Shown here piece by piece: positions 1 to 64,000 of a DNA stretch of 64,000 nucleotides. The position numbers and the translations under genes were made by a program. Every line of letters begins with the position of its first letter. Position 1 is the stretch's first letter. Origin of the DNA: a virus; the IMG/VR virus record IMGVR_UViG_3300027969_002881, positions 62,001 to 126,000 of that record, one strand, 5' to 3'. The notes under the pieces are model-generated. The model did no database searches, was not told where the DNA came from, and saw only the letters and a list, made by a program, of their open reading frames with translations.

Positions 1-627
1 AGTATTGTTAGTTTCTTTTAAGTAGTTCATAAAATCCCAATGCTGTTGCTCAAACAACGGCTCGCCACCAATCCATTGTAATGTTTTAAGTCTACGCTCA
101 TCAGCCGCTAATATTAGTTCTTGATAAAGTAAATTATTTCGTTCATCTGAGTCTTCTATCGAATCATCGTGGCTTGCGTGTTCTAAATTATGTATGCGTT
201 CTTCTAATTCAATTTGACTACTAGAACTAGAACTACAATGTCTACATTTAAAATTACAAGTTTTACCAAATCTATAATCATAATAAACAGGTTCAAACGT
301 AGTTGATCCATCTACTTCTGTTTTTGTCATGGCATCATCATAATATTTAGAATAGTAAGTATTCCAATGGTCTTTAAATAAATTAATTTTATTTGCATCA
401 CCTACAGTAACATCACATTGATGACAAGCGGCTGGAAATTTATTGTTCATTAGAGATGTTCTGATCTCTTTCATATACGTAGAGTTTTGAAATTCTACAA
501 AAGTTTTTGCTGTTCTGGTATTCTTATCTGTGGGTATTTCTGCTGTACAGCAAGCCTTTCTGACATACTGACTATCATGCATTGCATGAACCCAGGGTGC
601 CATACAAAAATTTTCGGGCATTGTCAT
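1..627 (-). CDS. Radical SAM protein, twitch type (3' end beyond window)
   Basis: About 209 residues are visible and the frame runs off the left edge. The N-terminus carries the FC-x-x-PW motif followed by a CC pair (C26, C27), then a C-x-x-C pair (C68, C71). The radical-SAM CxxxCxxC cluster-binding triad is at C124, C128 and C131, and the GGEP motif that contacts the SAM amino group follows near residue 190. This layout matches twitch-domain radical SAM proteins, which reductively cleave S-adenosylmethionine to start radical chemistry. The start is the ATG at 627, which overlaps the TGA of the upstream gene in an ATGA coupling; a second ATG lies two codons in. It resembles the proteins at 3869-5275, 8242-9435, 29426-30871 and 30864-32441. 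The substrate is unknown. Confidence 0.85.
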   Translation of the reverse strand, partial: MTMPENFCMAPWVHAMHDSQYVRKACCTAEIPTDKNTRTAKTFVEFQNSTYMKEIRTSLMNNKFPAACHQCDVTVGDANKINLFKDHWNTYYSKYYDDAMTKTEVDGSTTFEPVYYDYRFGKTCNFKCRHCSSSSSSQIELEERIHNLEHASHDDSIEDSDERNNLLYQELILAADERRLKTLQWIGGEPLFEQQHWDFMNYLKETNNT

Positions 628-1685
628 TGTTTTAAAATATTTTCCTTGTCAAGATTGTTTGAAACATATAGAGTAGTATTTTCTTTACTACCGCAGGTAT
701 GCAAACAAGTAATAAGATTTCCATCTTCTACAGTATTATTCCATTTAGAACTAATATTATACTGTTTATTTAAAATTTCGTCAACCGAATATATATTCAA
801 ATCAAAATCGGCAAGATTGTAATTCTCATTGAGATTCCAAGAGCCTGGGCTATCATGTGTATGTGTACCTAAATAACAACAAGGCATTAATAAGCCATTG
901 GCTGCCAAATATATTTCTTTACGTTCTAAACTTTTACAAGTAATTTTATTTTCATTTAGCTTTTTATAGTTGTTTATTTCAAATTTAAATAATGTAATCG
1001 GTACATGTTCTTCGATGCCCACATTAGTATGCCTGAATTGTTCATGAGCAGGAGGCTCCAATGTGAACACATGTTTGCCTTCTACCATAACCTTAAAGTC
1101 TTTTTTGCCTCTAAATTTTTGAGTAACTTTAAGTCTAAACTTAACGCCTAAGTCTTTGGCCAACTGTTTGGCCGTTTCAACTTGATGTTCATTGTGTCTG
1201 AATACAATAAAGTTCCATTGAGCATTTCCACCGGCCGCCACAAAGGCTTGTAAGTTAGCATAAACTTTATCATACTTAACACCAATTCTATATTTCTCCA
1301 ATGATTCATTGTCTGTGCCATCTAAGGCAAAGTTAATTAGTACATTGGGACGAGCAAGACTGGCCCACCAATCTTCACTGCGGTAGCCGCCATTAGTATC
1401 TATGCTAACACTTTTACAGCCGTTGTCCATTAAGTAGTTAACAAACTCTGGTAATAGTTTGTTTAAGCAAGGATCTCCATAAACCCCGCTGAAGTAGACA
1501 TGATCCAATTGACTAGTAAACTCTGGAGTGAACAGTTTATAAAATACATCTGCTGTTAAATCGCCTTCTGCTAAGTCCGGCTGCACGTAACCATGCCCGG
1601 TGTATCTGCTACACATAGGACATTGGCTATTACATCTACTACTAGACTCGACGTGAACTATTTTGATTTCATCGTAGGCAATCAT
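624..1685 (-). CDS. Radical SAM/SPASM-type protein
   Basis: About 353 residues from the ATG at 1685; a GTG three codons earlier (1694) is an alternative start. The radical-SAM triad CNSQCPMC comes almost at the N-terminus, in a strand beginning VHVESS. It is followed by a GDP motif in place of GGEP and an SIDTNG strand. The C-terminal third has a Cys-rich SPASM-like region: a single Cys, then GLLMPCC, then CLHTCG. Such domains bind auxiliary Fe-S clusters in enzymes that oxidise peptides, sugars or alcohols. The gene overlaps the methyltransferase upstream by 17 bases and hands over to the next gene through ATGA, so it is translationally coupled. It is paralogous to the proteins at 5571-6242, 6244-7308 and 10177-11352. 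The substrate is unknown. Confidence 0.85.
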   Translation of the reverse strand: MIAYDEIKIVHVESSSRCNSQCPMCSRYTGHGYVQPDLAEGDLTADVFYKLFTPEFTSQLDHVYFSGVYGDPCLNKLLPEFVNYLMDNGCKSVSIDTNGGYRSEDWWASLARPNVLINFALDGTDNESLEKYRIGVKYDKVYANLQAFVAAGGNAQWNFIVFRHNEHQVETAKQLAKDLGVKFRLKVTQKFRGKKDFKVMVEGKHVFTLEPPAHEQFRHTNVGIEEHVPITLFKFEINNYKKLNENKITCKSLERKEIYLAANGLLMPCCYLGTHTHDSPGSWNLNENYNLADFDLNIYSVDEILNKQYNISSKWNNTVEDGNLITCLHTCGSKENTTLYVSNNLDKENILKQ

Positions 1686-2301
1686 TGAAGTCACCGTTAC
1701 GTAGTATATAAAAGAATGAATTAAGGTCTACTGTTAATACTCTATTGTTTCTATTGCCATACTCGATTACTGCTCGAATGACTTCAGGACAATGATAGCC
1801 AAAATCATCTCCGCATATAACTGGAACACCATTAAACTTTATCAATTCCTTTGATACGTTTTCATAAGTATGGTCTCCATCTAAAAATACAATATCATAG
1901 TTATCACTGTTCAGCGTCAGTGATTCTTGCTGAAATATATTTTTAATTAAATTAAAGTTAGCACTTTTAGAGACATGTAGTTCCCATACTTGCCTAATAG
2001 TTAATTCTCTTGTCAATATTTTATCGCGAACATTTAAAATGTTTTCTCTTTGTCCATATAAAGAATCAACTTGCTCAGGATTATTCATAACGTCCCAAAA
2101 GAATTGTGCGTCCCATTTATCGCAAACGTCCAGAGTATGACTTGATTTCATGCCACTTAATATAGACAATGTACTTTTGCCAAAGGCAGCACCCACTTCT
2201 AATATTCTGGTATTATCTGGTAATAATTTTACTAAGTTAGTAATTTGATCAGACTGTGTTTTGTTTATCCAGCCTGGGATATCATCATTTAATATCATCA
2301 T
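1669..2301 (-). CDS. Class I SAM-dependent methyltransferase (Methyltransf_24-like)
   Basis: 210 residues. Residues 33-44 form motif I (ILEVGAAFGKST), the glycine-rich SAM-binding loop. Residues 138-150 contain FLDGDHTYENV, the acidic DGDH signature typical of the Methyltransf_24 group, which is common beside polysaccharide genes. A GDD motif follows at 164-166. It probably transfers a methyl group to a small molecule or sugar in the pathway encoded by its neighbours; the acceptor is inferred, not seen. The start is the first of two adjacent ATGs, and it overlaps the upstream 2OG-oxygenase by four bases. The length is complete for a minimal Rossmann-fold methyltransferase. Confidence 0.8.
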   Translation of the reverse strand: MMILNDDIPGWINKTQSDQITNLVKLLPDNTRILEVGAAFGKSTLSILSGMKSSHTLDVCDKWDAQFFWDVMNNPEQVDSLYGQRENILNVRDKILTRELTIRQVWELHVSKSANFNLIKNIFQQESLTLNSDNYDIVFLDGDHTYENVSKELIKFNGVPVICGDDFGYHCPEVIRAVIEYGNRNNRVLTVDLNSFFYILRNGDFNDCLR

Positions 2302-3122
2302 TTTTTAATTGTGGACATCATCGATAATCCACATTTCATAGTTACACCACTGGCAGGAAAGTTAACGCCTGCATGAGCTTGACAACGATCAAACACAATA
2401 ATGCCGCCGCGCTTCCAGTTGTATACACCTTCTAATTCGAATCCTTCTAGCCACTTTTTATTAAAATGTCTAAAATATCTATTGTATATTTCATCGCTGA
2501 TTGTTTGCCGATTCCAATCAACTTCCCAGATACTGCCATCACGTTTGTAGCATACTAAGTTATCATAATTGCGTACTGTATAGAATACATTTGTATCATA
2601 CTTAGGATCACCTTTAGCAAAGTTTGTTCCATACATTAGGAATCTGTTTTTAAAGATTGCTGTGCCGCAGTCTAATTCTGTGCTTTCTCCTTTGTTCTTA
2701 TCACAAACCCACAATGGGATAATAAACTGTTTTCCTGGAACACTGTTGCTGTCCTTTAATGTATTAGGATTACCTGTATCGATATGCAAATTATAAGGCG
2801 TGGCCGTAATTAAAAAGTTACCTTCCCAAAGTGAGTCGTTGGTTAGTTCAGGAATAACTTCCTTTAATTTACCAAAAAATTTATCTTGAATGCGTTTATT
2901 ATCTACATTGAAATGTAACGTTCCGTTGCGTTTAACTCTACGACTGCGATGTTCGCGATGCATTAAATCTTCTAACCAGACTAATTCTTCTTCATCAAAA
3001 ACATTATCTACAGCATAGCTACTATCACTCCAGGTGCTCATCCACTTGAGATGTTCTGCAGAATCAACAGGGATAAATTCTTTTACTAGATTATCTCCGT
3101 GTACGTATTCTAAATTAACCAT
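2298..3122 (-). CDS. 2-oxoglutarate/Fe(II)-dependent oxygenase-like protein
   Basis: 274 residues. A probable iron-binding facial triad is visible: H113-x-D115 (LHIDTG) and the distal H250 in QAHAGVNF, with K263 thirteen residues later where this superfamily has the Arg/Lys that holds 2-oxoglutarate. The strand before H250 (GGIIVFDRC) matches the usual double-stranded beta-helix arrangement. Such phage enzymes hydroxylate nucleic acids, proteins or sugars, and here the neighbours favour a sugar or surface-structure substrate by inference. The ATG at 3122 is preceded by AAAAGGAC. An ATAAATATC element, a possible late-promoter variant (AATAAATA at 3144-3151), lies just upstream inside the end of the preceding gene. 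Confidence 0.72.
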   Translation of the reverse strand: MVNLEYVHGDNLVKEFIPVDSAEHLKWMSTWSDSSYAVDNVFDEEELVWLEDLMHREHRSRRVKRNGTLHFNVDNKRIQDKFFGKLKEVIPELTNDSLWEGNFLITATPYNLHIDTGNPNTLKDSNSVPGKQFIIPLWVCDKNKGESTELDCGTAIFKNRFLMYGTNFAKGDPKYDTNVFYTVRNYDNLVCYKRDGSIWEVDWNRQTISDEIYNRYFRHFNKKWLEGFELEGVYNWKRGGIIVFDRCQAHAGVNFPASGVTMKCGLSMMSTIKK

Positions 3123-3126
3123 GATA

Positions 3127-3882
3127 TTAATGTCCTTTTATGATATTTATTTGTTCTAAGATGTATTCTGCTAAAAATTTATAGGCATGTTCGTCAAAAT
3201 GCTTGCAGGAATATTGTTTAAAACCCGAATTCAATAAGAGTTGTGTCATGCCGAATGTACTGTCCCATGCATCTGCATATCTAATTATGGGTAATTTTTT
3301 TCCTAATAAAGACATTTTGGGCAATACCTCTGGGTGTAATACAGTGGAAGTAAAAAAAGATTCTATATTTAAATCGTCTAGCACCGCCTTAAGAGAAAAT
3401 AAACTGTTGCGTAAAATTTTTTCACTAAATATATCATCGTTAAAACTTTCGTAATGCATACGTACAAAGTCTGAGAATTTATGGTTAGTAAAGTCCAGGC
3501 ACCACGAACCAATGCCGCCGGCTATAATTTCAGTATGTATAGTATCATAATGTAGTGGATCTTCTGGCACTATAGTCAATGTTCGACCAGTATTATGATT
3601 GACTGGCAATTCAAATCTAGATAATTCTGATCCTGCAAAAATTACTAGATATTTTTCATTATGACTATACTCTTGCTCTAGATATTCATAGAGTACCCTA
3701 ATTGAACGATAATTAGATCCTCCCGGTGCTCCTAAATTCACAGAAGTTTTAAAATTACCCGCTTTTTCTAATTGTCGAACCCAGCTTCTGTTATGGCAAG
3801 ATTCTGCATTCAAATCATCTCCTAAATGACCGTATACAAAGCTATCACCAACTACAACAAGGGTTGTGTCATTGAATACCAT
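3127..3882 (-). CDS. SGNH/GDSL hydrolase-like protein
   Basis: 251 residues. Block I is VVGDSFVYG with the nucleophile Ser at residue 14. A block II-like NLGAPGGSN lies at 49-57, with Gly and Asn for the oxyanion hole. Near the C-terminus D230 and H232 (HFDEHAY) are candidates for the remaining catalytic residues, although the spacing is DxH rather than the usual DxxH. SGNH enzymes are esterases, or acyltransferases that add or remove O-acetyl groups on glycans. There is no signal peptide, so it should act in the host cytoplasm or on the virion. It is one of six such proteins in this run, and its 3' end overlaps the next gene by 14 bases. Confidence 0.72.
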   Translation of the reverse strand: MVFNDTTLVVVGDSFVYGHLGDDLNAESCHNRSWVRQLEKAGNFKTSVNLGAPGGSNYRSIRVLYEYLEQEYSHNEKYLVIFAGSELSRFELPVNHNTGRTLTIVPEDPLHYDTIHTEIIAGGIGSWCLDFTNHKFSDFVRMHYESFNDDIFSEKILRNSLFSLKAVLDDLNIESFFTSTVLHPEVLPKMSLLGKKLPIIRYADAWDSTFGMTQLLLNSGFKQYSCKHFDEHAYKFLAEYILEQINIIKGH

Positions 3883-5275
3883 TGAAAATATCTTTCATTT
3901 CAGGAAACGTAGCATAGAAATCCGTGCCTCGCTGTTTATCCAAAAGTTCGATATATTCTTTCATTTCTGGTAAACGTACACTCCAGTCCTCGCTCTTAGC
4001 AAACTTGACCATACCGCGCAGACGTTCGATGCCATAGTCAGCGTTTAGCCACATCTCTTCAGTGACTTTGCCCTTATGCCATTCAGGGACACCTAGTTGC
4101 CAATTAGCTTTCCACCATGGAATAAATTCTTCATACTTGCGTTCAATTTCATCTTTAAACCATGCTGGCAATATTTTAACATTTAAGTGCGGTGGATGGT
4201 AAACAAAATGATAATTGATACCGCCTGCGCCAAATGGCCACATGTTAATCTTCTTAAAGCCGTGTTCAAGTTTCCATTTTAGGAACTCTGGAATATAATA
4301 AATGTTTAATGCTTGTACTGCACAGGCAATAGAAACTTCTGTGTTAGATCCTGTTTCCTGATCTAACTGTCTAAATGCTTCCAAGTTTCTTCCCCATACA
4401 CTTGGATAACGAATGTAATCATTTCTATCTTCGATGGCATCAACACTATAATGATAACGAACCAACTTAAAGTGACTCCACAATTCAAACAAGTCTTCAC
4501 GCCATTCGACACCATTACTGTTGTATCGAATTTCCATGTCCTTGGCATAACCTCGTTTGATACATTCTTCGAGAATCATATAATGTTCTTCAATGATCAA
4601 TGGTTCGCCACCTGCAAAATATAACTGTTTCATGTTAGGAATCTGTTCCCATAACTGTGTCCAGAACTCAGGATTGTTTTTATGCCAATTGTAACTAGCA
4701 CCATTCTCTTTGCCTTTATTACCCCATTGCATTGTATCTTTGAGAGTTTCGTTTTTAATCTCTGGATACATTGTATTCCATTCAGGGACCCATAAACTGC
4801 TATCATGCGGGCTACACATTACGCAGGCCAGATTACATTTAGTACCAAAGCGCATGTCAATGTAAGCAATGTGCGGAGGAACTGATCCATCTTCTTGTGT
4901 GTCTGCTAATAGCTTGTCAAGGTCGACACGTTCGCTCCAATATTTGGTTTCCCATTCACGCTTAGATTTATGGCCTTCTCGTTCTTCTTTATAACATTTA
5001 GTGCAACTAGCAGGTTCTTCCCCAGCAAGCATCTTAAGTCTAGTGTTTTTCATGTAGTCATTATTCCAACTACTTAGAAAGTCTGTGTGATTTAAGTTAG
5101 CAGGTTTGCCGTCGGCATTTTTCAGAATACCAACTTCTCCGCCATGGACTTTATCATTGGTTGCGCCCACTGAGCTGGCATTAGCAGTACAGCACACACG
5201 CATATGGCCATTGGGACGAGTGCTTAAATGTACCCATGGCAGGATGCAAAACGTTTTACTTATTTCTTTAGTCAT
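3869..5275 (-). CDS. Radical SAM protein, twitch type
   Basis: 468 residues, probably full length for this phage type. The N-terminal domain has FCILPW (C10), the pair C28-C29 and C91-x-x-C94. These are the accessory cysteines of twitch-type proteins, which lie before the catalytic core here. The core triad KCNLACVMC places C147, C151 and C154 for the [4Fe-4S] cluster, followed by AGGEPL. It is the best-preserved relative of the truncated gene at the left edge. A 21-base AT-rich gap separates it from the upstream SPASM fragment, one of the few gaps in the run. The reaction is unknown; a role in modifying the same glycan or peptide product as its neighbours is inferred from clustering only. 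Confidence 0.86.
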   Translation of the reverse strand: MTKEISKTFCILPWVHLSTRPNGHMRVCCTANASSVGATNDKVHGGEVGILKNADGKPANLNHTDFLSSWNNDYMKNTRLKMLAGEEPASCTKCYKEEREGHKSKREWETKYWSERVDLDKLLADTQEDGSVPPHIAYIDMRFGTKCNLACVMCSPHDSSLWVPEWNTMYPEIKNETLKDTMQWGNKGKENGASYNWHKNNPEFWTQLWEQIPNMKQLYFAGGEPLIIEEHYMILEECIKRGYAKDMEIRYNSNGVEWREDLFELWSHFKLVRYHYSVDAIEDRNDYIRYPSVWGRNLEAFRQLDQETGSNTEVSIACAVQALNIYYIPEFLKWKLEHGFKKINMWPFGAGGINYHFVYHPPHLNVKILPAWFKDEIERKYEEFIPWWKANWQLGVPEWHKGKVTEEMWLNADYGIERLRGMVKFAKSEDWSVRLPEMKEYIELLDKQRGTDFYATFPEMKDIFNGIQ

Positions 5276-5296
5276 ATTATTATTTACTCGTATATT

Positions 5297-5599
5297 TTAT
5301 ATATTATTTTTATCTGCTCTATTTAATGCACTATCTGGATTTTCTGTACCACAAACCTTTAAACAAGTCTTAAACGGATCATCAGTTACCCAGCTTTGTT
5401 CTACTACAGCATACGCAGATTCAATTTGGTCTCGTGGATATGTGATAAACGCATGATCAAATTTGTCTCCCATGAATTCTTTTAGTGCTTCGTAGCGATT
5501 CTTGTCAGTGACTAACCAACAACACGGGGTTACTAGTCCTGTAAATTCTATAAAGGCACCAGGAAATTTTTTACAGTAAGGATTTATTTTTGTAGTCAT
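5297..5599 (-). CDS. SPASM-like C-terminal domain, separate ORF
   Basis: 100 residues with only the cysteine-rich tail of a radical SAM/SPASM enzyme: C9 (NPYCKKFP), C26-C27 (GLVTPCCW) and C79...C83 (TCLKVCG). The same order of motifs ends the intact paralogs at 624-1685, 6244-7308 and 10177-11352. It overlaps the upstream radical-SAM core ORF by 29 bases and lies in the +1 frame relative to it. The two ORFs therefore together equal one full-length paralog. It may be made as a separate subunit from its own ATG, as a frameshift product, or it may be the result of a mutation. Only a weak purine-rich ribosome site precedes the ATG. Confidence 0.7.
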   Translation of the reverse strand: MTTKINPYCKKFPGAFIEFTGLVTPCCWLVTDKNRYEALKEFMGDKFDHAFITYPRDQIESAYAVVEQSWVTDDPFKTCLKVCGTENPDSALNRADKNNI

Positions 5600-6242
5600 T
5601 GAATTCTTTTTCTATTTCATTGAATGGTTTGGTGGTTGCCAACCAGGTATTTTCGTTGGTTTCATCTACTAGACTATGCTGTAGGAAAAATAAATCAAAC
5701 CCCATAGTTTTACTTAGCTCATAACTTGATTTAATTGTATCTTGATTATAAGAAAATACCAAGTGTTTCCAATATATTTTTGGACCTGCGCCAAGTTGTT
5801 TTTTGTATTCGATACAGGTTCTAGCCGCGTTGCTCACATCATCCCATTTAGCGTTTATTCTATATTGGTTAAAATTATCGGGTGTGCCATCTATGCTGAA
5901 TATTAATGTGTCGTTGGTATTCATCGACGACATCAATGATTGCCACCATTCAGTGCTTTTGCCACTGCCATTGGTATGTATCATGATTACTAAATTAGCA
6001 TCATTGTTCTTCAGTGACTGAATCAAACCCACAAGATCTTTTGAATATATTGGATCTCCCCAATTGCCACAAAATAATATTCTCTCAGGCTTAGCATCTA
6101 TTAAGAACTTTTTAAAGTATTCAGTGTCTAGATCAAACATACTTTGAATGTATCTACCACCTACGCTAGTTCTTGCACATTCAGGACATAACAGTCTACA
6201 TCTGTTAGTTAAGCCCACATGTAAATCTTTAAAATTAAACAT
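5571..6242 (-). CDS. Radical SAM core protein lacking its SPASM domain
   Basis: About 223 residues from the ATG at 6242, which follows AAGG; a TTG eight codons earlier is possible but less likely. The triad CRLLCPEC (C15, C19, C22) is followed by CGNWGDP, MIHTNGSG and FSIDGTP, all typical of the phage SPASM group. The frame ends at residues KNKSLL, just where intact paralogs enter the SPASM region, and that region continues in the overlapping ORF at 5297-5599. As a stand-alone polypeptide it has the SAM-cleaving site but no auxiliary cluster ligands. It starts one base after the stop of the preceding gene. Confidence 0.78.
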   Translation of the reverse strand: MFNFKDLHVGLTNRCRLLCPECARTSVGGRYIQSMFDLDTEYFKKFLIDAKPERILFCGNWGDPIYSKDLVGLIQSLKNNDANLVIMIHTNGSGKSTEWWQSLMSSMNTNDTLIFSIDGTPDNFNQYRINAKWDDVSNAARTCIEYKKQLGAGPKIYWKHLVFSYNQDTIKSSYELSKTMGFDLFFLQHSLVDETNENTWLATTKPFNEIEKEFNDYKNKSLL

Positions 6243-6243
6243 A

Positions 6244-7308
6244 TTAAAGTACCTTATAATTTCCAATTGGAAGTTTTTCTAAATTCTTAACACTACAAAC
6301 TTCTGTGCAACGATAAATTCTATCTTCTTTACCAAACCCATGTTCGGTTGATTTCCAACTTGCCACTAAATCATTGACATAAAATTCATGTTTCAATATA
6401 TCACTTATACTGTTTTCACTGATATCATTCCATTTATCTGATCCATAAACTTCGTACAAACGTTTGAGTAGTATATCCATTTTACCTTGATCATTTGTAA
6501 TCAAACCATTTTGCATAAAACAGCAGGGCCATAGTTTGCTGTCAAAACTAATAAAGTACATTTTCTTTTCTTTATTATTACAACATATATCGTTGTTTAC
6601 TGTGTTTTTTAAGTTGTTATTAATATCAATCAATGATGACACTGGTATATGCCTATCTGCTATAGCGTTTTTACGCTGTTGCACTACATCCAAGCCCAAT
6701 GATGTAATCAAACTTCTATCATGTCTGCTGGCAAATTGACAAAAACCCATGTTAACACTGAGTTCTTTAGCCTGAGTTATTTGATGCTCATTCCATGGAA
6801 ATATCAAATATTGCCAAAACGCTCTACCGCCTTCATTGATAAAAGTTTCTGCATTTTCCATGATCTTAGACCATGTGGTGTTTTGCCTATACAAATGGTT
6901 GGTGTCTTCTAAACCATCAATGCTGAATTTAAGCATATGATTATAATTCTTTTTTAACACAGCGGCTAATTTTTTCCAATATGCTACATTACGCAAACTG
7001 GCATTTGTATGTATTATGATGTTATATCTACCAACTGTGCTGGCAAAATCTAAGAACTCTAGAAATTCAGGATGCATCAGCGGATCGTCGATTGTTCCGC
7101 AAAACTCTAATTCTTCTACAGTAGCAAACTCTGGTGCAGTTAAAATCTTTTTAAATACATCAAATGAAATATATTGTTTGTCTGGAATTGAAAACTTCTT
7201 ATTTAAAAACGTTCTGGCATCAGTTCTAACACAACCTAAACAAAGAGCATTACACATTGAACTTAGTTCAAATTGAAGTTTTGTTGGGCCTGTTAAATAA
7301 TTATTCAT
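6244..7308 (-). CDS. Radical SAM/SPASM-type protein
   Basis: 354 residues. C19, C23 and C26 (CNALCLGC) form the radical-SAM triad. Further motifs are CGTIDDP near residue 70, IIIHTNAS, and FSIDGLEDTNHLYRQ. The last is nearly identical to the same segment in the paralog at 10177-11352, which shows recent duplication. The C-terminal region has DICC, WPCCF and CTEVC, consistent with SPASM-type auxiliary Fe-S ligands. The start overlaps the upstream gene by four bases (ATGA). The likely role is radical oxidation or rearrangement of a component of the cluster's product; the substrate cannot be read from sequence. Confidence 0.84.
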   Translation of the reverse strand: MNNYLTGPTKLQFELSSMCNALCLGCVRTDARTFLNKKFSIPDKQYISFDVFKKILTAPEFATVEELEFCGTIDDPLMHPEFLEFLDFASTVGRYNIIIHTNASLRNVAYWKKLAAVLKKNYNHMLKFSIDGLEDTNHLYRQNTTWSKIMENAETFINEGGRAFWQYLIFPWNEHQITQAKELSVNMGFCQFASRHDRSLITSLGLDVVQQRKNAIADRHIPVSSLIDINNNLKNTVNNDICCNNKEKKMYFISFDSKLWPCCFMQNGLITNDQGKMDILLKRLYEVYGSDKWNDISENSISDILKHEFYVNDLVASWKSTEHGFGKEDRIYRCTEVCSVKNLEKLPIGNYKVL

Positions 7309-8255
7309 ATTTTTACCTTAGGTATCAATACGTCATTGGTACAGGTGCAATATTTAATTGTACATATCTCAGGAACTAACGCTGGCAATCCTTTAAAATC
7401 AATGATGTTACCAATTAGTTCGGCTTGGTTACAAGCACTTTTTCTAATATTTCCATAAGCATCAAGTAAGATGTGATTGATACCCATTGTACATTCCCAA
7501 CCAGTGAAAGTGTTCTTTAAATTATTAACATACTCAACTTCATCTAGATGCTCGACATGTCCATTGTCAAATTCTATAGAATTTTCTCCATAATAGTTAT
7601 TTTCTGGTGGGGGGAATCCTGTTCCTTTAATTCCTAATCCACTATTAGCTTCTAACCATGCCAATTGTTCATTATTATATTCGTAGCTGGCATCACTTTG
7701 CTGACTTTCTCGTTTAAACACTCTACTAGGTTCTAATGTAATATCTTTAAAAGTTTTGAATCTCTCAAAAGCATCCTGTGATTTAGACCACAGTGGCGGA
7801 TACATAAGTGTAAATACTCCTACATTTGTTTGTGTGCCAATGTATTCGACTTTTTCGAATATACTGTCATCTACACTTTCTGGATGGTAACTGATAGTTA
7901 CTTTGTAAATTTTTTTAGCATAATCTTTCCACCAATCTAAGCTTCGGCTGCCATTTGTGTTAACATATAAACACCAACCCTTTTCATTACAAAACTCAAT
8001 GATTGTTTCTAGACTAGGACTAATTGTAGGCTCGCCACCATTTAAAAAGATGTGTACGCTACGGCCGTGTAATTGTTCTGCTAATTTAATTAGAAAATCT
8101 TTTATAATTTTCGGATCTTCTAATTTATTTTTTAGAACATTTACTCCACGATGCAACAATTCAGGGCAGTAACTACAGTGATAAGTGCAAAGACTATTAA
8201 TAGTCCAGTCCAAGACGAATCGATTGACTTCATTGTATATTTTAATAGGGTTCAT
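7305..8255 (-). CDS. Radical SAM protein
   Basis: About 316 residues from the ATG at 8255; a TTG two codons upstream is also open. The triad CTYHCSYC gives C23, C27 and C30. It is followed by FLNGGEPT, the canonical GGE motif, and YVNTNGS. The C-terminus contains CTMGINHILLD, then a Cys after KSA, and a final CTIKYCTC cluster, a plausible auxiliary-cluster region but arranged differently from the SPASM paralogs nearby. It is therefore a distinct subfamily rather than another copy. It overlaps the twitch protein upstream by 14 bases and the next gene by four. Confidence 0.82.
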   Translation of the reverse strand: MNPIKIYNEVNRFVLDWTINSLCTYHCSYCPELLHRGVNVLKNKLEDPKIIKDFLIKLAEQLHGRSVHIFLNGGEPTISPSLETIIEFCNEKGWCLYVNTNGSRSLDWWKDYAKKIYKVTISYHPESVDDSIFEKVEYIGTQTNVGVFTLMYPPLWSKSQDAFERFKTFKDITLEPSRVFKRESQQSDASYEYNNEQLAWLEANSGLGIKGTGFPPPENNYYGENSIEFDNGHVEHLDEVEYVNNLKNTFTGWECTMGINHILLDAYGNIRKSACNQAELIGNIIDFKGLPALVPEICTIKYCTCTNDVLIPKVKI

Positions 8256-9435
8256 TATCAAACCATTCTATGTATTCTGGAAAAACTGTTCTCCAGTTCG
8301 TATTTCTAATTGAGTCTATGTTAGTTATTGCTTTTCTAAACAATTTAGCATTAGATGTATCATTGGAAATATTAAATTTTAAATTACTATACCAACCGTT
8401 GATAAATTTATGACCCACATTACTAGACTTGACATATTCTTCTAACTTAGTTAGTTCTGGTAGAAATCTATGATCTAATATCTCTGTTCTAAAAAACTTT
8501 TGATGCGGATAATTGTAATCAAACTTTATATTGTAAGATGAAAAGAATTTAACAAAGTCAACTATATTTACTATGCTAAACGGATTTATTGTTAATCTGA
8601 TGTTATGTTGATCTGATTTTGAATTATGTATTTTGAAATTATCGACGAAATTACTCCAAACCAATCCTCCCCTAACATATTCAGCACGTTCTTCTAAATT
8701 TTCTACGCTAGTAGTTATTAGTAATTTAAGATTATATTTGGACTTTAATTCTTTTACCATTTCATAAAAATGAAGTAAATTATGAATATCAACATTTGTG
8801 TTCGTTGATATCGACATTCGTACTGATCTATCTTTGTCTTTTTCACAAAATGTTTGTAATATTGTTTTGATATTTTCATTGAAATTGTCAACAATAAATG
8901 GTTCTCCACCAGTGAGGCCAATCTCCATCACCTTCACTGAGCTAGGGATAGAATCGACGAATTGTATAATATGTTCAAAATTTATTACTGGGTCTATTTT
9001 TTCTTTAGCCCAAGAGAATATTTCTCCAGTATCATTTTTTACCCAGCTACCGTATCTAGCAATAGAACTGCTTAACGTATAAGTGCAATAGTAACAAGTT
9101 TGATTGCATAGCGAGCTGGTTTGTAAATTTAAGTTTATAATGGTAGATGGTATTTGGCGACTAGTTCTCCAGCTAGCTTTTCCGGCTGCCTCTAAATCCC
9201 AACAATCTTTACATCTGGCAGTTTTAATTCCCTGTGATAATTCTGTTCTTGCTTTTATTGTTTCAGTGTTATTGCTAAAATAGTTAAAGCCTAATTCTTT
9301 TACTTCATTGATGTTTAACTGTATGGGTTCAAATTTGCAACAGTGACTCATTTCCCCGCTGATCAGATTTATATCGTAAGAGTTATATAATTCATTGCAT
9401 TTAATCGCTGCCATGGATATCTTTCCATTTGACAT
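8242..9435 (-). CDS. Radical SAM protein, twitch type (shorter N-terminus)
   Basis: 397 residues. The accessory cysteines are C32-C33 (MSHCCKF) and C75-x-x-C78 (RCKDCW). The core triad C110, C114 and C117 (CNQTCYYC) is followed by TGGEPF. It lacks the FCxxPW opening of its relatives and instead begins with an IKCNELYNSYD segment. The first ATG overlaps the upstream SGNH gene by 35 bases; an internal ATG at 9414 would shorten the overlap. A role with the adjacent SGNH protein at 9401-10180 is suggested by tight coupling, because a twitch/SGNH pair also occurs at 28771-30871. Confidence 0.82.
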   Translation of the reverse strand: MSNGKISMAAIKCNELYNSYDINLISGEMSHCCKFEPIQLNINEVKELGFNYFSNNTETIKARTELSQGIKTARCKDCWDLEAAGKASWRTSRQIPSTIINLNLQTSSLCNQTCYYCTYTLSSSIARYGSWVKNDTGEIFSWAKEKIDPVINFEHIIQFVDSIPSSVKVMEIGLTGGEPFIVDNFNENIKTILQTFCEKDKDRSVRMSISTNTNVDIHNLLHFYEMVKELKSKYNLKLLITTSVENLEERAEYVRGGLVWSNFVDNFKIHNSKSDQHNIRLTINPFSIVNIVDFVKFFSSYNIKFDYNYPHQKFFRTEILDHRFLPELTKLEEYVKSSNVGHKFINGWYSNLKFNISNDTSNAKLFRKAITNIDSIRNTNWRTVFPEYIEWFDNEPY

Positions 9436-10180
9436 AATACTCTATGTCTTTACTGGGCACAACAAAATCTGACAACATCAACGGTAATTCAAATCTGTTA
9501 TTTTCTATTGTATCTATTATTTTATTAGCTAGTATCATATTGTTTTCTTCTGATAAATGACACTTGCGATAGTCAGTGAAGTATTTATCGTCTTTTATGT
9601 GACCAAAATTAATGTCATTATTTTTATATTTTTCTACAAAACCTAGACTATGCTGTTCCATAAATTGAACTTCTATTAGACTAGTCTCATCGCCAATATC
9701 TTCAACTGAATCGTTGAAACAATTAATAAAAATTGTATTGTTAGTAGATCTCTTAAGTTTGTCAAGCAATGCATAGTGAAATTCTTTTTCTACTTCGTAG
9801 TCTTTCCAATAAGCATAGTATGTTACCAGACTAGAATAAACATTTTTTAACAACTCGTAATTCTCAGGAGGGAATTTTTCATTACGCATTTGAAATGTCA
9901 ATAGAGATGATAAGTTATTATAGCCCGCTCTAGACACATTTTCTTCTAAGAATTTAGAATATAATCTATGTGTTTCTGTAATTAAAAATATGTTTACATC
10001 GTATTTGTCATGATGTTCTTGGAACTTTTTGTAACTCCAATAAAAGCTAGTACCTTGTGCGGCATAATTAGTAACTGTATTATATTTTTCTTTAACTACA
10101 TCAACCCAAGCAGGGCCTTGAATATCTCTAGACTCAATTTCATATGAAGCAAAGCTGTCGCCATATATTGCTATTCTCAT
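9401..10180 (-). CDS. SGNH/GDSL hydrolase-like protein
   Basis: 259 residues. Block I is IAIYGDSFA with the candidate nucleophile Ser9. NYAAQGTS at 38-45 fits block II. A C-terminal His in YRKCHLSEENN near residue 207 is the probable catalytic His, with no clear Asp at the canonical distance. It lacks a signal peptide or membrane segment. Being coupled on both sides to radical SAM genes, through a four-base overlap with 10177-11352 and a long overlap with 8242-9435, suggests that it acts on the same intermediate, perhaps adding or removing an acyl group. This functional link is inference. Confidence 0.68.
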   Translation of the reverse strand: MRIAIYGDSFASYEIESRDIQGPAWVDVVKEKYNTVTNYAAQGTSFYWSYKKFQEHHDKYDVNIFLITETHRLYSKFLEENVSRAGYNNLSSLLTFQMRNEKFPPENYELLKNVYSSLVTYYAYWKDYEVEKEFHYALLDKLKRSTNNTIFINCFNDSVEDIGDETSLIEVQFMEQHSLGFVEKYKNNDINFGHIKDDKYFTDYRKCHLSEENNMILANKIIDTIENNRFELPLMLSDFVVPSKDIEYYVKWKDIHGSD

Positions 10181-11352
10181 TTAAACTGTTCCTCAAATGC
10201 ATCATGTGTAGTGCCGCAAGTCTTGGCACATACTGCCAGTTTTCCTTCGGCACAGCTATTTTTATTCCAGCTATTAGGGATAATTTCCTGCATAAATTTA
10301 CCTTCAACAACATGCTTAATGCTATGTTGTTTCAAGTCAAGTGAATCTAAGCCAGCTTCATTGATAGCGTTCCATATTTGACCGCCCTTAGCTTTCCAAT
10401 ACCAAACATACATTTGACCAGCTGTCCAACAACACGGTTGTAAATATCCTTCAGCTGTGACATAAATGCTTTTCTCTTCTGCTACTTTACATTTGATAGG
10501 TACAGTGTCCCAATACTTTTCCATGGGCTTTTTCTTTTCTGGATCAGCGGTAAATTTTTGAGCACCAACTCGACCTTTTAATCCATTTACTGTAGTTATG
10601 AGATCATTTGGGTTTGTATTATCCTGTCTTTTAGCAATGTTTTCTAAATCTTTAATAGCGGCATTATGATATTTTGGATCAGTGGGCATTGTCAACAACG
10701 TAGTAGCAACTCCTTTGCGATTGCCAGCCTGATGGTCTTGTTTAACTTCGCCGCGAGTATTACTAAAAAATCTATTACTCTTTTTAATGTTAAACTTTTC
10801 AAAGCCCATCTTAGTTGCTAATGTCTGTGCTTCTTCTACTTGATGTTCATTGTGTGCAAATACAATATAGTCCCAACGTGCTCTGCCGCCCGCATCTATA
10901 AATGCCTGAGCATTTTCCATTATCTTAGTCCACACAGTTCCTTGACGATATAAATGATTAGTGTCTTCTAATCCATCTACGCCAAATATAACGTAACCTT
11001 TTTTTCCTATTACACCCGCAAGCTTGGCCCACCATTCAGGCTTTTTCATACTGCCATTTGTATGCATACTAAGATTAAGGCTTGAGTTATGTTCTCTAAA
11101 ATAAGCAAACGCTTCTAATGTATCTGCAGCTACGGCGGGATCACCATAGTTGCCGCACATATACAATCTGTTTAACTGTTTAATAAACTCTACAGGGAAT
11201 ATGTGTTTAATGTCAGCAATGCCGAGTTCTGCGCCGTGTAACAATGGGCTTACTTCGCCCCCATTTAAATTCCTAGCACACATAGGACAAGAGGCATTAC
11301 ATGCTTCTGTCATTTCTAAATGCACAGTGGTAATATCACTGTAATTATACAT
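10177..11352 (-). CDS. Radical SAM/SPASM-type protein
   Basis: 391 residues. The triad C18, C22 and C25 (CNASCPMC) opens the protein. CGNYGDP, MHTNGS and FGVDGLEDTNHLYRQ follow, and the last segment is shared with the paralog at 6244-7308. The SPASM-like tail has a KCK, then GYLQPCCW, then CAEGKLAVCAKTCG, giving six or more cysteines. Compared with the paralogs it has an insertion of roughly 50 residues between about 210 and 270, rich in Lys and Asn. Its start abuts the stop of the upstream gene (TAATG-type junction at 11352). Confidence 0.86.
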   Translation of the reverse strand: MYNYSDITTVHLEMTEACNASCPMCARNLNGGEVSPLLHGAELGIADIKHIFPVEFIKQLNRLYMCGNYGDPAVAADTLEAFAYFREHNSSLNLSMHTNGSMKKPEWWAKLAGVIGKKGYVIFGVDGLEDTNHLYRQGTVWTKIMENAQAFIDAGGRARWDYIVFAHNEHQVEEAQTLATKMGFEKFNIKKSNRFFSNTRGEVKQDHQAGNRKGVATTLLTMPTDPKYHNAAIKDLENIAKRQDNTNPNDLITTVNGLKGRVGAQKFTADPEKKKPMEKYWDTVPIKCKVAEEKSIYVTAEGYLQPCCWTAGQMYVWYWKAKGGQIWNAINEAGLDSLDLKQHSIKHVVEGKFMQEIIPNSWNKNSCAEGKLAVCAKTCGTTHDAFEEQFK

Positions 11353-12209
11353 TATTTTACTCCGTAAAGAGCGTACCTTTTATATTTAGGAAATGTAATT
11401 TCTCCGCGATAGTAAATTGTTGTCATTGGATACTTTCTTAAAAAGTCTGGCAACGTTTCGGAGTAATTAATATGCTCTTCAATGGGATCGCTGTTATTTT
11501 CGATGAACACAGTTGTACCTGACTTTAATTTGTTAAACCATTCGGTGTCCATATGTTCACTGCTGGTATTGATAACCAAGTCTGCATCTAGAATCTTATC
11601 ATAGAAGGTTAGATTGTTTTCATGGTCAAAACAATCGTTGATAGATTTATTTTCAACGTAAGCATCTGGATTAATAATTTCTATCAATTCGTTGATACTA
11701 GCATCTGGATCAATGCTAAACAATTTGTTATAATTAATGTCTTTAAGATATAGGCTATGATGTGTTAGCCAGCCGCCGATTAATAATACGTTTGTAAAAT
11801 TTAAGTTAAACTTGGACAAAATTTCAGCCATCCATATCTTACTAAGTACTTGACTTTTAGAAAAAATTATAGGTAATACAACTTCGTAACCTTCATCGAT
11901 CATTTTAAAAAGTTTACGAATAAATTCATCTTCTGGCCATATAGAATATAAAGTACCAACAATATCTCTTGTAGTGACTTCGTCTAGTGAACATACATTT
12001 GTGTAAAAATTTAATCGATCTTCACGGAACGCTACTGGATACTTGTTATAGTCATCGGATATTAAATTTTTAAGAGACCATGGCTTTGATTGTTGATCTG
12101 CATATTTTAGATTTATAATATTTCTTATAAATTGCTTTTTTCTTACATCTTGTGTAAAATGAAAATATTTTTCTATTCCAAAAAGCCACGTGATTTTATC
12201 TGTGTCCAT
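11352..12209 (-). CDS. Putative class I methyltransferase-like protein
   Basis: 285 residues, not confidently recognised. Residues 139-150 (TNVLLIGGWLTH) resemble a SAM-binding motif I with a following acidic residue at D167 (FSIDPD). Residues 210-221 (DLVINTSSEHMD) resemble motif IV of Rossmann methyltransferases. The N-terminal 130 residues are helical, with no recognised domain. The loop is IGGW instead of the usual GxGxG, so activity is uncertain. It starts inside the end of the upstream GT-like gene (14-base overlap). It could alternatively be another nucleotide-sugar-binding Rossmann protein. Confidence 0.5.
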   Translation of the reverse strand: MDTDKITWLFGIEKYFHFTQDVRKKQFIRNIINLKYADQQSKPWSLKNLISDDYNKYPVAFREDRLNFYTNVCSLDEVTTRDIVGTLYSIWPEDEFIRKLFKMIDEGYEVVLPIIFSKSQVLSKIWMAEILSKFNLNFTNVLLIGGWLTHHSLYLKDINYNKLFSIDPDASINELIEIINPDAYVENKSINDCFDHENNLTFYDKILDADLVINTSSEHMDTEWFNKLKSGTTVFIENNSDPIEEHINYSETLPDFLRKYPMTTIYYRGEITFPKYKRYALYGVK

Positions 12210-12909
12210 TTAATCCTATCCATTCTTTAAATTTATCTTCCAACCAAACAAAGTCATTGACTTTCATTGTATCATAGTCTTTGGATGCCCAAAGACATCC
12301 TTCTCTGGCGCCCTGTATCGCAAAATATCCATATTGTGTTTCTAATCCTGCTTCGCACCACATTGTTAAACGATCTTGACTTTCCTGGTCATTGTTGTTT
12401 TTATTAATGCCTGCGCTGAGTTTGACTGCTTCCCTAAATGCTGTGCGCCATGTACTATATGGTGTGTAATTAAAACGATGTTCGCTGGCCAGTATGTTTA
12501 GTTTTATATAACCATCTGCTAGAGTAGTTGTCATATCTGGCTTGTCTAGTCTCTCAGCACTAAAGCAATCTTTGCTAAACAATTTGATACCACCATGACC
12601 ATACACTAATCCATTAATAGGATTTTTAGCACGAAATACTGCTACATATTTTGGTTTGAGTTCTATTTGTTTATCAAATGTAAATCCGTCTACGATCCAG
12701 CAATCGGCATCAACTACATAAAATCTGTCAGTACCACATAAATTAGCAACGTGCTTATGACTTTCAAATATTGTACCCACGCTGGCCACTGCTTCGGCCC
12801 ATGGTGCAATAGATTGAAGTCTTTCCCAATTCTCATTAAGGTTGTCTTCGTCTGTGTATAGAAAATATACAGGTATATTCATATCAGTACTTGGGTAAAG
12901 TAAATCCAT
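12196..12909 (-). CDS. GT-A-like putative glycosyltransferase, divergent family member
   Basis: 237 residues. It begins IPVYFLYTDEDNLNENW and contains RFYVVDADCWI with a D67-A-D69 motif, the metal and nucleotide-sugar binding DxD of GT-A folds. It also has NGLVYGHGGIKLF, a block shared with three paralogs at 12884-13909, 13881-14630 and 32451-33422. A STWRTAFREAVKL block and a C-terminal YGYFAIQGAREG block are also shared. It is the most diverged member, because the family's SYDEP opening has become LYTDED. It would transfer a sugar in the cytoplasm; donor and acceptor are unknown. It overlaps both neighbours by 14 to 26 bases. Confidence 0.62.
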   Translation of the reverse strand: MDLLYPSTDMNIPVYFLYTDEDNLNENWERLQSIAPWAEAVASVGTIFESHKHVANLCGTDRFYVVDADCWIVDGFTFDKQIELKPKYVAVFRAKNPINGLVYGHGGIKLFSKDCFSAERLDKPDMTTTLADGYIKLNILASEHRFNYTPYSTWRTAFREAVKLSAGINKNNNDQESQDRLTMWCEAGLETQYGYFAIQGAREGCLWASKDYDTMKVNDFVWLEDKFKEWIGLNGHR

Positions 12910-13909
12910 ATAATGGCAATGCGCTTTGATTTAATAACGCTGGCCAACCTACACCTTTGCCAGGACTGATATTCACATGTTTAAACCATTCACTTTGTTC
13001 AGCATCTAACTCCGCTAGCGGCAAGCCTAGACTGTCTTTTAAATCTGTTAATAATTTACGATTATGACTTTCTAGGTATTCCCCATGATTTAAAATTTGA
13101 GATTGTTGTTCCCAGAATGTGTTAAACCAATCATAGTCTGCAATTACTGTGTGATCGAAATTTTCTACATATAACTTATATGCCGCTAACCTTGCACCAT
13201 ATATAACCCAGGCACCATTTTCAATGTCTCGACCCACTGTCATCCATATTAACCAACGAGCATAATTAGCGGGATACATTTTATGTTTGAAATCTTCTAA
13301 TGGAACTTTGTTACCTTGGTCCAGGCCCATCTTAATACCTTCACGGAATCCTGCTCTAAATGATTGCTTGGCACTGGAGTTATTGTGAACAACGCCGTAT
13401 GTATTATTCATTTGCTTGTAGTTTTCAGGATCCCAGCAAAAGTCTACATTGTTTGTGCCATCTTCAGGGTTGGCAGCTTCATGACTTTTCATATTCATAA
13501 CATGTTCAGTATACCATAGTTTAACGCCGCCATTGCCGTATACTAATCCATTGACAATATTACGACTACTCCAACTTAATGTAGCTTCTGCGATATCAGG
13601 AGTGAGTTCAACGCTTTTAGACCATATAGCTTTGTCTACTTTACAGTCAGCATCTACTGTAAAAAATCTAGGAGCATTTGAAACTCGTCCAGCTTCTTTA
13701 TGGGCGGCGTCGAACCCTTTAACACCATGAACCCTGCGTATCTGTTGTGCGTTAGGATGATTGTCTAGCAAATATTGAAAGTTTTCATCTGCATTAGGTT
13801 CATCGTAACTTAAAAAGACTACAGGGATATCTTTTAATTTTAATAAGGGATTTGGTTCCGTCTTATTAACTTTTATAATTTTATTTCCTAGAGAATTTAG
13901 TAAACTCAT
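12884..13909 (-). CDS. GT-A-like putative glycosyltransferase, paralog family
   Basis: 341 residues. VVFLSYDEPNADENF opens the domain, then RRVHGVKGFDAAHKEAGRV, then FFTVDADCK with the DxD at D86-A-D88, then NGLVYGNGGVKLW. A SFRAGFREGIKM block precedes a C-terminal ENGAWVIYGARL segment. It is closest to the protein at 32451-33422, with the same length and motif order, and less close to the two shorter members beside it. Repeated GT-A-like genes in one run suggest successive sugar additions, or decoration of different acceptors. No membrane segment is present. Confidence 0.64.
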   Translation of the reverse strand: MSLLNSLGNKIIKVNKTEPNPLLKLKDIPVVFLSYDEPNADENFQYLLDNHPNAQQIRRVHGVKGFDAAHKEAGRVSNAPRFFTVDADCKVDKAIWSKSVELTPDIAEATLSWSSRNIVNGLVYGNGGVKLWYTEHVMNMKSHEAANPEDGTNNVDFCWDPENYKQMNNTYGVVHNNSSAKQSFRAGFREGIKMGLDQGNKVPLEDFKHKMYPANYARWLIWMTVGRDIENGAWVIYGARLAAYKLYVENFDHTVIADYDWFNTFWEQQSQILNHGEYLESHNRKLLTDLKDSLGLPLAELDAEQSEWFKHVNISPGKGVGWPALLNQSALPLYGFTLPKY

Positions 13910-14630
13910 TTTTCATCCATTCTAAATCATTAATAACACGCAAGGCTTCGACCTTGCCTGTATTTTTTAATCCATAGTTCCTGCCTTGTTTTGCACCGGC
14001 TATGGCATACTTACCAAAAGGTTGTTTTGCACCTTTAGTAGTCCATATTTTAAGACGTTGATTACTTTCTTCTACAACACGATTTATAGCTTCGTCGTTA
14101 TAGTTTAATTTATGCCTTAATTCTTCGTTGGTTAAATTAGAGGCTAGTTTAACACATTCGCGAAAGGCACTGCGCCACGTGCTAAACTCGTCATAGTTAA
14201 ATTTAGTAATATTACTTACTTGATCAAAGACTTTAATATTTAATCCAAATCCAGTGGTAAAGTCAACTGTGTCTGGATTTTTACTCAGTAAAGATTGCTT
14301 AGGTAACAGTTTAACGCCTCCGTGACCGTATGTCAAGTCATTTATAGGATTTATACTATTCCACAAACAGAGACATTCATTTTCTGGAATATCCCACCAC
14401 TTCTTATATTTACTGGGTGTAAAGAAAAAATCAAAGTCATTTAATATAATTGCATCGCTGTCTACTACATAAAAATTGTTAGTAAGACTACGACGAGCAC
14501 ATTCTTGATGTGCTGCCGTAAAACCAGTTATACCATTGACACGTCGAACATGTGGAACTTTCTCTTTAAGAAGTTCGTAATTTTCGTCAGCGTAAGGTTC
14601 GTTGTAACTAAGAAAGAAAACATCTAGCAT
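13881..14630 (-). CDS. GT-A-like putative glycosyltransferase, short paralog
   Basis: 249 residues. It begins DVFFLSYNEPYADENYELL and carries RRVNGITGFTAAHQECARR and FYVVDSDAII with the DxD at D57-S-D59. LTYGHGGVKLL, STWRSAFRECVKL and YAIAGAKQGRNYG blocks align with the other three paralogs. It ends about 80 residues earlier than the long members, so it probably keeps only the catalytic domain. The ATG at 14630 follows a 24-base AT-rich gap after the carbamoyltransferase gene, one of the few breaks in the run. Confidence 0.63.
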   Translation of the reverse strand: MLDVFFLSYNEPYADENYELLKEKVPHVRRVNGITGFTAAHQECARRSLTNNFYVVDSDAIILNDFDFFFTPSKYKKWWDIPENECLCLWNSINPINDLTYGHGGVKLLPKQSLLSKNPDTVDFTTGFGLNIKVFDQVSNITKFNYDEFSTWRSAFRECVKLASNLTNEELRHKLNYNDEAINRVVEESNQRLKIWTTKGAKQPFGKYAIAGAKQGRNYGLKNTGKVEALRVINDLEWMKNEFTKFSRK

Positions 14631-14654
14631 TATACGAGTATTTAATATTTTTAC

Positions 14655-16127
14655 TCATGATAATACAGGTACATTGTATTTCTTGTAAAAGTCTTTGGCA
14701 TCTTTAAGATTGTTAACCATTGGCTGACCTTTGATGTTCAAGCTGGTATTCAATAACATTGGACAGCCAGTTTCACTGTACCAATTTTCTAATAGTTTAC
14801 GGAAGCCCGGGCTGTCATTTTTGCCCACTGTTTGTACACGACTTGTTCCGTCTTTGTGTATGATAGCAGGAAACTCGTCAGGTCGAGTACAACGAGCAAC
14901 AAACTGCATATATGGACTAGCGGTTATATTTGCGGGCATATCGAAATAGTCATGTACATGTTCTTCTAGGATTGCTGGTGCAAATGGTCTGAATTGCTGT
15001 CTTCGCTTGATTGCGTTGACTGTGTCTTTGATTTCGGAACCTCTAGGATCTGCCAATAAGCTTCGGTGCCCAAGAGCACGTGGTCCGAACTCAGCCTTGC
15101 CGCTAGCCACTCCCACAATTTTATCTCTTGTAAGTATACTAATAGTTTCATCAACTGGATATTCCTCGCCTATGTTTGTGCCGAGATATGCTCCTGGCCA
15201 CGTAACTTGCTCGCCAAAGAAAGCGGCCACTGCTCCGACACTACTTCCAGCATCTCCGGGGTTTGGCATAATCCAAACTCGGTCCCAGTCTCCTGTGATT
15301 TCACTGTTGGCCACACAGTTAAGAGCACAACCGCCCATTAATACAATGTTCTTGCTGGGCAAGTTTGCTCTAGCCCAACGACTAATACCTTGTAGTATTT
15401 CAGTGTACACTTGTTGAGTAGCGGCGGCTAAATCAAATGTATCTTGTTCGCTGAGTAAATCTAAACGCCAATCAGGACAGCCACGATGCAAGTTACGTTT
15501 AAACTTAATTTCGGGTCCGTTGATTACACTGAAGAAATCTTCGTATATATCGGCTTTGTATTTGTTGGGGTCACCGTATGCTGCCATGCCCATGAGAATA
15601 TATTCTTCTTCATTGGGTTTTAATCCTATACGTTGTGTCATAGCACTGAACCAAAGTCCTAGACTATCCGGATAACCTTGTGTATAGACTTTCTTTAAGT
15701 CATTGCCCTGACCTTGCCATACAGTAAGAGTTTCAAACTCGCCAATACTGTCAATAACGACAACTGTAGCATCACTTAATCCGCTGGTATAATATCCTGC
15801 GGCAGCATGACTTTTGTGATGTTCACCGAAGTGTAAAGATTGTGTTAAATTATATTTTGCAAGATACGTTTTAACATCATTTTCTTTAGTTCTGTCGCCT
15901 TGCCCTGCCATAAATTGTCTAGCAGTTTTTAAGTCAGGATTTTCATACCAAACAATTAAGTCTGGTTTTCCATACTGTTCAGCATCCTGTATAATACCTG
16001 CACACAAGTCGCCATCGTTTTTAATTCCGCTATATCGTTCGCTGTGTGCCGCAAATTGTAATTGTTTATCGTGCCAAACGCTAACGGCAGCGTCGTGACT
16101 GTTGGCACTAATTCCCCAAATATTCAT
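14655..16127 (-). CDS. Carbamoyltransferase, NodU/CmcH/TobZ family
   Basis: 490 residues. The N-terminal Kae1-like domain starts WGISANSHDAAV and has SERYSGIKND at about 29-38. HFGEHHKSHAAAGYY at 99-113 supplies the metal-binding histidines used to make carbamoyl-adenylate. MGGCALNCVANS near 265 and AEFGPRALGHRSLL near 348 are family hallmarks, and the C-terminal domain contains LLNTSLNIKGQP. Enzymes of this family use carbamoyl phosphate and ATP to carbamoylate a hydroxyl on a sugar or antibiotic. A phage relative that carbamoylates hydroxymethylcytosine in DNA has also been described, so DNA modification is an alternative. The sugar genes around it favour a glycan acceptor. It is coupled by ATGA to the small gene upstream. 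Confidence 0.9.
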   Translation of the reverse strand: MNIWGISANSHDAAVSVWHDKQLQFAAHSERYSGIKNDGDLCAGIIQDAEQYGKPDLIVWYENPDLKTARQFMAGQGDRTKENDVKTYLAKYNLTQSLHFGEHHKSHAAAGYYTSGLSDATVVVIDSIGEFETLTVWQGQGNDLKKVYTQGYPDSLGLWFSAMTQRIGLKPNEEEYILMGMAAYGDPNKYKADIYEDFFSVINGPEIKFKRNLHRGCPDWRLDLLSEQDTFDLAAATQQVYTEILQGISRWARANLPSKNIVLMGGCALNCVANSEITGDWDRVWIMPNPGDAGSSVGAVAAFFGEQVTWPGAYLGTNIGEEYPVDETISILTRDKIVGVASGKAEFGPRALGHRSLLADPRGSEIKDTVNAIKRRQQFRPFAPAILEEHVHDYFDMPANITASPYMQFVARCTRPDEFPAIIHKDGTSRVQTVGKNDSPGFRKLLENWYSETGCPMLLNTSLNIKGQPMVNNLKDAKDFYKKYNVPVLS

Positions 16128-16267
16128 TTGTAAATAAAAGGGTCTCGTCGGCGTAGTTCTTCTAGGCGTTTTTTAAGTTGTTCTTCATATTGCAACTCTT
16201 CCTGTGTTTTTTGTTTTTCTTCGACAACAGGTTGTTGGTCGGGTTGTTGATTAGTATTGTTTTCCAT
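16124..16267 (-). CDS. Small charged protein coupled to the carbamoyltransferase
   Basis: 47 residues. The N-terminal half is Asn/Gln/Pro-rich and the rest is a strongly charged, probably helical segment (EELQYEEQLKKRLEELRR) ending in RRDPFIYK. The stop overlaps the ATG of the carbamoyltransferase by four bases. A perfect TATAAATA sits six bases before its ATG. It has no recognised domain. Small ORFs do accompany NodU-type carbamoyltransferases in bacteria, but similarity to those cannot be shown here. The heptad-like hydrophobic spacing suggests a coiled coil or a binding helix. It could be a partner of the enzyme, or less likely a peptide substrate. Confidence 0.62.
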   Translation of the reverse strand: MENNTNQQPDQQPVVEEKQKTQEELQYEEQLKKRLEELRRRDPFIYK

Positions 16268-16272
16268 AATAA

Positions 16273-16280
16273 TATTTATA
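16273..16280 (-). promoter_or_regulatory. Candidate T4-type late promoter TATAAATA
   Basis: This is an exact match to the T4 late-promoter -10 octamer on the minus strand, in the short gap between the Pyr-domain gene and the small ORF. Its distance to the ATG is only six bases, so the transcript would be almost leaderless. It could therefore be chance in AT-rich DNA. Confidence 0.4.
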
Positions 16281-16282
16281 GT

Positions 16283-16825
16283 TTAATTAGCAGAATATAA
16301 TTCAGGATATTCAACCAACACATGAATACCTTTTTGTTCGGTGGCTGTTTTATAAGCAGTGGAAATGTCTAAGGGGTTTTTTAAATCATAAAACTTAGTG
16401 TTTGGGCACATACTTTTAAATTCTTCAAAGTAGCTACCTTTATGTTGATGTCCAGGATCTAAGGGCTTGTCGCTGCCTTTGCCCAATCTAATCAATACAT
16501 GAGCTTCTTTGCCAGTCATTAATTCAAATTTGTCCAAGTGATTCACTAATTGATTTGTTGCGCTGATAACAAAATCCCATCTTGGATAAAAGCTAACAAC
16601 TGTTTTGCCGGCCATCGCCAAGCCTAAACTCATACCCATTTGTGTTTCTTCCATTACGGGGAGTTCAATCATTTTGTCCTTAGGCACATTGCCTAATGTT
16701 GTGCTCATTGGATTACCTGCGTAAACAATCTGTTGTCCAATAAAAAGAATATTGTCGTTAGCCGCTAGTACTGTCATAGCGGCAGTCAGTGCATCTTTAT
16801 ATGGCGTTAGTTGTGGTGTTGTCAT
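16283..16825 (-). CDS. E1-beta-like thiamine-diphosphate enzyme, Pyr domain only
   Basis: 180 residues, aligning by motif with the Pyr domain of pyruvate/acetoin dehydrogenase E1-beta. Matching segments are IELPVMEETQMGMSLGLAMAG, with the Glu (59/60) that activates the thiamine ring, and FYPRWDFVISATNQLVNH. LIRLGKG and PGHQHKGSYFE follow, with H126 and H128. The usual C-terminal transketolase domain is missing, because E1-beta proteins are normally about 325 residues. The complementary PP-domain protein is encoded 7 kb upstream at 23814-24443. Together they could form a minimal heteromeric ThDP enzyme performing decarboxylation or two-carbon transfer, for instance to make a branched or keto sugar; that role is inferred. 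Confidence 0.8.
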   Translation of the reverse strand: MTTPQLTPYKDALTAAMTVLAANDNILFIGQQIVYAGNPMSTTLGNVPKDKMIELPVMEETQMGMSLGLAMAGKTVVSFYPRWDFVISATNQLVNHLDKFELMTGKEAHVLIRLGKGSDKPLDPGHQHKGSYFEEFKSMCPNTKFYDLKNPLDISTAYKTATEQKGIHVLVEYPELYSAN

Positions 16826-16826
16826 T

Positions 16827-17687
16827 TTAAATTTCTCTTTCTAAATGTTTTATTATATTGTCTGCTATTACACGATGGCATTTCTTAGATGGGTGAAGAT
16901 CTCCTGGAGTAACTTCGAACTCATTGACATCCCAATATATAGTAAGTTCAGGGTTAGTGTATCCTCTGAATTGATTATATTTGTCTTCCATCATATGTTC
17001 TATGCTAGGATAGTTATTGCCGTTGTAGTCGAATTTAATCATCCTACTTCTCAGCCAATCATCTTGTTCAATATATTTAACAAGGTCCATGGGCCAGCTC
17101 ATTACATAAACTTTAACACCGTTGTCAGTGAAAGTTTGTAAAAATTCTTTGACATCTTGTATTTCTTTTTTCGTGGCACGATCAATATATTTGTCCAATG
17201 TTAAGTTATTGTCTACTAACCATTGCGGAAAGATTGGATTATTCATTACTTCATTATGAGTTACTTCATACAATGAGTCCAACCTAGTAAAGCTTTTTGC
17301 TCGCGGCCATTGCGTAAACTGATAAAATACATGACTTACATCTTCATAATTATACGTAGGAGGGGTAGCGGGATGATTACCTTTATTTTTTTCTGGATCT
17401 GTTTTATCCATAAAACATCGTCTCCACCAATCATGTATACTATAGCTGGCGCCGCCATTCCATGGTTGGCAAAGTTCAAATGTGTTAAAATGATTTGCCA
17501 CGAATCTAGGAAATCTAATGGACTTCATATATTCGATATGCGTGTCTTTAACTAGTTCAACTTTGTAGTGATTCAATGGAGGTTCCTCTAGTGTAGACAT
17601 ATTTGAATAATAATACAAACCTTGCCCCCATGTAAAGCTACATCCAGCAAAAATCATTCCCTTAGTAACTGGGCTCTGGCTTTTCAT
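16827..17687 (-). CDS. SGNH hydrolase-like protein (GCSF type)
   Basis: 286 residues. Block I is MIFAGCSFTWGQG with Ser17; the Asp of GDSL is replaced by Cys, as in several phage SGNH proteins. PWNGGASY near residue 78 fits block II. The end has GDLHPSKKCHRVIAD with D263 and H265 as candidate acid and base. A long insertion between blocks II and V, rich in aromatic residues and Pro, makes it bigger than a minimal SGNH domain. It is coupled by four bases to the upstream gene and separated by one base from the Pyr-domain gene. Confidence 0.7.
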   Translation of the reverse strand: MKSQSPVTKGMIFAGCSFTWGQGLYYYSNMSTLEEPPLNHYKVELVKDTHIEYMKSIRFPRFVANHFNTFELCQPWNGGASYSIHDWWRRCFMDKTDPEKNKGNHPATPPTYNYEDVSHVFYQFTQWPRAKSFTRLDSLYEVTHNEVMNNPIFPQWLVDNNLTLDKYIDRATKKEIQDVKEFLQTFTDNGVKVYVMSWPMDLVKYIEQDDWLRSRMIKFDYNGNNYPSIEHMMEDKYNQFRGYTNPELTIYWDVNEFEVTPGDLHPSKKCHRVIADNIIKHLEREI

Positions 17688-18103
17688 TTATTTCTATTTG
17701 GCCAACTAATTTCCCAGTCTTTAAAGTCTGCTGCCAAGCAGTCTACTTTATAGTCCTTACGTCCGCCAACGCTTTCTTGAATTACGTTTTTACTAGTATT
17801 ACGAATACCATTTAAGCCATGCGTTAATTCTAAGTTGTTGCCATCTTTAATGCCACGACGATAATTGCTTTCGTTGTGCCAAATATGTAAATTCATTTGG
17901 CTTACAACTACTATAGCGCGAATAACATCAGCAGTAACTTCTACATCTTTTTCTTCTAGTATTAGTTGAATATCATGTACAATGGCAGAAATTTCTTCAC
18001 TGTATTCTTGTTTGTGTTCAGGAATAAAAACTTCCTTAAGTTGAACGATGCTTAAACGATCGATCAAATCTCCTAGTGTATGCAAGTATTTTCTCTCAGT
18101 CAT
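17684..18103 (-). CDS. Small helical protein with LHIWHNE motif (DUF4254-like?)
   Basis: 139 residues, mostly helical: LGDLIDRLSIVQLKEVF, EEISAIVHDIQLILEEK, then SQMNLHIWHNESNYRRG and LNGIRNTSKNVIQE. The sequence of an L-x-x-W-H-x-E motif followed by an LNxxRN-type motif recalls DUF4254 proteins, which occur in cell-envelope and glycosyltransferase gene clusters, but the resemblance is short and the assignment is weak. It lies between the SDR genes and an SGNH gene, with four-base overlaps on both sides. No catalytic function is proposed. Confidence 0.4.
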   Translation of the reverse strand: MTERKYLHTLGDLIDRLSIVQLKEVFIPEHKQEYSEEISAIVHDIQLILEEKDVEVTADVIRAIVVVSQMNLHIWHNESNYRRGIKDGNNLELTHGLNGIRNTSKNVIQESVGGRKDYKVDCLAADFKDWEISWPNRNK

Positions 18104-19035
18104 AAATTTGTAAAGTTCCTGTTATTGAATGGAACAGTCATTTGATATGCACTGATCAATTGCTTGATACCATAGTCCAAATCAAACATCGGTTTCCATC
18201 CTAGACTTTCTAACTTAGCGTTAGAAACTATGTAATTTCGTTTGTCGAAATCTTGTTTGAATTCATCTTGCTTAATCACTAATGCAGGAATTTGTTCTTT
18301 AATCTTTTCAGCTAATTCTAGTTTACTTATATTTGCTGTACTTAATCCTACATTGTATACTTGGCCGCGACATTTGTCATAATTATCAATCATGAATTCA
18401 AATGTACGAGCAATGTCTTGTACATGGATATAGTTACGTTTAAAGTTTGCTTCAAACAATACCATATATCCATCTACCACTGCTTTGTAAACAAAGTCAT
18501 TGACTAACAAGTCTTGGCGCATACGTGGACTTACACCAAACACAGTGGCAAGTCTTAGAATGACGCCATTACCTTTTTTAAGCACGTAATCTTCTGCGTC
18601 GCATTTAGTTTGTGCGTATAAGCTTAATGGCTTAAACGGACTTTCTTCAGTGATAATGTTTTCACTACTTCCATATTGACTATTTGTATTGGGCAATATC
18701 AGCATTTGATCATCACGCAACACATCGACGACATTTTTAATTTGTTCGTAGTTAACTTGTACCGTCAATTCTGGATTAGCTTTGCAGGCTGGCATGCCAA
18801 CAATGGCTGCCAATGGAATAACTACGTCAGCCAAGCCAACTTGCTCAGTTAATAAATCTTTATCCCTGACATCACCTGCAATGAAATGAAATTTAGGTTG
18901 TTTAAACAGATGTAATAGACTTGTTTGTTTATACATCAAGTTATCTAATACAGTAACTCGATGTCCTTTAAACAATAAATGTTCAGCTAATATGGATCCG
19001 AGATAGCCCGCTCCGCCTGTGATTAAAATTTTCAT
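18100..19035 (-). CDS. NAD-dependent epimerase/dehydratase (extended SDR)
   Basis: 311 residues. GGAGYLG at 7-13 is the NAD-binding loop, and LDN at 30-32 follows the second strand. The catalytic pair Y140 and K144 is in the canonical YxxxK spacing (YAQTK). A downstream FKRNYIHVQDIA block is typical of nucleotide-sugar epimerases and dehydratases. It probably interconverts a nucleotide sugar in the cytoplasm (UDP-, GDP- or dTDP-linked; not determinable). It is the only one of the three adjacent SDRs with the canonical catalytic spacing. It overlaps its neighbours by four bases. Confidence 0.86.
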   Translation of the reverse strand: MKILITGGAGYLGSILAEHLLFKGHRVTVLDNLMYKQTSLLHLFKQPKFHFIAGDVRDKDLLTEQVGLADVVIPLAAIVGMPACKANPELTVQVNYEQIKNVVDVLRDDQMLILPNTNSQYGSSENIITEESPFKPLSLYAQTKCDAEDYVLKKGNGVILRLATVFGVSPRMRQDLLVNDFVYKAVVDGYMVLFEANFKRNYIHVQDIARTFEFMIDNYDKCRGQVYNVGLSTANISKLELAEKIKEQIPALVIKQDEFKQDFDKRNYIVSNAKLESLGWKPMFDLDYGIKQLISAYQMTVPFNNRNFTNL

Positions 19036-20024
19036 GGTTTGCTATTTGGATCGTATTGGTCTTTGTTGGTTTTATACCATCTCATTGCATTGTGTAATGC
19101 ATCGCGTAGTTCGTATTTTGGTTTCCAGCCCAATGCGTTAATTTTCTCTGAACTTAACAATCTCACTGAGATCATGAATGCTTTGTTATTAACATATTCA
19201 ATGGGATTTTCATTATTATCCAACTCTCTAAGCATGTGAAGCACTTCATTCACTGTATAACCTTTTCCATAGCATACATTATATATATCATACTTGTCAA
19301 CATTTTCTGCAACAAATACAATGCCGTCTGCCATGTCTTCAACGTGTAGTAAGTCACGAACATCTTTGCCGTCGCCCCATACTGGAATAGGATTTAATCC
19401 GTCTGCTACTTTACGAATACTAGCAGGTGTTACGTGACACTTTTCATAGTCAAACTTATCATTGGGACCAAACGCATTACTAGGACGAATGATAACGCAT
19501 TGCATTGGATTATGAATCTGATTACTGAAAAAATCACATAATGCTTCACTGTAACGCTTCATACCACCCACAGCCTTGTATACTGGAATTAAAGGAGTGC
19601 TGTTAATATCAATGCCTTCATGACAATATTCATCACCCATGTCTGGGTATACTGTATTTGAACTAATGAATACAAATTTCTTAACGCCATTGCGCCAGCT
19701 ATGTTCCATTAAGTTTGTATTCATTTCAATGTTAGGTGTAACATGTAGTAAAGGATTAAATTTAGTGTCCAATGCGTTACTGGTATTTGCCGCGCAATGA
19801 ATAACAACATCAACGTCTTTACTGACTTTTTCACAGAACTCAGCTGTGCGTAGATCACCATGGTGATTCTCTACTGTTTCCCATCCGTAAAAGTCTTTAC
19901 GCAATGTTCTGCTATAAGTTGTACTGCGTACATTCTTATAGCCTTTTTCAAATAATGTTCTTAATATGTGGCTGCCAATAAATCCTGAGGCGCCCGTAAC
20001 TAAAATTTTGTCTGTTTTTTTCAT
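19032..20024 (-). CDS. NAD-dependent epimerase/dehydratase (extended SDR), atypical site
   Basis: About 330 residues from the ATG at 20024, which has GGAAA just upstream; a TTG four codons earlier is less likely. GASGFIG at 11-17 binds NAD. CAANTSNALD, VFISSNTVY and IIRPSNAFGPNDKF are typical extended-SDR blocks. The catalytic segment reads PVYKAVGGMKRYSE, in which Tyr and Lys are separated by six residues instead of three. A related YxxVGxMKR arrangement seems to occur in some nucleotide-sugar dehydratase-like families, so this may be a genuine variant. The likely substrate is a nucleotide sugar. Confidence 0.82.
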   Translation of the reverse strand: MKKTDKILVTGASGFIGSHILRTLFEKGYKNVRSTTYSRTLRKDFYGWETVENHHGDLRTAEFCEKVSKDVDVVIHCAANTSNALDTKFNPLLHVTPNIEMNTNLMEHSWRNGVKKFVFISSNTVYPDMGDEYCHEGIDINSTPLIPVYKAVGGMKRYSEALCDFFSNQIHNPMQCVIIRPSNAFGPNDKFDYEKCHVTPASIRKVADGLNPIPVWGDGKDVRDLLHVEDMADGIVFVAENVDKYDIYNVCYGKGYTVNEVLHMLRELDNNENPIEYVNNKAFMISVRLLSSEKINALGWKPKYELRDALHNAMRWYKTNKDQYDPNSKP

Positions 20025-20025
20025 T

Positions 20026-21000
20026 TTATTTTCCAATATAGTTTTCTATGGTTTTCTTAATACCATCTCGCAATGTAGTTCTGGGTAACATATTATATTT
20101 ACGTTGCTTATCCGCACTTAGGCAGCGCACAGGGTCGCCATTTGTCTTTGTTTCATCCCAAATAATTTGTTTTTCTTCACCACTGATTTCTTTGTATACA
20201 TCAATGATAGTTTCAATTGTTTCTTTAATGCTAACTGCTGTACCGCAACCAAAGTTAACAATGTCTTTGACTTCTTTGGTAACTGCGTCAATACTGGCCT
20301 GAGCAACATCATCACCAAACACAAAGTCACGGCGAGCACTGCCGTTGCCCCAACATGTAATGCTATTGCCCGGAACATTTTTCAATTTCCAAATGTTAGA
20401 ACTGATAACTGTGGCATCTTCTGCAAAGTTGTCATTGATACCATAAATGTTACTTGGGCGAATAACTGTCCAATTATCCCAGCCATATTGTACTGTTAGA
20501 GATTCCAAGGTTGCTTCGCCCATGCGCTTGGTCCAGCCTGGATACCAGTCATTGCGACTGGGAGTTGTCTTCCAAACATCGTCTTCGTTCATTAGTTCAG
20601 CAGGCTGATAAACGCCCACGCTACTTAGATATACAAACCAATCTACTTTAGCATCAAACGCTGCCTTAATCATGTTAGTGTTGAACATTAACATAGGGAA
20701 CAAATAATCGCAGGGTTGTTTACTACTGCGAGCCGGACTACCTTTAACTCCGGCAATGTGTAACACAATATTAACTTCTTTCTTAAATAACTCTTCGCAG
20801 TTATGCAAATAAGTTAAATCGCAGTTAATAAACTCCACTACATTGGAATACTTGTCACATACTTCTTTTAGTTTAGGACTTTGTCTAATGTCCACAGCAT
20901 ATACTTTGCTGGCGCCTTCATGAACGCTTTTTTCAACTGCTGGTACTCCGACTAGGCCACTGGCCCCTGTTACCAATACTACTTTGTTTTCAAATTTCAT
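20026..21000 (-). CDS. NAD-dependent epimerase/dehydratase (extended SDR), atypical site
   Basis: About 324 residues. The ATG at 21000 overlaps the upstream TGA as ATGA, and this decides the start over a GTG at 21012. TGASGLVG at 11-18 is the NAD loop. VYLSSVGVYQP carries the catalytic Ser/Thr strand, and VIRPSNIYGINDNF is nearly the same as in the neighbour at 19032-20024. The catalytic region is WYPGWTKRMGE, with Tyr to Lys separated by four residues rather than three. It probably acts on a nucleotide sugar in sequence with the two neighbouring SDRs. Confidence 0.83.
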   Translation of the reverse strand: MKFENKVVLVTGASGLVGVPAVEKSVHEGASKVYAVDIRQSPKLKEVCDKYSNVVEFINCDLTYLHNCEELFKKEVNIVLHIAGVKGSPARSSKQPCDYLFPMLMFNTNMIKAAFDAKVDWFVYLSSVGVYQPAELMNEDDVWKTTPSRNDWYPGWTKRMGEATLESLTVQYGWDNWTVIRPSNIYGINDNFAEDATVISSNIWKLKNVPGNSITCWGNGSARRDFVFGDDVAQASIDAVTKEVKDIVNFGCGTAVSIKETIETIIDVYKEISGEEKQIIWDETKTNGDPVRCLSADKQRKYNMLPRTTLRDGIKKTIENYIGK

Positions 21001-22442
21001 TTTAAATACCACTTTCTTATATCGTTAAATGTTTTCTCAAATGGGTTATACTCACCAAAAGTCTTTGCATGATTGTGGTTGTATATTAAAACTTCCCTGA
21101 GCTGATAATATATATCATGTATTTCACTTAGTGATAACGCCGACAGCCTGGCAATCTCTGATTCGATTAAATTAAGCCGTTGTTTAAAATCAGTGCATTC
21201 ATCATAAGCTTCGTTGATCAATGGACTAAAAGTTTTAAACCCTAAGTCCCGTAATGTTTTTAATGTGTATGGATTACCAATTACAATAAATGGTTGTAAA
21301 TTAATAATTGGATGGTGAAATGTTTTTTCACTGATAAAAGGAAACTCGCCGCCGCCATACTCAAATGATGTTTCATTGACAATGTTAATGTATGATTCGG
21401 CAAAAAATTCTTTATTGTTATTGTTGAGATCGAAGCCATGCTTTTGATCTATAGGTAAATGAGCAGTATCAATCTCAAGCGGCAATCTAGTGGCTATAGA
21501 ATCAACCATTGATTCTAGCTCTGGAGATTCTCCTACATAATGCGCTATCGCATTATAGATTTTAAGTTTATCGGTATAATCGTGTAATGCTACAAAACTA
21601 AAAATACCATCATCTAGTAGTTTGTACTTGACTGCCATGTATGCACTTAACCAACGATGAGGTCTTTGCATATTCCTATTCATACAAATAAATCTTTTAC
21701 TGCGAATATATTCTTTGTCTAAATCTTCTGGTTTAACATAGTCAGATTTATAACCCAATGAACCGACTCTGGGATATTCATTGAACTTATCTGCTAGTTG
21801 ATTCAACACTACATAACCATTTGTTATTTTTATTTTGCTATTGGGATATGCGTCATAATGACTGTTAAATGTATTGCCTGCTATAATGACAATGTTCTTT
21901 CCGTCTATTCCGTACTGATTAAAGTATTTTTCTGTTTCTACTAAGTTTTCAGAATGTTCCATTGGATCATGAATCATGTTCAATATCAATTTAATATTAC
22001 CAGTTTGTAATCCCAACAACACCTTAGGATCTAACGTATCTATAAAGCTATATGTATATTCTACCCCATTCAACATAATTGAATAGTCGGCAAAAATTGA
22101 GTTCAATGTAAAGCAAATTTCAACAGGATAGAGATACATTGAGTTATCATATACTATCTCGTCGACAGTGATTATATTGTCAATGCCATTGGTTAGTTTG
22201 TAGTAATTATAGAAGTTTTTATGGGCCACGTGCGCCAACCATGTTGTCGAATCGTTTTGTGCTCTTAGATCATCTATTATATCTCCCTGTGATTTTGTTA
22301 CATCATCATTGAGTTTACCTAATATATAATCATTGACTACTGAAGGCAATCCGTTTATTAAAAACTCGTTGCCTTGATAATTAACATAAGAACCGCTGTA
22401 AATTATTTTTATATCGCGATTAAAGTTGTTGAATAAACTCAT
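20997..22442 (-). CDS. Putative glycosyltransferase (fucosyltransferase-like tail), paralog A
   Basis: 481 residues, one of three paralogs. The C-terminal block FISEKTFHHPIINLQPF is followed by GFKTFSPLINEAYD. The SEK-x-x-x-P-x-x-x-x-x-P-F pattern is reminiscent of the nucleotide-sugar binding site of GT10 fucosyltransferases and other GT-B enzymes. Midway there is KRFICMNRNMQRPHRW, a block conserved in paralog B. The N-terminal half has no recognised motif. It probably acts as a cytoplasmic glycosyltransferase, because no membrane segment is visible. The family assignment is by motif only. Confidence 0.5.
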   Translation of the reverse strand: MSLFNNFNRDIKIIYSGSYVNYQGNEFLINGLPSVVNDYILGKLNDDVTKSQGDIIDDLRAQNDSTTWLAHVAHKNFYNYYKLTNGIDNIITVDEIVYDNSMYLYPVEICFTLNSIFADYSIMLNGVEYTYSFIDTLDPKVLLGLQTGNIKLILNMIHDPMEHSENLVETEKYFNQYGIDGKNIVIIAGNTFNSHYDAYPNSKIKITNGYVVLNQLADKFNEYPRVGSLGYKSDYVKPEDLDKEYIRSKRFICMNRNMQRPHRWLSAYMAVKYKLLDDGIFSFVALHDYTDKLKIYNAIAHYVGESPELESMVDSIATRLPLEIDTAHLPIDQKHGFDLNNNNKEFFAESYINIVNETSFEYGGGEFPFISEKTFHHPIINLQPFIVIGNPYTLKTLRDLGFKTFSPLINEAYDECTDFKQRLNLIESEIARLSALSLSEIHDIYYQLREVLIYNHNHAKTFGEYNPFEKTFNDIRKWYLK

Positions 22443-23829
22443 AAACTATTTTATATGGATTAGTGTCTTTGAAACTTTCAAAGTGGTTTCTATTATGGAT
22501 TAATATGTCTGTCATTTCATAATATAACTTATGTAATTCTTCTTGACTTAATGCATTTAATTTTAATATTTCAGATTCTATCATTTGCATTCTTTTAAGA
22601 TAGTCTGTTTCTAGATCATAGCTTTCATCGATATAAGGACTAAAAGTTTTAAAACCTAGACTTTGTAAATGCCTCAATGAACCATAGTCGCCGACAAAAA
22701 TAAAAGGTTGTAGATTAATAATAGGCCTAAATGTTTTCTCTGAAAAGAAAGGGCCATTTTCTATGGGACCAAAAAAGCTTGTTTCAGACGTAATATGAAA
22801 ATAAGTATCTGCATACCATTCTTTTTTATTGTTATCAGTGACGAAACCCCTTTTTTGATCAGGTGACAATTGATCAGTATCTATCTCATAGGGTAATAAA
22901 TTTATCACTGAATTAACTTCACCATCAGAGATTGAATTAGTAGTCAATGACGTTATACTATGTCTAATATGCTCTTCATTGTCTGCTGTATTAACAAAAC
23001 TATAAATGCTGTTCTTTAATAAATCATGCTTTATTGCCATGTGTGCTAGATAATATCTATGCGTTCTCATTGACCTATTAAAGCATAAGAATTTTTTGGG
23101 TCTAATCTTCAACGGATCTAAATCATCTTCACGCATGATATCAGATTCATAGCCCAATGATGTGATTCTAGGAAACTCATTTAATCCTTTGGCCTGCTGT
23201 TGTAATGGAAGATTTCCATATGTAAAATTAGCCTTACTGTCAGGAAAATGCTGTTTATGTGTTAATAATTCATTGCCAAATATAACGATCAGGTTGGCGG
23301 CACTGATGCCTAATTTTTCCAGTCTCAATTCTATATCATTTACACTGGGTGAGTAATGTCCAGGATCATGCATATTACAGACAACAATTTTTACTTTGTT
23401 ATTCCGCAAATGATTAATTATCGGCTCTATGATTTCTTCAAATGAATAGCTAACTGTGGTGCCATCTAAATCCACTGACGTAATGTCATTCAATGCATTA
23501 ATAGATGTTGCTATTTCAATTGGAAATATGTATGTAACATTGTCATCGCCAGGGTCAATTTCATATACTGGTACAACATTGCTTGCTCCGTTGTTGTTTA
23601 AGAAATAATAATGGAAATTGCCAAGATTGTAAGCCATGTTCCAGCCAATCTTAGAATCTGCTTTAAGCAGATCTATACAATTATGCGGGTTTAACTCATT
23701 GACATCATTGATATATTTTTTATCAATGTGATTCATTACCGATTGCGGTATGCCATTGCTGAAATAAAGTCTCTCACCGTTGGGTTTAGTATATATGTGA
23801 GAGTATACTGCTTTTAAAATACGACCCAT
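22420..23829 (-). CDS. Putative glycosyltransferase (fucosyltransferase-like tail), paralog B
   Basis: 469 residues, the closest relative of the next gene downstream. FFSEKTFRPIINLQPFIFVG and GFKTFSPYIDESYD form the conserved C-terminal block. KKFLCFNRSMRTHRYYLA matches the middle block of paralog A. The two overlap by 23 bases and look like a tandem duplication followed by divergence. The protein contains an MHDPGHY segment in the position of MIHDPMEH in paralog A, so the N-terminal domain is also shared. The start overlaps the ThDP enzyme gene by 16 bases. Confidence 0.5.
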   Translation of the reverse strand: MGRILKAVYSHIYTKPNGERLYFSNGIPQSVMNHIDKKYINDVNELNPHNCIDLLKADSKIGWNMAYNLGNFHYYFLNNNGASNVVPVYEIDPGDDNVTYIFPIEIATSINALNDITSVDLDGTTVSYSFEEIIEPIINHLRNNKVKIVVCNMHDPGHYSPSVNDIELRLEKLGISAANLIVIFGNELLTHKQHFPDSKANFTYGNLPLQQQAKGLNEFPRITSLGYESDIMREDDLDPLKIRPKKFLCFNRSMRTHRYYLAHMAIKHDLLKNSIYSFVNTADNEEHIRHSITSLTTNSISDGEVNSVINLLPYEIDTDQLSPDQKRGFVTDNNKKEWYADTYFHITSETSFFGPIENGPFFSEKTFRPIINLQPFIFVGDYGSLRHLQSLGFKTFSPYIDESYDLETDYLKRMQMIESEILKLNALSQEELHKLYYEMTDILIHNRNHFESFKDTNPYKIVYEFIQQL

Positions 23830-24443
23830 TTGCCTGTTCCATAATGCGGGAATTTGGATTTGTATTCATACCAAATCACATCTTCAGGAATATCACGTTT
23901 GTGATTCCATGTTGCTACTGTGGGTGTATTGGTAGATACTGCGTTATCCTCTACAACAAAATATAGGGGCAAATTAAAGTTTCTAGCATACTTGTGTATT
24001 TCATAAAAGACTCCGCTTTCAAAACTCATGTCTCCAATAAAACACCAAACTTTTTCATCACTGCCATTATCTTTGATTGCCTGTGCAACTCCTAGCGCAA
24101 TAGATAATGTTCCGCCCACAATGGCGCTGGAATAAAATTTATTGTCTAAGTTACATATAGTAATACTTTTACCGGCTAATATATCTTGTTCAATGACTGA
24201 AGGATCGATGCCTTTAAGTAGTGCATGGTAATGACTACGCCATGTAGAAAACACCCAATCATCTGTTTTAATTCTCTTAAAAATTTCAATTAACGGCTCT
24301 TCGTTGCCGTTTGATAAGTGTACTGGACCACGAATTTTAGCAGTTTCCCAATGGCTTACAATCTTATCCTCAAACGCAATTAAATCTTCTTTGCTTAGAG
24401 TAATTGGTCGCACAACTTCATATTTGTCAATGTTTTTAATCAT
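23814..24443 (-). CDS. E1-alpha-like thiamine-diphosphate enzyme, PP domain only
   Basis: 209 residues with the E1-alpha signature. FSTWRSHYHALLKGIDP at 65-81 corresponds to the conserved R-x-H region of E1-alpha. The ThDP/Mg motif begins at G137-D138 (FIGDMSFESG) and ends at N167 (VVEDNAVST), the expected GD-x(about 28)-N layout. SSAIVGGTLSIALGVAQ is the helix preceding it. It is much shorter than normal E1-alpha (about 360 residues). With the Pyr-domain protein at 16283-16825 it could form a two-subunit core without the C-terminal domain. This would be a carboligase, decarboxylase or transketolase-like step on a sugar or keto acid; the reaction is inferred. Confidence 0.82.
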   Translation of the reverse strand: MIKNIDKYEVVRPITLSKEDLIAFEDKIVSHWETAKIRGPVHLSNGNEEPLIEIFKRIKTDDWVFSTWRSHYHALLKGIDPSVIEQDILAGKSITICNLDNKFYSSAIVGGTLSIALGVAQAIKDNGSDEKVWCFIGDMSFESGVFYEIHKYARNFNLPLYFVVEDNAVSTNTPTVATWNHKRDIPEDVIWYEYKSKFPHYGTGKWVVF

Positions 24444-24452
24444 ATTTGTCTT

Positions 24453-25706
24453 TCATCTATCTCTTGCTTGTAACACTGGCTTATCTGTAGGCCATTCAAT
24501 ATTGACTCTCTTGTCGTTCCATTTGAGCACACCTTGATTTTTTTCATCAACATATTCTCCTGGATAAAATAAATTATAATGAAATATACAATCTGTTAAC
24601 GCATAGTGCCCGTTTGCAAAGCCTGGTGGTATTAACACTTGGTCCCGAGTGGATTCGGAGATTATATAGCTTTCCCATTTGCCATAATTAGGACTTGATT
24701 TTCTTACATCAACTAACACAAGATAAATGTCGCCCACCAACGCCTGTACTAATTTCCAAGTTTTTTTATCATAATGTAAGCCACGCAATACGCCTTGATA
24801 TGATTTGCTAAATCTCCCATGTATATTAATGTCGTTTGGTAATAATTTCATAATGGGATGAGTTTCACTATGGAATGTTGTAAATATTTCTCCTCGATAT
24901 TCTTTATAAACGCTGGGATGATATATTGGTACATCTGTGCCAAATTTATCTAGATATGAGACATCGAAAGAGTCCCACTGGCGTTGTTTATAATTTTTAC
25001 CAGTGCTAGTAGTACTGATAGTTTCTGTAGTATTATCAATTGTCATAGTTTCGTCGGTGTTGCTTGTATCATATTCTGTAAATTTAATACCATTTAAGCA
25101 ATATAATACATCGTTTTGATTTGGGTCAGACATCCTAGTATAACCTAAATTTTTTAATTCATTGTCGAACTCGTGTCTTGTTGTGCCATTTTTATAATGG
25201 CCGAATCCAGCGACTTCTACCCATATGCATTTTGGCTTAAAATTTCCCATACTGGTAATAATTTTAAATTCTGCGCCTTCGGCATCGATGTGTAACACAT
25301 CGGGCGACACATTAAACTTTTGACAAAAGCTTTCTAGTCTATAGCTTTGTACTTCATAGGGATCGCTGTATTTTTTTCCGTGTGATTCAAATGGCACATC
25401 TTCAAGTTTAAACATACTGCCTGACCATGGATGCAGATTACCAAATTGAGTAGAAGAAGGATTAAACTGAACTAATCCGTCTATGTCCGAAAATGCATAT
25501 TTAAAATAGTGAATATTAAATTTGGCAGCAAGTGGTTCATTACTCGCATGCCAATACTCAAACGGTTCAAACGCATATATTTCTGCTGTAGGAATTAATT
25601 CTCGAACTTTACGCGACGTATCTAATAAGGCGCATCCTATTTCAAAGAATACAAATTTTTCATTTGGAAAGTTTTCTTTGACCCAATTTAAATTTAAAAA
25701 GCTCAC
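24453..25706 (-). CDS. FkbM-type methyltransferase fused to RmlC-type 3,5-epimerase
   Basis: 417 residues in two domains. Residues 1-205 are an FkbM-like methyltransferase: FEIGC at 21-25, AFEPFE at 45-50 and HIDAEGAEFKII at 139-150. A Thr/Asp-rich linker spans about 212-236. Residues 250-417 match dTDP-4-dehydrorhamnose 3,5-epimerases: GVLRGLHYDKK with Arg308 and His311, IPPGFANGHYAL at 359-370 where the usual FAHG has become FANG, and a terminal IEWP. The protein would methylate a sugar hydroxyl and epimerise a keto-sugar. The start is GTG, overlapping the upstream TGA as GTGA; no ATG is available before residue 97. Confidence 0.85.
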   Translation of the reverse strand: MSFLNLNWVKENFPNEKFVFFEIGCALLDTSRKVRELIPTAEIYAFEPFEYWHASNEPLAAKFNIHYFKYAFSDIDGLVQFNPSSTQFGNLHPWSGSMFKLEDVPFESHGKKYSDPYEVQSYRLESFCQKFNVSPDVLHIDAEGAEFKIITSMGNFKPKCIWVEVAGFGHYKNGTTRHEFDNELKNLGYTRMSDPNQNDVLYCLNGIKFTEYDTSNTDETMTIDNTTETISTTSTGKNYKQRQWDSFDVSYLDKFGTDVPIYHPSVYKEYRGEIFTTFHSETHPIMKLLPNDINIHGRFSKSYQGVLRGLHYDKKTWKLVQALVGDIYLVLVDVRKSSPNYGKWESYIISESTRDQVLIPPGFANGHYALTDCIFHYNLFYPGEYVDEKNQGVLKWNDKRVNIEWPTDKPVLQARDR

Positions 25707-27139
25707 GAATTTATTCTTTCATGAAGATACTTAATAAAATCTTCTGTCGTTTTATCAGTTTTATACAATGTCAATAAATGCTCTCTATTATGTACAAGAA
25801 TATCTTCCATACTCCAATACCAGTCATGTAATTGTTCTTTACTCATGCTACATATTTTTTTAATTTGCTCATAGACCATGGCAACTCTTTTACTAGTATC
25901 CTGTTCTACATCATAACTTTCGTCAATGAAACCGCTGAATGTCTTAAAACCCATTTCTCTTAACAGTTGTAATGCTCCGGGAAATGATACAAACAAGAAT
26001 GGCAAATAATTTGCTATAGGTTTGCATATTTTTTCAGTGACTGATTTGTAGGGTCCGTCGGTATACGTTTCTGTACAGATATAAAAATAAGCATTGTTAT
26101 ATGAAGTGACCTGTGTGTCAGTCCAAGAACTAACGCTATTGAACGTATCAGTGGGTTCATCATTGAGTGACTTTGGTAATCGATTAAGTAGACGTTTTAA
26201 TTTTTCTTCAGTTAAATTGAATCCATACTTGTTGTTGAATTCACTGAGTATAGTGTCATAATATTTAAAATCTGACAACCAGCTCCAATCGCCAATATCT
26301 AATAGATTATCTTCATTCATTGCTAGGGCAAGAGCTACTCGATGTTCTCTGGATCTTCTTATTTTAAACAAGAATGAATTAGGTCTGATTGTATGTCGTG
26401 ATGAGTCAAATCTTTCTGGGTCAGTTCGGCCTTCTCTTGTTTGCATATAAAAATAGCTGGTATTACTGATGACAAACGGCCAACTTTTAACGATCAACAT
26501 CTGTTCACTGTCAGTGAACCACGACTTATAAACTTCTTCGGCATTAAATGTATTAAAAGCCAGCACGACTTGACTTTTTGGAATACCGCTGTATTCCAAT
26601 GAAGTATGTAAATTTTCATAGCTAGATTTGGAAACAAAGTTCTCTTGTGCATAGTCCAAGACAATTAATGCGCGGCCACTTTTTACATCATCTAACGCAT
26701 CTGCTGACATATATTTCCAAAAGAAATTGCCAGCTATTTTTGTGTTGTTAAAGGCAGCGCCGCAAAAAGCATCTATATGGGGGCTAATTTTTATAGGGTA
26801 TATGTATTTGTTAGTTCGTCTGCGTCCAAAATATAAACTTTCTTCTGTTGCATCAACTAATTCCATACAGGGGCCTTGATTCAAATGAGTGCCTGGTGCT
26901 GTGTTTGGCCACGTACCAAAGCTTTTATCAAACATAAAAGATAATACAGTATCAGTATCTGATCCCATGGGAGATTGTTGTTCAAATATACCACAATCTC
27001 TGATCTTAGTTGTATGCATACTGTGCAAATAATTAACTATTCCTAATTCTGTTTGTAGCGCATTTGCTAGCATTGAATTAGGAAATACATAATCGTAAAA
27101 TAAGGGTAATTGTACTTTATCCATTGTTAATATATGCAT
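25703..27139 (-). CDS. Putative glycosyltransferase (fucosyltransferase-like tail), paralog C
   Basis: 478 residues. SVTEKICKPIANYLPFLF and GFKTFSGFIDESYDVEQD correspond to the C-terminal block of paralogs A and B. The N-terminal region (LPLFYDYVFPNSMLANALQ) and middle are diverged. HNREHLLTL at the end matches the HNRNHF tail of paralog B. TEK replaces SEK, a conservative change at the presumed donor site. Two starts are possible, the ATG at 27139 (23-base overlap) or at 27124 (8-base overlap). As with A and B the enzyme class is inferred from motif similarity. Confidence 0.48.
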   Translation of the reverse strand: MHILTMDKVQLPLFYDYVFPNSMLANALQTELGIVNYLHSMHTTKIRDCGIFEQQSPMGSDTDTVLSFMFDKSFGTWPNTAPGTHLNQGPCMELVDATEESLYFGRRRTNKYIYPIKISPHIDAFCGAAFNNTKIAGNFFWKYMSADALDDVKSGRALIVLDYAQENFVSKSSYENLHTSLEYSGIPKSQVVLAFNTFNAEEVYKSWFTDSEQMLIVKSWPFVISNTSYFYMQTREGRTDPERFDSSRHTIRPNSFLFKIRRSREHRVALALAMNEDNLLDIGDWSWLSDFKYYDTILSEFNNKYGFNLTEEKLKRLLNRLPKSLNDEPTDTFNSVSSWTDTQVTSYNNAYFYICTETYTDGPYKSVTEKICKPIANYLPFLFVSFPGALQLLREMGFKTFSGFIDESYDVEQDTSKRVAMVYEQIKKICSMSKEQLHDWYWSMEDILVHNREHLLTLYKTDKTTEDFIKYLHERINS

Positions 27140-27890
27140 AATCGAATTTTGTTCTAAATTCTTTATTAAACTTGTTTTCCATGTTGATTTGACCCGTATA
27201 ATCGAAATTTCTATTCCACCTGTTTACATTTTTTCTTGTTTTAGTTGTGTTAAATCTAGGAAAAAATTCTTCAATGTATTTAAGATAAACATTCGTACTT
27301 GGGTGCCCGTCAACGTGTTGTATATCTTCCCAAAACGGACTATCGTAATATTGATTTTTCTTTTTCCATTCATCCAGAGTAATATCGACATCCAGTGTGT
27401 TATATATTTCATCAGCCATTGGTTGAATGAAATAACTGACATTGGCAGTGCCGTCGATATAAGCAGAATTGTCTATGCCCATAACTATATGATGTTTAAT
27501 GTTTTTTAATATTTGTTTGATTACTTTAACAGCTATCCAGGATTGATATACTGCCCAATCATCGCTCCACATATTTTTAACAAATTCAACAGTAACAGGA
27601 TCATTGGTATTTTGATTATAAGAATGCAAATCACCTTTTGTTTGCCAATTGGAATTCGGTGGCAGATAACTAAATCTTCCAAACCCAGTTAACATTACAA
27701 TAACAAAATCAGTATCTGGATTAAAGTTATACGTGTGATTAGCTTCTACTATTTTATTCATGATATAAATGTTAGAGCAGCCTGCACGACCATAATTGTA
27801 GTACTCTTCAAAATTTATACCAATTAAATCTGCCCATGTAGCATAAGCATAACTTGTATAACTGCAACCAAAGGCAAAACATCTTTTCAT
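27117..27890 (-). CDS. SGNH hydrolase-like protein (GCSY type)
   Basis: 257 residues. Block I is FAFGCSYTSY with Ser10. NYGRAGCSN near 32-40 provides the block II Gly and Asn. VIVMLTGFGRF resembles the block III strand. D194 and H196 (DGHPS) are the probable Asp and His, one residue closer together than usual. An extra basic tail of about 60 residues, rich in Asn, Lys and Arg, follows the catalytic His and is absent from the two adjacent SGNH proteins. It is the last of three consecutive SGNH genes on the transcript. Confidence 0.7.
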   Translation of the reverse strand: MKRCFAFGCSYTSYAYATWADLIGINFEEYYNYGRAGCSNIYIMNKIVEANHTYNFNPDTDFVIVMLTGFGRFSYLPPNSNWQTKGDLHSYNQNTNDPVTVEFVKNMWSDDWAVYQSWIAVKVIKQILKNIKHHIVMGIDNSAYIDGTANVSYFIQPMADEIYNTLDVDITLDEWKKKNQYYDSPFWEDIQHVDGHPSTNVYLKYIEEFFPRFNTTKTRKNVNRWNRNFDYTGQINMENKFNKEFRTKFDYAYINNG

Positions 27891-28774
27891 ATTAATTTAT
27901 TTACTAAGGGAAATAATATATCTTTACACCACACATCATAGCCTAGCTGACTTGGATGAAAGCCATCCTGTGCAAAGTATTCTCGATTATATTTAGTTTG
28001 TAAACTTTTTCTATTGTCGTGTGATAATAATATTGCGTCATCTTCAGAAACATCAATGAATTTATGTAAGTATTCAAACATGCCCTGAGATATTGTATTT
28101 GTATGATCAAACTGTTTGTACAAATAATTTACAATTTCATGATCTTTATGTTTAATAATATCTTCATATACATGCTTCATGAAGAATTGATTAATTAGTT
28201 TAATGCCATGTAACTTACAAAAGTTTTGAAGCATAATAATATTCTCTAAACTCGAGTGTGTTTTGCCAACACCATTAACTTCCTTATCCAGCAAATAATG
28301 CTGTTGTACAAAGTCTAAATTAGAGTCACTGCCATTAACAGTTAGATACCATCCACCGGATTTATTGTATTTGAATTCTGATCCGTTTTTGGTATAAAAT
28401 ATACCATCACCTTCTATATGATCATTGGTAAGATTCAAAAACTGATCAGTCATTCCACCGTAGAAGTCGGGCCAATCATTGACCATGCGTTCTATTACTA
28501 AGGGATTATCGACAAACCAAGATTTTCTGCTGGTTCCACTCCACATCACGACAACTAATATTTTATTTTTATTAATGCCTGATTCAATGGCAGATAATAT
28601 AGCAGACATTACACGCTTTTGTATAAGCTCTTGTCCACTACTATTTCGACCTGTGTGATTTGTAGTTAAGTTATGATTTTTTGAACGCAATAACTGTGTA
28701 ATGCCACCTACCCAGCCGTTGTCATCGTCACCGGTACTAAAACTACACCCTCCGGTGATTAAATGCCGAATCAT
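27887..28774 (-). CDS. SGNH hydrolase-like protein
   Basis: 295 residues. Block I is LITGGCSFSTGDDDNGW with Ser11. NHTGRNSSGQ near 40 fits block II. VVVMWSGTSRKSW corresponds to the block III strand. The block V motif DGFHPS has canonical DxxH spacing (D270, H273). It is tandem with two other SGNH genes through four-base overlaps, so the three are made together. Probable roles are O-acyl transfer to, or esterolysis of, the glycan made by the cluster. No signal peptide is seen. Confidence 0.75.
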   Translation of the reverse strand: MIRHLITGGCSFSTGDDDNGWVGGITQLLRSKNHNLTTNHTGRNSSGQELIQKRVMSAILSAIESGINKNKILVVVMWSGTSRKSWFVDNPLVIERMVNDWPDFYGGMTDQFLNLTNDHIEGDGIFYTKNGSEFKYNKSGGWYLTVNGSDSNLDFVQQHYLLDKEVNGVGKTHSSLENIIMLQNFCKLHGIKLINQFFMKHVYEDIIKHKDHEIVNYLYKQFDHTNTISQGMFEYLHKFIDVSEDDAILLSHDNRKSLQTKYNREYFAQDGFHPSQLGYDVWCKDILFPLVNKLI

Positions 28775-29436
28775 ATTAATCTAATATCTCTTAAGAATAA
28801 TTTTATTTTCCTAGCTAGTTCAGCATGTGCTTCTTCGTTGGGGTGATACCCATCTTTACATTTCATATCTTTTTCTGTGCAATAAACATTGAATATAGAT
28901 TTATCATGTCCCAATACAAATTTCTTTGTAGGTAGTAATTTAATTAAATTCTTGTATTGATCTTCAAATGGTTCTCTGTCTAAGTAGCCTTCTAAGAACG
29001 AGTTAACAAATGCATACTGTATATTTCTAGATTCTAGGAAAGATGATACAAAGATTTGTTGCATGTAATATTCCATTAGGCCTTCATAGTCATTATACAT
29101 GTGTTCATACCACACATCTTTCATTTTTTTAAGATATGGTTCGTAAGGATCATGACCCAGTAATACATTTTCCCATATTTTCTTTTCTGGAAAATAAACT
29201 GCTGTGCGTGAAATACCAGTCCAGGAAAACACAACTAATGTTTTTTCGGGATTAGGTATATCAGCATAATCGTTCAGCAAATTTATTATGCTGAGTTTAT
29301 TCGATCCGCCTGGTATACCTCTATTGGTCACTGGCGTTTTCATTAATTCACCTAGTTTGGCAGGCCAGGCGTCGCTGTTTGCTACTCCATCGCCAGCTGT
29401 AAAGCTGTCTCCATATGCATAAATCTTATCGATCAT
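28771..29436 (-). CDS. SGNH/GDSL hydrolase-like protein, minimal domain
   Basis: 221 residues, the most canonical of the six. Block I is YAYGDSFTAGDG with Ser11. Block II is NRGIPGGSN, with Gly and Asn. VVFSWTGISR is the block III-like strand. DGYHPN supplies D195 and H198 in normal DxxH spacing. It lies directly downstream of two twitch radical SAM genes, with an 11-base overlap. All catalytic residues appear present, so an active hydrolase or acyltransferase is likely. Confidence 0.8.
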   Translation of the reverse strand: MIDKIYAYGDSFTAGDGVANSDAWPAKLGELMKTPVTNRGIPGGSNKLSIINLLNDYADIPNPEKTLVVFSWTGISRTAVYFPEKKIWENVLLGHDPYEPYLKKMKDVWYEHMYNDYEGLMEYYMQQIFVSSFLESRNIQYAFVNSFLEGYLDREPFEDQYKNLIKLLPTKKFVLGHDKSIFNVYCTEKDMKCKDGYHPNEEAHAELARKIKLFLRDIRLI

Positions 29437-30871
29437 TTTCCCTATATACTCCTATTTCGGCAAAAGATATTCCGGATTGCTCGACTAATTTAATAATCTC
29501 ATAATTTTTATTAAGTTCTATACTTTCATACCAATCAGCAATTTCCGGAAAAGTATTAATTATGTTTTTGTTTCTTCTAGCATCATACTGCGAATAGAAA
29601 CTCTTAAAGTCATGAAACAATGCAGACTTATCATGCGTAGTAGATACATGTCCAGTTTGAACAACTTCTAAATAGTCAATTAGTCTTTTGATACTGGCTT
29701 TCTCACCAGCTTCTAAATACTGACTATCTTTGTGTAAATCATACCACGTAGATAGTCTTGATTGAACTTCGTCTTTGAGATCGTTGGGCAATGTAATTGG
29801 ACTCATGTATGCAGGCCAGCGCAGTATGTTTAGATCCAGATAAGGTCTATTATTGCCGTACTTTGCTTTGAGTTCCAGCATATCGTCCATGAACTCAGTG
29901 ATACTGAACAAACACAGATTAGATATCGTCATCATGATTGTGACATTTCTAAATTTAGCATTTTCAATAAAGTTAACCAAGTTACTGCGCCATACTTGAT
30001 AGTCCATGCCATCACGTAGATACTCTGCATGTAAGCCGAAGCTTTCATTACTGGTAAACAAATCAAATTCTCTAACTGGCAGTGTTTTAGTTACTTCAAT
30101 TAATCGTTCCAGTGCCCTAGGGCTTGATCCAAGATTACTGTTAACCGCAAAGCGGATGTCCACGTATTCATGCTGTTGCATTATTTCAATAAAGCGCCAG
30201 AAGTTTTGACTTACTGTGCATTCTCCGCCGGTGATACGTAGCTCTTGTAGGCTCTTAGATAATTCAGGCCACCATTCAAAGAAAGCTTCTACATAAGGAT
30301 TGTCATCTAAATGTTTTCCATATGCTGTACTCCAAGAACCATCAGTTTGGTATGCGCCACCACCACCACCTTGGGCAATAAAATTCTGGTAAGGTCCATT
30401 CTTATTAATGTCCTGACTCCATGCTGTGCTGTAACCTGCGTTACAGTAACTACAAGCAAAATTACATTGTCTATCGAAACTGATCTCTAATGTTTTGAGA
30501 TTAACATCGTCAGCCCAGTTCATGTCCTGGATCTTTTTAATATCTTCTGCGCTGTATATAATACTTTTATTAATACGATCACTGATATTATCTCTGCCAA
30601 TGCCTTCTACTTTCCAACAATAGCCGCACTCTGCTGGCTTTTTGCCTTCCAGCATCATCTTACGCATACGCTTTTTATGATCAGTGTTATGTAATGCGCT
30701 GGGATTATAACTGATTTCACTGACATCAATTGAATGAGGCAAAGGCAAATGACAACTACCTGTATAGCCTGATCCTAAAAAGATACTGGCGTTATACCAT
30801 TTGGCCGCGCAAAAGCTAGGACTGATCGAGTTGAGATTCTCATCTCTCCATTTAATTAAGTCATCAGACAT
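29426..30871 (-). CDS. Radical SAM protein, twitch type
   Basis: 481 residues. The N-terminal domain has FCAAKW (C21), C40 followed by His instead of the CC pair, and C82-x-x-C85 (ECGYCW). The core triad C136, C140 and C143 (CNFACSYC) is followed by ITGGECT, a GGE motif without the usual Pro. A Gly-rich AQGGGGGAY stretch lies between the triad and GGE. It is the neighbour and paralog of 30864-32441, and both share SCHLP or SCHHP in place of the CC-containing segment of other twitch members. This defines a second subfamily here. The substrate is unknown. Confidence 0.86.
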   Translation of the reverse strand: MSDDLIKWRDENLNSISPSFCAAKWYNASIFLGSGYTGSCHLPLPHSIDVSEISYNPSALHNTDHKKRMRKMMLEGKKPAECGYCWKVEGIGRDNISDRINKSIIYSAEDIKKIQDMNWADDVNLKTLEISFDRQCNFACSYCNAGYSTAWSQDINKNGPYQNFIAQGGGGGAYQTDGSWSTAYGKHLDDNPYVEAFFEWWPELSKSLQELRITGGECTVSQNFWRFIEIMQQHEYVDIRFAVNSNLGSSPRALERLIEVTKTLPVREFDLFTSNESFGLHAEYLRDGMDYQVWRSNLVNFIENAKFRNVTIMMTISNLCLFSITEFMDDMLELKAKYGNNRPYLDLNILRWPAYMSPITLPNDLKDEVQSRLSTWYDLHKDSQYLEAGEKASIKRLIDYLEVVQTGHVSTTHDKSALFHDFKSFYSQYDARRNKNIINTFPEIADWYESIELNKNYEIIKLVEQSGISFAEIGVYRENDR

Positions 30872-32441
30872 CTTTGTTAACTACCTTTTGTTTCATCTCT
30901 TTACAGATGTTATAAAATTCTGTGTACTCTGGATATACTTCTAAAAAGTTCGTACCATAGCGACGATCTAAATCATTGACAAAGTCATAGAACTTGGCAC
31001 GATTTAGTGCAAAATCTTTATTGCCTTCCAAATCATTTTTAGAATTGTAAGTGATATTCAAACATACACGCTTGAACTTTTCCAGCTCGAACTCTTCAAA
31101 AGCATGATGCATTTTCCAAGTCTTAACTTGTGTGGTATGATCCGCCATGTAGTTGATACTTGGTATCAAATACTCTTGAATAAGATCTTTACTGGCCCAT
31201 TGTGCATCTAAGAACGTGGGGTTGCGTAAATAAGGTAAGTCAATGCCATTGATACTAGGATGACTTGTAGTCTTTTTATCTCTATCTGTGTACGACTCTC
31301 CTGGCCAAGCAAAGTTAAAACCTGTTTCTTTTTCCCACATTTTTGCAATTGTTGGATTGGGGTTATATTTCTTTCTAAGTTCAAGCTGCCACTCAAATAA
31401 TTTTTGTATGCTGGAAATACTCAGAATGTTAAACGTAACCATTGTGGTAATTCTAATATTGCCCATTTGCATGATTTGTTCGTAACGCTTGCAGAACTTT
31501 TCAAAGTCCAGGCCTGGGCGTAAGTATTCAGCACGTTCACCCCAACCATCGACACTGGTAAAGATAGTTAGTTTCTTAATATAGTTACCACGACTTAAAA
31601 TCTCAGCACGTTCAATGAACTTGTCCCACAACTTATCAGGTACGCCCAAGTTAGTATTAATACTAAGTTCGAGTTCTGGATTCGGATTATCAATAAACCA
31701 ATCCATACTTTTATATGTTTCTTTACTTAACAGTGGCTCGCCACCTGTAATACGAAACACATGTAAGTGTTTGTAAGCTTCAGGCCACCATTTCCAAAAT
31801 GCGTCAATATAAGGATTGAATTCGTTGTTCTTATAACTTAAACTATCTAAGTCGGGTTGCCAGCCCTGTGCCCATACGGTATGATCTGTATTTTCCAACA
31901 ACTTAACTGGACCATTTTGTTTTAGTTCTTCTACCCACTTGCTACTGTACTCAGGGCCACAGTATACGCATTTAAAGTTACATACATTACTAAAGTCTAC
32001 TTCGAGATAGCTTGGGTAAAAGTCTTTGTTAGGATCACTGGCTTGAACTTCATCATGCTTTTCTAATGCCCATGGTTCTAAACTCTTGTAGAATCTATCA
32101 CTGGGACTTTTGTTATCTTCAACACGCCAGCAGTAGTCACATTCACTTGGGCGTTGACCTTCCAACATTTCTTTTCTAGCTTGTTTAAGTATACTGGTAT
32201 TAAACAATGCTCCTGGATTCTTTTGTATTTCTGCCAATGGAATCTTATGTGGCACTGGATGGTGACAACTGTGTGTCATTCCTGTACCCAGGTGCATGGT
32301 AACTTGTGTAAACTTTGCCAAGCAAAAACCTGGACCAGTGCTGTCTAATAGTTCTTTTGTTTTGTCAATATTTGGTCCTGTACGAGCAACTTTATTATCA
32401 TATCCGATATCCCAATTGATATCGCTGAGTTTCTTTTTCAT
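30864..32441 (-). CDS. Radical SAM protein, twitch type
   Basis: 525 residues, the longest radical SAM here. FCLAKF (C40), SCHHPVPHKI (C59) and ECDYCW (C101, C104) form the N-terminal accessory region. C154, C158 and C161 (CNFKCVYC) are the catalytic triad and ITGGEPL follows. An extra segment after about residue 360 (NPNPTIAKMW...) makes it longer than its paralog at 29426-30871. The downstream gene overlaps by eight bases. A nine-base gap separates it from the GT-A-like gene upstream. Confidence 0.86.
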   Translation of the reverse strand: MKKKLSDINWDIGYDNKVARTGPNIDKTKELLDSTGPGFCLAKFTQVTMHLGTGMTHSCHHPVPHKIPLAEIQKNPGALFNTSILKQARKEMLEGQRPSECDYCWRVEDNKSPSDRFYKSLEPWALEKHDEVQASDPNKDFYPSYLEVDFSNVCNFKCVYCGPEYSSKWVEELKQNGPVKLLENTDHTVWAQGWQPDLDSLSYKNNEFNPYIDAFWKWWPEAYKHLHVFRITGGEPLLSKETYKSMDWFIDNPNPELELSINTNLGVPDKLWDKFIERAEILSRGNYIKKLTIFTSVDGWGERAEYLRPGLDFEKFCKRYEQIMQMGNIRITTMVTFNILSISSIQKLFEWQLELRKKYNPNPTIAKMWEKETGFNFAWPGESYTDRDKKTTSHPSINGIDLPYLRNPTFLDAQWASKDLIQEYLIPSINYMADHTTQVKTWKMHHAFEEFELEKFKRVCLNITYNSKNDLEGNKDFALNRAKFYDFVNDLDRRYGTNFLEVYPEYTEFYNICKEMKQKVVNKDV

Positions 32442-32450
32442 ATTTTGCCT

Positions 32451-33422
32451 TTAATTTATGCTGTTATCTACTTGGCTCTCTTTGACCAGAGCACCTAACC
32501 TTGGAGGGTTAATAAAACTCTCCTTAAACATTCTACTGCCATTGGCATCCAATTCTGCAACCTCTAAGTTTAATTTTGTTCTTAATTCTTGACCGAATTT
32601 GTAAATTTCTTTTTTTAGTTTTTCAGAATCATAGTTCCAGCCTGTGGCATTACATCTGCCGCCTTCTCCTTTGAACTGGGGTTGAATACTTTCTTTCCAG
32701 AAGTTATCATGCCAGTCAAAGTCTCTACAATCCGTAAAATCAAAACTGTCTTTAGCAAGATTAGTTAAGTAAGCGCCAAGTCTAGTGCCGAACATTGCCC
32801 AGGCGCCGTTCTCCACATCGGCTCCAACACTACTCCAAACTAAGAATCTTTTATAATTGCGTTCATGTACTTGTTCTTTTAAACGTCTAGGGTCAACAGT
32901 TACACCGCCATTAAGCAACAGCTTAACGCCTTCACGAAATCCTGCTCTATATGCTTGATATGCACTGGCATTATTATGTACATCACAGTAAATATTATTC
33001 ATTTGGAAATAATAAATGTCCCAACAGAAATCAACTTTTGCTTTTGGATCATCTGCATTTTCGTGAGTACGCATTTGTTCTACTACATGCTTGGGCCACA
33101 TCTTAATGCCGCCGTTACCGTATACCAATCCGTTGATTGCGTTTTTACCGGCCCAACTGACAATATCATGATGACCAATTTTACTCATATCTAATTCAAG
33201 ACCAAAGAAATCATCACGAACAATGTTATCTGCATCAATGGTAATGAAGCGATCTGTTTCAGCCACTCTTGCGGCTTCCTTGTGTGCATTATCAAACCCC
33301 TTAACACCATGTACACGTTTGGCCCATGGGGCTTTTTCTAATAGGTTTGCATAATTCTTATCTGCATTTGGTTCATCGTAACTTAAAAATACGATATCAA
33401 AACTGGTAATAGGTACTGACAT
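32451..33422 (-). CDS. GT-A-like putative glycosyltransferase, paralog family
   Basis: About 323 residues from the ATG at 33422; a TTG four codons earlier is open. It has DIVFLSYDEPNADKNY, KRVHGVKGFDNAHKEAARV, FITIDADNIV with DxD at D63-A-D65, and NGLVYGNGGIKMW. YRAGFREGVKL and ENGAWAMFGTRL complete the family blocks. It is closest to 12884-13909 although 19 kb away, which shows that the run grew by duplication and insertion. The start lies inside the 3' end of the preceding gene. Confidence 0.64.
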   Translation of the reverse strand: MSVPITSFDIVFLSYDEPNADKNYANLLEKAPWAKRVHGVKGFDNAHKEAARVAETDRFITIDADNIVRDDFFGLELDMSKIGHHDIVSWAGKNAINGLVYGNGGIKMWPKHVVEQMRTHENADDPKAKVDFCWDIYYFQMNNIYCDVHNNASAYQAYRAGFREGVKLLLNGGVTVDPRRLKEQVHERNYKRFLVWSSVGADVENGAWAMFGTRLGAYLTNLAKDSFDFTDCRDFDWHDNFWKESIQPQFKGEGGRCNATGWNYDSEKLKKEIYKFGQELRTKLNLEVAELDANGSRMFKESFINPPRLGALVKESQVDNSIN

Positions 33423-34362
33423 TTGCGTCCTCAATATGTAAATGGTGATAATTTGAAATTATCTTAACAGGTGTCTTTGATTTTAATGTTAATTCGACTA
33501 GTTTAAAATCATCTAATTCGTTTGTATTTAAAGTTATACTATCTAAAATTTGACTAGGATCATTGCTGTCAAAGACATAAAATGTTATTTCTTTGTCCAA
33601 ATTAAAATTTTGAGTTCCTCTCATAGCACTTTGAATTTGTAGCTTGTTACCCGTTTGTTTATACACTAATAAAGGTTTAAAACCTACTGTTGCAATCGGA
33701 ACGTAATACGGCTCTTTATCTATACTAACCTTAAAGTCATGATTATAATGTAAAAATCCTAGATTGTCAAATTTTATATGTTCATTAGGTAACCATTTGC
33801 AGGGGAAAGTCTGGGCATGATTGGAAAATAGTTCTTTAATGTTTAATTCGAGTGTATCATACAACCTACTGGGCTCTTTTTTGTCTATACAAAAAATTTC
33901 CATTTTATCAGGCATGTTTTCCAATTGAAATTCTGTTGTGTTTTCTTTTGTATATTCTTGCTTAAAATTATCATAGATAAAATTAACGTTGATCTTTTTA
34001 GTAATTAAGTCACAATGTAAGTGGATAAAGTTATCTCCATCTGTTTCACCATAGACGTAATCAAATTCCCACCGTCTGCGATCTTGATGCTTGTATAAAA
34101 TTCTTGATTCTGAATCATGATCATATTTTATTCTTAATTTATGTAATGGTGACTTATTATAAAATATTTCTTTAATAAGGTCGTTTTCTTCAATTTCTAA
34201 AGTAGTACGGCGTGGGTCCTCATTGAGAACATTATGTGGAGATACTCCTAATACTTGATATGTTAATTTGTCATACTCAACATAAAATTTACTATTCTTA
34301 ATTTTTTTCTTTTTAAGAATAGTCTTTTGGATGTCAAATTCATCATCATTGATATTATTCAT
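33397..34362 (-). CDS. Hypothetical protein, beta-rich
   Basis: 321 residues, not recognised. It begins with a Lys-rich stretch (ILKKKKIKNSK) and then consists of many short beta-like segments with charged turns. Two resemble each other: FCIDKKEPSRLYDTLELN at about 163-180 and YVFDSNDPSQILDSITLN near 270. This suggests two copies of a beta-sandwich domain of about 110 residues. No signal peptide, membrane helix or catalytic motif is visible. Its place between GT-like genes and near the tail fibres allows either a glycan-binding or a structural role. Confidence 0.5.
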   Translation of the reverse strand: MNNINDDEFDIQKTILKKKKIKNSKFYVEYDKLTYQVLGVSPHNVLNEDPRRTTLEIEENDLIKEIFYNKSPLHKLRIKYDHDSESRILYKHQDRRRWEFDYVYGETDGDNFIHLHCDLITKKINVNFIYDNFKQEYTKENTTEFQLENMPDKMEIFCIDKKEPSRLYDTLELNIKELFSNHAQTFPCKWLPNEHIKFDNLGFLHYNHDFKVSIDKEPYYVPIATVGFKPLLVYKQTGNKLQIQSAMRGTQNFNLDKEITFYVFDSNDPSQILDSITLNTNELDDFKLVELTLKSKTPVKIISNYHHLHIEDANVSTYYQF

Positions 34363-35202
34363 TTAAATAAATTTTTTTCTTAGGTTAGTCAGTGTGTCGG
34401 TGGTTAACCATGCACCAGTGCTATATTTAACTAAACCTAATTGAACATAATTTTCAATTTTTATATCACCTTGATCATTTACCCAATATGATAAAAATTC
34501 AGACCATGGTTTTTTTGACCATTGATCGTTAACATAACTATTTTCTCTAATGCTTAGATCAATTAAATTAACAAAGTCAAACTTTGTTATTTTGAGTCCA
34601 AGTATTTTGTACATCAATGACATTAACCATTCTGGCCAAATATATTGCGGAAACGGAGGCATGGCATTATTTTCTTTATCTTCAAAAAAATCAATAAATT
34701 CATTTTGATTATAATGTGATGAAATTAACACTGCCATGCCAAACACATAGTCACAGCCTTTGTCCTTGTTAAAATATATTGCATCTATTATCGATCCTTC
34801 TCCAAAACTTTTTTGTTCAACGGATCCTTCAGTATATAAGGAATAATCTAACAATTCTCCATTAAAATTAGATCTAGTTTTTGGCATAACAATACTGTTC
34901 ATGCCTCTTAAATTTTCCCATACATCTACGTTGAAGTTAGTTAAAATCTGATCGGGATTAAATGCAATAGTATTTGTATACGGGCTTGCTAATAAAGAAT
35001 GAAAATACGTCGATGCTATAACCTCAGAAGGTTCTAAATAAATTTCTTGATCGATATACAATAAATATTTTTTTAGATTATCTTCGTGTGCTATAATACT
35101 AATAGGCCGTTCTTTGTCAAACAGCCTAATACTCTTGATCAACAGTTCAACCTGTGTCAAGTTTTTTATTTTACAATCAACTATTAAATAGCCTTCATTC
35201 AT
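34363..35202 (-). CDS. GT8-like protein with lost DxD
   Basis: 279 residues. The order of segments parallels the gene upstream: an N-terminal Rossmann-type strand, then SPYTNTIAFNPDQIL where an active GT-A/GT8 enzyme would have SPY...DxD. At residues 82-84 the motif is N-P-D, so metal binding looks compromised. A later FPQYIWPEWLMSLMYKI segment has no counterpart that I recognise. It may be a non-catalytic partner of the protein at 35195-36091 or an enzyme with another metal site. It abuts the next gene (34362/34363) without overlap. Confidence 0.5.
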   Translation of the reverse strand: MNEGYLIVDCKIKNLTQVELLIKSIRLFDKERPISIIAHEDNLKKYLLYIDQEIYLEPSEVIASTYFHSLLASPYTNTIAFNPDQILTNFNVDVWENLRGMNSIVMPKTRSNFNGELLDYSLYTEGSVEQKSFGEGSIIDAIYFNKDKGCDYVFGMAVLISSHYNQNEFIDFFEDKENNAMPPFPQYIWPEWLMSLMYKILGLKITKFDFVNLIDLSIRENSYVNDQWSKKPWSEFLSYWVNDQGDIKIENYVQLGLVKYSTGAWLTTDTLTNLRKKFI

Positions 35203-36091
35203 ATATCATTTGTTTTATTTTAGGGTAATGTCTTAAAATAGCCATCTTATTCATGACATGGACATTTTCATTTTTAACTCTACTGGCAATGTTTTTCCAT
35301 AGTTCTTTAGGATCAGGACAAACTAAAATCATATCATTGATTTCTTTGAAGTCTGCTATATCGTCGATTTGTTCACTGAAGCGCATGACTTTACCCGGAA
35401 GCTCATGAATTAAATTACCTTGTCTGTGTCCATTTAAAATGTGTACAGCAATACTTACAGCATAGTCGGTTCGAAATAGCACACCCGGGAACTTATATAA
35501 CCATTTGTAATAGTTATAATTTTCCTTTACGTGTTCCCATACTCCAAAGAATAGCTTGGCTAGTTCGCTGTCGCTTCTCCAGTATACAGCCGTTGACCAC
35601 CACATGTCGACGCCATCTGGATGTAGTTTCTGTTCCCAAATACGAGGTTTATAATTTCGAACACTCATTGCATGTTTGTACATAGCAACTTCGCTGTCTG
35701 TGTCAAAAATAGCATCTAACGTGTCATTGCCAATCAAATAGTCAACGTCGATCATTAATGTTTTGTTATAAGGACTTTTAGCAAAAATACTGTGCTTATT
35801 TTTATTATTAAATTGCGTGGTAAATTCATTCCATGGACTGTCACGATGTGTTCGTGTATTACGTTCGTGCGTTACGTTGTCAATGATAATGTGATTAAAA
35901 GTTTTAGCCGCGAGATCCGGAGTTAGTTCTGACTGTAATGAATCGAAAGTTGGTTGATCGGTTAACAAAGTTACATGATTGTTATTCATATGCAACTTAA
36001 CACATCTAGCCGCAACTAATGCTAGTTTTTCATAATCAATTTTTCCGTTGTTATAGGCAATAAGCAATATGCCAGAATCAAATTTACTCAT
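35195..36091 (-). CDS. GT8-like putative glycosyltransferase
   Basis: 298 residues. GILLIAYNNGKIDYEKLALVA is the first strand and helix of a GT-A fold, followed by VTLLTDQP. KSPYNKTLMIDVDYLI carries the DVD motif (D115, D117) in the same setting as GT8-type enzymes (SPYxxxLxxDxD). A later WWSTAVYWR segment may form part of the acceptor region. It is a likely cytoplasmic transferase with unknown donor. Overlaps of eight bases with both neighbours show tight coupling from the small gene next to the tail fibres into the glycan run. Confidence 0.6.
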   Translation of the reverse strand: MSKFDSGILLIAYNNGKIDYEKLALVAARCVKLHMNNNHVTLLTDQPTFDSLQSELTPDLAAKTFNHIIIDNVTHERNTRTHRDSPWNEFTTQFNNKNKHSIFAKSPYNKTLMIDVDYLIGNDTLDAIFDTDSEVAMYKHAMSVRNYKPRIWEQKLHPDGVDMWWSTAVYWRSDSELAKLFFGVWEHVKENYNYYKWLYKFPGVLFRTDYAVSIAVHILNGHRQGNLIHELPGKVMRFSEQIDDIADFKEINDMILVCPDPKELWKNIASRVKNENVHVMNKMAILRHYPKIKQMIYE

Positions 36092-36437
36092 TTAAGCCAA
36101 CCAACCCTTTAGTGTCCCGTTGTTTTTTAAGCTTTTCATTTTCCACGTAATATTCGTTTAATGCTTCTGTGTAAGCACTGAAAAGTTTTTCGTGGAATTC
36201 TTTGATGTCAGTAACCAGTACTGGGTTTTCGTTATCGTCTAAAAATATATAACGCTCAACGTTCATATCCAATAGTTGTTTAACAAAATTAAGTAATTCT
36301 ATTTTCGCCGTAAACAGTGAACTCATGTAACCAATGGTTAACATAGTGTTCATACGTTGTTTAAGATTCAGCTTTTGGTTGTTTAGTGTTAACCTATAGT
36401 TACTAAATTCCAAAGCCGCTTTAAGTTTATCGTCCAT
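36084..36437 (-). CDS. Hypothetical helical protein next to tail fibre genes
   Basis: About 117 residues from the ATG at 36437, which has GGAG six bases upstream; an ATG four codons earlier (36449) lacks a site. The protein is helical throughout: MDDKLKAALEFSNYRLTLNN, then LKQRMNTMLTIGYMSSLFTAK, and a charged C-terminal coil with EYYVENEKLKKQRD. It follows a perfect late-promoter octamer and lies between fibre genes and the glycan run, so it may be a structural or assembly protein. I do not recognise a named family. Confidence 0.55.
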   Translation of the reverse strand: MDDKLKAALEFSNYRLTLNNQKLNLKQRMNTMLTIGYMSSLFTAKIELLNFVKQLLDMNVERYIFLDDNENPVLVTDIKEFHEKLFSAYTEALNEYYVENEKLKKQRDTKGLVGLNE

Positions 36438-36467
36438 CCAGAGCTCCATTATGTGCTATTTTAATTT

Positions 36468-36475
36468 TATTTATA
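36468..36475 (-). promoter_or_regulatory. Candidate T4-type late promoter TATAAATA
   Basis: An exact TATAAATA octamer on the minus strand lies 31 bases before the ATG at 36437, in one of the few real intergenic gaps (36438-36501). Position, strand and distance fit a gp55-type late promoter that would drive the small helical gene and the whole auxiliary run below it. Confidence 0.6.
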
Positions 36476-36501
36476 TCACAAAACAGCAATTATGACAAAG
36501 T

Positions 36502-37587
36502 TTAAACAGGTTGTTCCGTGTAATTGTAAAGATCGACGTTGTCGGATATACTTCTCAAAATATCAATTGTTGATTGTACAATGCCTATAATCGAGTTTTT
36601 AAGCTGTGACCTCTGAGATTGATTAACATTATATCCATTTCTTGCTAGTTCATTGACCAATTCAACTGTTGCTTGTTCGGCTAATTCGCTAATTGGTGGC
36701 AACCCTGAAAAATCAATTCCATAATTAATTTGTGATACACGTAGTGTTGTTCTGGTATATCGTTTGCCATTTTGTATAAAAGAAGTTTGTGTTGTAAATT
36801 TAGCAGGTTGTCCTGCTAAACAGACTGCCTGGGTATTTGATCCAATGTAATTATTAATAGCCGAGTTAAAATCATTGACTACGGAATTTAGTCCAGTTGT
36901 GATATCTGAATCTGTGATAGTAATCCCGAGTATGCTACCTAAATCTCTAAAACCTTGACGAACTGAGGAATTATTTACAACGTTATTTCTTTCAGTGTTA
37001 TCTATTAATACATTGGCTTTAGTGATATCACCTATCCATCCTGTAAAGTTACCTCCTTCTACGAATAACGTAAAGTCGCCATTTGATTGTGTCCAATTCA
37101 TTGTCCTAGTTATGACATTAACAGGAGGGACATAACCACAGGATATACTGTTTAGCGTATCTTCGTTATAACTACCACCTGTGCCATTTGCTTTAGTTAC
37201 TCTATATGTGTAAGTTCCTTGTATGCATCCTTGACTTAATATTGTACCTGCGGCTGGATACGTAGGGGGAGCAACATACCCACATGTCACACTGTTTAGT
37301 GTATCTTCATTATATACGCCGCCCGACCCATTTGCTTTAGTTACTCTGTATGTATAAGTGCCAGGAACACAGCCTTGACTTACAATGGTTCCTGCTGGAG
37401 TAAATGAAGTATCGTTAATTGTAATAGGAGCACTTAAATTTCCAATGACTTGGCCGCGAACAGAGTCCTTACGAATTTGAACGGACATCGTTTTCTGACC
37501 TTCAGTTAGTTGATCTGAATCGACGATTACAGTAAAACTACCAGTATTGTTGTTAACAATAAACGACCCGCTCTTAGATTCTGCCAT
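36502..37587 (-). CDS. Tail-fibre-like protein with Cys-containing tandem repeats
   Basis: 361 residues. Residues 1-61 look like the second half of a Calx-beta-type sandwich: a NNTGSFTVIVDSD strand, then TEGQKTMSVQIRKDS, then ITINDTS. Two tandem 48-residue repeats follow (64-157), each with SQGC, GTYTYRVTKANG, YNEDTLNS and CGYV, a fibre repeat type known from phage receptor-binding proteins. The C-terminal 200 residues contain AVCLAGQPAKF and a helical region. The ATG follows AAGGAAATAT, a good ribosome site. The matching first half of the beta-sandwich ends the preceding gene nine bases upstream. It is probably a distal fibre protein. Confidence 0.65.
   Translation of the reverse strand: MAESKSGSFIVNNNTGSFTVIVDSDQLTEGQKTMSVQIRKDSVRGQVIGNLSAPITINDTSFTPAGTIVSQGCVPGTYTYRVTKANGSGGVYNEDTLNSVTCGYVAPPTYPAAGTILSQGCIQGTYTYRVTKANGTGGSYNEDTLNSISCGYVPPVNVITRTMNWTQSNGDFTLFVEGGNFTGWIGDITKANVLIDNTERNNVVNNSSVRQGFRDLGSILGITITDSDITTGLNSVVNDFNSAINNYIGSNTQAVCLAGQPAKFTTQTSFIQNGKRYTRTTLRVSQINYGIDFSGLPPISELAEQATVELVNELARNGYNVNQSQRSQLKNSIIGIVQSTIDILRSISDNVDLYNYTEQPV
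37117..37398 (-). repeat. Two tandem repeats of about 144 bp in fibre gene
   Basis: The DNA encodes two copies of a 48-residue unit that differ at about ten positions. Each unit carries a pair of cysteines (SQGC and CGYV) that could form a disulfide or zinc clip. Confidence 0.75.
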
Positions 37588-37595
37588 ATATTTCC

Positions 37596-38768
37596 TTAAC
37601 TAATATTAGATGTCCAATATAATGTTGTTCCATTAGGTACATTAGTAGTATTAACTGTAAATGTAACATTACCGCCTTCATTTACACTAGAACTACTTGC
37701 CACTGGGCTAGCTGTTGGCACAGGCGGTGTATACGACGAACCTGAATATGTAGGACCGGTAATATTAAATGAAGCAGAGTTGTTTGACTTTGACGTTGCT
37801 TTATTACTTTCGACGTACAGAGTATGATTACCAGTAACTGGCGATGTATTGGCGCAACTCAAACGAACGGTTAATATTAATTGTACTGGCCCATCTACAT
37901 AATTTGAACCGGTTGTTACTACTCTACCGTAAATTCGAATTTTTTGACTACCTGCCCCACTGTTGCCATAGCCGTAGGATCCGTATCCATAGCCGTATCC
38001 GTAGCCATATCCGTAGCCATCATAACAATTGCCATAGCCATAGCCATAGCCATAACTATCGCCATAACCATAGCCGCCGCCGGCACGACAGTTAACTGTC
38101 AATAGTAATTGATCAGTATCATTTAAATCTTCAAAGCCTTTGCCTTCGCTGATAATATTAGCAGTTGTGGACAATGTATTATCTAAATTAAAGTTAACTG
38201 TGCCTAAACGATTATAAACATACGCCCAACTTGTTGCCAAATTATTACCACCATTTGACAATAAATTTAATCTAATAGAACTACCACTGTTAAAATAGTA
38301 ACGAGCTTTTTCGTAATTATCAAAACCCAAGTTGACAGTATAAGTTAATGTGCCAGAAAAACCAGTAGTATGTGAAACGTTTCCTAATATACCAATGGCG
38401 GTTTGTCCTATTGCGGCTATATTTTTCTTAGGATCAATATCTAACAACACGGTGTCTAAGTCTTGCCAAATACTTGCAGTGATCTTTTGACCACTAACAA
38501 CCCTGTCTAATTCATATTGTCCACCTACATGATCAGAGCTTAAATTGAGACGATCAACAACTTGGTTAACTAATGCGGCACTAACTTTAGTTCCAACGTT
38601 TACTGAATTTGCTTCTGCATTTCCCCAGCCATAGGCTTGTAATGCTCGTCTAACTAAGTTAGCAGTTGGTATACTTGTTGGATAATTGTCGGCAAAGACT
38701 TTGTTGGTTCTACTAACCAACGCATTATAATCATTCGCTGTAATCTTTTTACCGACTGCTACTACCAT
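37596..38768 (-). CDS. Virion/fibre-like protein with Gly-Tyr-rich segment
   Basis: 390 residues. The N-terminal 120 residues are helical with two similar units (KKITANDYNALVSRTNKVF and GQKITASIWQDLDTVLLDI). A beta-rich middle domain follows. Residues about 229-270 are almost entirely Gly and Tyr. After another beta domain the protein ends in VNEGGNVTFTVNTTNV and YWTSNIS, which look like the first strands of a Calx-beta-type domain cut short. The next gene supplies the missing strands in another frame. The 1-base overlap with the upstream gene (TAATG) indicates coupling. It is probably a tail-fibre or adhesin-like virion protein. Confidence 0.6.
   Translation of the reverse strand: MVVAVGKKITANDYNALVSRTNKVFADNYPTSIPTANLVRRALQAYGWGNAEANSVNVGTKVSAALVNQVVDRLNLSSDHVGGQYELDRVVSGQKITASIWQDLDTVLLDIDPKKNIAAIGQTAIGILGNVSHTTGFSGTLTYTVNLGFDNYEKARYYFNSGSSIRLNLLSNGGNNLATSWAYVYNRLGTVNFNLDNTLSTTANIISEGKGFEDLNDTDQLLLTVNCRAGGGYGYGDSYGYGYGYGNCYDGYGYGYGYGYGYGSYGYGNSGAGSQKIRIYGRVVTTGSNYVDGPVQLILTVRLSCANTSPVTGNHTLYVESNKATSKSNNSASFNITGPTYSGSSYTPPVPTASPVASSSSVNEGGNVTFTVNTTNVPNGTTLYWTSNIS
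37966..38083 (-). repeat. Gly-Tyr codon repeat tract
   Basis: About 118 bp of short imperfect 6-bp repeats (GGNTAY units read on the minus strand) encode runs of Gly-Tyr broken by Asp, Ser, Asn and one or two Cys. Such tracts are prone to slippage, so copy number may vary between isolates. Confidence 0.85.
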
Positions 38769-39727
38769 TATTTAACGCCTACCGCGACTTCAACTAATCC
38801 AACATCCTCTGTGTCTTTTGATCTAATTGCTCTGCCGATAATAGCTGCCGGATCATAATGATCTGCTGCCATACCAACTCCGCTGATATCACTGGGAACA
38901 ATACGTTGACCTGCTCGAATAGTACCTTTAACTAAACAAGGTACTCGACCTTTTAGTGCAACGGGATAAGCATGTTCTTGCATTTTCATTCTGCTGTTTA
39001 ATAAAAAGCCAGGGGCTGTACTGATAACACCGAATACTTCATCGTCCCATGCTTTAATTGTTTTTGTGATCTCTTGCTCACCGCCCAACCGAACCAAGGT
39101 ACCCGGCAATAATGGAGTATCAGCACGATAAATCTCTGCCATGTCCGCAAATTCAGCTTCAACTGTTCTGCCACGCAACTTGAAGTTGCCCCAGGTTTCT
39201 TCTCCTACGTCTGCTGTGCCGCTTTGATTTAAATTAATACCCTGGCCTATGTCTGGAAAACCAGCAGCTAAACCTGAATCAGGGCCGCCTGGAGTATATG
39301 TACCAGCATCACTGCTCATGACAGCAACAACTATTTTGTTAACAACAAATTGCATTGCAGGGTGAAGGCCACCATTGGTATCAGTGATATTACCAATCTT
39401 AATGCCAGTCTTTTTGCCACCGATTAAATCTCTTCCGCCTAATGGACTCCATCCGCCTGCTGTGTAAATATTAATAACTTCGTTGACACTATCATACCAT
39501 AGTTGACCAATGATAGGGTTTACTAATTTTGTATCTTCTGGCTGGTATGTAGTAAGGCTTCCTGGGCTAGAAAAGTGTTCTAACATTTGAACTAGGTTTT
39601 CCGCCATGATTTCGCCGTATCCGGCATAATTCTTACCTATAAGCTTTATAGGTGTGGTTATATCAACTGTTCTATCTGCCAGAATAGTTAATCTAGTGCC
39701 GTCTGTTTTAGTTACATCATATGCCAT
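38768..39727 (-). CDS. Phage tail-fibre/virion structural protein
   Basis: 319 residues. The N-terminal segment (YDVTKTDGTRLTILADRTVD, then LVQMLEHFSSP and GQLWYDS) is typical of phage fibre proteins. The C-terminal half has FADMAEIYRADTPLLPGTLV, GGEQEITKT, FGVISTAPGFLLNSR and YPVALKGRVPCLVKG. These blocks are shared by the C-terminal domains of many T4-like virion proteins annotated as fibre or structural. No enzymatic motif is seen. AAAGGAATT precedes the ATG, and a GATAAATA element lies about 24 bases upstream of the start. Confidence 0.72.
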   Translation of the reverse strand: MAYDVTKTDGTRLTILADRTVDITTPIKLIGKNYAGYGEIMAENLVQMLEHFSSPGSLTTYQPEDTKLVNPIIGQLWYDSVNEVINIYTAGGWSPLGGRDLIGGKKTGIKIGNITDTNGGLHPAMQFVVNKIVVAVMSSDAGTYTPGGPDSGLAAGFPDIGQGINLNQSGTADVGEETWGNFKLRGRTVEAEFADMAEIYRADTPLLPGTLVRLGGEQEITKTIKAWDDEVFGVISTAPGFLLNSRMKMQEHAYPVALKGRVPCLVKGTIRAGQRIVPSDISGVGMAADHYDPAAIIGRAIRSKDTEDVGLVEVAVGVK

Positions 39728-39750
39728 CTATCGAAATTCCTTTAATATAA

Positions 39751-39758
39751 TATTTATC
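39751..39758 (-). promoter_or_regulatory. Candidate late promoter variant GATAAATA
   Basis: One mismatch to TATAAATA and followed by TTAT, as at other candidate sites. It lies in the gap between the 190-residue protein gene and the fibre gene ending at 38768, about 24 bases before the ATG. Confidence 0.4.
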
Positions 39759-39761
39759 TAA

Positions 39762-40334
39762 TTACATTCTGATGCGTAAAGTATATATTACTTGTATTAC
39801 GCGATTTGCGGATTTTGTCACAGGACTAAACGCCACGTGACTTAGCAGTAAACCTGTGTTTGATCCAGTTGTACCTCTACTTTTTAATCCTATTTCATTG
39901 AAAATTAATTCTCCAGAGTTATTGACTGGCTGATTTTCTTCTAATGTACATGTTACTATTAAATCAGTATACGTTAAGCCTTCGTTGTGCTCAATTGATA
40001 TATTATTTCTAGTTGTATCATCATTATTCGACTCGTCTAAATCGTCGACGATTTTGTAATATATTGGATTATACAAGTCTGCTAACAGGCCCAATTCCAA
40101 ATTTTGTTCTACATCTTTAACCGTTGTACTACCAGTTTCGTCAATAACAACCCCGCCATTGCCCATGTGTAATTCATAGATATACTGACTGTTATTTCCC
40201 TGCAGCATCCTGGCCACAATTAAACTCATTGTTTCAGAATTTATAGCATTATGTACATCCAACAGCAGTTCTCCCGTGCCAAGATCTACTATCTTAACAA
40301 ATCCTTCAATGTTTAATTTTATTTGGCTCAGCAT
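39762..40334 (-). CDS. Putative virion structural protein
   Basis: 190 residues, mostly beta. It begins IKLNIEGFVKIVDLGTGELLLD and has VHNAINSETMSLIVARML followed by LHMGNGGVV. The HNAINxETM block with a downstream GNGG is found in small tail or fibre-associated proteins of T4-like phages, as far as I recall, but no function is assigned to it. The sequence ends in a beta strand (VIQVIYTLRIRM), as structural proteins often do. It lies between a giant structural protein and fibre genes, in the same transcript direction. AAGGAAAAC precedes the ATG. Confidence 0.58.
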   Translation of the reverse strand: MLSQIKLNIEGFVKIVDLGTGELLLDVHNAINSETMSLIVARMLQGNNSQYIYELHMGNGGVVIDETGSTTVKDVEQNLELGLLADLYNPIYYKIVDDLDESNNDDTTRNNISIEHNEGLTYTDLIVTCTLEENQPVNNSGELIFNEIGLKSRGTTGSNTGLLLSHVAFSPVTKSANRVIQVIYTLRIRM

Positions 40335-40369
40335 GTGTTTTCCTTACATTTATTTAATCTTATATTTAA

Positions 40370-43300
40370 CTATACATTTAATATTAATACACCATTTTCG
40401 TAGATCATCAACTCTTCGCTAATTTCCATTGCTACTGGATCGATTACAGTTCTATTAACTGTACCGGCACGTATTTTATCTCTATATGATTTTACTGTAT
40501 TGTAAAAATTAGTAAGTACAGTGATCTGATCTCGTTGTAAATAGTCGTCTGATTCCAATGTAGAACTAATCAAGTTAACTGGTTCAATTGTACTAGACTT
40601 TGCTAGCCAATCTACACCAATTTGTTCGCTCATTACATAGCGGAACATTGTACACATAATTTTACTATAATACTTGGAATATTGCCCAGTGAAAATTTCG
40701 TAGCGCAATGAATCCAAAATAGCATTATATACGCTGTTGAGATCATAGTCCCATGGCACTTTATCCCAGCTAATGGTATCCCATGAACTCAAACTCCACG
40801 GAGCATACAAGTCACTGGTAAATTCAATTGCTCCTTTGGTTTTATATACAGGAGCAAAACTACCGTCAACATTTTTTTCATATATTGTATAATCACGTAT
40901 ACCTGTGTTGATTTTAATGTAAGCGCCAGCAGTTACCGTAGTTGTATAAATGTCAGCAGTTGACTCTAATACTAAGGAAATTTCTTTAGTAGAGTCAAAT
41001 GATTCACTTTGATAATCAATGTATTTCCAAAATTTAGGTACGTCAATGATTTCATCGCCAACAACATAAAACTCATTGTTAAGTCTGGTATTGCCCCACG
41101 CATCGATATTAGAAATATTGACGTTTACCATTATATCATTCAATTTCTTAATAAACGTTCTTCTTGCTTCTAGTGTGTCATCGAACCAACTTTGAATATA
41201 TGGACGAACTAAATTACCCAATCTGCCATATGGATGTAGATTAAAAATGTCAGGAACATTTTTTGTTATATTGAAATCTAATGTATTACGTGTCGGATCT
41301 ATATCTCTGACACTTAAACTTCCGGCTGGTAATACTTGCCACTTAACAGGATTCCATGCTCCAGTGGTAGCCGCTTTGCACACATAGATGTTATCATTAT
41401 AAGTCGCAATGTCCAAATAGGTATAATTTACAGAAACTTGATAGCCTTGTATTGGAAGTTTTTGCCAGGCATCCGCATTAAATGTTCCTGTAGTTCTATA
41501 ACGACAAACATAGAAGTATCCATTATACTTGACAAGATCATCTTGCGTATATGTATTGGCAACATTGTAATTTGCGTACTCTGCTTGTCTTCTATAGAAG
41601 ATGTGTGCGCTTAAACTATCTCGCAGTCTAACATGTAACCACTCAGGAATAGTTTCAACAGTATTATCTTCAGATATAAAAATCCATTGCTGATGCTTTT
41701 CATTGCCTTTAGATTTTTTCTTAATCTGTACCACTGTACTTGTATTATTCAAGTACGGCTGAATTCCTTTAAGTATAATGGCGTTATTGCTGATAGGTGC
41801 CCACCATGGAATGCCTGCGGCACTAGGATTTAACAAGACTTTGCTTAATTGCTCAGTTGTATATACTCTGGATTGCTTACTTTGTTCTGTAATAACATTT
41901 TTATTCTTAACCCAGAAATAGTAAACAGTATATGTTTCCCCATTGGCATAATCTTCTTCTTCGACCCAATGGTAATTATCAGTATTAATTGCGCGGTCAA
42001 TATAAACTTCGCCAGATGCAACTTGATCAAAGGCAACTAGTCCTTTTTCCACCATTTTATTCCACTGACTAGGAGGTACTGGACTTTTTGTCCATTCATA
42101 TACATCAGGTAATTTGCCATTGACAGTTGTACCCCAATATTTTTCCTTGGTCAGTTCGTCGCCGCTTTCATAGTCGCTGAACTGAACCGTGCTTATGTCC
42201 CACCAACGTTTTCCGATGTATTCTTCATGCCAACCCATGCTGGAGTAGATTGCTTTGTACGTATCAGTTGATCTATTATACTTTGCTGGATCTACACGAT
42301 TCATAACATCGATGTCATTTTTAAAAACATCCGGTATATACATCTTCTTTGGATCAAATAAATCTAGCTTTGCGACTGTTCTATTTTCCGCGTAATCATA
42401 GATAATTAAATGTTCTATATCACTGGGATCTACTGGCATGCTTTCGGATTTTATTGGAGCTCCGTCCCAATCTCTGCTGTCATACACTTCATAATTACCG
42501 TAATCGTATGTAGCTTCTTTTTTGTCTAAATTTAGACTGTCATCTATTATAGCTATAGGCCAAGTTGGATTATAACCACTAGGTGTATCAGGCTTTGCCA
42601 ATGATGTTTGTCCGATGGCATTGGTAAACGGATTGTATTTCTTTTTCCAAGAATAACCATATTCACTAGCATCTAAGCCAGTCGCAAGTATATAGTCATT
42701 GTGATTTTTAAATCTAACCGGTTTAAATGTAAATATTTTACCAGTGTAACAATTATCGCCTATTACGGCATTTATAAAGAACTGCGTTTCTTTCGCGGGC
42801 CCTACTCCCAGTGATTGTATTTTCCAGATACCGTCAACACCAGTATTAGAAAGACTAGCATTGACAATTAATACATAGTCGCCGACACTTAACTTGTGTG
42901 GTTTATTTGTAGTAGCTCTTGCTTTGCTAAAATCATCAGGGCCTGGACAAATTTCCAGTATACTGAGTTCAAGGTCGACGGTCTGTAATACTTGCCATGT
43001 ACCAGGTTTGAATATACTCATGCCTTCTCCAGATAAATCTGGATTTGGTTTATAGTAATTTCCTACGTATATATTAGGTAAATGTGGTTCATCGATTTGA
43101 CTAAACTTATCATTATTCTGAGACCATGTGTTTGGACTTACTGTTGTTTTAGCGTAATACAGCTTTCCATTTATTCTAACCTGATCATATTGTTTATAAC
43201 TAGCACTTTCATTATAAGCGGGTATGTTCCATAGTTCAGAAAAATTATCATATAAATCTGGAAGGTTGTCTAAAGTTTCTACTGATAAGTCAGTGTCGCC

Positions 43301-46300
43301 TGCAAACAATGGGCCACCTGTTGCCAAGTCTCTGTATGTTCTATCGAATGTATTAAAAGTTAAATCTTTGTTAAATGGTCGATGAACCCATCGCTTGCTG
43401 TTATTTTTGAAATATAAAATACTGCCATTGGTTGCTGATGCAGCTTTATCGATGAATTTAACTACTTGAGACGGCTTAGATGGATGACGAATATCACTGG
43501 ATAGCATTTCAAATTCATAATATTCTATATTTTTTGTATTACCTATTTCGCCCAATCTAACCATGTATTCTTCATAGGGCTTCGATTGAGATTCATCAGT
43601 GTGTGTCAAAGGTGCTAGTTTGTTAAAAACTTCAACCGTTCCTTTTGTGTAAGTGATGGCATTCTTAAATAACGTTTCATTTTCTTCTTGTAAGAATAGT
43701 TGTCGCAATTCTGGATTCCTATTTAAACCAAATTGTGCTTTACTTGCTTCTATGACATTGCTATCTAAGATGACATTTTCGATGTCTAACAAGTTTCTTC
43801 CTTGTTCGGCCATAGTGTCATAGTTAGGGATAATACCAGTTGATGTAATTACATATCCGGGCGCATAATAAGTACCGTCCCAGTCTTGGCTTTTCTTTCC
43901 GCCAATTACGAAACTACGTTTAGTTGTACTTTGTTCCGGCAAGAAGTATACATCGTTGAATACGCTGGTAGAATTTAAATGTACTACAGTTTCAAAAGAA
44001 CTAAATGTTAGCTTAATGCCGTAAATAGATCTGTTGCTATCTTTTGTTTTGATAACAACTCTATTACCATCACTAAAACGATTAACTAATAAATCTTTAC
44101 TGAATAAAGGTTTATTATTTCTGTCCACACATTGTCCTACATTTTCATTTGTGCCTTCTAGATTATCTAAGTGGCCAACAATGTCTTTAATCACTAATTG
44201 ATCTGCACCTGGATTTAAATCAATATAGCTACCTGCTGCCAATGGAGCATTGCTCCAGAATACAAATTGTTTGGCACTTAATTGCCAATCTCGAATGTCT
44301 CCGCCTTCTGGTTCTTCAAAAACAAATCCAACACTTTCTAAATATTTTCCATAGCCTATTAATAAATCAAACACGTCTTGTCGATTTTTATATCGTTCTC
44401 CGTAGTTTTGATAATACAACTCAGAGATATATGTATTCTTTTGTTTAAATGTAACATCGCCTACTGTTATTGCTGTAGTACTACTGTTATCGGCTGGTAA
44501 AAAAGCTGGCAAGTAACCGTCTTCAGTGGCAAAGCCAGTAACTGAATAATATTCGCCATCCCATATGATTCTAACTCCGCTGTAGAATATTTCTTTGTCG
44601 GGATAATGATTTATAGTTCTAACGTCGTAACTTTCTTCAGGCACAAACAACGTAATACGTTGACTGTTAATGCTGGTGCTTTGAATACGCACATTATCTT
44701 TGTTAGTAAAACCATTTAATAAAAATTCTTTTTTAACTTTGATATTATTAAACTTATCAATGACTTCTGCTTTGTAATCTTTGTTGTTTAGTATGCAGAA
44801 TTCTGAGAATAAACTTTCTATACCACTGGTATAAATTGTTTCTCCATCGACTACTTTTCTATGATAGTCGTGTTCAATATTACCTTGCTGCCAATATAAT
44901 GTAGTACGATCAAGTTTGTGACCCCATTCATTGACTATCGTCTGTCCTGGTACCCAATTTGTGTTGACATATTGTGCGGGATTACGAAGATACCACATTT
45001 TGGCCTTGGCAGCAAGACCCCATTGTGTGTTGTAAAATACATTTTCGTATGGGCTAACTTCACCTGGTAGCCAAGATGCATCGGCGTCCTGGACTATCAG
45101 CCACAACCAACTCAATTGATCTGGTGACAATAAATTACCATTGTTATCAATTGGAAAGTTTTGTTCTATAGACAAATCGTTACATTTTGCAAATTTAGGA
45201 TTAATTACTTTGGTGGTTGGTGTCCCGACATTACCAGTACGCAATGCTTTTTCCAATTCTACTCTTTTAGCTGGATCAGTCCATGAATAGTTAGCGTCCC
45301 ACCAACCCGGTTTTAATGTGTATCCTAACATTTCCCATGGATGCGTATGAGGGCGATCTGTGTCAAATAAGAATTGATATATCAATCTCCATGAACCTGT
45401 TATACTATAAACATCCTCACCAGTGCCTAATTTATATATGTAAGTAAATCCATTGTTAACATCATAGTCGTCATTTGGCATTAAAAACAAATTGTTTTGA
45501 TTCAGCCATTGTTTAGTCTCGTTCAACATTATTTGTCTAACTGAACCTAGACCTTTGTCAAGTAATCTAAAATAACCAGGAATGCTCTCAATGTAATTTC
45601 TAAAGTTATTAATTTTTACATCTCGTGTTATACTACTCCATACTGCTAATTCGTATTCATACATCAGTTGCTCTACAGTATTTGTAGGATAGTCACTGGC
45701 ATCGACGCCGTCTTCTAAATAGAATTTAGTGCCATCATGGCGATGCATAAAATATTTGCCGGGAGTGGTAGTGTCTTCTAAAATCTCTGGCATATATACT
45801 GGCGCTAAACCAATCTTAGCCAAGCTAGCTGGTATTTGAGATTTATATCTACCATACCATTGCTTGATATTAACAATTTTGCCAGCAAAGTCATTACTAA
45901 ATCGGATCTGTGTATATTCATTCGCTCCAATGGTTAACGTGTAATCAACGTCTCGTTTTAAATAACGTTTATTGTAAGTTAGTTGTAATATTAATTCTTT
46001 ACCTGCACGATGGGAAATATATTCAAAATTACCAGTGAGATCAAATACTAACTCATTATCAACAGCAAAATCTATTTCTCTATAATTGTCTAGCTTTTCT
46101 CCCCAGCCCATCATATTACTGTGAGTCCAGAATGTATTACTATCAGCAGTTGTTACATAAATTCTAGAAATAGCCATTGTCAATAAGTCATGGCTTGAAT
46201 ATGTAGTTTCATTGACCGAGTTGATTACTGCTTCTACTTCTACTTTAAGTTTGTTTAAGAAACTATCATAGTGCTTGCCTTGACGTATTAATAAGTCTCC

Positions 46301-48904
46301 TAAATCGAATGGCATATTAGTAGAAGCAATTGCAAATTTACTCAGTGGCTCGTTATGCTTTAGCAATGTACCGCCGCCTAAATATGCCGTTTGTAACAGC
46401 GAGTCGCTGTCAAAAAATTCTCTGATATTTGTAGAATTTGATTTAACACTCGTGGCATGCTGATATAGACTATAATAATTAATCTCAGATAATTTTTGAT
46501 TCAATGGATTAACTGTCAATGACATTGGCGCTGTTCTATTTGTTGGCCATGTTACTATACTGTTGACTAGCACTTTATCGCCGGATTTAATTTTTTTGTC
46601 AAGAGTATTAGTGGCAATCAACTGTTGATTTGAATCTAATGAACCGTCAGGTAATGTTATGTCAGATATTACATATTCGTAACCATTGAATATAGGATTT
46701 GTCTGATCCTTGGCGTATATGTCTTGCAAAAATCTCCACTTGTTAATGGGCTTGACAAGAGCTGTTCTGTACAACGATCCATATTTCCATATTAATTTAG
46801 TATTTTCAGCATATAATTCATTGTCGATATAAGATGTTCCGGACAAAATACTGTCGGATAAATCTAATTCTATTATGCCGTTAGCTGTGCCATTATTGAT
46901 ACAATAAGGTTCTTCCAATGGCACTAGCGTTGTAATATTATTAACTATAGACGTCTTAAAGAATGTTATAGTCGCTGGCAAATCATGACACACTACTTTG
47001 ACCGATCCGCCGGATACCATAGGAATCAGTGATTCAAAGTTGTTATAACCTCTTCTACTAGAAAATTCCACTAACCCATAACCATTTACATCAAAATAAA
47101 ATCTTAATATCTTTTTAGTATCGTAATATATATGTATTGTAGTAAATCCAGAAGCAATGGGACTTATTTTGCCGGACCATGGTTCTTCCGCTGAACTTTC
47201 ATATTGTAAATCTTGTGTTTGTTTTGTAAAATTCAATCCTTTTCTATTTTGATAGAAAGGAACTATTCTGCCAGAATAATTATATCCATACGGACCGTTT
47301 AATGTAATATTTTCTCCAGTGATTGGATCACTATAAGAATAAGATTCGTCGACATTTGTTATAAATTTTAATTGATTTGGACTAACTGCGCTGGTATTAT
47401 TTTCATCAATTAAATCAAAATCAATACTACTTACTTTAATATTTTTAGCAAGTACACTATCGTAGATCGTACCATCTTCATAACCCAATATAATCCCGCC
47501 ATTGAATTGTGTTTCATTCAAATCTTCTAAATTATCTTCGTTGCTTTTAAAGAATTGAGATAATAAGTTTTGATTGGGAGTTGTTTTATTTTGGGCCAAG
47601 CGCCATTTATTATTTTTATATATAACTCTGTGATAGCGTAAATCTGTTTTAGCAATAATAAGAGCACCATCATTGTCTACGCTACTATGTACTTTAGTAA
47701 ATGTAATGCCAGTGCTGACGCCGGTGGCTCGATAAATTCCTTCAGTATCTTCAAATACTATAAGGTCATTATTTTGTATTGTATAACCATATCCATCTTT
47801 TAACGTTGTTCTTGGGGGACTTTGATATACATTTTTTGTATATGGTAAAATACTTTTAATTTCTGCTTTAGTGGTACTTGGCCAATTATATATTTTAACT
47901 CCTCTTAGAAAGGTAATAATAGGACGTTTAGCTTTATTTTGTACCGTGACAAATTCTTCTAGACTTATATTTAAAAATTTAGCAACAGTTTTAATAGTAG
48001 TGATATGATACCAATGATCTATCACTTGCCAATGGTTAGGCTGAGAAGTTTTCTCCTGCGTTATATATTCAGGTTCGCTGGTAACAATCATACTACCGTC
48101 CCAAACTTCACTGGCCCATTTAATTGCCGGTGGATCATCAAACTCATTGGTTTTATCCCACGGACGTTTTTTTAGCCAACTATTTGGAATTCTTTTATCT
48201 ATAGCAGTTGCAGGAAGCAAAGATATGCCATCACCTACGCCATAAACGTAATATAATTTAGGCTCGTTTTCATCTACGGTTTCATATGCTGTATCAACAT
48301 TACCAGTAAAATACACAGTCATACCATTTTGTAATTCCAATGTTTGACCTGTCAGATCATCAACTACACTGGCAAACGGCCGAGATATAATATTATCAGC
48401 AATACTATACTTGTTGGTATTGTTAGGACCCGGATTGGCATGTACACGACATGCTGGCATATCGTTGGCAATCCAGTAAAATAAGTTATAGTCTGTTAAT
48501 CTTATTGGATTAATTGGTAATTCTAAGACATTAATGTCTTTATCTAACATAACACCATCTTTCAACGGCGAACCTTTAATGGTTAAATAATTTTCAATGT
48601 CGATGTAAGAACTCTTACCTAAATAGTTGTCACTGGAATCTGAAATCACAAGCATGTTATTAGCTTGGCTCTCTCGACGAATTTCGTTGCTTTCAACCTT
48701 TAAGAATTCTTCTGGCCTATTGCTTGCAGATCTTAGGCCATAAGTTTCTTTAAAAGGCAATAATTGTCCTTTACTAGTCATTACGTCTAGCGTAGAGTCT
48801 AACATTTTTTTGTTAGGCTCTGTGTTAAAAATGTTAGGTAGTAATTTATAGTTACTAACTTTTTGTGCTAGTTGTTGATTTGGTTTTTTACTTTGTCTGC
48901 TCAT
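40370..48904 (-). CDS. Giant (2844-residue) tail/baseplate structural protein
   Basis: 2844 residues, the longest ORF in the window. No signal peptide or enzymatic motif is visible. It is rich in Tyr, Trp, Asn and Asp with beta-strand patterns throughout. Three modules resembling carbohydrate-binding module 5/12 are seen: one near 43080-43220 (YNESASYKQYDQVRINGKLY), one near 41450-41590 (NTYTQDDLVKYNGYFYVC) and one near 41340-41440 (ATYNDNIYVCKAATTGAWNP). Each has the pattern Y-x-x-x-D-x-V-x-Y-x-G-x-x-Y-x-x-x and a later Trp. Its ATG overlaps the gp6 stop by four bases. It is probably a baseplate-attached fibre or adhesin with a glycan-binding region towards the C-terminus. Confidence 0.7.
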   Translation of the reverse strand: MSRQSKKPNQQLAQKVSNYKLLPNIFNTEPNKKMLDSTLDVMTSKGQLLPFKETYGLRSASNRPEEFLKVESNEIRRESQANNMLVISDSSDNYLGKSSYIDIENYLTIKGSPLKDGVMLDKDINVLELPINPIRLTDYNLFYWIANDMPACRVHANPGPNNTNKYSIADNIISRPFASVVDDLTGQTLELQNGMTVYFTGNVDTAYETVDENEPKLYYVYGVGDGISLLPATAIDKRIPNSWLKKRPWDKTNEFDDPPAIKWASEVWDGSMIVTSEPEYITQEKTSQPNHWQVIDHWYHITTIKTVAKFLNISLEEFVTVQNKAKRPIITFLRGVKIYNWPSTTKAEIKSILPYTKNVYQSPPRTTLKDGYGYTIQNNDLIVFEDTEGIYRATGVSTGITFTKVHSSVDNDGALIIAKTDLRYHRVIYKNNKWRLAQNKTTPNQNLLSQFFKSNEDNLEDLNETQFNGGIILGYEDGTIYDSVLAKNIKVSSIDFDLIDENNTSAVSPNQLKFITNVDESYSYSDPITGENITLNGPYGYNYSGRIVPFYQNRKGLNFTKQTQDLQYESSAEEPWSGKISPIASGFTTIHIYYDTKKILRFYFDVNGYGLVEFSSRRGYNNFESLIPMVSGGSVKVVCHDLPATITFFKTSIVNNITTLVPLEEPYCINNGTANGIIELDLSDSILSGTSYIDNELYAENTKLIWKYGSLYRTALVKPINKWRFLQDIYAKDQTNPIFNGYEYVISDITLPDGSLDSNQQLIATNTLDKKIKSGDKVLVNSIVTWPTNRTAPMSLTVNPLNQKLSEINYYSLYQHATSVKSNSTNIREFFDSDSLLQTAYLGGGTLLKHNEPLSKFAIASTNMPFDLGDLLIRQGKHYDSFLNKLKVEVEAVINSVNETTYSSHDLLTMAISRIYVTTADSNTFWTHSNMMGWGEKLDNYREIDFAVDNELVFDLTGNFEYISHRAGKELILQLTYNKRYLKRDVDYTLTIGANEYTQIRFSNDFAGKIVNIKQWYGRYKSQIPASLAKIGLAPVYMPEILEDTTTPGKYFMHRHDGTKFYLEDGVDASDYPTNTVEQLMYEYELAVWSSITRDVKINNFRNYIESIPGYFRLLDKGLGSVRQIMLNETKQWLNQNNLFLMPNDDYDVNNGFTYIYKLGTGEDVYSITGSWRLIYQFLFDTDRPHTHPWEMLGYTLKPGWWDANYSWTDPAKRVELEKALRTGNVGTPTTKVINPKFAKCNDLSIEQNFPIDNNGNLLSPDQLSWLWLIVQDADASWLPGEVSPYENVFYNTQWGLAAKAKMWYLRNPAQYVNTNWVPGQTIVNEWGHKLDRTTLYWQQGNIEHDYHRKVVDGETIYTSGIESLFSEFCILNNKDYKAEVIDKFNNIKVKKEFLLNGFTNKDNVRIQSTSINSQRITLFVPEESYDVRTINHYPDKEIFYSGVRIIWDGEYYSVTGFATEDGYLPAFLPADNSSTTAITVGDVTFKQKNTYISELYYQNYGERYKNRQDVFDLLIGYGKYLESVGFVFEEPEGGDIRDWQLSAKQFVFWSNAPLAAGSYIDLNPGADQLVIKDIVGHLDNLEGTNENVGQCVDRNNKPLFSKDLLVNRFSDGNRVVIKTKDSNRSIYGIKLTFSSFETVVHLNSTSVFNDVYFLPEQSTTKRSFVIGGKKSQDWDGTYYAPGYVITSTGIIPNYDTMAEQGRNLLDIENVILDSNVIEASKAQFGLNRNPELRQLFLQEENETLFKNAITYTKGTVEVFNKLAPLTHTDESQSKPYEEYMVRLGEIGNTKNIEYYEFEMLSSDIRHPSKPSQVVKFIDKAASATNGSILYFKNNSKRWVHRPFNKDLTFNTFDRTYRDLATGGPLFAGDTDLSVETLDNLPDLYDNFSELWNIPAYNESASYKQYDQVRINGKLYYAKTTVSPNTWSQNNDKFSQIDEPHLPNIYVGNYYKPNPDLSGEGMSIFKPGTWQVLQTVDLELSILEICPGPDDFSKARATTNKPHKLSVGDYVLIVNASLSNTGVDGIWKIQSLGVGPAKETQFFINAVIGDNCYTGKIFTFKPVRFKNHNDYILATGLDASEYGYSWKKKYNPFTNAIGQTSLAKPDTPSGYNPTWPIAIIDDSLNLDKKEATYDYGNYEVYDSRDWDGAPIKSESMPVDPSDIEHLIIYDYAENRTVAKLDLFDPKKMYIPDVFKNDIDVMNRVDPAKYNRSTDTYKAIYSSMGWHEEYIGKRWWDISTVQFSDYESGDELTKEKYWGTTVNGKLPDVYEWTKSPVPPSQWNKMVEKGLVAFDQVASGEVYIDRAINTDNYHWVEEEDYANGETYTVYYFWVKNKNVITEQSKQSRVYTTEQLSKVLLNPSAAGIPWWAPISNNAIILKGIQPYLNNTSTVVQIKKKSKGNEKHQQWIFISEDNTVETIPEWLHVRLRDSLSAHIFYRRQAEYANYNVANTYTQDDLVKYNGYFYVCRYRTTGTFNADAWQKLPIQGYQVSVNYTYLDIATYNDNIYVCKAATTGAWNPVKWQVLPAGSLSVRDIDPTRNTLDFNITKNVPDIFNLHPYGRLGNLVRPYIQSWFDDTLEARRTFIKKLNDIMVNVNISNIDAWGNTRLNNEFYVVGDEIIDVPKFWKYIDYQSESFDSTKEISLVLESTADIYTTTVTAGAYIKINTGIRDYTIYEKNVDGSFAPVYKTKGAIEFTSDLYAPWSLSSWDTISWDKVPWDYDLNSVYNAILDSLRYEIFTGQYSKYYSKIMCTMFRYVMSEQIGVDWLAKSSTIEPVNLISSTLESDDYLQRDQITVLTNFYNTVKSYRDKIRAGTVNRTVIDPVAMEISEELMIYENGVLILNV

Positions 48905-51900
48905 CGGCCGATCCTAATGTTGCTGTCAGTGATTTCTGAAATAACTATAATGTCATTTACATTTGCTACGCTAGTAACAACTTCATTCCTATCGGGCTGA
49001 ATTTGGAACAGCGTACCGAATTTACTTTCTTGGCTTAGTGGTACAATAACCACACTGCTCAAATCTGTACTTAAACTTGTGTGTATGTATGCTGCCAACT
49101 CGGTAAAGTAAAAAATTTCTCCGAAGTTAAAGTTGCCCGGAGTAAAAAATTTATCAAGGGCTGCAATAACTTTACTTTTTATTTCACTGTCAGTTAACTT
49201 ACTCTTAGAATTTTTAACTACTTTAAATTGTGCTTGAAATTCTTGTGAAGCTAACGCACCGAACAACGGCTTAAATTTAACAGGGTGGAATATAATTTCA
49301 TCTGTCATCATTTTATAACTTAACAGGCCAGCGAAACTATTTCTTAATTCTTCAGTTGTTTGCGGCAACGGTGCTGGTACAGTCACATTGCCTGTTTTCT
49401 TCCAAGTATTATAATCATCATTGTAACTCTTTGTCAACACATAAGCATCAATTATATTTGTGAGACTAGGATCCAGTGACTGGTCAATATCAACAGAGTG
49501 TTGCCATTTAAATGGCATTTCGTTAATTCCTGGAACTACTTTTCCCGGTAATCCAGCGCCGGGCACTGCTTCACCTGGAATTGGGAACAAATAAGTAAAA
49601 TCACCTTCATTATAATCAATTAAGGTTAATTTGTTGTCATTAACCACTGAGATAAAATGTTCAGGGTCATCTGGTAAAAAGTCATTGTCCAAGTCCAATG
49701 GAGTAACTTTAACTTTGCTATTGTCTGTGTAGCCATCATCATAAACGTAATAGCCACTGATTTTATAAGACTTAGATTCTTGTATTTTATTATTTGCGTC
49801 TAATTTCAATAAGCTAATAATGTCTTTGCTTATTGGCGCAAAACTAGGATTAAACGTAGGACTCCAATTGATATTGTAGAATCTAATAAGTTCATCACTA
49901 CCAAAAATATATTCAAGTTGGCGAATACTAATCTTCCAACCTGCTCCGTCTCGGATACATGCTATTAGCCATTCATTATTATTGCTGGTTCTATTCCAAG
50001 TTGATTCGACATCAACAAGATTATTAATTATTGTCCATCTAGGAGTTATGTTATCGAATTTTAATGCAAAGTTTTCTTTTGCATTTAATTTATCGATAAT
50101 TGTAGCTCTGGTTAAATCATCAAACACTCGTGTAAATGGTGGCAGGATTTCTTTAATTAAATCCATAGATGTTATAGATTTGCTGATTTCAACAGTACCC
50201 ATACCATTTACTAATAAGCCACTATAAACATAATCTAGATCCTCGATACCTAAACCATCGCCTTTGACATCATATACGTTGGCCCAACGATTGACACCTT
50301 CGAATGTTTGTAACCTTAGCACTGAACCCGGACGCAACGAACGCAATTCACCACCGGTGGTAAAGCCTAACTTAACTGGAGCTTCGTTGCCATTGGATTC
50401 TGAAATATAACCATTGCTACTATTAGCATCGTTATATGCAACTCTCCAGCGATAGTCTAATACTTTATAAACTTTAGATCCAGCTGTGTGCTTTGCTGAT
50501 ACTGTACCTTGTGCGGCACGTTGAACACCAATGAACTTTGTGCTATTTTGCATGCCAGTGTAAGTAAACAACTCGTTGTCAATCATTAACATACCACCAT
50601 TGATATCAAGGTTATCATATGGATCATCAGTGTTTGTATGATTAACTATCAATGAACTCAAAATATCATTGACTCCAATTTCATTAGTCAATGTTGTATA
50701 GTAAATTGTTTTTCCAATATTAACTGTAGGGAAATAGTTTAAAGCATCATTTCCTGTTACACCAGTCAAGTTTAATTTACCGTAGTAAAAATTCAACAAT
50801 CCTACATTGCTTAGTTTGCTTTCGATATACTCATCTAATAAATCAACTGTTCTACGAGTGCTGTCATCAGCAACAAATGTATTTTTTACAGCCTCTTCTT
50901 TATACAAATATCCGTCATCAGCAAATTCTACCAATGGGCGATTTTTTCCCGTGGGATCTTTTAAATCCACATAACGACTATGTCCGCTGAATGTTCTATT
51001 CTCTGCTTTAAGCACTAATACGTCATTGTTCAATGTTGGTAAAAAGCCATTATAGTCGTCGGCAGTGACCATTCTGTTTTTGCTGTAAAATGCTTCTGGT
51101 GCATTACGTTTAATTTCATCCACTGATTCAGAAGGCAATCCGGTGACCATGTTGTCCTGCAACTCCATTGTCAATGACAACATCTGACTTTGATTATCCG
51201 CATTGCGGTACATTATATCAAACGTAACGTTATTAATTTCTCCGGACTTGACTCTGATAAAATTGTTTTCTGCTGTTCTATACCATACTCGTATATTGCC
51301 GGTCGGCACGTTAGTAAATGTTCCATCACCAAATTTAATACTGGTTATGTCAGCATCGCTATATATTACTTCATATAAATCTTTGTTTGCTGATCCGTAT
51401 TCATTGACCACAATGTTACTGAAGTCCAAATTACTAACACGACTCCATGTCTTAATAACTGATCCATTATCGTCTATGGTCTGTACATAAAAATCTTCTT
51501 CACTGACATTGTCGGTCATTGGAATATCTATAACGGTATTGGCTACTGGACTAGTCATCACTTCTATGGTGTTAGAAATATATCCTTGTTTAGCTAAAAA
51601 GAAAAAGCCAGTTTTTGTACTGCCAACACCTTTGCCGTCATTTCTGTACATAACGCTAAATGCTGTGTTGTAATCTGGTTCTACCTGAGAAATAATTCCT
51701 GCGGTATTAATATCAACGGGCACTAGGTCAAAGTTCAATTGAAATCCATCTACCGTAGCAGGGATAGGAAAATTGACAATAGAATTTGTATTGTTAAAAT
51801 TATATATTTCGTAGACTGTGCTGTTTATGCTATTTGTTGTTCTTTTGACTGGATTGCCAAATTTATTATTGTCACCAAATGCTGCATTCATAACTCTGAT

Positions 51901-52368
51901 AAATCGTTCGTATTCTAGTTCGCTGGGATCACTGCCCCACTGAATAGTTTTATTAGATAAGTTAATACCGGTACTGTCAAGGATTTGATCACTGCTAACA
52001 GCACTTACTACTTTCATGAATCCTTGAGCTGGGCGAACACGCTTGGGTTTATAACTAAGCATACGTGCAATACGCAATACACTTTCACGTTTTTCTGCTG
52101 TGTCTAAAATATTTTCCCTGGCGTTTAAATCCATACGGAATGCTAAGTTTTGTCCTACGTAGGCCACTAAGTCAAGTAACGCAATGAATTCACTGTTTTG
52201 GATGTAATCATTGTATTCTTCAGGATAGTTAGTTTGCATGTATGTAACCATGCTCTGACGTAACGTGTCAAAATCATAACTAATGAATTCAGCATTTTTA
52301 AAGCTGGAATAAACTATACTCCAATCTTCTGCCCCATATAAATTTTCTTGTCTAATTGCTTTTGGCAT
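48901..52368 (-). CDS. 6: Baseplate wedge protein, T4 gp6-like
   Basis: 1155 residues. The N-terminal 130 residues are diagnostic of gp6: FDTLRQSMVTYMQTNYPEEY, SEFIALLDLVAYVGQNLAF, then ARENILDTAEKRESVLRIAR and MLSYKPKR. Gp6 dimers form the inner ring of the T4 baseplate wedge. This protein is almost twice the length of T4 gp6 (about 660 residues), with a large extra segment after about residue 450 that includes LMIDNELFTYTGM and a proline-rich GEAVPGAGLPGKVVPG stretch near 950. It lies directly after gp25, a common order in T4-like phages. It is separated from gp25 by five bases and from the giant protein by a four-base overlap. Confidence 0.88.
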   Translation of the reverse strand: MPKAIRQENLYGAEDWSIVYSSFKNAEFISYDFDTLRQSMVTYMQTNYPEEYNDYIQNSEFIALLDLVAYVGQNLAFRMDLNARENILDTAEKRESVLRIARMLSYKPKRVRPAQGFMKVVSAVSSDQILDSTGINLSNKTIQWGSDPSELEYERFIRVMNAAFGDNNKFGNPVKRTTNSINSTVYEIYNFNNTNSIVNFPIPATVDGFQLNFDLVPVDINTAGIISQVEPDYNTAFSVMYRNDGKGVGSTKTGFFFLAKQGYISNTIEVMTSPVANTVIDIPMTDNVSEEDFYVQTIDDNGSVIKTWSRVSNLDFSNIVVNEYGSANKDLYEVIYSDADITSIKFGDGTFTNVPTGNIRVWYRTAENNFIRVKSGEINNVTFDIMYRNADNQSQMLSLTMELQDNMVTGLPSESVDEIKRNAPEAFYSKNRMVTADDYNGFLPTLNNDVLVLKAENRTFSGHSRYVDLKDPTGKNRPLVEFADDGYLYKEEAVKNTFVADDSTRRTVDLLDEYIESKLSNVGLLNFYYGKLNLTGVTGNDALNYFPTVNIGKTIYYTTLTNEIGVNDILSSLIVNHTNTDDPYDNLDINGGMLMIDNELFTYTGMQNSTKFIGVQRAAQGTVSAKHTAGSKVYKVLDYRWRVAYNDANSSNGYISESNGNEAPVKLGFTTGGELRSLRPGSVLRLQTFEGVNRWANVYDVKGDGLGIEDLDYVYSGLLVNGMGTVEISKSITSMDLIKEILPPFTRVFDDLTRATIIDKLNAKENFALKFDNITPRWTIINNLVDVESTWNRTSNNNEWLIACIRDGAGWKISIRQLEYIFGSDELIRFYNINWSPTFNPSFAPISKDIISLLKLDANNKIQESKSYKISGYYVYDDGYTDNSKVKVTPLDLDNDFLPDDPEHFISVVNDNKLTLIDYNEGDFTYLFPIPGEAVPGAGLPGKVVPGINEMPFKWQHSVDIDQSLDPSLTNIIDAYVLTKSYNDDYNTWKKTGNVTVPAPLPQTTEELRNSFAGLLSYKMMTDEIIFHPVKFKPLFGALASQEFQAQFKVVKNSKSKLTDSEIKSKVIAALDKFFTPGNFNFGEIFYFTELAAYIHTSLSTDLSSVVIVPLSQESKFGTLFQIQPDRNEVVTSVANVNDIIVISEITDSNIRIGR

Positions 52369-52373
52369 TACTC

Positions 52374-52766
52374 TTATCCTTGTAGTCTGCTTACTGCGGT
52401 GTCACGATTAAATGTGGCAATAAGCTCAGTTAATGTTGCTGTAGGAACATAATTTAATATAATTGCTACTGTAATAATTTGTGAATCAATGTCTTCTCTG
52501 ACATCTAATTGTTTTAATTCTAGTCTAGGGTCTTTGGTCAATATTCGTAGCATGTCTTCCTGAATCAACTCAATGATTTGTTCAGACATAGGATCAAACA
52601 ACAAATCCCAGATTATACTACCAAAATCTGGACTCATGATTCTTTCGCCTTTTCGAGTATATAACTCGTTTAAAAGGTCCTGTTTAGCAAGGTCAATATC
52701 ATATAATTTGAAGTTGCCCCACTGTTTGTTTACTGTACTAAAGCCTTTAAATTTACGCATACTCAT
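52374..52766 (-). CDS. 25: Baseplate wedge protein, T4 gp25-like
   Basis: 130 residues from the ATG at 52766 (MSMRKFKGF). The length equals T4 gp25. QWGNFKLYDIDLAKQDLLNE, then the TRKGERIMSPDFGSIIWDLL segment, is the conserved gp25/GPW core containing the EPR-like knot region of contractile baseplates. A longer open frame reaching to 52952 adds 62 hydrophobic residues, but those overlap the oppositely oriented gene at 52810 and have no ribosome site, so the short form is chosen. It is the first gene of the leftward baseplate-to-fibre series. Confidence 0.9.
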   Translation of the reverse strand: MSMRKFKGFSTVNKQWGNFKLYDIDLAKQDLLNELYTRKGERIMSPDFGSIIWDLLFDPMSEQIIELIQEDMLRILTKDPRLELKQLDVREDIDSQIITVAIILNYVPTATLTELIATFNRDTAVSRLQG

Positions 52767-52809
52767 ATTTATTATAAAATAATATAAGTAGTTAACGATA
52801 GGACACACT

Positions 52810-53028
52810 ATGAACAAAAATGATTGGCAAAAAAGAAATATCCCGGATACCGTTGATATCATTTGTGAAAATAATAGGAAAGCAATGACTGCCAATGTCA
52901 TTGATATGAACGATAGGCTGTTAATCGCCGCTATACAAGGCGTTAAGATCACACTAGTCAGTCAGCATGAAAATGGCGTTTATGCTGGCAAAATGGGCGG
53001 CCTGGATTTAATTTACAAGTCAAAATAA
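52810..53028 (+). CDS. Hypothetical small protein
   Basis: 72 residues, diverging from gp25 with a 43-base gap between them. The protein is compact and polar: NDWQKRNIPDTVDIICENN, then RLLIAAIQGVKITLVSQHENG and GGLDLIYKSK. No family is recognised. AGGACA precedes the ATG. It ends at a strong intrinsic terminator shared with the convergent HNH gene, so it is a single-gene transcript. Confidence 0.6.
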   Translation: MNKNDWQKRNIPDTVDIICENNRKAMTANVIDMNDRLLIAAIQGVKITLVSQHENGVYAGKMGGLDLIYKSK

Positions 53029-53048
53029 AAGGGGCCTTGCCCCTTTTT
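53027..53048. terminator. Bidirectional intrinsic terminator
   Basis: AAAAGGGGC-CTT-GCCCCTTTTT forms a GC-rich hairpin flanked by A-run and T-run, so it can stop transcription in both directions between the convergent genes at 52810-53028 and 53047-53589. The HNH stop codon lies at its edge. Confidence 0.9.
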
Positions 53049-53589
53049 ATCTTGTTGCTTCTTTTGGTACATCGCTGTACCCTAAATATTCTCCCCAAGC
53101 AGGATCTCTTAACGAGTATGGAATGACCATTTTGGCAGCCCTGACCATTTGCCAATAGTTAGGTTCTTTTGGCACTGTTAATGGTTCAATTACTTTGGCG
53201 CCTTTTAACCAATTACAAGTACCACAGCAAGTAACAAGATTGCTCCACGAACTGCTGCCGCCTTTGCTTTTTGGTTTAACATGGTCCAGTGTTAAATCTT
53301 TGACCTGAAACTGTTCTCCGCAGTATTGGCAAGTATAATTGTCACGGAGATATACCATTCTACGATTAAACAATACTTTTTGGCGTGGTCGAACATAACG
53401 TTTAGTCATAACAACACTGGGGACTTTTAATTCCAAATGCTGGCTATGAACGGTCCAATCATCGTATTCCTTGATTACCATGACCTTGTTCAAATAAAGT
53501 AACTTGACTGCCAATTGCCAATCAATCACACTGGGAGGCAACATGCTCAACGGAGCACCGTCGTGGTTTAAAACTAATGTATCGCTCAT
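53047..53589 (-). CDS. HNH endonuclease-like protein
   Basis: 180 residues from the ATG at 53589 (MSDTLVLNHDGAPLSM); a longer frame begins 12 codons earlier without a ribosome site. The C-terminal half carries the HNH/zinc module: CQYCG (C87, C90), LDHVKPKSKGG (D102, H103) and a second knuckle VTCCGTCNWLKG (C122, C125, N126). The N-terminal 75 residues resemble the conserved leader of HNH proteins common in phages and cyanobacteria. It could be a free-standing homing endonuclease or a nuclease used in packaging or host DNA breakdown. It is oriented against its neighbours and has its own sigma70 promoter. Confidence 0.83.
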   Translation of the reverse strand: MSDTLVLNHDGAPLSMLPPSVIDWQLAVKLLYLNKVMVIKEYDDWTVHSQHLELKVPSVVMTKRYVRPRQKVLFNRRMVYLRDNYTCQYCGEQFQVKDLTLDHVKPKSKGGSSSWSNLVTCCGTCNWLKGAKVIEPLTVPKEPNYWQMVRAAKMVIPYSLRDPAWGEYLGYSDVPKEATR

Positions 53590-53642
53590 GCTGTAAAAAT
53601 ATTTATTTTTGGTATCAAATAGCACAGATGCTAATAAAAATA

Positions 53643-53671
53643 ATTATACAACATTAAATACATTGTGTCAA
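53643..53671 (-). promoter_or_regulatory. Consensus sigma70 promoter for the HNH gene
   Basis: On the minus strand TTGACA (53671-53666), 17 bases, then TATAAT (53648-53643) match the sigma70 consensus exactly. The start of transcription would be about 45 bases before the HNH ATG. An AATAAATA late-like octamer also lies at 53600-53607, closer to the gene. Confidence 0.85.
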
Positions 53672-53701
53672 CAGACATTCTGTAAAGAAAGGAGCTGAAA
53701 A

Positions 53702-53911
53702 ATGAACATAGATTCTATAGAGCATCACATACGCACGTTGGACAATCAGCACACCGATATTGCTCGCAAATTAGACGCAATACTTTCCCAAAAAAGTTGG
53801 GACGAGTTTGAAGTAGAAGATCTTAAAAAACAAAAGCTTAAATTAAAAGATGAACTATCAATTATGTATCGCAAACGATACGACTTAATGCATGAACACG
53901 ATTACGATTAA
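53702..53911 (+). CDS. DUF465 (YdcH-like) small coiled-coil protein
   Basis: 69 residues. It has the DUF465 pattern: SIEHHIRTLDNQHTDIARKL, then a short loop, then VEDLKKQKLKLKDELSIMY. This gives a helical hairpin with the characteristic LKKxKLxLKDEL motif. DUF465 proteins are widespread in proteobacteria and have no firmly assigned function. The gene has a strong ribosome site (AAAGGAG) and overlaps the next gene by 20 bases. Confidence 0.75.
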   Translation: MNIDSIEHHIRTLDNQHTDIARKLDAILSQKSWDEFEVEDLKKQKLKLKDELSIMYRKRYDLMHEHDYD

Positions 53912-54335
53912 CTTTACTCTATCTAGACTAGATTCTGTTATAGAATCTTTAAAAAAACTATCCACTGATTATCATACTAAATCAGTGGATAGTTATCCTT
54001 ATGAAGTTTATAAAGAACATGATGCAAAAAACTTAGCTTGTTTACAAGCTATAAATTATTTGTCCAATATTAAAGAGTTAAAAGAAATAGAAATTGGTTA
54101 TACTGGTCATGACTTAAATGTTGAATACCAAACGCAGAGATACAGCCAATTAGAAAAATTTCATTTTATTAGTAATGATGAAGACCGTACAGATCTTTAT
54201 AAAGCCTTATCAAGCTTACAAACCGAACTAATACAAAACAAGTACAGACGAGAAAATAGCAGATTAATCATGTTTGATGTAGATTTGCCAGAAAATATTG
54301 CTAACTTACTTACTACATATGGGTTTATTAAATAG
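53892..54335 (+). CDS. Hypothetical protein
   Basis: 147 residues, mainly helical with a central beta-like stretch (EIEIGYTGHDLNVEYQ). The only clear feature is in the DNA: codons about 22 to 34 form a perfect long hairpin. The gene begins inside the DUF465 gene and stops just before the sigma70 promoter of the next gene, whose overlapping hairpin may terminate this transcript. No family is recognised. Confidence 0.55.
   Translation: MNTITINFTLSRLDSVIESLKKLSTDYHTKSVDSYPYEVYKEHDAKNLACLQAINYLSNIKELKEIEIGYTGHDLNVEYQTQRYSQLEKFHFISNDEDRTDLYKALSSLQTELIQNKYRRENSRLIMFDVDLPENIANLLTTYGFIK
53956..53994. repeat. Perfect 14-bp inverted repeat inside a gene
   Basis: The left arm 53956-53969 (AACTATCCACTGAT) pairs exactly with the right arm 53981-53994, with an 11-base loop. 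It lies about 65 bases into the CDS at 53892 and lacks a T-run, so it is not a standard terminator. Confidence 0.85.
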
Positions 54336-54361
54336 ACACAAATTTAATTATATAGTATAAT
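54333..54361 (+). promoter_or_regulatory. Sigma70-type promoter
   Basis: TAGACA, 17 bases, TATAAT, one mismatch to consensus at the -35. The predicted start near 54368 lies inside the loop of the adjoining hairpin, so the new RNA lacks the hairpin's left arm. It drives the gene at 54393. Confidence 0.85.
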
Positions 54362-54392
54362 ACCTACTTGTCCACAACTTGTAGGTATTTTT
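54359..54392 (+). terminator. Intrinsic terminator overlapping a promoter
   Basis: The arms AATACCTAC (54359-54367) and GTAGGTATT (54381-54389) are followed by a T-run that ends at the ATG of the next gene. The left arm overlaps the -10 box. It would stop transcripts arriving from upstream while RNAs started at the embedded promoter escape. Confidence 0.7.
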
Positions 54393-54683
54393 ATGAATGT
54401 AGCAAATTATATACGTAAGTATGCAAAAACGGGTTCAGGTAAAATAGTTATTATTAAAAAAGACAATATTAATAGCACACATAAATGGGTAGAGTATGCG
54501 TTAGATATTGTAGATATGTCTGCATTACTAATGCAAACAAATAATTTAAATGACAAATATGCATTAATGGACGCATTAGATACTGCCCAACGTAAAAAAG
54601 ATTGGCATTATCGTCAAAAAAACTTTCGTTTACAAGATGCCATGCGTATTTTTGAGGCCGCAAAATACATTGCCAAAAAGTAA
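54393..54683 (+). CDS. Hypothetical small protein
   Basis: 96 residues with no recognised family. The N-terminal part (YAKTGSGKIVIIKKDN) is basic and the rest is helical, ending QDAMRIFEAAKYIAKK. The GSGK stretch is too short and too isolated to be called a P-loop. No strong ribosome site is seen because the T-run of the terminator directly precedes the ATG, and the leader is only about 25 bases. It is monocistronic, bounded by its own promoter and the next promoter at 54684. Confidence 0.55.
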   Translation: MNVANYIRKYAKTGSGKIVIIKKDNINSTHKWVEYALDIVDMSALLMQTNNLNDKYALMDALDTAQRKKDWHYRQKNFRLQDAMRIFEAAKYIAKK

Positions 54684-54712
54684 TTGGCACAAATTCACTT
54701 TTGTGTTATAAT
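54684..54712 (+). promoter_or_regulatory. Sigma70-type promoter
   Basis: TTGGCA, 17 bases, TATAAT. The spacer contains a small CACAAA/TTTGTG inverted repeat but no terminator T-run. It drives the gene at 54740, about 20 bases below the predicted start. Confidence 0.85.
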
Positions 54713-54739
54713 ATACACTTGTTCAACAAAGGAGTTACT

Positions 54740-55006
54740 ATGCCTACTTTAACTGCCGCACAAAGCGCACAAATTAATAACACTGAAGTATACACTTTAG
54801 ATTATGAGGCAGAAGCACTGCAAAGTTACGAGGACACCGGCGAGGACTTAATGGACGAGCTCGAGGTACGTGCAACAAATATTATTTTAGAACAAACAAA
54901 CTGGGACGCCCGAGAAGATTTAGGTGGCATCACCGTTTATTTCAAAGATAACACTTTAGTTGCATTCTACGATTACGAGCAATTTAAAGGTACCATTTTT
55001 AATTGA
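54740..55006 (+). CDS. Hypothetical small acidic protein
   Basis: 88 residues from the ATG at 54740, chosen because AAAGGAG lies five bases upstream; an in-frame ATG 13 codons earlier would lie upstream of the transcription start. The protein is strongly acidic: DYEAEALQSYEDTGEDLMDE and then ELEVRATNIILEQTNWDARE. It ends with a beta-like ITVYFKDNTLVAFYDYEQF segment. No family is recognised. The acidity could suggest DNA mimicry, but nothing specific supports this. Its last codons overlap the -35 of the ligase promoter. Confidence 0.6.
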   Translation: MPTLTAAQSAQINNTEVYTLDYEAEALQSYEDTGEDLMDELEVRATNIILEQTNWDAREDLGGITVYFKDNTLVAFYDYEQFKGTIFN

Positions 55007-55031
55007 CACATATTCTCTATGCTGTTATAAT
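55003..55031 (+). promoter_or_regulatory. Consensus sigma70 promoter for DNA ligase
   Basis: TTGACA, 17 bases, TATAAT, a perfect match. The -10 lies in the loop of a terminator-like hairpin, so the predicted start (about 55038) falls in the right arm. It is the strongest-looking promoter in the window. Confidence 0.92.
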
Positions 55032-55050
55032 GATAGCATAGAGAATTTTT
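55012..55050 (+). terminator. Intrinsic terminator with a promoter -10 in its loop
   Basis: A perfect 12-bp stem (55012-55023 with 55035-55046) has an 11-base loop containing TATAAT and is followed by TTTTT. It ends upstream transcripts but not those begun at the embedded promoter. Confidence 0.8.
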
Positions 55051-55061
55051 ATGGAACCAAT

Positions 55062-56375
55062 ATGGACAAACCTTGGCAAGTTATCAGCGATTTGGAAATT
55101 CATTCCAGTCGCTTAAACAAAGAAGCTATTATTCAAGTTCAAGCAGAAGCAGGCAATAACGAATTTTTCGAAGGCTGTAGGCTAGCACTTGATCCCATGA
55201 TTACATTTGGGCTTAAACAAATACCGGAGAAAACAGATGAAGATGGCGTTGGCATGGATTGGGATAGTTTTAGTCTCATTATCACTGGCTTTGTTAATCG
55301 CAGTCTCACAGGCAACCTTGCACGTGATACCGTTAATAAAATGATGGCCAGTGCCACTAAGGCACAGTGGAATGGTTGGTATCGTCGTATCCTTATCAAG
55401 GACCTACGCTGTGGTACCAGTGAAAAAACAATTAACAAGGTTGTGGAAAAGAAATATGATAGTTATAGCATCCCTATTTTTGGTTGTCAGCTTGCTCATG
55501 ATAGTGCTAATCATGAAAGTAAAGTTACTGGCCAGAGACTTATCGAAGTCAAACTTGATGGGGTTCGTATTATTACTATTGTCCATCCCGACGGCCGTGT
55601 TGATCAATTTAGCCGTAATGGTAAAGAACTGGTAAACTTTCCGCATATTAAAAAACAGTTTGCCAGCATCGCAGATTCGTTGCTTGAGCCCTGGGTGTTC
55701 GACGGCGAAATTATGAGCAGTAGTTTCCAAGACTTAATGAAGCAGGTACATCGTAAAAGTGATGTTGATGCCAATGATGCTGTACTTCACTTATTTGATT
55801 GTATTCCTCTTTGTCATTTCGAACAAGGACAGTGGAATGCTACACAGGAATTCCGTAGCAATCATTTAAAAGAATTTGTAGAACATCATCAGGACTCGTT
55901 GCCCAATGTAACAATGGTGGGACAAGAATTAGTTGATTTGGATTCCAACGCAGGTCAACAAAAGTATAAAAAGATTAATGCACTGGCCATCGAAGGCGGC
56001 TATGAAGGCATTATGATTAAGGACCCAATGGCTCCTTATGAATGCAAGCGCAGTTATGCTTGGCTAAAACTAAAGCCTTTTATTGAAGTAAGCTTGGAGG
56101 TACAAGGTGTCGAAGAAGGAACAGGACGAAATGAAGGACGATTGGGCGCACTCATCTGCGGTGGAGACGACGGAGGGCGGTATATTCAAGTCAATTGCGG
56201 TAGTGGGTTCACTGATAACGACCGCATTGATTATTGGAATAATCGTAATAACCTTTTTGGAGCAGTGGTTGAGGTAAGAGCAGATGCTATTACACAGAAT
56301 CAAGACGGAACGTATAGTTTAAGATTTCCTAGATTTTTACGTTTCCGTGGATTTGAAGCAGGAGAAAAATTATAA
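55062..56375 (+). CDS. ATP-dependent DNA ligase
   Basis: 437 residues from the ATG at 55062, the only start downstream of the promoter that is in frame. Motif I EVKLDGVR has the adenylated Lys164. SRNGKEL is motif III-like, VFDGEIM near 212-218 is motif IIIa, YEGIMIKDP is motif IV, and WLKLKP is motif V. The N-terminal 150 residues form the helical DNA-binding domain typical of T4 gp30-type ligases. It seals nicks during phage DNA replication and repair. It heads an operon: the next small gene overlaps its stop by one base. Confidence 0.93.
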   Translation: MDKPWQVISDLEIHSSRLNKEAIIQVQAEAGNNEFFEGCRLALDPMITFGLKQIPEKTDEDGVGMDWDSFSLIITGFVNRSLTGNLARDTVNKMMASATKAQWNGWYRRILIKDLRCGTSEKTINKVVEKKYDSYSIPIFGCQLAHDSANHESKVTGQRLIEVKLDGVRIITIVHPDGRVDQFSRNGKELVNFPHIKKQFASIADSLLEPWVFDGEIMSSSFQDLMKQVHRKSDVDANDAVLHLFDCIPLCHFEQGQWNATQEFRSNHLKEFVEHHQDSLPNVTMVGQELVDLDSNAGQQKYKKINALAIEGGYEGIMIKDPMAPYECKRSYAWLKLKPFIEVSLEVQGVEEGTGRNEGRLGALICGGDDGGRYIQVNCGSGFTDNDRIDYWNNRNNLFGAVVEVRADAITQNQDGTYSLRFPRFLRFRGFEAGEKL

Positions 56376-56542
56376 TGGATAAGAATACAATAGAGTATCT
56401 CCGAGAGATTAATAAACACATGGACTATGTTATCACCGACTTAGGTAACGGGCGAGTTCATATCGTCAGTGAATTCCAAAAATTTGATTTTGAATTTGAC
56501 ACTATAAAAGAAGCACTAGCATTCATTACAGATATTAATTAA
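56375..56542 (+). CDS. Small hypothetical protein behind DNA ligase
   Basis: 55 residues, MDKNTIEYLREINKHMDYVI at the start and a FDTIKEALAFITDIN tail. Its ATG overlaps the ligase stop (TAATG), which suggests coupled translation. There is no recognised domain. The composition is ordinary and the gene is closely followed by an AGGAGG site for the next gene. Confidence 0.6.
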   Translation: MDKNTIEYLREINKHMDYVITDLGNGRVHIVSEFQKFDFEFDTIKEALAFITDIN

Positions 56543-56557
56543 ACTAGGAGGTCGTCT

Positions 56558-56770
56558 ATGAATGAAAAAATGGAAGATCTACTATATAAAGCAGGATTAA
56601 CTGCCAATGGATGCTGGGATAAAATGGATCATTATGATCAACAAGCCATTGAAAAACTTGCACAATTGATTGTCATTGAATGTGCTAACATCGTAGAAAA
56701 TGAGGGTCGTTTTTTAAGATACACTACACTGGCAGACAAAATAAGAAATATATATGGGAAATCAAACTGA
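56558..56770 (+). CDS. Small hypothetical phage protein
   Basis: 70 residues. A consensus AGGAGG lies six bases before the ATG, the clearest ribosome site in the window. The LAQLIVIECANIVENEGRF block resembles short proteins common in T4-like phages (LAELIVxEC), whose function is unknown. It overlaps the next gene by 17 bases. Confidence 0.65.
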   Translation: MNEKMEDLLYKAGLTANGCWDKMDHYDQQAIEKLAQLIVIECANIVENEGRFLRYTTLADKIRNIYGKSN

Positions 56771-56993
56771 TTACTTTGAACGCATTGGTTATAAACCAAC
56801 TTGGCACATCGGTGACCGTGTAATTGGCAAGTGGAACAAGATTCCATTTGTTGGTACTGTGGGCAACGATACAAAGATTAATGACATAGAAGGTCCTAGA
56901 ATTAGTGTGCATTTAGATTTGCCAATAAAGTTTGACAAAAAATATTACTATGTTATAATAGTAAAACACAAGGACATCAAGTCCTTTACATAA
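56754..56993 (+). CDS. Small hypothetical beta-rich phage protein
   Basis: 79 residues, PTWHIGDRVIGKWNKIPFVG, then GPRISVHLDLPI and a VIIVKHKDIKSF end. The pattern of short strands with conserved Gly suggests a small SH3-like barrel. Similar short proteins occur in other large aquatic phages as I recall, with no assigned role. A sigma70 promoter for the next gene lies in its last 60 bases. Confidence 0.62.
   Translation: MGNQTDYFERIGYKPTWHIGDRVIGKWNKIPFVGTVGNDTKINDIEGPRISVHLDLPIKFDKKYYYVIIVKHKDIKSFT
56932..56959 (+). promoter_or_regulatory. Sigma70-type promoter inside a gene end
   Basis: TTGACA, 16 bases, TATAAT within the 3' end of the gene at 56754. The leader would carry a small AAGGAC/GTCCTT hairpin (56970-56987) before the gene at 57007. 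Confidence 0.75.
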
Positions 56994-57006
56994 ACTAAGA
57001 CTGTCT

Positions 57007-57321
57007 ATGAAAAACTGGCTTCGACATAAATTACATAACTTTATTTTTGCGCCTGACGAACAGCCGACCCCGTATGACAATAGAAAAATGTCTGCTACCT
57101 CTCTTGGCAGAGGCAACAATCATATTCATACATTGAGCAATGAAACAGAGCCTTTAAGATTTACAATATACAATGCTTCGGGCGGCAAAATTGTCGAAAT
57201 TAATCACTACGATCAAAAAACAGATAGACATCATACGAGCCTACACATTATTACCAGTGACGAAGACTTCGGAGAAGAGCTTGGAAAGATTGCCTTTGTC
57301 GAGCTCCTTAAAAAAGGATGA
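57007..57321 (+). CDS. Hypothetical protein
   Basis: 104 residues, not recognised. The first 50 residues are polar and probably flexible. The second half alternates beta strands (LRFTIYNASGGKIVEINHYD, then TSLHIITSDEDFG) and a C-terminal helix. This could be a small open-faced sheet domain. It has its own promoter and is followed, one base later, by the ATG of the next gene. Confidence 0.55.
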   Translation: MKNWLRHKLHNFIFAPDEQPTPYDNRKMSATSLGRGNNHIHTLSNETEPLRFTIYNASGGKIVEINHYDQKTDRHHTSLHIITSDEDFGEELGKIAFVELLKKG

Positions 57322-57322
57322 T

Positions 57323-57571
57323 ATGAAAAATAATATGCTTACTGAAAAAGAAATTGGTTCAATACTTGCCGCACAGTTGATGAGTGCTGTGAGAAATGAT
57401 GAGTATGCTTATGTAAGTGAAGTCAGCACACATTACTCCCATTTGAAAGACCCGGGCAAAAAGATCATGGCAGAGCTTGTAGAACTAATGTTTAGTAAAG
57501 CTGTTGAACTCGATAAACAACGCAGACAACAGGACGCTGAACAACTTGTAATGAATAATCTTAAAAAATGA
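57323..57571 (+). CDS. Small helical hypothetical protein
   Basis: 82 residues from the ATG at 57323, chosen because AAGGA lies just upstream; a longer open frame beginning at 57173 overlaps the previous gene heavily. It is all helical: TEKEIGSILAAQLMSAVRND, then AELVELMFSKAVELDKQRRQ and a basic tail. Its TGA overlaps the ATG of the next gene in the ATGA manner. Confidence 0.58.
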   Translation: MKNNMLTEKEIGSILAAQLMSAVRNDEYAYVSEVSTHYSHLKDPGKKIMAELVELMFSKAVELDKQRRQQDAEQLVMNNLKK

Positions 57572-57726
57572 AATGCACTACTTGTAGACAAGAATATTCG
57601 ATACTCTGTGATTACAATCAAGGCAGGTGTCCGCATCACAGACCTATAATTAACACTCACTCGATGAGATTTTATAACCTTTTTCAAAGTATTAAAAATG
57701 TTTTCAGTCGCAAAAACAAAGATTAA
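57568..57726 (+). CDS. Zinc-ribbon-like microprotein
   Basis: 52 residues. The N-terminus contains two Cys knuckles: C3-x-x-C6 (KCTTC) and C14...C21-PHH (RCPHHR). This gives four Cys plus His residues, enough for one zinc site. The C-terminal part is basic (FQSIKNVFSRKNKD) and could bind nucleic acid. It is coupled to the previous gene through ATGA and overlaps the following one by 29 bases. Possible roles include a transcription or replication accessory protein, inferred only from fold and charge. Confidence 0.65.
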   Translation: MKCTTCRQEYSILCDYNQGRCPHHRPIINTHSMRFYNLFQSIKNVFSRKNKD

Positions 57727-57922
57727 AACTATTCGTCCTGGCGATCCTGATTTTACTATCGTCGACGGATTTATGATGGCCGATAGAGCAGGTTTTGAAA
57801 TCTCTAACAATATGCCCTACGAATATAAATTGATAATTTATGAATGTCTTAAAAATAAATGGTTAAAGCCTATTGCTCATCAACCGGTACACGAACACTT
57901 TATGGAAGAACTAACAAAATGA
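57698..57922 (+). CDS. Small hypothetical protein
   Basis: 74 residues. KIKTIRPGDPDFTIVDGFMM is followed by a helical YEYKLIIYECLKNKWLKPIA segment and HQPVHEHFMEEL. No family is recognised. It overlaps both neighbours and ends in an ATGA junction with the MazG-like gene. Confidence 0.58.
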   Translation: MFSVAKTKIKTIRPGDPDFTIVDGFMMADRAGFEISNNMPYEYKLIIYECLKNKWLKPIAHQPVHEHFMEELTK

Positions 57923-58281
57923 CAAATCCCTTTAAGGATCAAGAAACATTTATGACTGCCTGTGATCAACAGGTCAATACACATTCTGTTTCACAGTATA
58001 ATATGTATTTGAATCTCATTGACGAAGAACACACCGAACTCAAAGAAGCCATACAAGCAAATGATCAAGTTGAACAACTAGATGCACTGATTGATATCTT
58101 AGTTGTTACTATTGGTGCAATCCATAGTGCGGGCTTTGATGGCGAAGGTGCTTGGAAAGAAGTTATGCGAACTAACTTTGCTAAAATTGATCCTACTACC
58201 GGAAAAGTTCGTAAACGTGAAGATGGCAAAGTATTAAAACCACAAGGCTGGACTGCACCTGATCTAAGACCATTTGTTTAA
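57919..58281 (+). CDS. MazG-like nucleotide pyrophosphohydrolase
   Basis: 120 residues. The start is the ATG at 57919, which overlaps the upstream TGA. LIDEEHTELKEAI at 33-45 and QLDALIDILVVTIGA at 53-67 give the ExxE and DxxxD metal-binding helices of all-alpha NTP pyrophosphohydrolases. RTNFAKID, then REDGKVLKPQGW, is the C-terminal signature of the phage MazG/phosphoribosyl-ATP-pyrophosphohydrolase-like group. It would hydrolyse nucleoside triphosphates, or alter (p)ppGpp-linked host physiology as proposed for phage MazG proteins. Its 3' end overlaps the convergent gp5-like gene by four bases. Confidence 0.82.
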   Translation: MTNPFKDQETFMTACDQQVNTHSVSQYNMYLNLIDEEHTELKEAIQANDQVEQLDALIDILVVTIGAIHSAGFDGEGAWKEVMRTNFAKIDPTTGKVRKREDGKVLKPQGWTAPDLRPFV

Positions 58282-60467
58282 TATGGCCATGGCGGCTGTT
58301 GAATTGCAATAACTTGTGATATGTTGCCAGTAATAACATTAGATTGAATAATAGAATTGGTAGCAAAACTTAAAACAGGTAACGACTCTCCGGTTTGCTT
58401 GAAGTAACCACTTCCGGCTGCAAGAACTTGCTGTGGAGTCATTGGATTTCCTGTTTGTTTATTTAATTGCCCTTTGGCAATTTGTTCTTTAATCTGCTTT
58501 AATCCGTTTTCCACAACTTGCTCTTCGGTTGCAATTTTTCCATAATCGTTATTAGCCATCATTGCGGCCTCTTGTATTCTTCGTGGTCTATCTCTTTCGT
58601 CGGCTGCAATAAAACTTGCAGCTCTATCCCATTCGCCGTTCTTATACATACTGGTTAAATCAATTTTTTCACCTTTAACATAAGCATAACTTGCATCTCC
58701 TGTTTGATTTTGAAAACTTATTAAACTATCAAATGCATTTTGTGGAATTGTCGACACTCCTGTTCCTGATAATAATTTTTTAAGACTTCTTTCATTCTTT
58801 TTCAAATCATTGCCAAATAATTCGTTGGCCCTTGATGCAGTGATTCCGTTTAATAGGATAGGATCTAATTTATTAGCTGCCACTGTGTCTAATATCTTTG
58901 TATTTGATTTTTCTTTTAAACTCTTAGAAAAATCAGCGTCTGTTAATATATTAGATAATTCTTCTCTTTCAGCTTCTGCATTTTGTCTATTTAATTTAGC
59001 AGTTTCTTCATCGGGTTCATCTGGACCAGCGGCAGGCTCGTCTGCAATATTACTAGCAAAGCCGCCGCTTTGTCCTTCACCATCATCGTAATTAACAGGA
59101 ACATATTTGTTATTTTCTTTAATCTTTGCTTGAGCATCTTCACTAGTAACTGCTTCATTTAAAGGAACTTCAGTAGCATCTGCCGGTCTCTTAGAAATAG
59201 GGGCTGCCTCTTCATTTGGCTCTGGCTGCCGAGGAGTTTTTGACGGTGCAGGATCGGCTTGCATTTGTTGATTACCTGGGCCTACTGGGCTAATCGAACC
59301 GCTGTGACCATGCCATGGTTCGTGTTCTGGTACTGTAGTACATACACTCTCTGTAACGCCTTGATTAACAATTAAAGAATTTAATACAAACGATTCTGTT
59401 ATAGCGGCATATGGTCCATTCATATGGATAATTCCTGCAGTTTCATAATGAGCAATATTACTATTAATATTACTAGTAGATATACTAGTTATTGTAGTAT
59501 CAACTCCTGCTAAAGTTTTTACATTTGCTCCAGCTTCGACTTGAATATCGTTGGCTGCTTTAATATTAATGTTTGCACCGGATTCTATATTAATATCTTT
59601 ATCTGCATAAAAATTTAAATTTTCTTGTGTTCGTATACTAATATCTTTACTTCCGTAAATATGAATTCTGCCGTCGGCACTTAATTCTAACCAGCTTTCA
59701 CCTGCTTTACTAATAATATAAACGTGGCCGCTGGTATCGTCTAAAAGTAATTGTGTTCCGTTGGTAGTACGAAGTCTAATTAATTTACTATTACCGTCTT
59801 TATCTCCATCATCCATTACAAATTGATGTTGACCCGGTGTTAATAATCCAATTACCTTACTTGGAGTTTCTCTGGTAACACTACTAGAGGTTGTTCCCCT
59901 TATCGGATCATCTGCCAAGCCTTGTTGAGTTAGAGCATCACTCATTGGTTTATGTTCTACATATTTTTCTAAATCGGCGTCGCTATCTTTTTTATTTTTT
60001 GGTGCCGCTGGTTTATTTTCTCCTGACCAAGTATTTTTAGCAGGTATACCAGGAATACTTACTTGTGTGCCACGTTGGAATAAACAAGCAAACCAATACC
60101 CTTTGTCTAATTTACCTGCGGCAAAACCAATTAACACTCTTGCTTCTAAGTCCGGAGGTACTGCCCAAAAGCCATAACTTTTCATAGTATCAGAATATTC
60201 TTTTACATTAGTACCTTGTTCGTATATACTGGTTGAGCCGCCGAATGGACTAGCATAGCTAACACTAATCCAAGCGGATTCTTCGTCTGGGTCTCCGCCA
60301 AACTCTTCTACCCATACTTGCAATCTGCCCATGTTTTGAGTATCGTCGTTGCGTTTAACTACTCCGACATATATACCAGGACTACTAGCAATGCCTTTAT
60401 TGTTAGTATTTCCTGCATAATTTTGTGGGACTTTTTTCTGTCCTAGTGGATTCATTGGACCTACCAT
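58278..60467 (-). CDS. 5: Baseplate hub/spike protein, T4 gp5-like
   Basis: 729 residues. Residues about 28-125 form the gp5 OB-fold: SPGIYVGVVKRNDDTQNMGR, WVEEFGG, then AWISVSYASPFGG. A repetitive segment at about 215-345 (DINIESGANINIKAANDIQV) is the beta-helix spike. A polar, Pro/Glu-rich linker follows. The C-terminus contains FDSLISFQNQTGDASYAY and FIAADERDRPRRIQEAAMM, resembling the end of GH24 lysozymes, but the Glu-Asp-Thr catalytic triad is not evident. In T4 gp5 the lysozyme lies between OB-fold and beta-helix; here the comparable region would be after it. It is the membrane-piercing tip of the tail. Confidence 0.85.
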   Translation of the reverse strand: MVGPMNPLGQKKVPQNYAGNTNNKGIASSPGIYVGVVKRNDDTQNMGRLQVWVEEFGGDPDEESAWISVSYASPFGGSTSIYEQGTNVKEYSDTMKSYGFWAVPPDLEARVLIGFAAGKLDKGYWFACLFQRGTQVSIPGIPAKNTWSGENKPAAPKNKKDSDADLEKYVEHKPMSDALTQQGLADDPIRGTTSSSVTRETPSKVIGLLTPGQHQFVMDDGDKDGNSKLIRLRTTNGTQLLLDDTSGHVYIISKAGESWLELSADGRIHIYGSKDISIRTQENLNFYADKDINIESGANINIKAANDIQVEAGANVKTLAGVDTTITSISTSNINSNIAHYETAGIIHMNGPYAAITESFVLNSLIVNQGVTESVCTTVPEHEPWHGHSGSISPVGPGNQQMQADPAPSKTPRQPEPNEEAAPISKRPADATEVPLNEAVTSEDAQAKIKENNKYVPVNYDDGEGQSGGFASNIADEPAAGPDEPDEETAKLNRQNAEAEREELSNILTDADFSKSLKEKSNTKILDTVAANKLDPILLNGITASRANELFGNDLKKNERSLKKLLSGTGVSTIPQNAFDSLISFQNQTGDASYAYVKGEKIDLTSMYKNGEWDRAASFIAADERDRPRRIQEAAMMANNDYGKIATEEQVVENGLKQIKEQIAKGQLNKQTGNPMTPQQVLAAGSGYFKQTGESLPVLSFATNSIIQSNVITGNISQVIAIQQPPWPY

Positions 60468-61787
60468 TTAAATATTTCCTCTTTTTGCTTTTTTAGTAAT
60501 GTAGTCACTGGGTGTGCCTTTCCAATCACTAGGTAATAATAATCTATCCTGGCCTTGCTGGCCAAATGATGGCACGCCTGCACCAAAATTATAATATTCA
60601 GTTGTCGCTTTAACGCCTTCATTAAATGAATTATATTTGGTATACGTTCCTGTTTTAACGTCGTAGCCCAAGCCTGCTGGATTATTTACAGCAGCCGGTC
60701 CAGGACGCTGAGTATTGTTACGTTTCCAGTCTTCTAAGCCACCGCTACCGCTTTTTTGTAATGCTTCTCCAGTTAGAGTATCAGCAGGATACGGTTTGTA
60801 ATTTTTAATACCTGCTTCTGCATATGATTCTGCTGTAATTTTATTAGTATGCTCAAAGTGGGCTTTTGTTTCGGCAATATACTGTTCTTTGGCCTGTGCA
60901 TAAGCGGTTTCTTTATTTAAATTAGGATGATCTTCCATTAGTTTTTTAGCTTTGGCTACAGGATCATTTACAACCGGCGCTGGATTGTCTACTAGTTTGT
61001 TTCTATAAATATCTCTGGCATTCATTACTGGCGTAGAAGAATTTATCTCGCCTTCTCCACGTTGTACTCCGGCGGCACCCATAGCATTGTCGCCAGATAA
61101 ATTATCTAATTGGGCGGCACCCGATCTTTCCTTCTTTGCTTGTTGACGTAACTCATTGACACGATCTGCTTCTCTTTCAGGATCGTTGATCATGTTTTCC
61201 ATAAACTTTTCAAACGTCAGTTCACCAAAAACGCCCCTAGGTAAAATATAACTAGGTATGGTTAAATCTTTTCTTGCTTTTAATTTTTGTGTCCATTTAC
61301 CTTCTTTAAATGAGTTAGTTACTCCCCATACTTGATAGATACCAAGTATTTGATCAGTAGTATTGAACAGCATAGTATCATTAGAATCCCAATCTATAGT
61401 CGGTGCTTGGCTATTAAAGTAAAATAGGTTTGCGCCTTTATAATTTTGAGCCTGGCCGTAGTCACCCCATGCGTTTACTCTAGTATTCCAATCTTCATCT
61501 AAACTAGGTAATGTAGATTCTATTAACTGTTTAATTTGGGCGTCGTTGCTACTGGAAAATTGAATTTTATCTAATTGATCTTTGCCAACTAACATTACAT
61601 TAGGCATGCCTAACCAATAAGGATCTCCGAAAATTTCCATTTCCATATCAATCAAGTCTCTAGGAGCAAGCAAAACTGTAAAGATTTTTTCCATTAACTT
61701 TTCGTTTTCTGCTTTTACAATATCAATATCTTCTCCGATTGCGTCTGGCTCCATTCGTGGTCTTAAACTAGAATAATTAACAGACAA
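60468..61787 (-). CDS. Baseplate hub-associated protein, C-terminal part (start unclear)
   Basis: 439 residues counted from a TTG at 61787; the first in-frame ATG is 11 codons later. The N-terminal third has FGDPYWLGMPNVMLV, LFNTTDQILGIYQVW and FKEGKWTQKLKARKD, which resemble the last beta domain of phage hub (gp27/gpD-like) proteins. The middle is charged and helical and the end contains GLGYDVKTGTYTKYNSF. There is no ribosome site before either start, and 57 sense codons without a start codon precede it in frame, back to the TAA of the hub gene upstream. It is probably the C-terminal portion of one long hub protein. Confidence 0.6.
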   Translation of the reverse strand: MSVNYSSLRPRMEPDAIGEDIDIVKAENEKLMEKIFTVLLAPRDLIDMEMEIFGDPYWLGMPNVMLVGKDQLDKIQFSSSNDAQIKQLIESTLPSLDEDWNTRVNAWGDYGQAQNYKGANLFYFNSQAPTIDWDSNDTMLFNTTDQILGIYQVWGVTNSFKEGKWTQKLKARKDLTIPSYILPRGVFGELTFEKFMENMINDPEREADRVNELRQQAKKERSGAAQLDNLSGDNAMGAAGVQRGEGEINSSTPVMNARDIYRNKLVDNPAPVVNDPVAKAKKLMEDHPNLNKETAYAQAKEQYIAETKAHFEHTNKITAESYAEAGIKNYKPYPADTLTGEALQKSGSGGLEDWKRNNTQRPGPAAVNNPAGLGYDVKTGTYTKYNSFNEGVKATTEYYNFGAGVPSFGQQGQDRLLLPSDWKGTPSDYITKKAKRGNI

Positions 61788-61961
61788 AATTTCATTATAG
61801 ATTTTTTTAAAATCTATATCTTCTGCAAATTTTGATTTTATTGCCGCAAATAATTCTGATCTGTTGTTAACAGAATTAGTTGGCTTGGCAGCTTTTTCTT
61901 TTGCTCGTAATTGATTTTCTTTTTCAAGAATAGAAGCATTAAGAGTTTCTATATATTTTTA
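61788..61961 (-). other. In-frame TAA plus 57 start-less coding-like codons
   Basis: Reading from the hub gene above, the frame meets TAA at 61961-61959 and then stays open for 57 codons into the ORF at 60468-61787. None of these codons is ATG, GTG, TTG or CTG. The peptide they would encode (KYIETLNASILEKENQLRAK and so on) is coiled-coil-like and continues the charged helix before the stop. Confidence 0.75.
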
Positions 61962-63395
61962 GATCGTTTCGTTTCTTGAACTATCTGAACCTTTTCTATT
62001 AATTTCTTTAGTGGCGGCGGCAGCACTTTGTCGTAATTCTTTAATTTCTTTTTTTGCGACTCCATTTTTATCATTTTGCACATACGGCGTAGCATCTTTT
62101 TTATAATTCTGAGGATTCATTTTTCCTGGTCCAGACACACCTCTATCTGTCCATATAACAGGAAAACTAGGCAAGGCATAACTTTGATTAAATTGCAAAT
62201 CCACTTTAATGATTTCCGTGTTTAATCCAGTATAATTGTGATAGTATACTTTGCGTAATAAGCCTTCTTGTATATAGTATTTTAACTTTCCAAGTACTTT
62301 ACTTTTACTGCTTTGTTTATTCAGTATGTCAAGCTCGTCTGGATACTGATACATATTTGGTTGATCTGCTAAGAAAATTAAGAAAATATGTTTAACTGCA
62401 TAGCGGCCACGAATATAGTCAAAGTTTTTATTAACTGTATAAGTTTCGATTCTAAAAAATTGATATGGCTTGCCCATATTATCTTCTATAATTTTCTTAT
62501 TAGCTTCGCTACTACCACTAGCACCTGGTTTTTGGCCTTGGCCTTTACCAGGTAATAAATCAGAAACTTCTTTAGTACTCATCAGCACTCGGTTGATCCA
62601 AGAAATAATAGTAGTACCTGGACGAGCGGTGATATCCCATTTTTGTTTTCCAAACCAACTGCTACCAAAAGATTCTTTAACTCCGGGATCGGCTTTGCCT
62701 TTAGTTGTAAAGGTAAATTTTTCTACATCGGGCTGAACAAGGAAATGATATTCATCGTGAAACGGATCAGATTCTGCTGGATGGGCGCCACCCGGGCTAC
62801 TAACAGAGCCTGCTTTCTGTCTTGACTCTGCATATTTGTATTCTTTAGTTTCTAATTGAATACTAAGTTGTTCGAAGAATGTTTTAATATTCTCTGCTTT
62901 AATTTTTGTAGTGTCTTTAATTGGCTGAACTAGATCGGTTTGACTATGATGATTAGAATGTATAAATTTCAATACATATTCGCTGCCTTTTTCACTGACA
63001 CTACTTTTAACATCTGTTGCCACTAACATGATTGGCCATATATATTTCATTGGACTATCGACACCAGTCGAACTAATATAATTTTCTGCTAGGATTTCTA
63101 TCTCTAATAAAAATCTAGCATCTAAGTGATTTTCACAGCCTACTTTGAAAGCTGCCGCTCTGATATAATCAAAGAAGGTAAAGCCCATAGGCTCAAAGAT
63201 TTTTAAATCTCCGTAGCCATTGTAAGCTAGACTTGTTTGGAAGTTAGGACTTATTAAGTTCTCCCAATTAATTTCACCCATAACAAATCGGCCTGTTGTT
63301 GCAGTTTCCGCAATAACTACGCCCATTCTAGGATCAAGATCATTGATGTTTTGTGGATTAATTATAGTTAATCTTGAATAATATGTATCTGCCAT
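61959..63395 (-). CDS. Baseplate hub protein, gp27-like
   Basis: 478 residues up to a TAA. MADTYYSRLTIINPQNINDL opens a beta-rich domain. ARFLLEIEILAENY and YIWPIMLVATDVKSS follow. KVYYHNYTGLNTEIIKVDLQ near residue 385 is the YxYTGxNxDI-type strand pair seen in gp27/gpD hub proteins. A flexible GKGQGQKPGASGSS loop lies in the middle. The C-terminus is a charged helix (KKEIKELRQSAAAATKEINR). Neighbouring gp5 and M23 peptidase genes support a hub role. The frame continues beyond the stop into the next ORF, so the native protein may be about 975 residues. Confidence 0.65.
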   Translation of the reverse strand: MADTYYSRLTIINPQNINDLDPRMGVVIAETATTGRFVMGEINWENLISPNFQTSLAYNGYGDLKIFEPMGFTFFDYIRAAAFKVGCENHLDARFLLEIEILAENYISSTGVDSPMKYIWPIMLVATDVKSSVSEKGSEYVLKFIHSNHHSQTDLVQPIKDTTKIKAENIKTFFEQLSIQLETKEYKYAESRQKAGSVSSPGGAHPAESDPFHDEYHFLVQPDVEKFTFTTKGKADPGVKESFGSSWFGKQKWDITARPGTTIISWINRVLMSTKEVSDLLPGKGQGQKPGASGSSEANKKIIEDNMGKPYQFFRIETYTVNKNFDYIRGRYAVKHIFLIFLADQPNMYQYPDELDILNKQSSKSKVLGKLKYYIQEGLLRKVYYHNYTGLNTEIIKVDLQFNQSYALPSFPVIWTDRGVSGPGKMNPQNYKKDATPYVQNDKNGVAKKEIKELRQSAAAATKEINRKGSDSSRNETI

Positions 63396-63397
63396 TA

Positions 63398-64000
63398 TTA
63401 ACCGCCGTCGTGTAAAATATGTCTTGGATTTATTAACACACCGACTTCCGATCTCGGCGGTCTAGGTCTTGGATTACTACCTGGACCTGTTTTATTATTT
63501 TCTTTTTCTCTTGCTGCTTGTAATTCTGGTAAGGTTTTACCTGGTGGTTGAGCAGGAGTGGTGGTAGGTTTTGCAGGCCTATTTTTATCACTGCTCGGAG
63601 TTGATGTTAATAAACTTCCATTATTTTTTTCGAAACTTGCAATATCTGCATCGTCTCTAGGAGGAACAGGTACACCGTTTTTTCTTTTTTCAAAATGAAG
63701 ATGGGCGCCCGATGTCGAGCCAGTATTTCCGCTATACCCTATTAATTCTCCTTTAGGTATAGTTTCTCCTACTTTATAATTTCCAGGATTATTATCATCT
63801 AAATGTCCAAATATATATTCTTTACTAGCATCATTGGGATCTTTAACATATATAGCTTTTCCGTATCCAGTAGAACCACTATCTGTTATTCTAGAAACTT
63901 TTAAATTTTGATTAGCGTAAATAGGGCTGCCAACTGGTGCTCGTAAATCTATGCCGGTATGATTCTCACCGCACGTCGGACAAGGTTTTGGTCGTTTGCC
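63398..64000 (-). CDS. M23 family metallopeptidase, tail-associated (5' end beyond window)
   Basis: 200 residues are visible; the start is past the right edge. HTGIDLRAPVGSPIYA gives the HxxxD zinc ligands of LytM/M23 endopeptidases, then IFGHLDD and SGAHLHFEKR, with the HLH motif carrying the third ligand and catalytic His. A CPTCGE pair lies just before. After the domain comes a Pro/Thr-rich tail (PAKPTTTPAQPPGK) and a C-terminal INPRHILHDGG. Such enzymes cut peptidoglycan cross-bridges. In the hub region it is probably carried on the tail tip to open the cell wall during injection. Two bases separate its stop from the ATG of the hub gene. Confidence 0.88.
   Translation of the reverse strand, partial: GKRPKPCPTCGENHTGIDLRAPVGSPIYANQNLKVSRITDSGSTGYGKAIYVKDPNDASKEYIFGHLDDNNPGNYKVGETIPKGELIGYSGNTGSTSGAHLHFEKRKNGVPVPPRDDADIASFEKNNGSLLTSTPSSDKNRPAKPTTTPAQPPGKTLPELQAAREKENNKTGPGSNPRPRPPRSEVGVLINPRHILHDGG

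Follow-up and report, generated by a model that had tools for sequence, protein, structure and literature searches.

Do two short genes that lie 7 kb apart in a viral gene run encode the halves of a single ThDP enzyme, and if so, what might that enzyme make? The question arose from a stretch of 64,000 nucleotides of viral DNA (positions 62,001 to 126,000 of IMG/VR record IMGVR_UViG_3300027969_002881), hereafter the window, in which a first-pass annotation had described a PP-domain gene and a Pyr-domain gene set within a sugar locus.

The locus and its genes

Both claimed open reading frames were present on the minus strand, in the following surroundings.

24453..25706, minus: FkbM methyltransferase fused to an RmlC-like (dTDP-4-dehydrorhamnose 3,5-epimerase) domain (Pfam dTDP_sugar_isom 8.8e-33, Methyltransf_21 3.8e-11)
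23814..24443, minus: putative PP-domain subunit, E1-alpha-like, 209 aa, with a GD-x28-N motif
22420..23829, minus: recurrent family of ~470 aa, glycosyltransferase-like by context only, no Pfam match
20997..22442, minus: second protein of the ~470-aa family, no Pfam match
20026..21012, minus: GDP-fucose-synthase-like SDR (Pfam Epimerase 5.6e-35; NCBIfam GDPFucSynFcl 1.3e-35, under cut-off)
19032..20036, minus: GDP-fucose-synthase-like SDR (Pfam Epimerase 7.6e-47; NCBIfam GDPFucSynFcl 1.3e-39, under cut-off)
18100..19035, minus: nucleotide-sugar epimerase/dehydratase-like SDR (Pfam Epimerase 6.2e-34; galE 8.9e-25 and dTDP-glucose dehydratase 4e-24, under cut-offs)
17684..18103, minus: 139-aa protein recurrent in split loci (cluster c8, 41 loci), no Pfam match at 0.001
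16827..17687, minus: 286-aa protein, SGNH-like by eye only (GCSFTWGQG), recurring beside Pyr (cluster c7, 42 loci), no Pfam match
16283..16825, minus: putative Pyr-domain subunit, E1-beta-like without TKC, 180 aa, Glu59 and His128
14655..16127, minus: NodU-like carbamoyltransferase (Pfam Carbam_trans_C 1.9e-53; phrog_1601 9.4e-103)

The RmlC-like epimerase and the fucose-synthase-like SDRs around the pair bear out the claim of a sugar locus; among the window's SDRs, NCBIfam models recognised no nucleotide-sugar 4,6-dehydratase with confidence. The reported separation of 7 kb within one gene run corresponds to a gap of 6,988 bp, filled by seven contiguous minus-strand genes.

Two genes, probably one enzyme

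In profile searches, the PP protein matched Pfam E1_dh (1.4e-13) over profile positions 8 to 169 of 300 only, so that the C-terminal ~130 positions of E1 alpha have no counterpart, and more weakly TPP_enzyme_C (4.2e-5). Its best NCBIfam match was PDH E1 alpha (7e-25, far under the equivalog cut-off), with transketolase scoring far below it (2.5e-6). The GD...N cofactor motif attributed to this protein was found as G137-D138-x28-N167, which fits the GD-x25-30-N definition of the ThDP motif in PP domains (PMC2831816); the G and D were kept in 113/113 relatives and the N in 112/113.

The Pyr protein had Transket_pyr as its sole Pfam match (2.9e-7, positions 5 to 167 of 174, above the gathering score). 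The E1-beta Glu and QH motifs described earlier were located at E59, which lies within PVMEETQMG and aligned with the E1-beta position, and at H128, the last residue of QH. A missing catalytic Glu had been named in the first-pass annotation as an argument against the pair, and in the alignment both E59 and H128 were kept in 120/120 relatives. The AlphaFold model of this protein had a pLDDT of 91.2, and the closest chains in a fold search were E1-beta, with 3exe_B as the best PDB match (TMq 0.85). The chain stops at 180 aa, and no TKC domain follows the Pyr domain. Both proteins are short by the standard of E1 subunits, but each amounts to approximately a whole PP or Pyr domain in minimal form.

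Evidence that the two genes belong together came from phrog_34187, which the PP protein matched at positions 7 to 198 (3e-51) and the Pyr protein at positions 237 to 400 (2.6e-19). This family is a single fused protein, PP followed by Pyr, in cyanophages S-SM2 and P-TIM68, and the fusion also occurs in many other loci; PHROGs gives its function as unknown, and the cyanophage records name a transketolase fragment. PP relatives were encoded on at least 570 IMG/VR stretches, and in all 133 unfused loci holding both genes PP and Pyr lay on the same strand, at distances of up to 9.3 kb. On larger contigs with no partner gene within 10 kb, the partner was located farther out; leaving aside the candidate cellular bins L085 and L086, the remaining one-gene cases were short or cut contigs. 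The PP and Pyr distances were also correlated in separated pairs (r 0.82). Since PP and Pyr each match a different half of phrog_34187 and share a strand in every such unfused locus, their pairing is not due to chance. A fused relative was modelled by AlphaFold as a single chain with a pTM of 0.92, and this model aligned with transketolases across both domains (TMq 0.62-0.70), transketolases ranking first in the fold search.

The shortness of both genes relative to E1 subunits and the 7 kb between them might also be expected of unrelated gene fragments or decaying remnants. Against this, dN/dS was 0.035-0.056 (0.035-0.036 for PP, 0.050-0.056 for Pyr), the catalytic residues were invariant or nearly so in the 113 and 120 relatives, and PP and Pyr co-occurred and had fused homologues, which makes this explanation negligibly probable. 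Because the halves are found as separate genes within sugar clusters in hundreds of environmental phages and are fused in relatives, the pair is very probably one functional ThDP enzyme, viral and minimal as had been proposed, a reading in agreement with the co-occurrence, the invariant catalytic residues, the folds and the purifying selection. The two proteins would be subunits of a minimal enzyme of the E1/transketolase lineage without TKC, and we infer that they form a complex, by homology of the (alpha-beta)2 type, and bind ThDP between the GD-x28-N motif of PP and Glu59 of Pyr.

Missing domains, gene neighbourhoods and candidate reaction

A search of 14 virus records for TKC (PF02780) gave none over the cut-off, with 14/14 controls positive, and a separate TKC gene elsewhere in the phage was therefore rejected. 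A search of 14 virus records for E2 (PF00198; controls 10/14) also gave none, although the host may supply one, and a PDH-like complex was likewise rejected. These results bear on whether the pair is a phage PDH E1 or pentose-phosphate auxiliary metabolic gene that reprograms central carbon, as might be suggested by the names of the top curated matches (PDH E1 alpha; transketolase in cyanophages). With neither E2 nor TKC in the virus records searched, scores far under the equivalog cut-offs and a sugar-locus context in every clade examined, we regard such a role as very improbable.

The neighbourhoods of relatives point instead to sugars. Among 132 split loci, 116 had an RmlC-like gene at position -1 or -2 relative to PP, 118 had fucose-synthase-like SDRs and 124 had the ~470-aa family (as 22420..23829); in L020, L026 and L033, this last family and the Pyr domain are joined in a single protein. 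The 286-aa family (cluster c7) was found at -1 of Pyr in 49/132. Fused relatives were flanked by a Zn-alcohol dehydrogenase on one side and an HldE-like kinase on the other, a PfkB/HldE-I-like kinase being present in 84/90 fused loci. We consider it likely that the PP/Pyr enzyme acts in sugar biosynthesis and, with less assurance, probable that it forms a C-C bond on a sugar.

The explanation that we favour, with moderate confidence, is a two-subunit ThDP carboligase that builds a branched or chain-extended sugar. While an unusual sugar is being built for the phage glycan locus, it would form a C-C bond by transferring an activated acyl or ketol group, short and probably of two carbons, to a sugar intermediate. 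For the split clade, to which the window's pair belongs, the likeliest acceptor would be a nucleotide-4-keto-sugar handled by the adjoining RmlC-like epimerase and fucose-synthase-like SDRs, in a reaction resembling those by which AviB1/AviB2 and KbDH, enzymes of the E1 type, branch sugars. The reaction, donor and acceptor are inferred here, and specific branching of an NDP-keto-sugar is a tentative suggestion. A branched or chain-altered product is only our best guess, because its basis is the neighbours and the known E1-type enzymes that branch keto-sugars.

The HldE/HldD-like genes beside fused relatives fit a chain-extending transketolase just as well. A minimal transketolase-like ketol transferase would yield a sugar phosphate with a lengthened chain, of the heptulose type or another, and C1 phosphorylation, dephosphorylation, nucleotidylation and epimerisation would lead to an NDP-heptose-like sugar. 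The kinase frequency in fused loci is consistent with this, as is the joint presence of kinase, SDR, NTase, HAD and cupin genes in 20 of the 56 well-flanked ones, and the neighbours in fused locus L214 matched HldE-I (4e-28), HldD (8e-61) and HldE-II (1.5e-29). Split loci L007 and L083 carry NTase, kinase, cupin and HAD genes after Pyr, cupin and HldE-II-like NTase genes adjoin each other in the window's own virus, and the first fold matches of the fused model were transketolases. On the other hand, the HldE/HldD matches all fell under equivalog cut-offs, a search of the window's own virus found no HldE-I-like kinase, most split loci had no kinase/NTase/cupin/HAD block, and PP scored far better against E1 alpha than against transketolase. 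We therefore judge a ketol transferase unlikely, but the most serious rival to the carboligase.

A two-subunit 2-oxo-acid decarboxylase, releasing an aldehyde for a later step as ComDE or RhiEF would, would resemble the pair in having PP and Pyr as distinct minimal subunits and no third domain, and the Zn-alcohol dehydrogenase beside the fused form could reduce such an aldehyde. Yet the lineage is that of E1/transketolase, as judged from E1_dh against TPP_enzyme_C for PP and from Transket_pyr only for Pyr, and in the fused form PP precedes Pyr, which leaves a decarboxylase improbable.

If the carboligase reading is correct, some virome matches to 'transketolase' or 'PDH E1' may represent sugar-locus enzymes rather than central-carbon reprogramming. 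The viral family is widespread in environmental phages, and our literature search found no paper describing it. It is conceivable, somewhat short of probable, that it constitutes an undescribed ThDP family of minimal two-domain E1/transketolase form, encoded by fused, adjacent or far-apart genes and making a novel class of branched or higher-carbon sugars for the glycans of many environmental phages. The candidate carboligase is very small, fused homologues would ease its expression, and it raises the question of whether enzymes of the E1/transketolase lineage can do without TKC.

Comparison with known systems

To our knowledge, the E1-type branching enzymes of antibiotic clusters have full alpha and beta subunits and not the minimal form. 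There are precedents for the branching of keto-sugars by alpha/beta enzymes of the E1 type, and the alphaKADH2 enzymes AviB1/AviB2, Pau11/Pau12 and KbDH are two-gene E1-like ThDP enzymes of deoxy-sugar pathways (PMC12247030; PMC4753412). The alphaKADH2 enzymes share with the phage pair the lineage of an E1_dh-type alpha and a Transket_pyr-type beta subunit, but the phage Pyr subunit lacks the C-terminal TKC, and acyl transfer to a nucleotide-keto-sugar is suggested by its context of RmlC-like and SDR neighbours. Unlike E1 of the PDH complex, the phage pair was accompanied by no encoded lipoyl E2 in the 14 virus records. Transketolase is alike in its PP and Pyr folds and their order, and the split-gene transketolase 6yaj matched the Pyr model (TMq about 0.7), but its architecture is PP-Pyr-TKC, and the phage pair is closer to E1 in sequence.

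In ComDE sulfopyruvate decarboxylase and RhiEF phosphonopyruvate decarboxylase, PP and Pyr are separate subunits of minimal size, and a third domain is absent. The phage proteins (209 aa and 180 aa) are similarly small, separate and of one domain each, but by Pfam belong to the E1/transketolase lineage, whereas ComDE and RhiEF are of the decarboxylase type (TPP_enzyme_N/C); both systems are cited in PMC12141560.

In Campylobacter jejuni, GDP-heptose is modified by the C3/C5-epimerase Cj1430 and the C4-reductase Cj1428 (PMC10680097). The logic of combining an epimerase with a reductase resembles, by family only, that of the RmlC-like and fucose-synthase-like genes near the split pair, but the C. 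jejuni pathway, which starts from sedoheptulose-7-phosphate, has no ThDP enzyme as described (PMC10680097).

The closest counterpart is phrog_34187 itself (S-SM2 ADO97531.1 and P-TIM68 AIR93527.1, 'transketolase central region-containing protein'), which is the same family, with PP and Pyr, no TKC and a phage sugar cluster. The cyanophage form is one fused chain of ~400 aa next to a Zn-ADH and an HldE-like kinase, whereas in the window there are two genes and an RmlC-like neighbour.

Domain content of the two genes

The two open reading frames that the first-pass annotation had assigned to a split thiamine diphosphate (ThDP) enzyme were found at its coordinates, both on the minus strand, in a virus record of 127,886 bp that codes for structural proteins of a phage, those of the baseplate among them. 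The window spans record positions 62001-126000. The two genes are separated by seven contiguous genes, also on the minus strand.

23814-24443, minus: PP subunit, 209 aa; Pfam E1_dh, 1.4e-13, profile positions 8-169 of 300
16283-16825, minus: Pyr subunit, 180 aa; Pfam Transket_pyr, 2.9e-7, profile positions 5-167 of 174

The E1-alpha GD...N cofactor motif claimed for PP was located as G137-D138-x28-N167, and R69-x-H71 aligned with YRAHG of human E1-alpha. In Pyr, the claimed E1-beta Glu and QH motifs correspond to E59 of P56-V-M-E59, aligned with the Glu position of E1-beta, and to H128 within GHQH. Among relatives, R69, G137 and D138 of PP were present in 113 of 113 and H71 and N167 in 112 of 113, and E54, P56, E59, R82, G125 and H128 of Pyr in 120 of 120, including the catalytic Glu (E59) that the annotation had proposed to check in an alignment. 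The dN/dS values against the closest relatives were 0.035-0.036 for PP and 0.050-0.056 for Pyr; as judged from the sequences, the function of the pair is under selection. The predicted model of Pyr (pLDDT 91.2, pTM 0.89) had E1-beta chains as its best PDB matches (3exe_B, TMq 0.85), and that of a fused relative from locus L092 (pLDDT 90.1, pTM 0.92) matched transketolases best over its whole length (TMq 0.62-0.70).

Both proteins had been described as lacking large parts of normal E1 subunits, including the transketolase C-terminal domain (TKC). They are nevertheless not a pair of gene fragments, since each chain is approximately a complete single PP or Pyr domain. No TKC domain over the cut-off (controls positive in 14/14 genomes) and no lipoyl partner (E2) were found in 14 virus records, an absence that refers to the recorded sequence, as the records are possibly incomplete. 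On the evidence of these records, the pair is neither a pyruvate dehydrogenase E1 nor a canonical transketolase.

Separate and fused forms of what is very probably one enzyme

The PP and Pyr genes are very probably halves of one enzyme. Both matched phrog_34187 (PHROGs), PP on positions 7-198 (3e-51) and Pyr on 237-400 (2.6e-19), and cyanophages S-SM2 and P-TIM68 encode both domains in a single protein of about 400 aa. Counting the best 80 matches per query, near-copies included, PP and Pyr shared a strand in 133/133 unfused loci with both genes, and PP came first in 127 of these, with gaps ranging from an overlap to 9.3 kb. Where the partner was absent within 10 kb, it was present farther out in larger contigs; the remaining cases were short or cut contigs, plus genome-contig loci L085 and L086. 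Pairwise distances of PP and Pyr were correlated (r 0.95, 82 non-redundant pairs), also for the 48 separated pairs (r 0.82), with 0/999 permutations as high. A quick tree, with some long branches, gave two deep clades, one mainly separated (including the window) and one mainly fused, with adjacent genes in both.

The PP search returned at least 570 confirmed viral stretches and 14 genome-contig loci, including Patescibacteria, Pacearchaeota, Nitrospirae and Prochlorococcus, some of which may themselves be viral. The PP genes of L085 (filed as Saccharibacteria) and L086 (filed as Flavobacteriales) are 76% and 69% identical to that of the window, and both could be phage sequence that ended up in MAG bins.

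Other arrangements were also observed. In the huge-phage record L004 (LR756501, 735 kb; 8394-10612) the order is Pyr, radical-SAM gene, PP, and a radical-SAM gene related to this one adjoins the pair in L093, L095 and L098. In three loci (L020, 5214-6989; L026, 10623-12380; L033, 10481-12223) Pyr is fused to a domain of about 400 aa that, by eye, looks like the recurrent ~470-aa family of the window (20997-23829).

Sugar genes around the pair

The neighbourhoods give good support to a role in a sugar pathway, and less to any exact sugar; several neighbour names are matches scoring under curated cut-offs. A Zn-alcohol dehydrogenase lay at -1 in 79 of the 85 fused loci with an upstream gene (90 fused loci in all), and a PfkB kinase occurred in 84 of the 90. 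Of 56 well-flanked fused loci, 20 held the kinase together with an SDR, a cytidylyltransferase-like NTase, a HAD phosphatase and a cupin. In L214 these genes matched HldE domain I (4e-28), HldD (8e-61), HldE domain II (1.5e-29) and EcbF/BcbF phosphatase (6.6e-10), and no match reached its equivalog cut-off.

Among 132 split loci, an RmlC-like gene lay at -1 or -2 of PP in 116, fucose-synthase-like SDRs occurred in 118 and the ~470-aa family in 124. In L007 and L083, both split, Pyr is followed by genes for an NTase, a kinase, a cupin and a HAD protein. The window's virus has an adjoining cupin and HldE-II-like NTase (record 10690-11458; L262 2691-3459) about 75 kb from the ThDP genes; no HldE-I-like kinase was found in its record.

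24453-25706: FkbM methyltransferase-RmlC-like fusion (Pfam)
624-1694, 3869-5275, 7305-8261, 8242-9435, 10177-11352, 29426-30871, 30864-32441, minus: radical-SAM-like genes, some below the Pfam cut-off

The RmlC-like gene is separate in the closest relatives, unlike the window's FkbM fusion. The radical-SAM-like genes (at least seven, 624-11352 and 29426-32441) belong to the same gene run as the sugar genes and lie on either side of them. In the window's fucose-synthase-like SDRs (19032-20036 and 20026-21012) the canonical YxxxK is missing from the stretch where it would be expected, and their cluster shows it in only 34 of 142 members. These proteins either carry the motif at another place or are not reductases of the ordinary kind.

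Proposed reaction and known systems

The best reading of the pair is a two-subunit ThDP carboligase acting on a sugar intermediate, to which it would add a short acyl or ketol unit; in the window's clade the acceptor would most likely be a nucleotide-keto-sugar. That the subunits form a complex and bind ThDP, and which donor and acceptor they use, is inferred. The chief competing reading is a minimal transketolase supplying a heptose-like NDP-sugar. In Campylobacter, GDP-heptoses are substrates of epimerases and C4-reductases of related kinds (PMC10680097), so the window's neighbours fit both readings. A decarboxylase that sets free an aldehyde is less likely, being disfavoured by the ThDP lineage as read from sequence.

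Neither the domains nor the concept of E1-type sugar-branching enzymes is new, and two isolates already have the fused phage protein annotated; our literature search found no paper describing the phage family. New in this variant are the TKC-less form of the E1/transketolase lineage, the occurrence of its genes apart, side by side or fused, and its distribution among environmental phages. ComDE and RhiEF follow a minimal plan of one PP chain and one Pyr chain, which the phage pair shares, although their ThDP lineage differs. Both are cited in PMC12141560. AviB1/AviB2, Pau11/Pau12 and KbDH, known or proposed branching enzymes of deoxy-keto-sugars (PMC12247030, PMC4753412), are, like the proposed carboligase, E1-type alpha/beta ThDP pairs.
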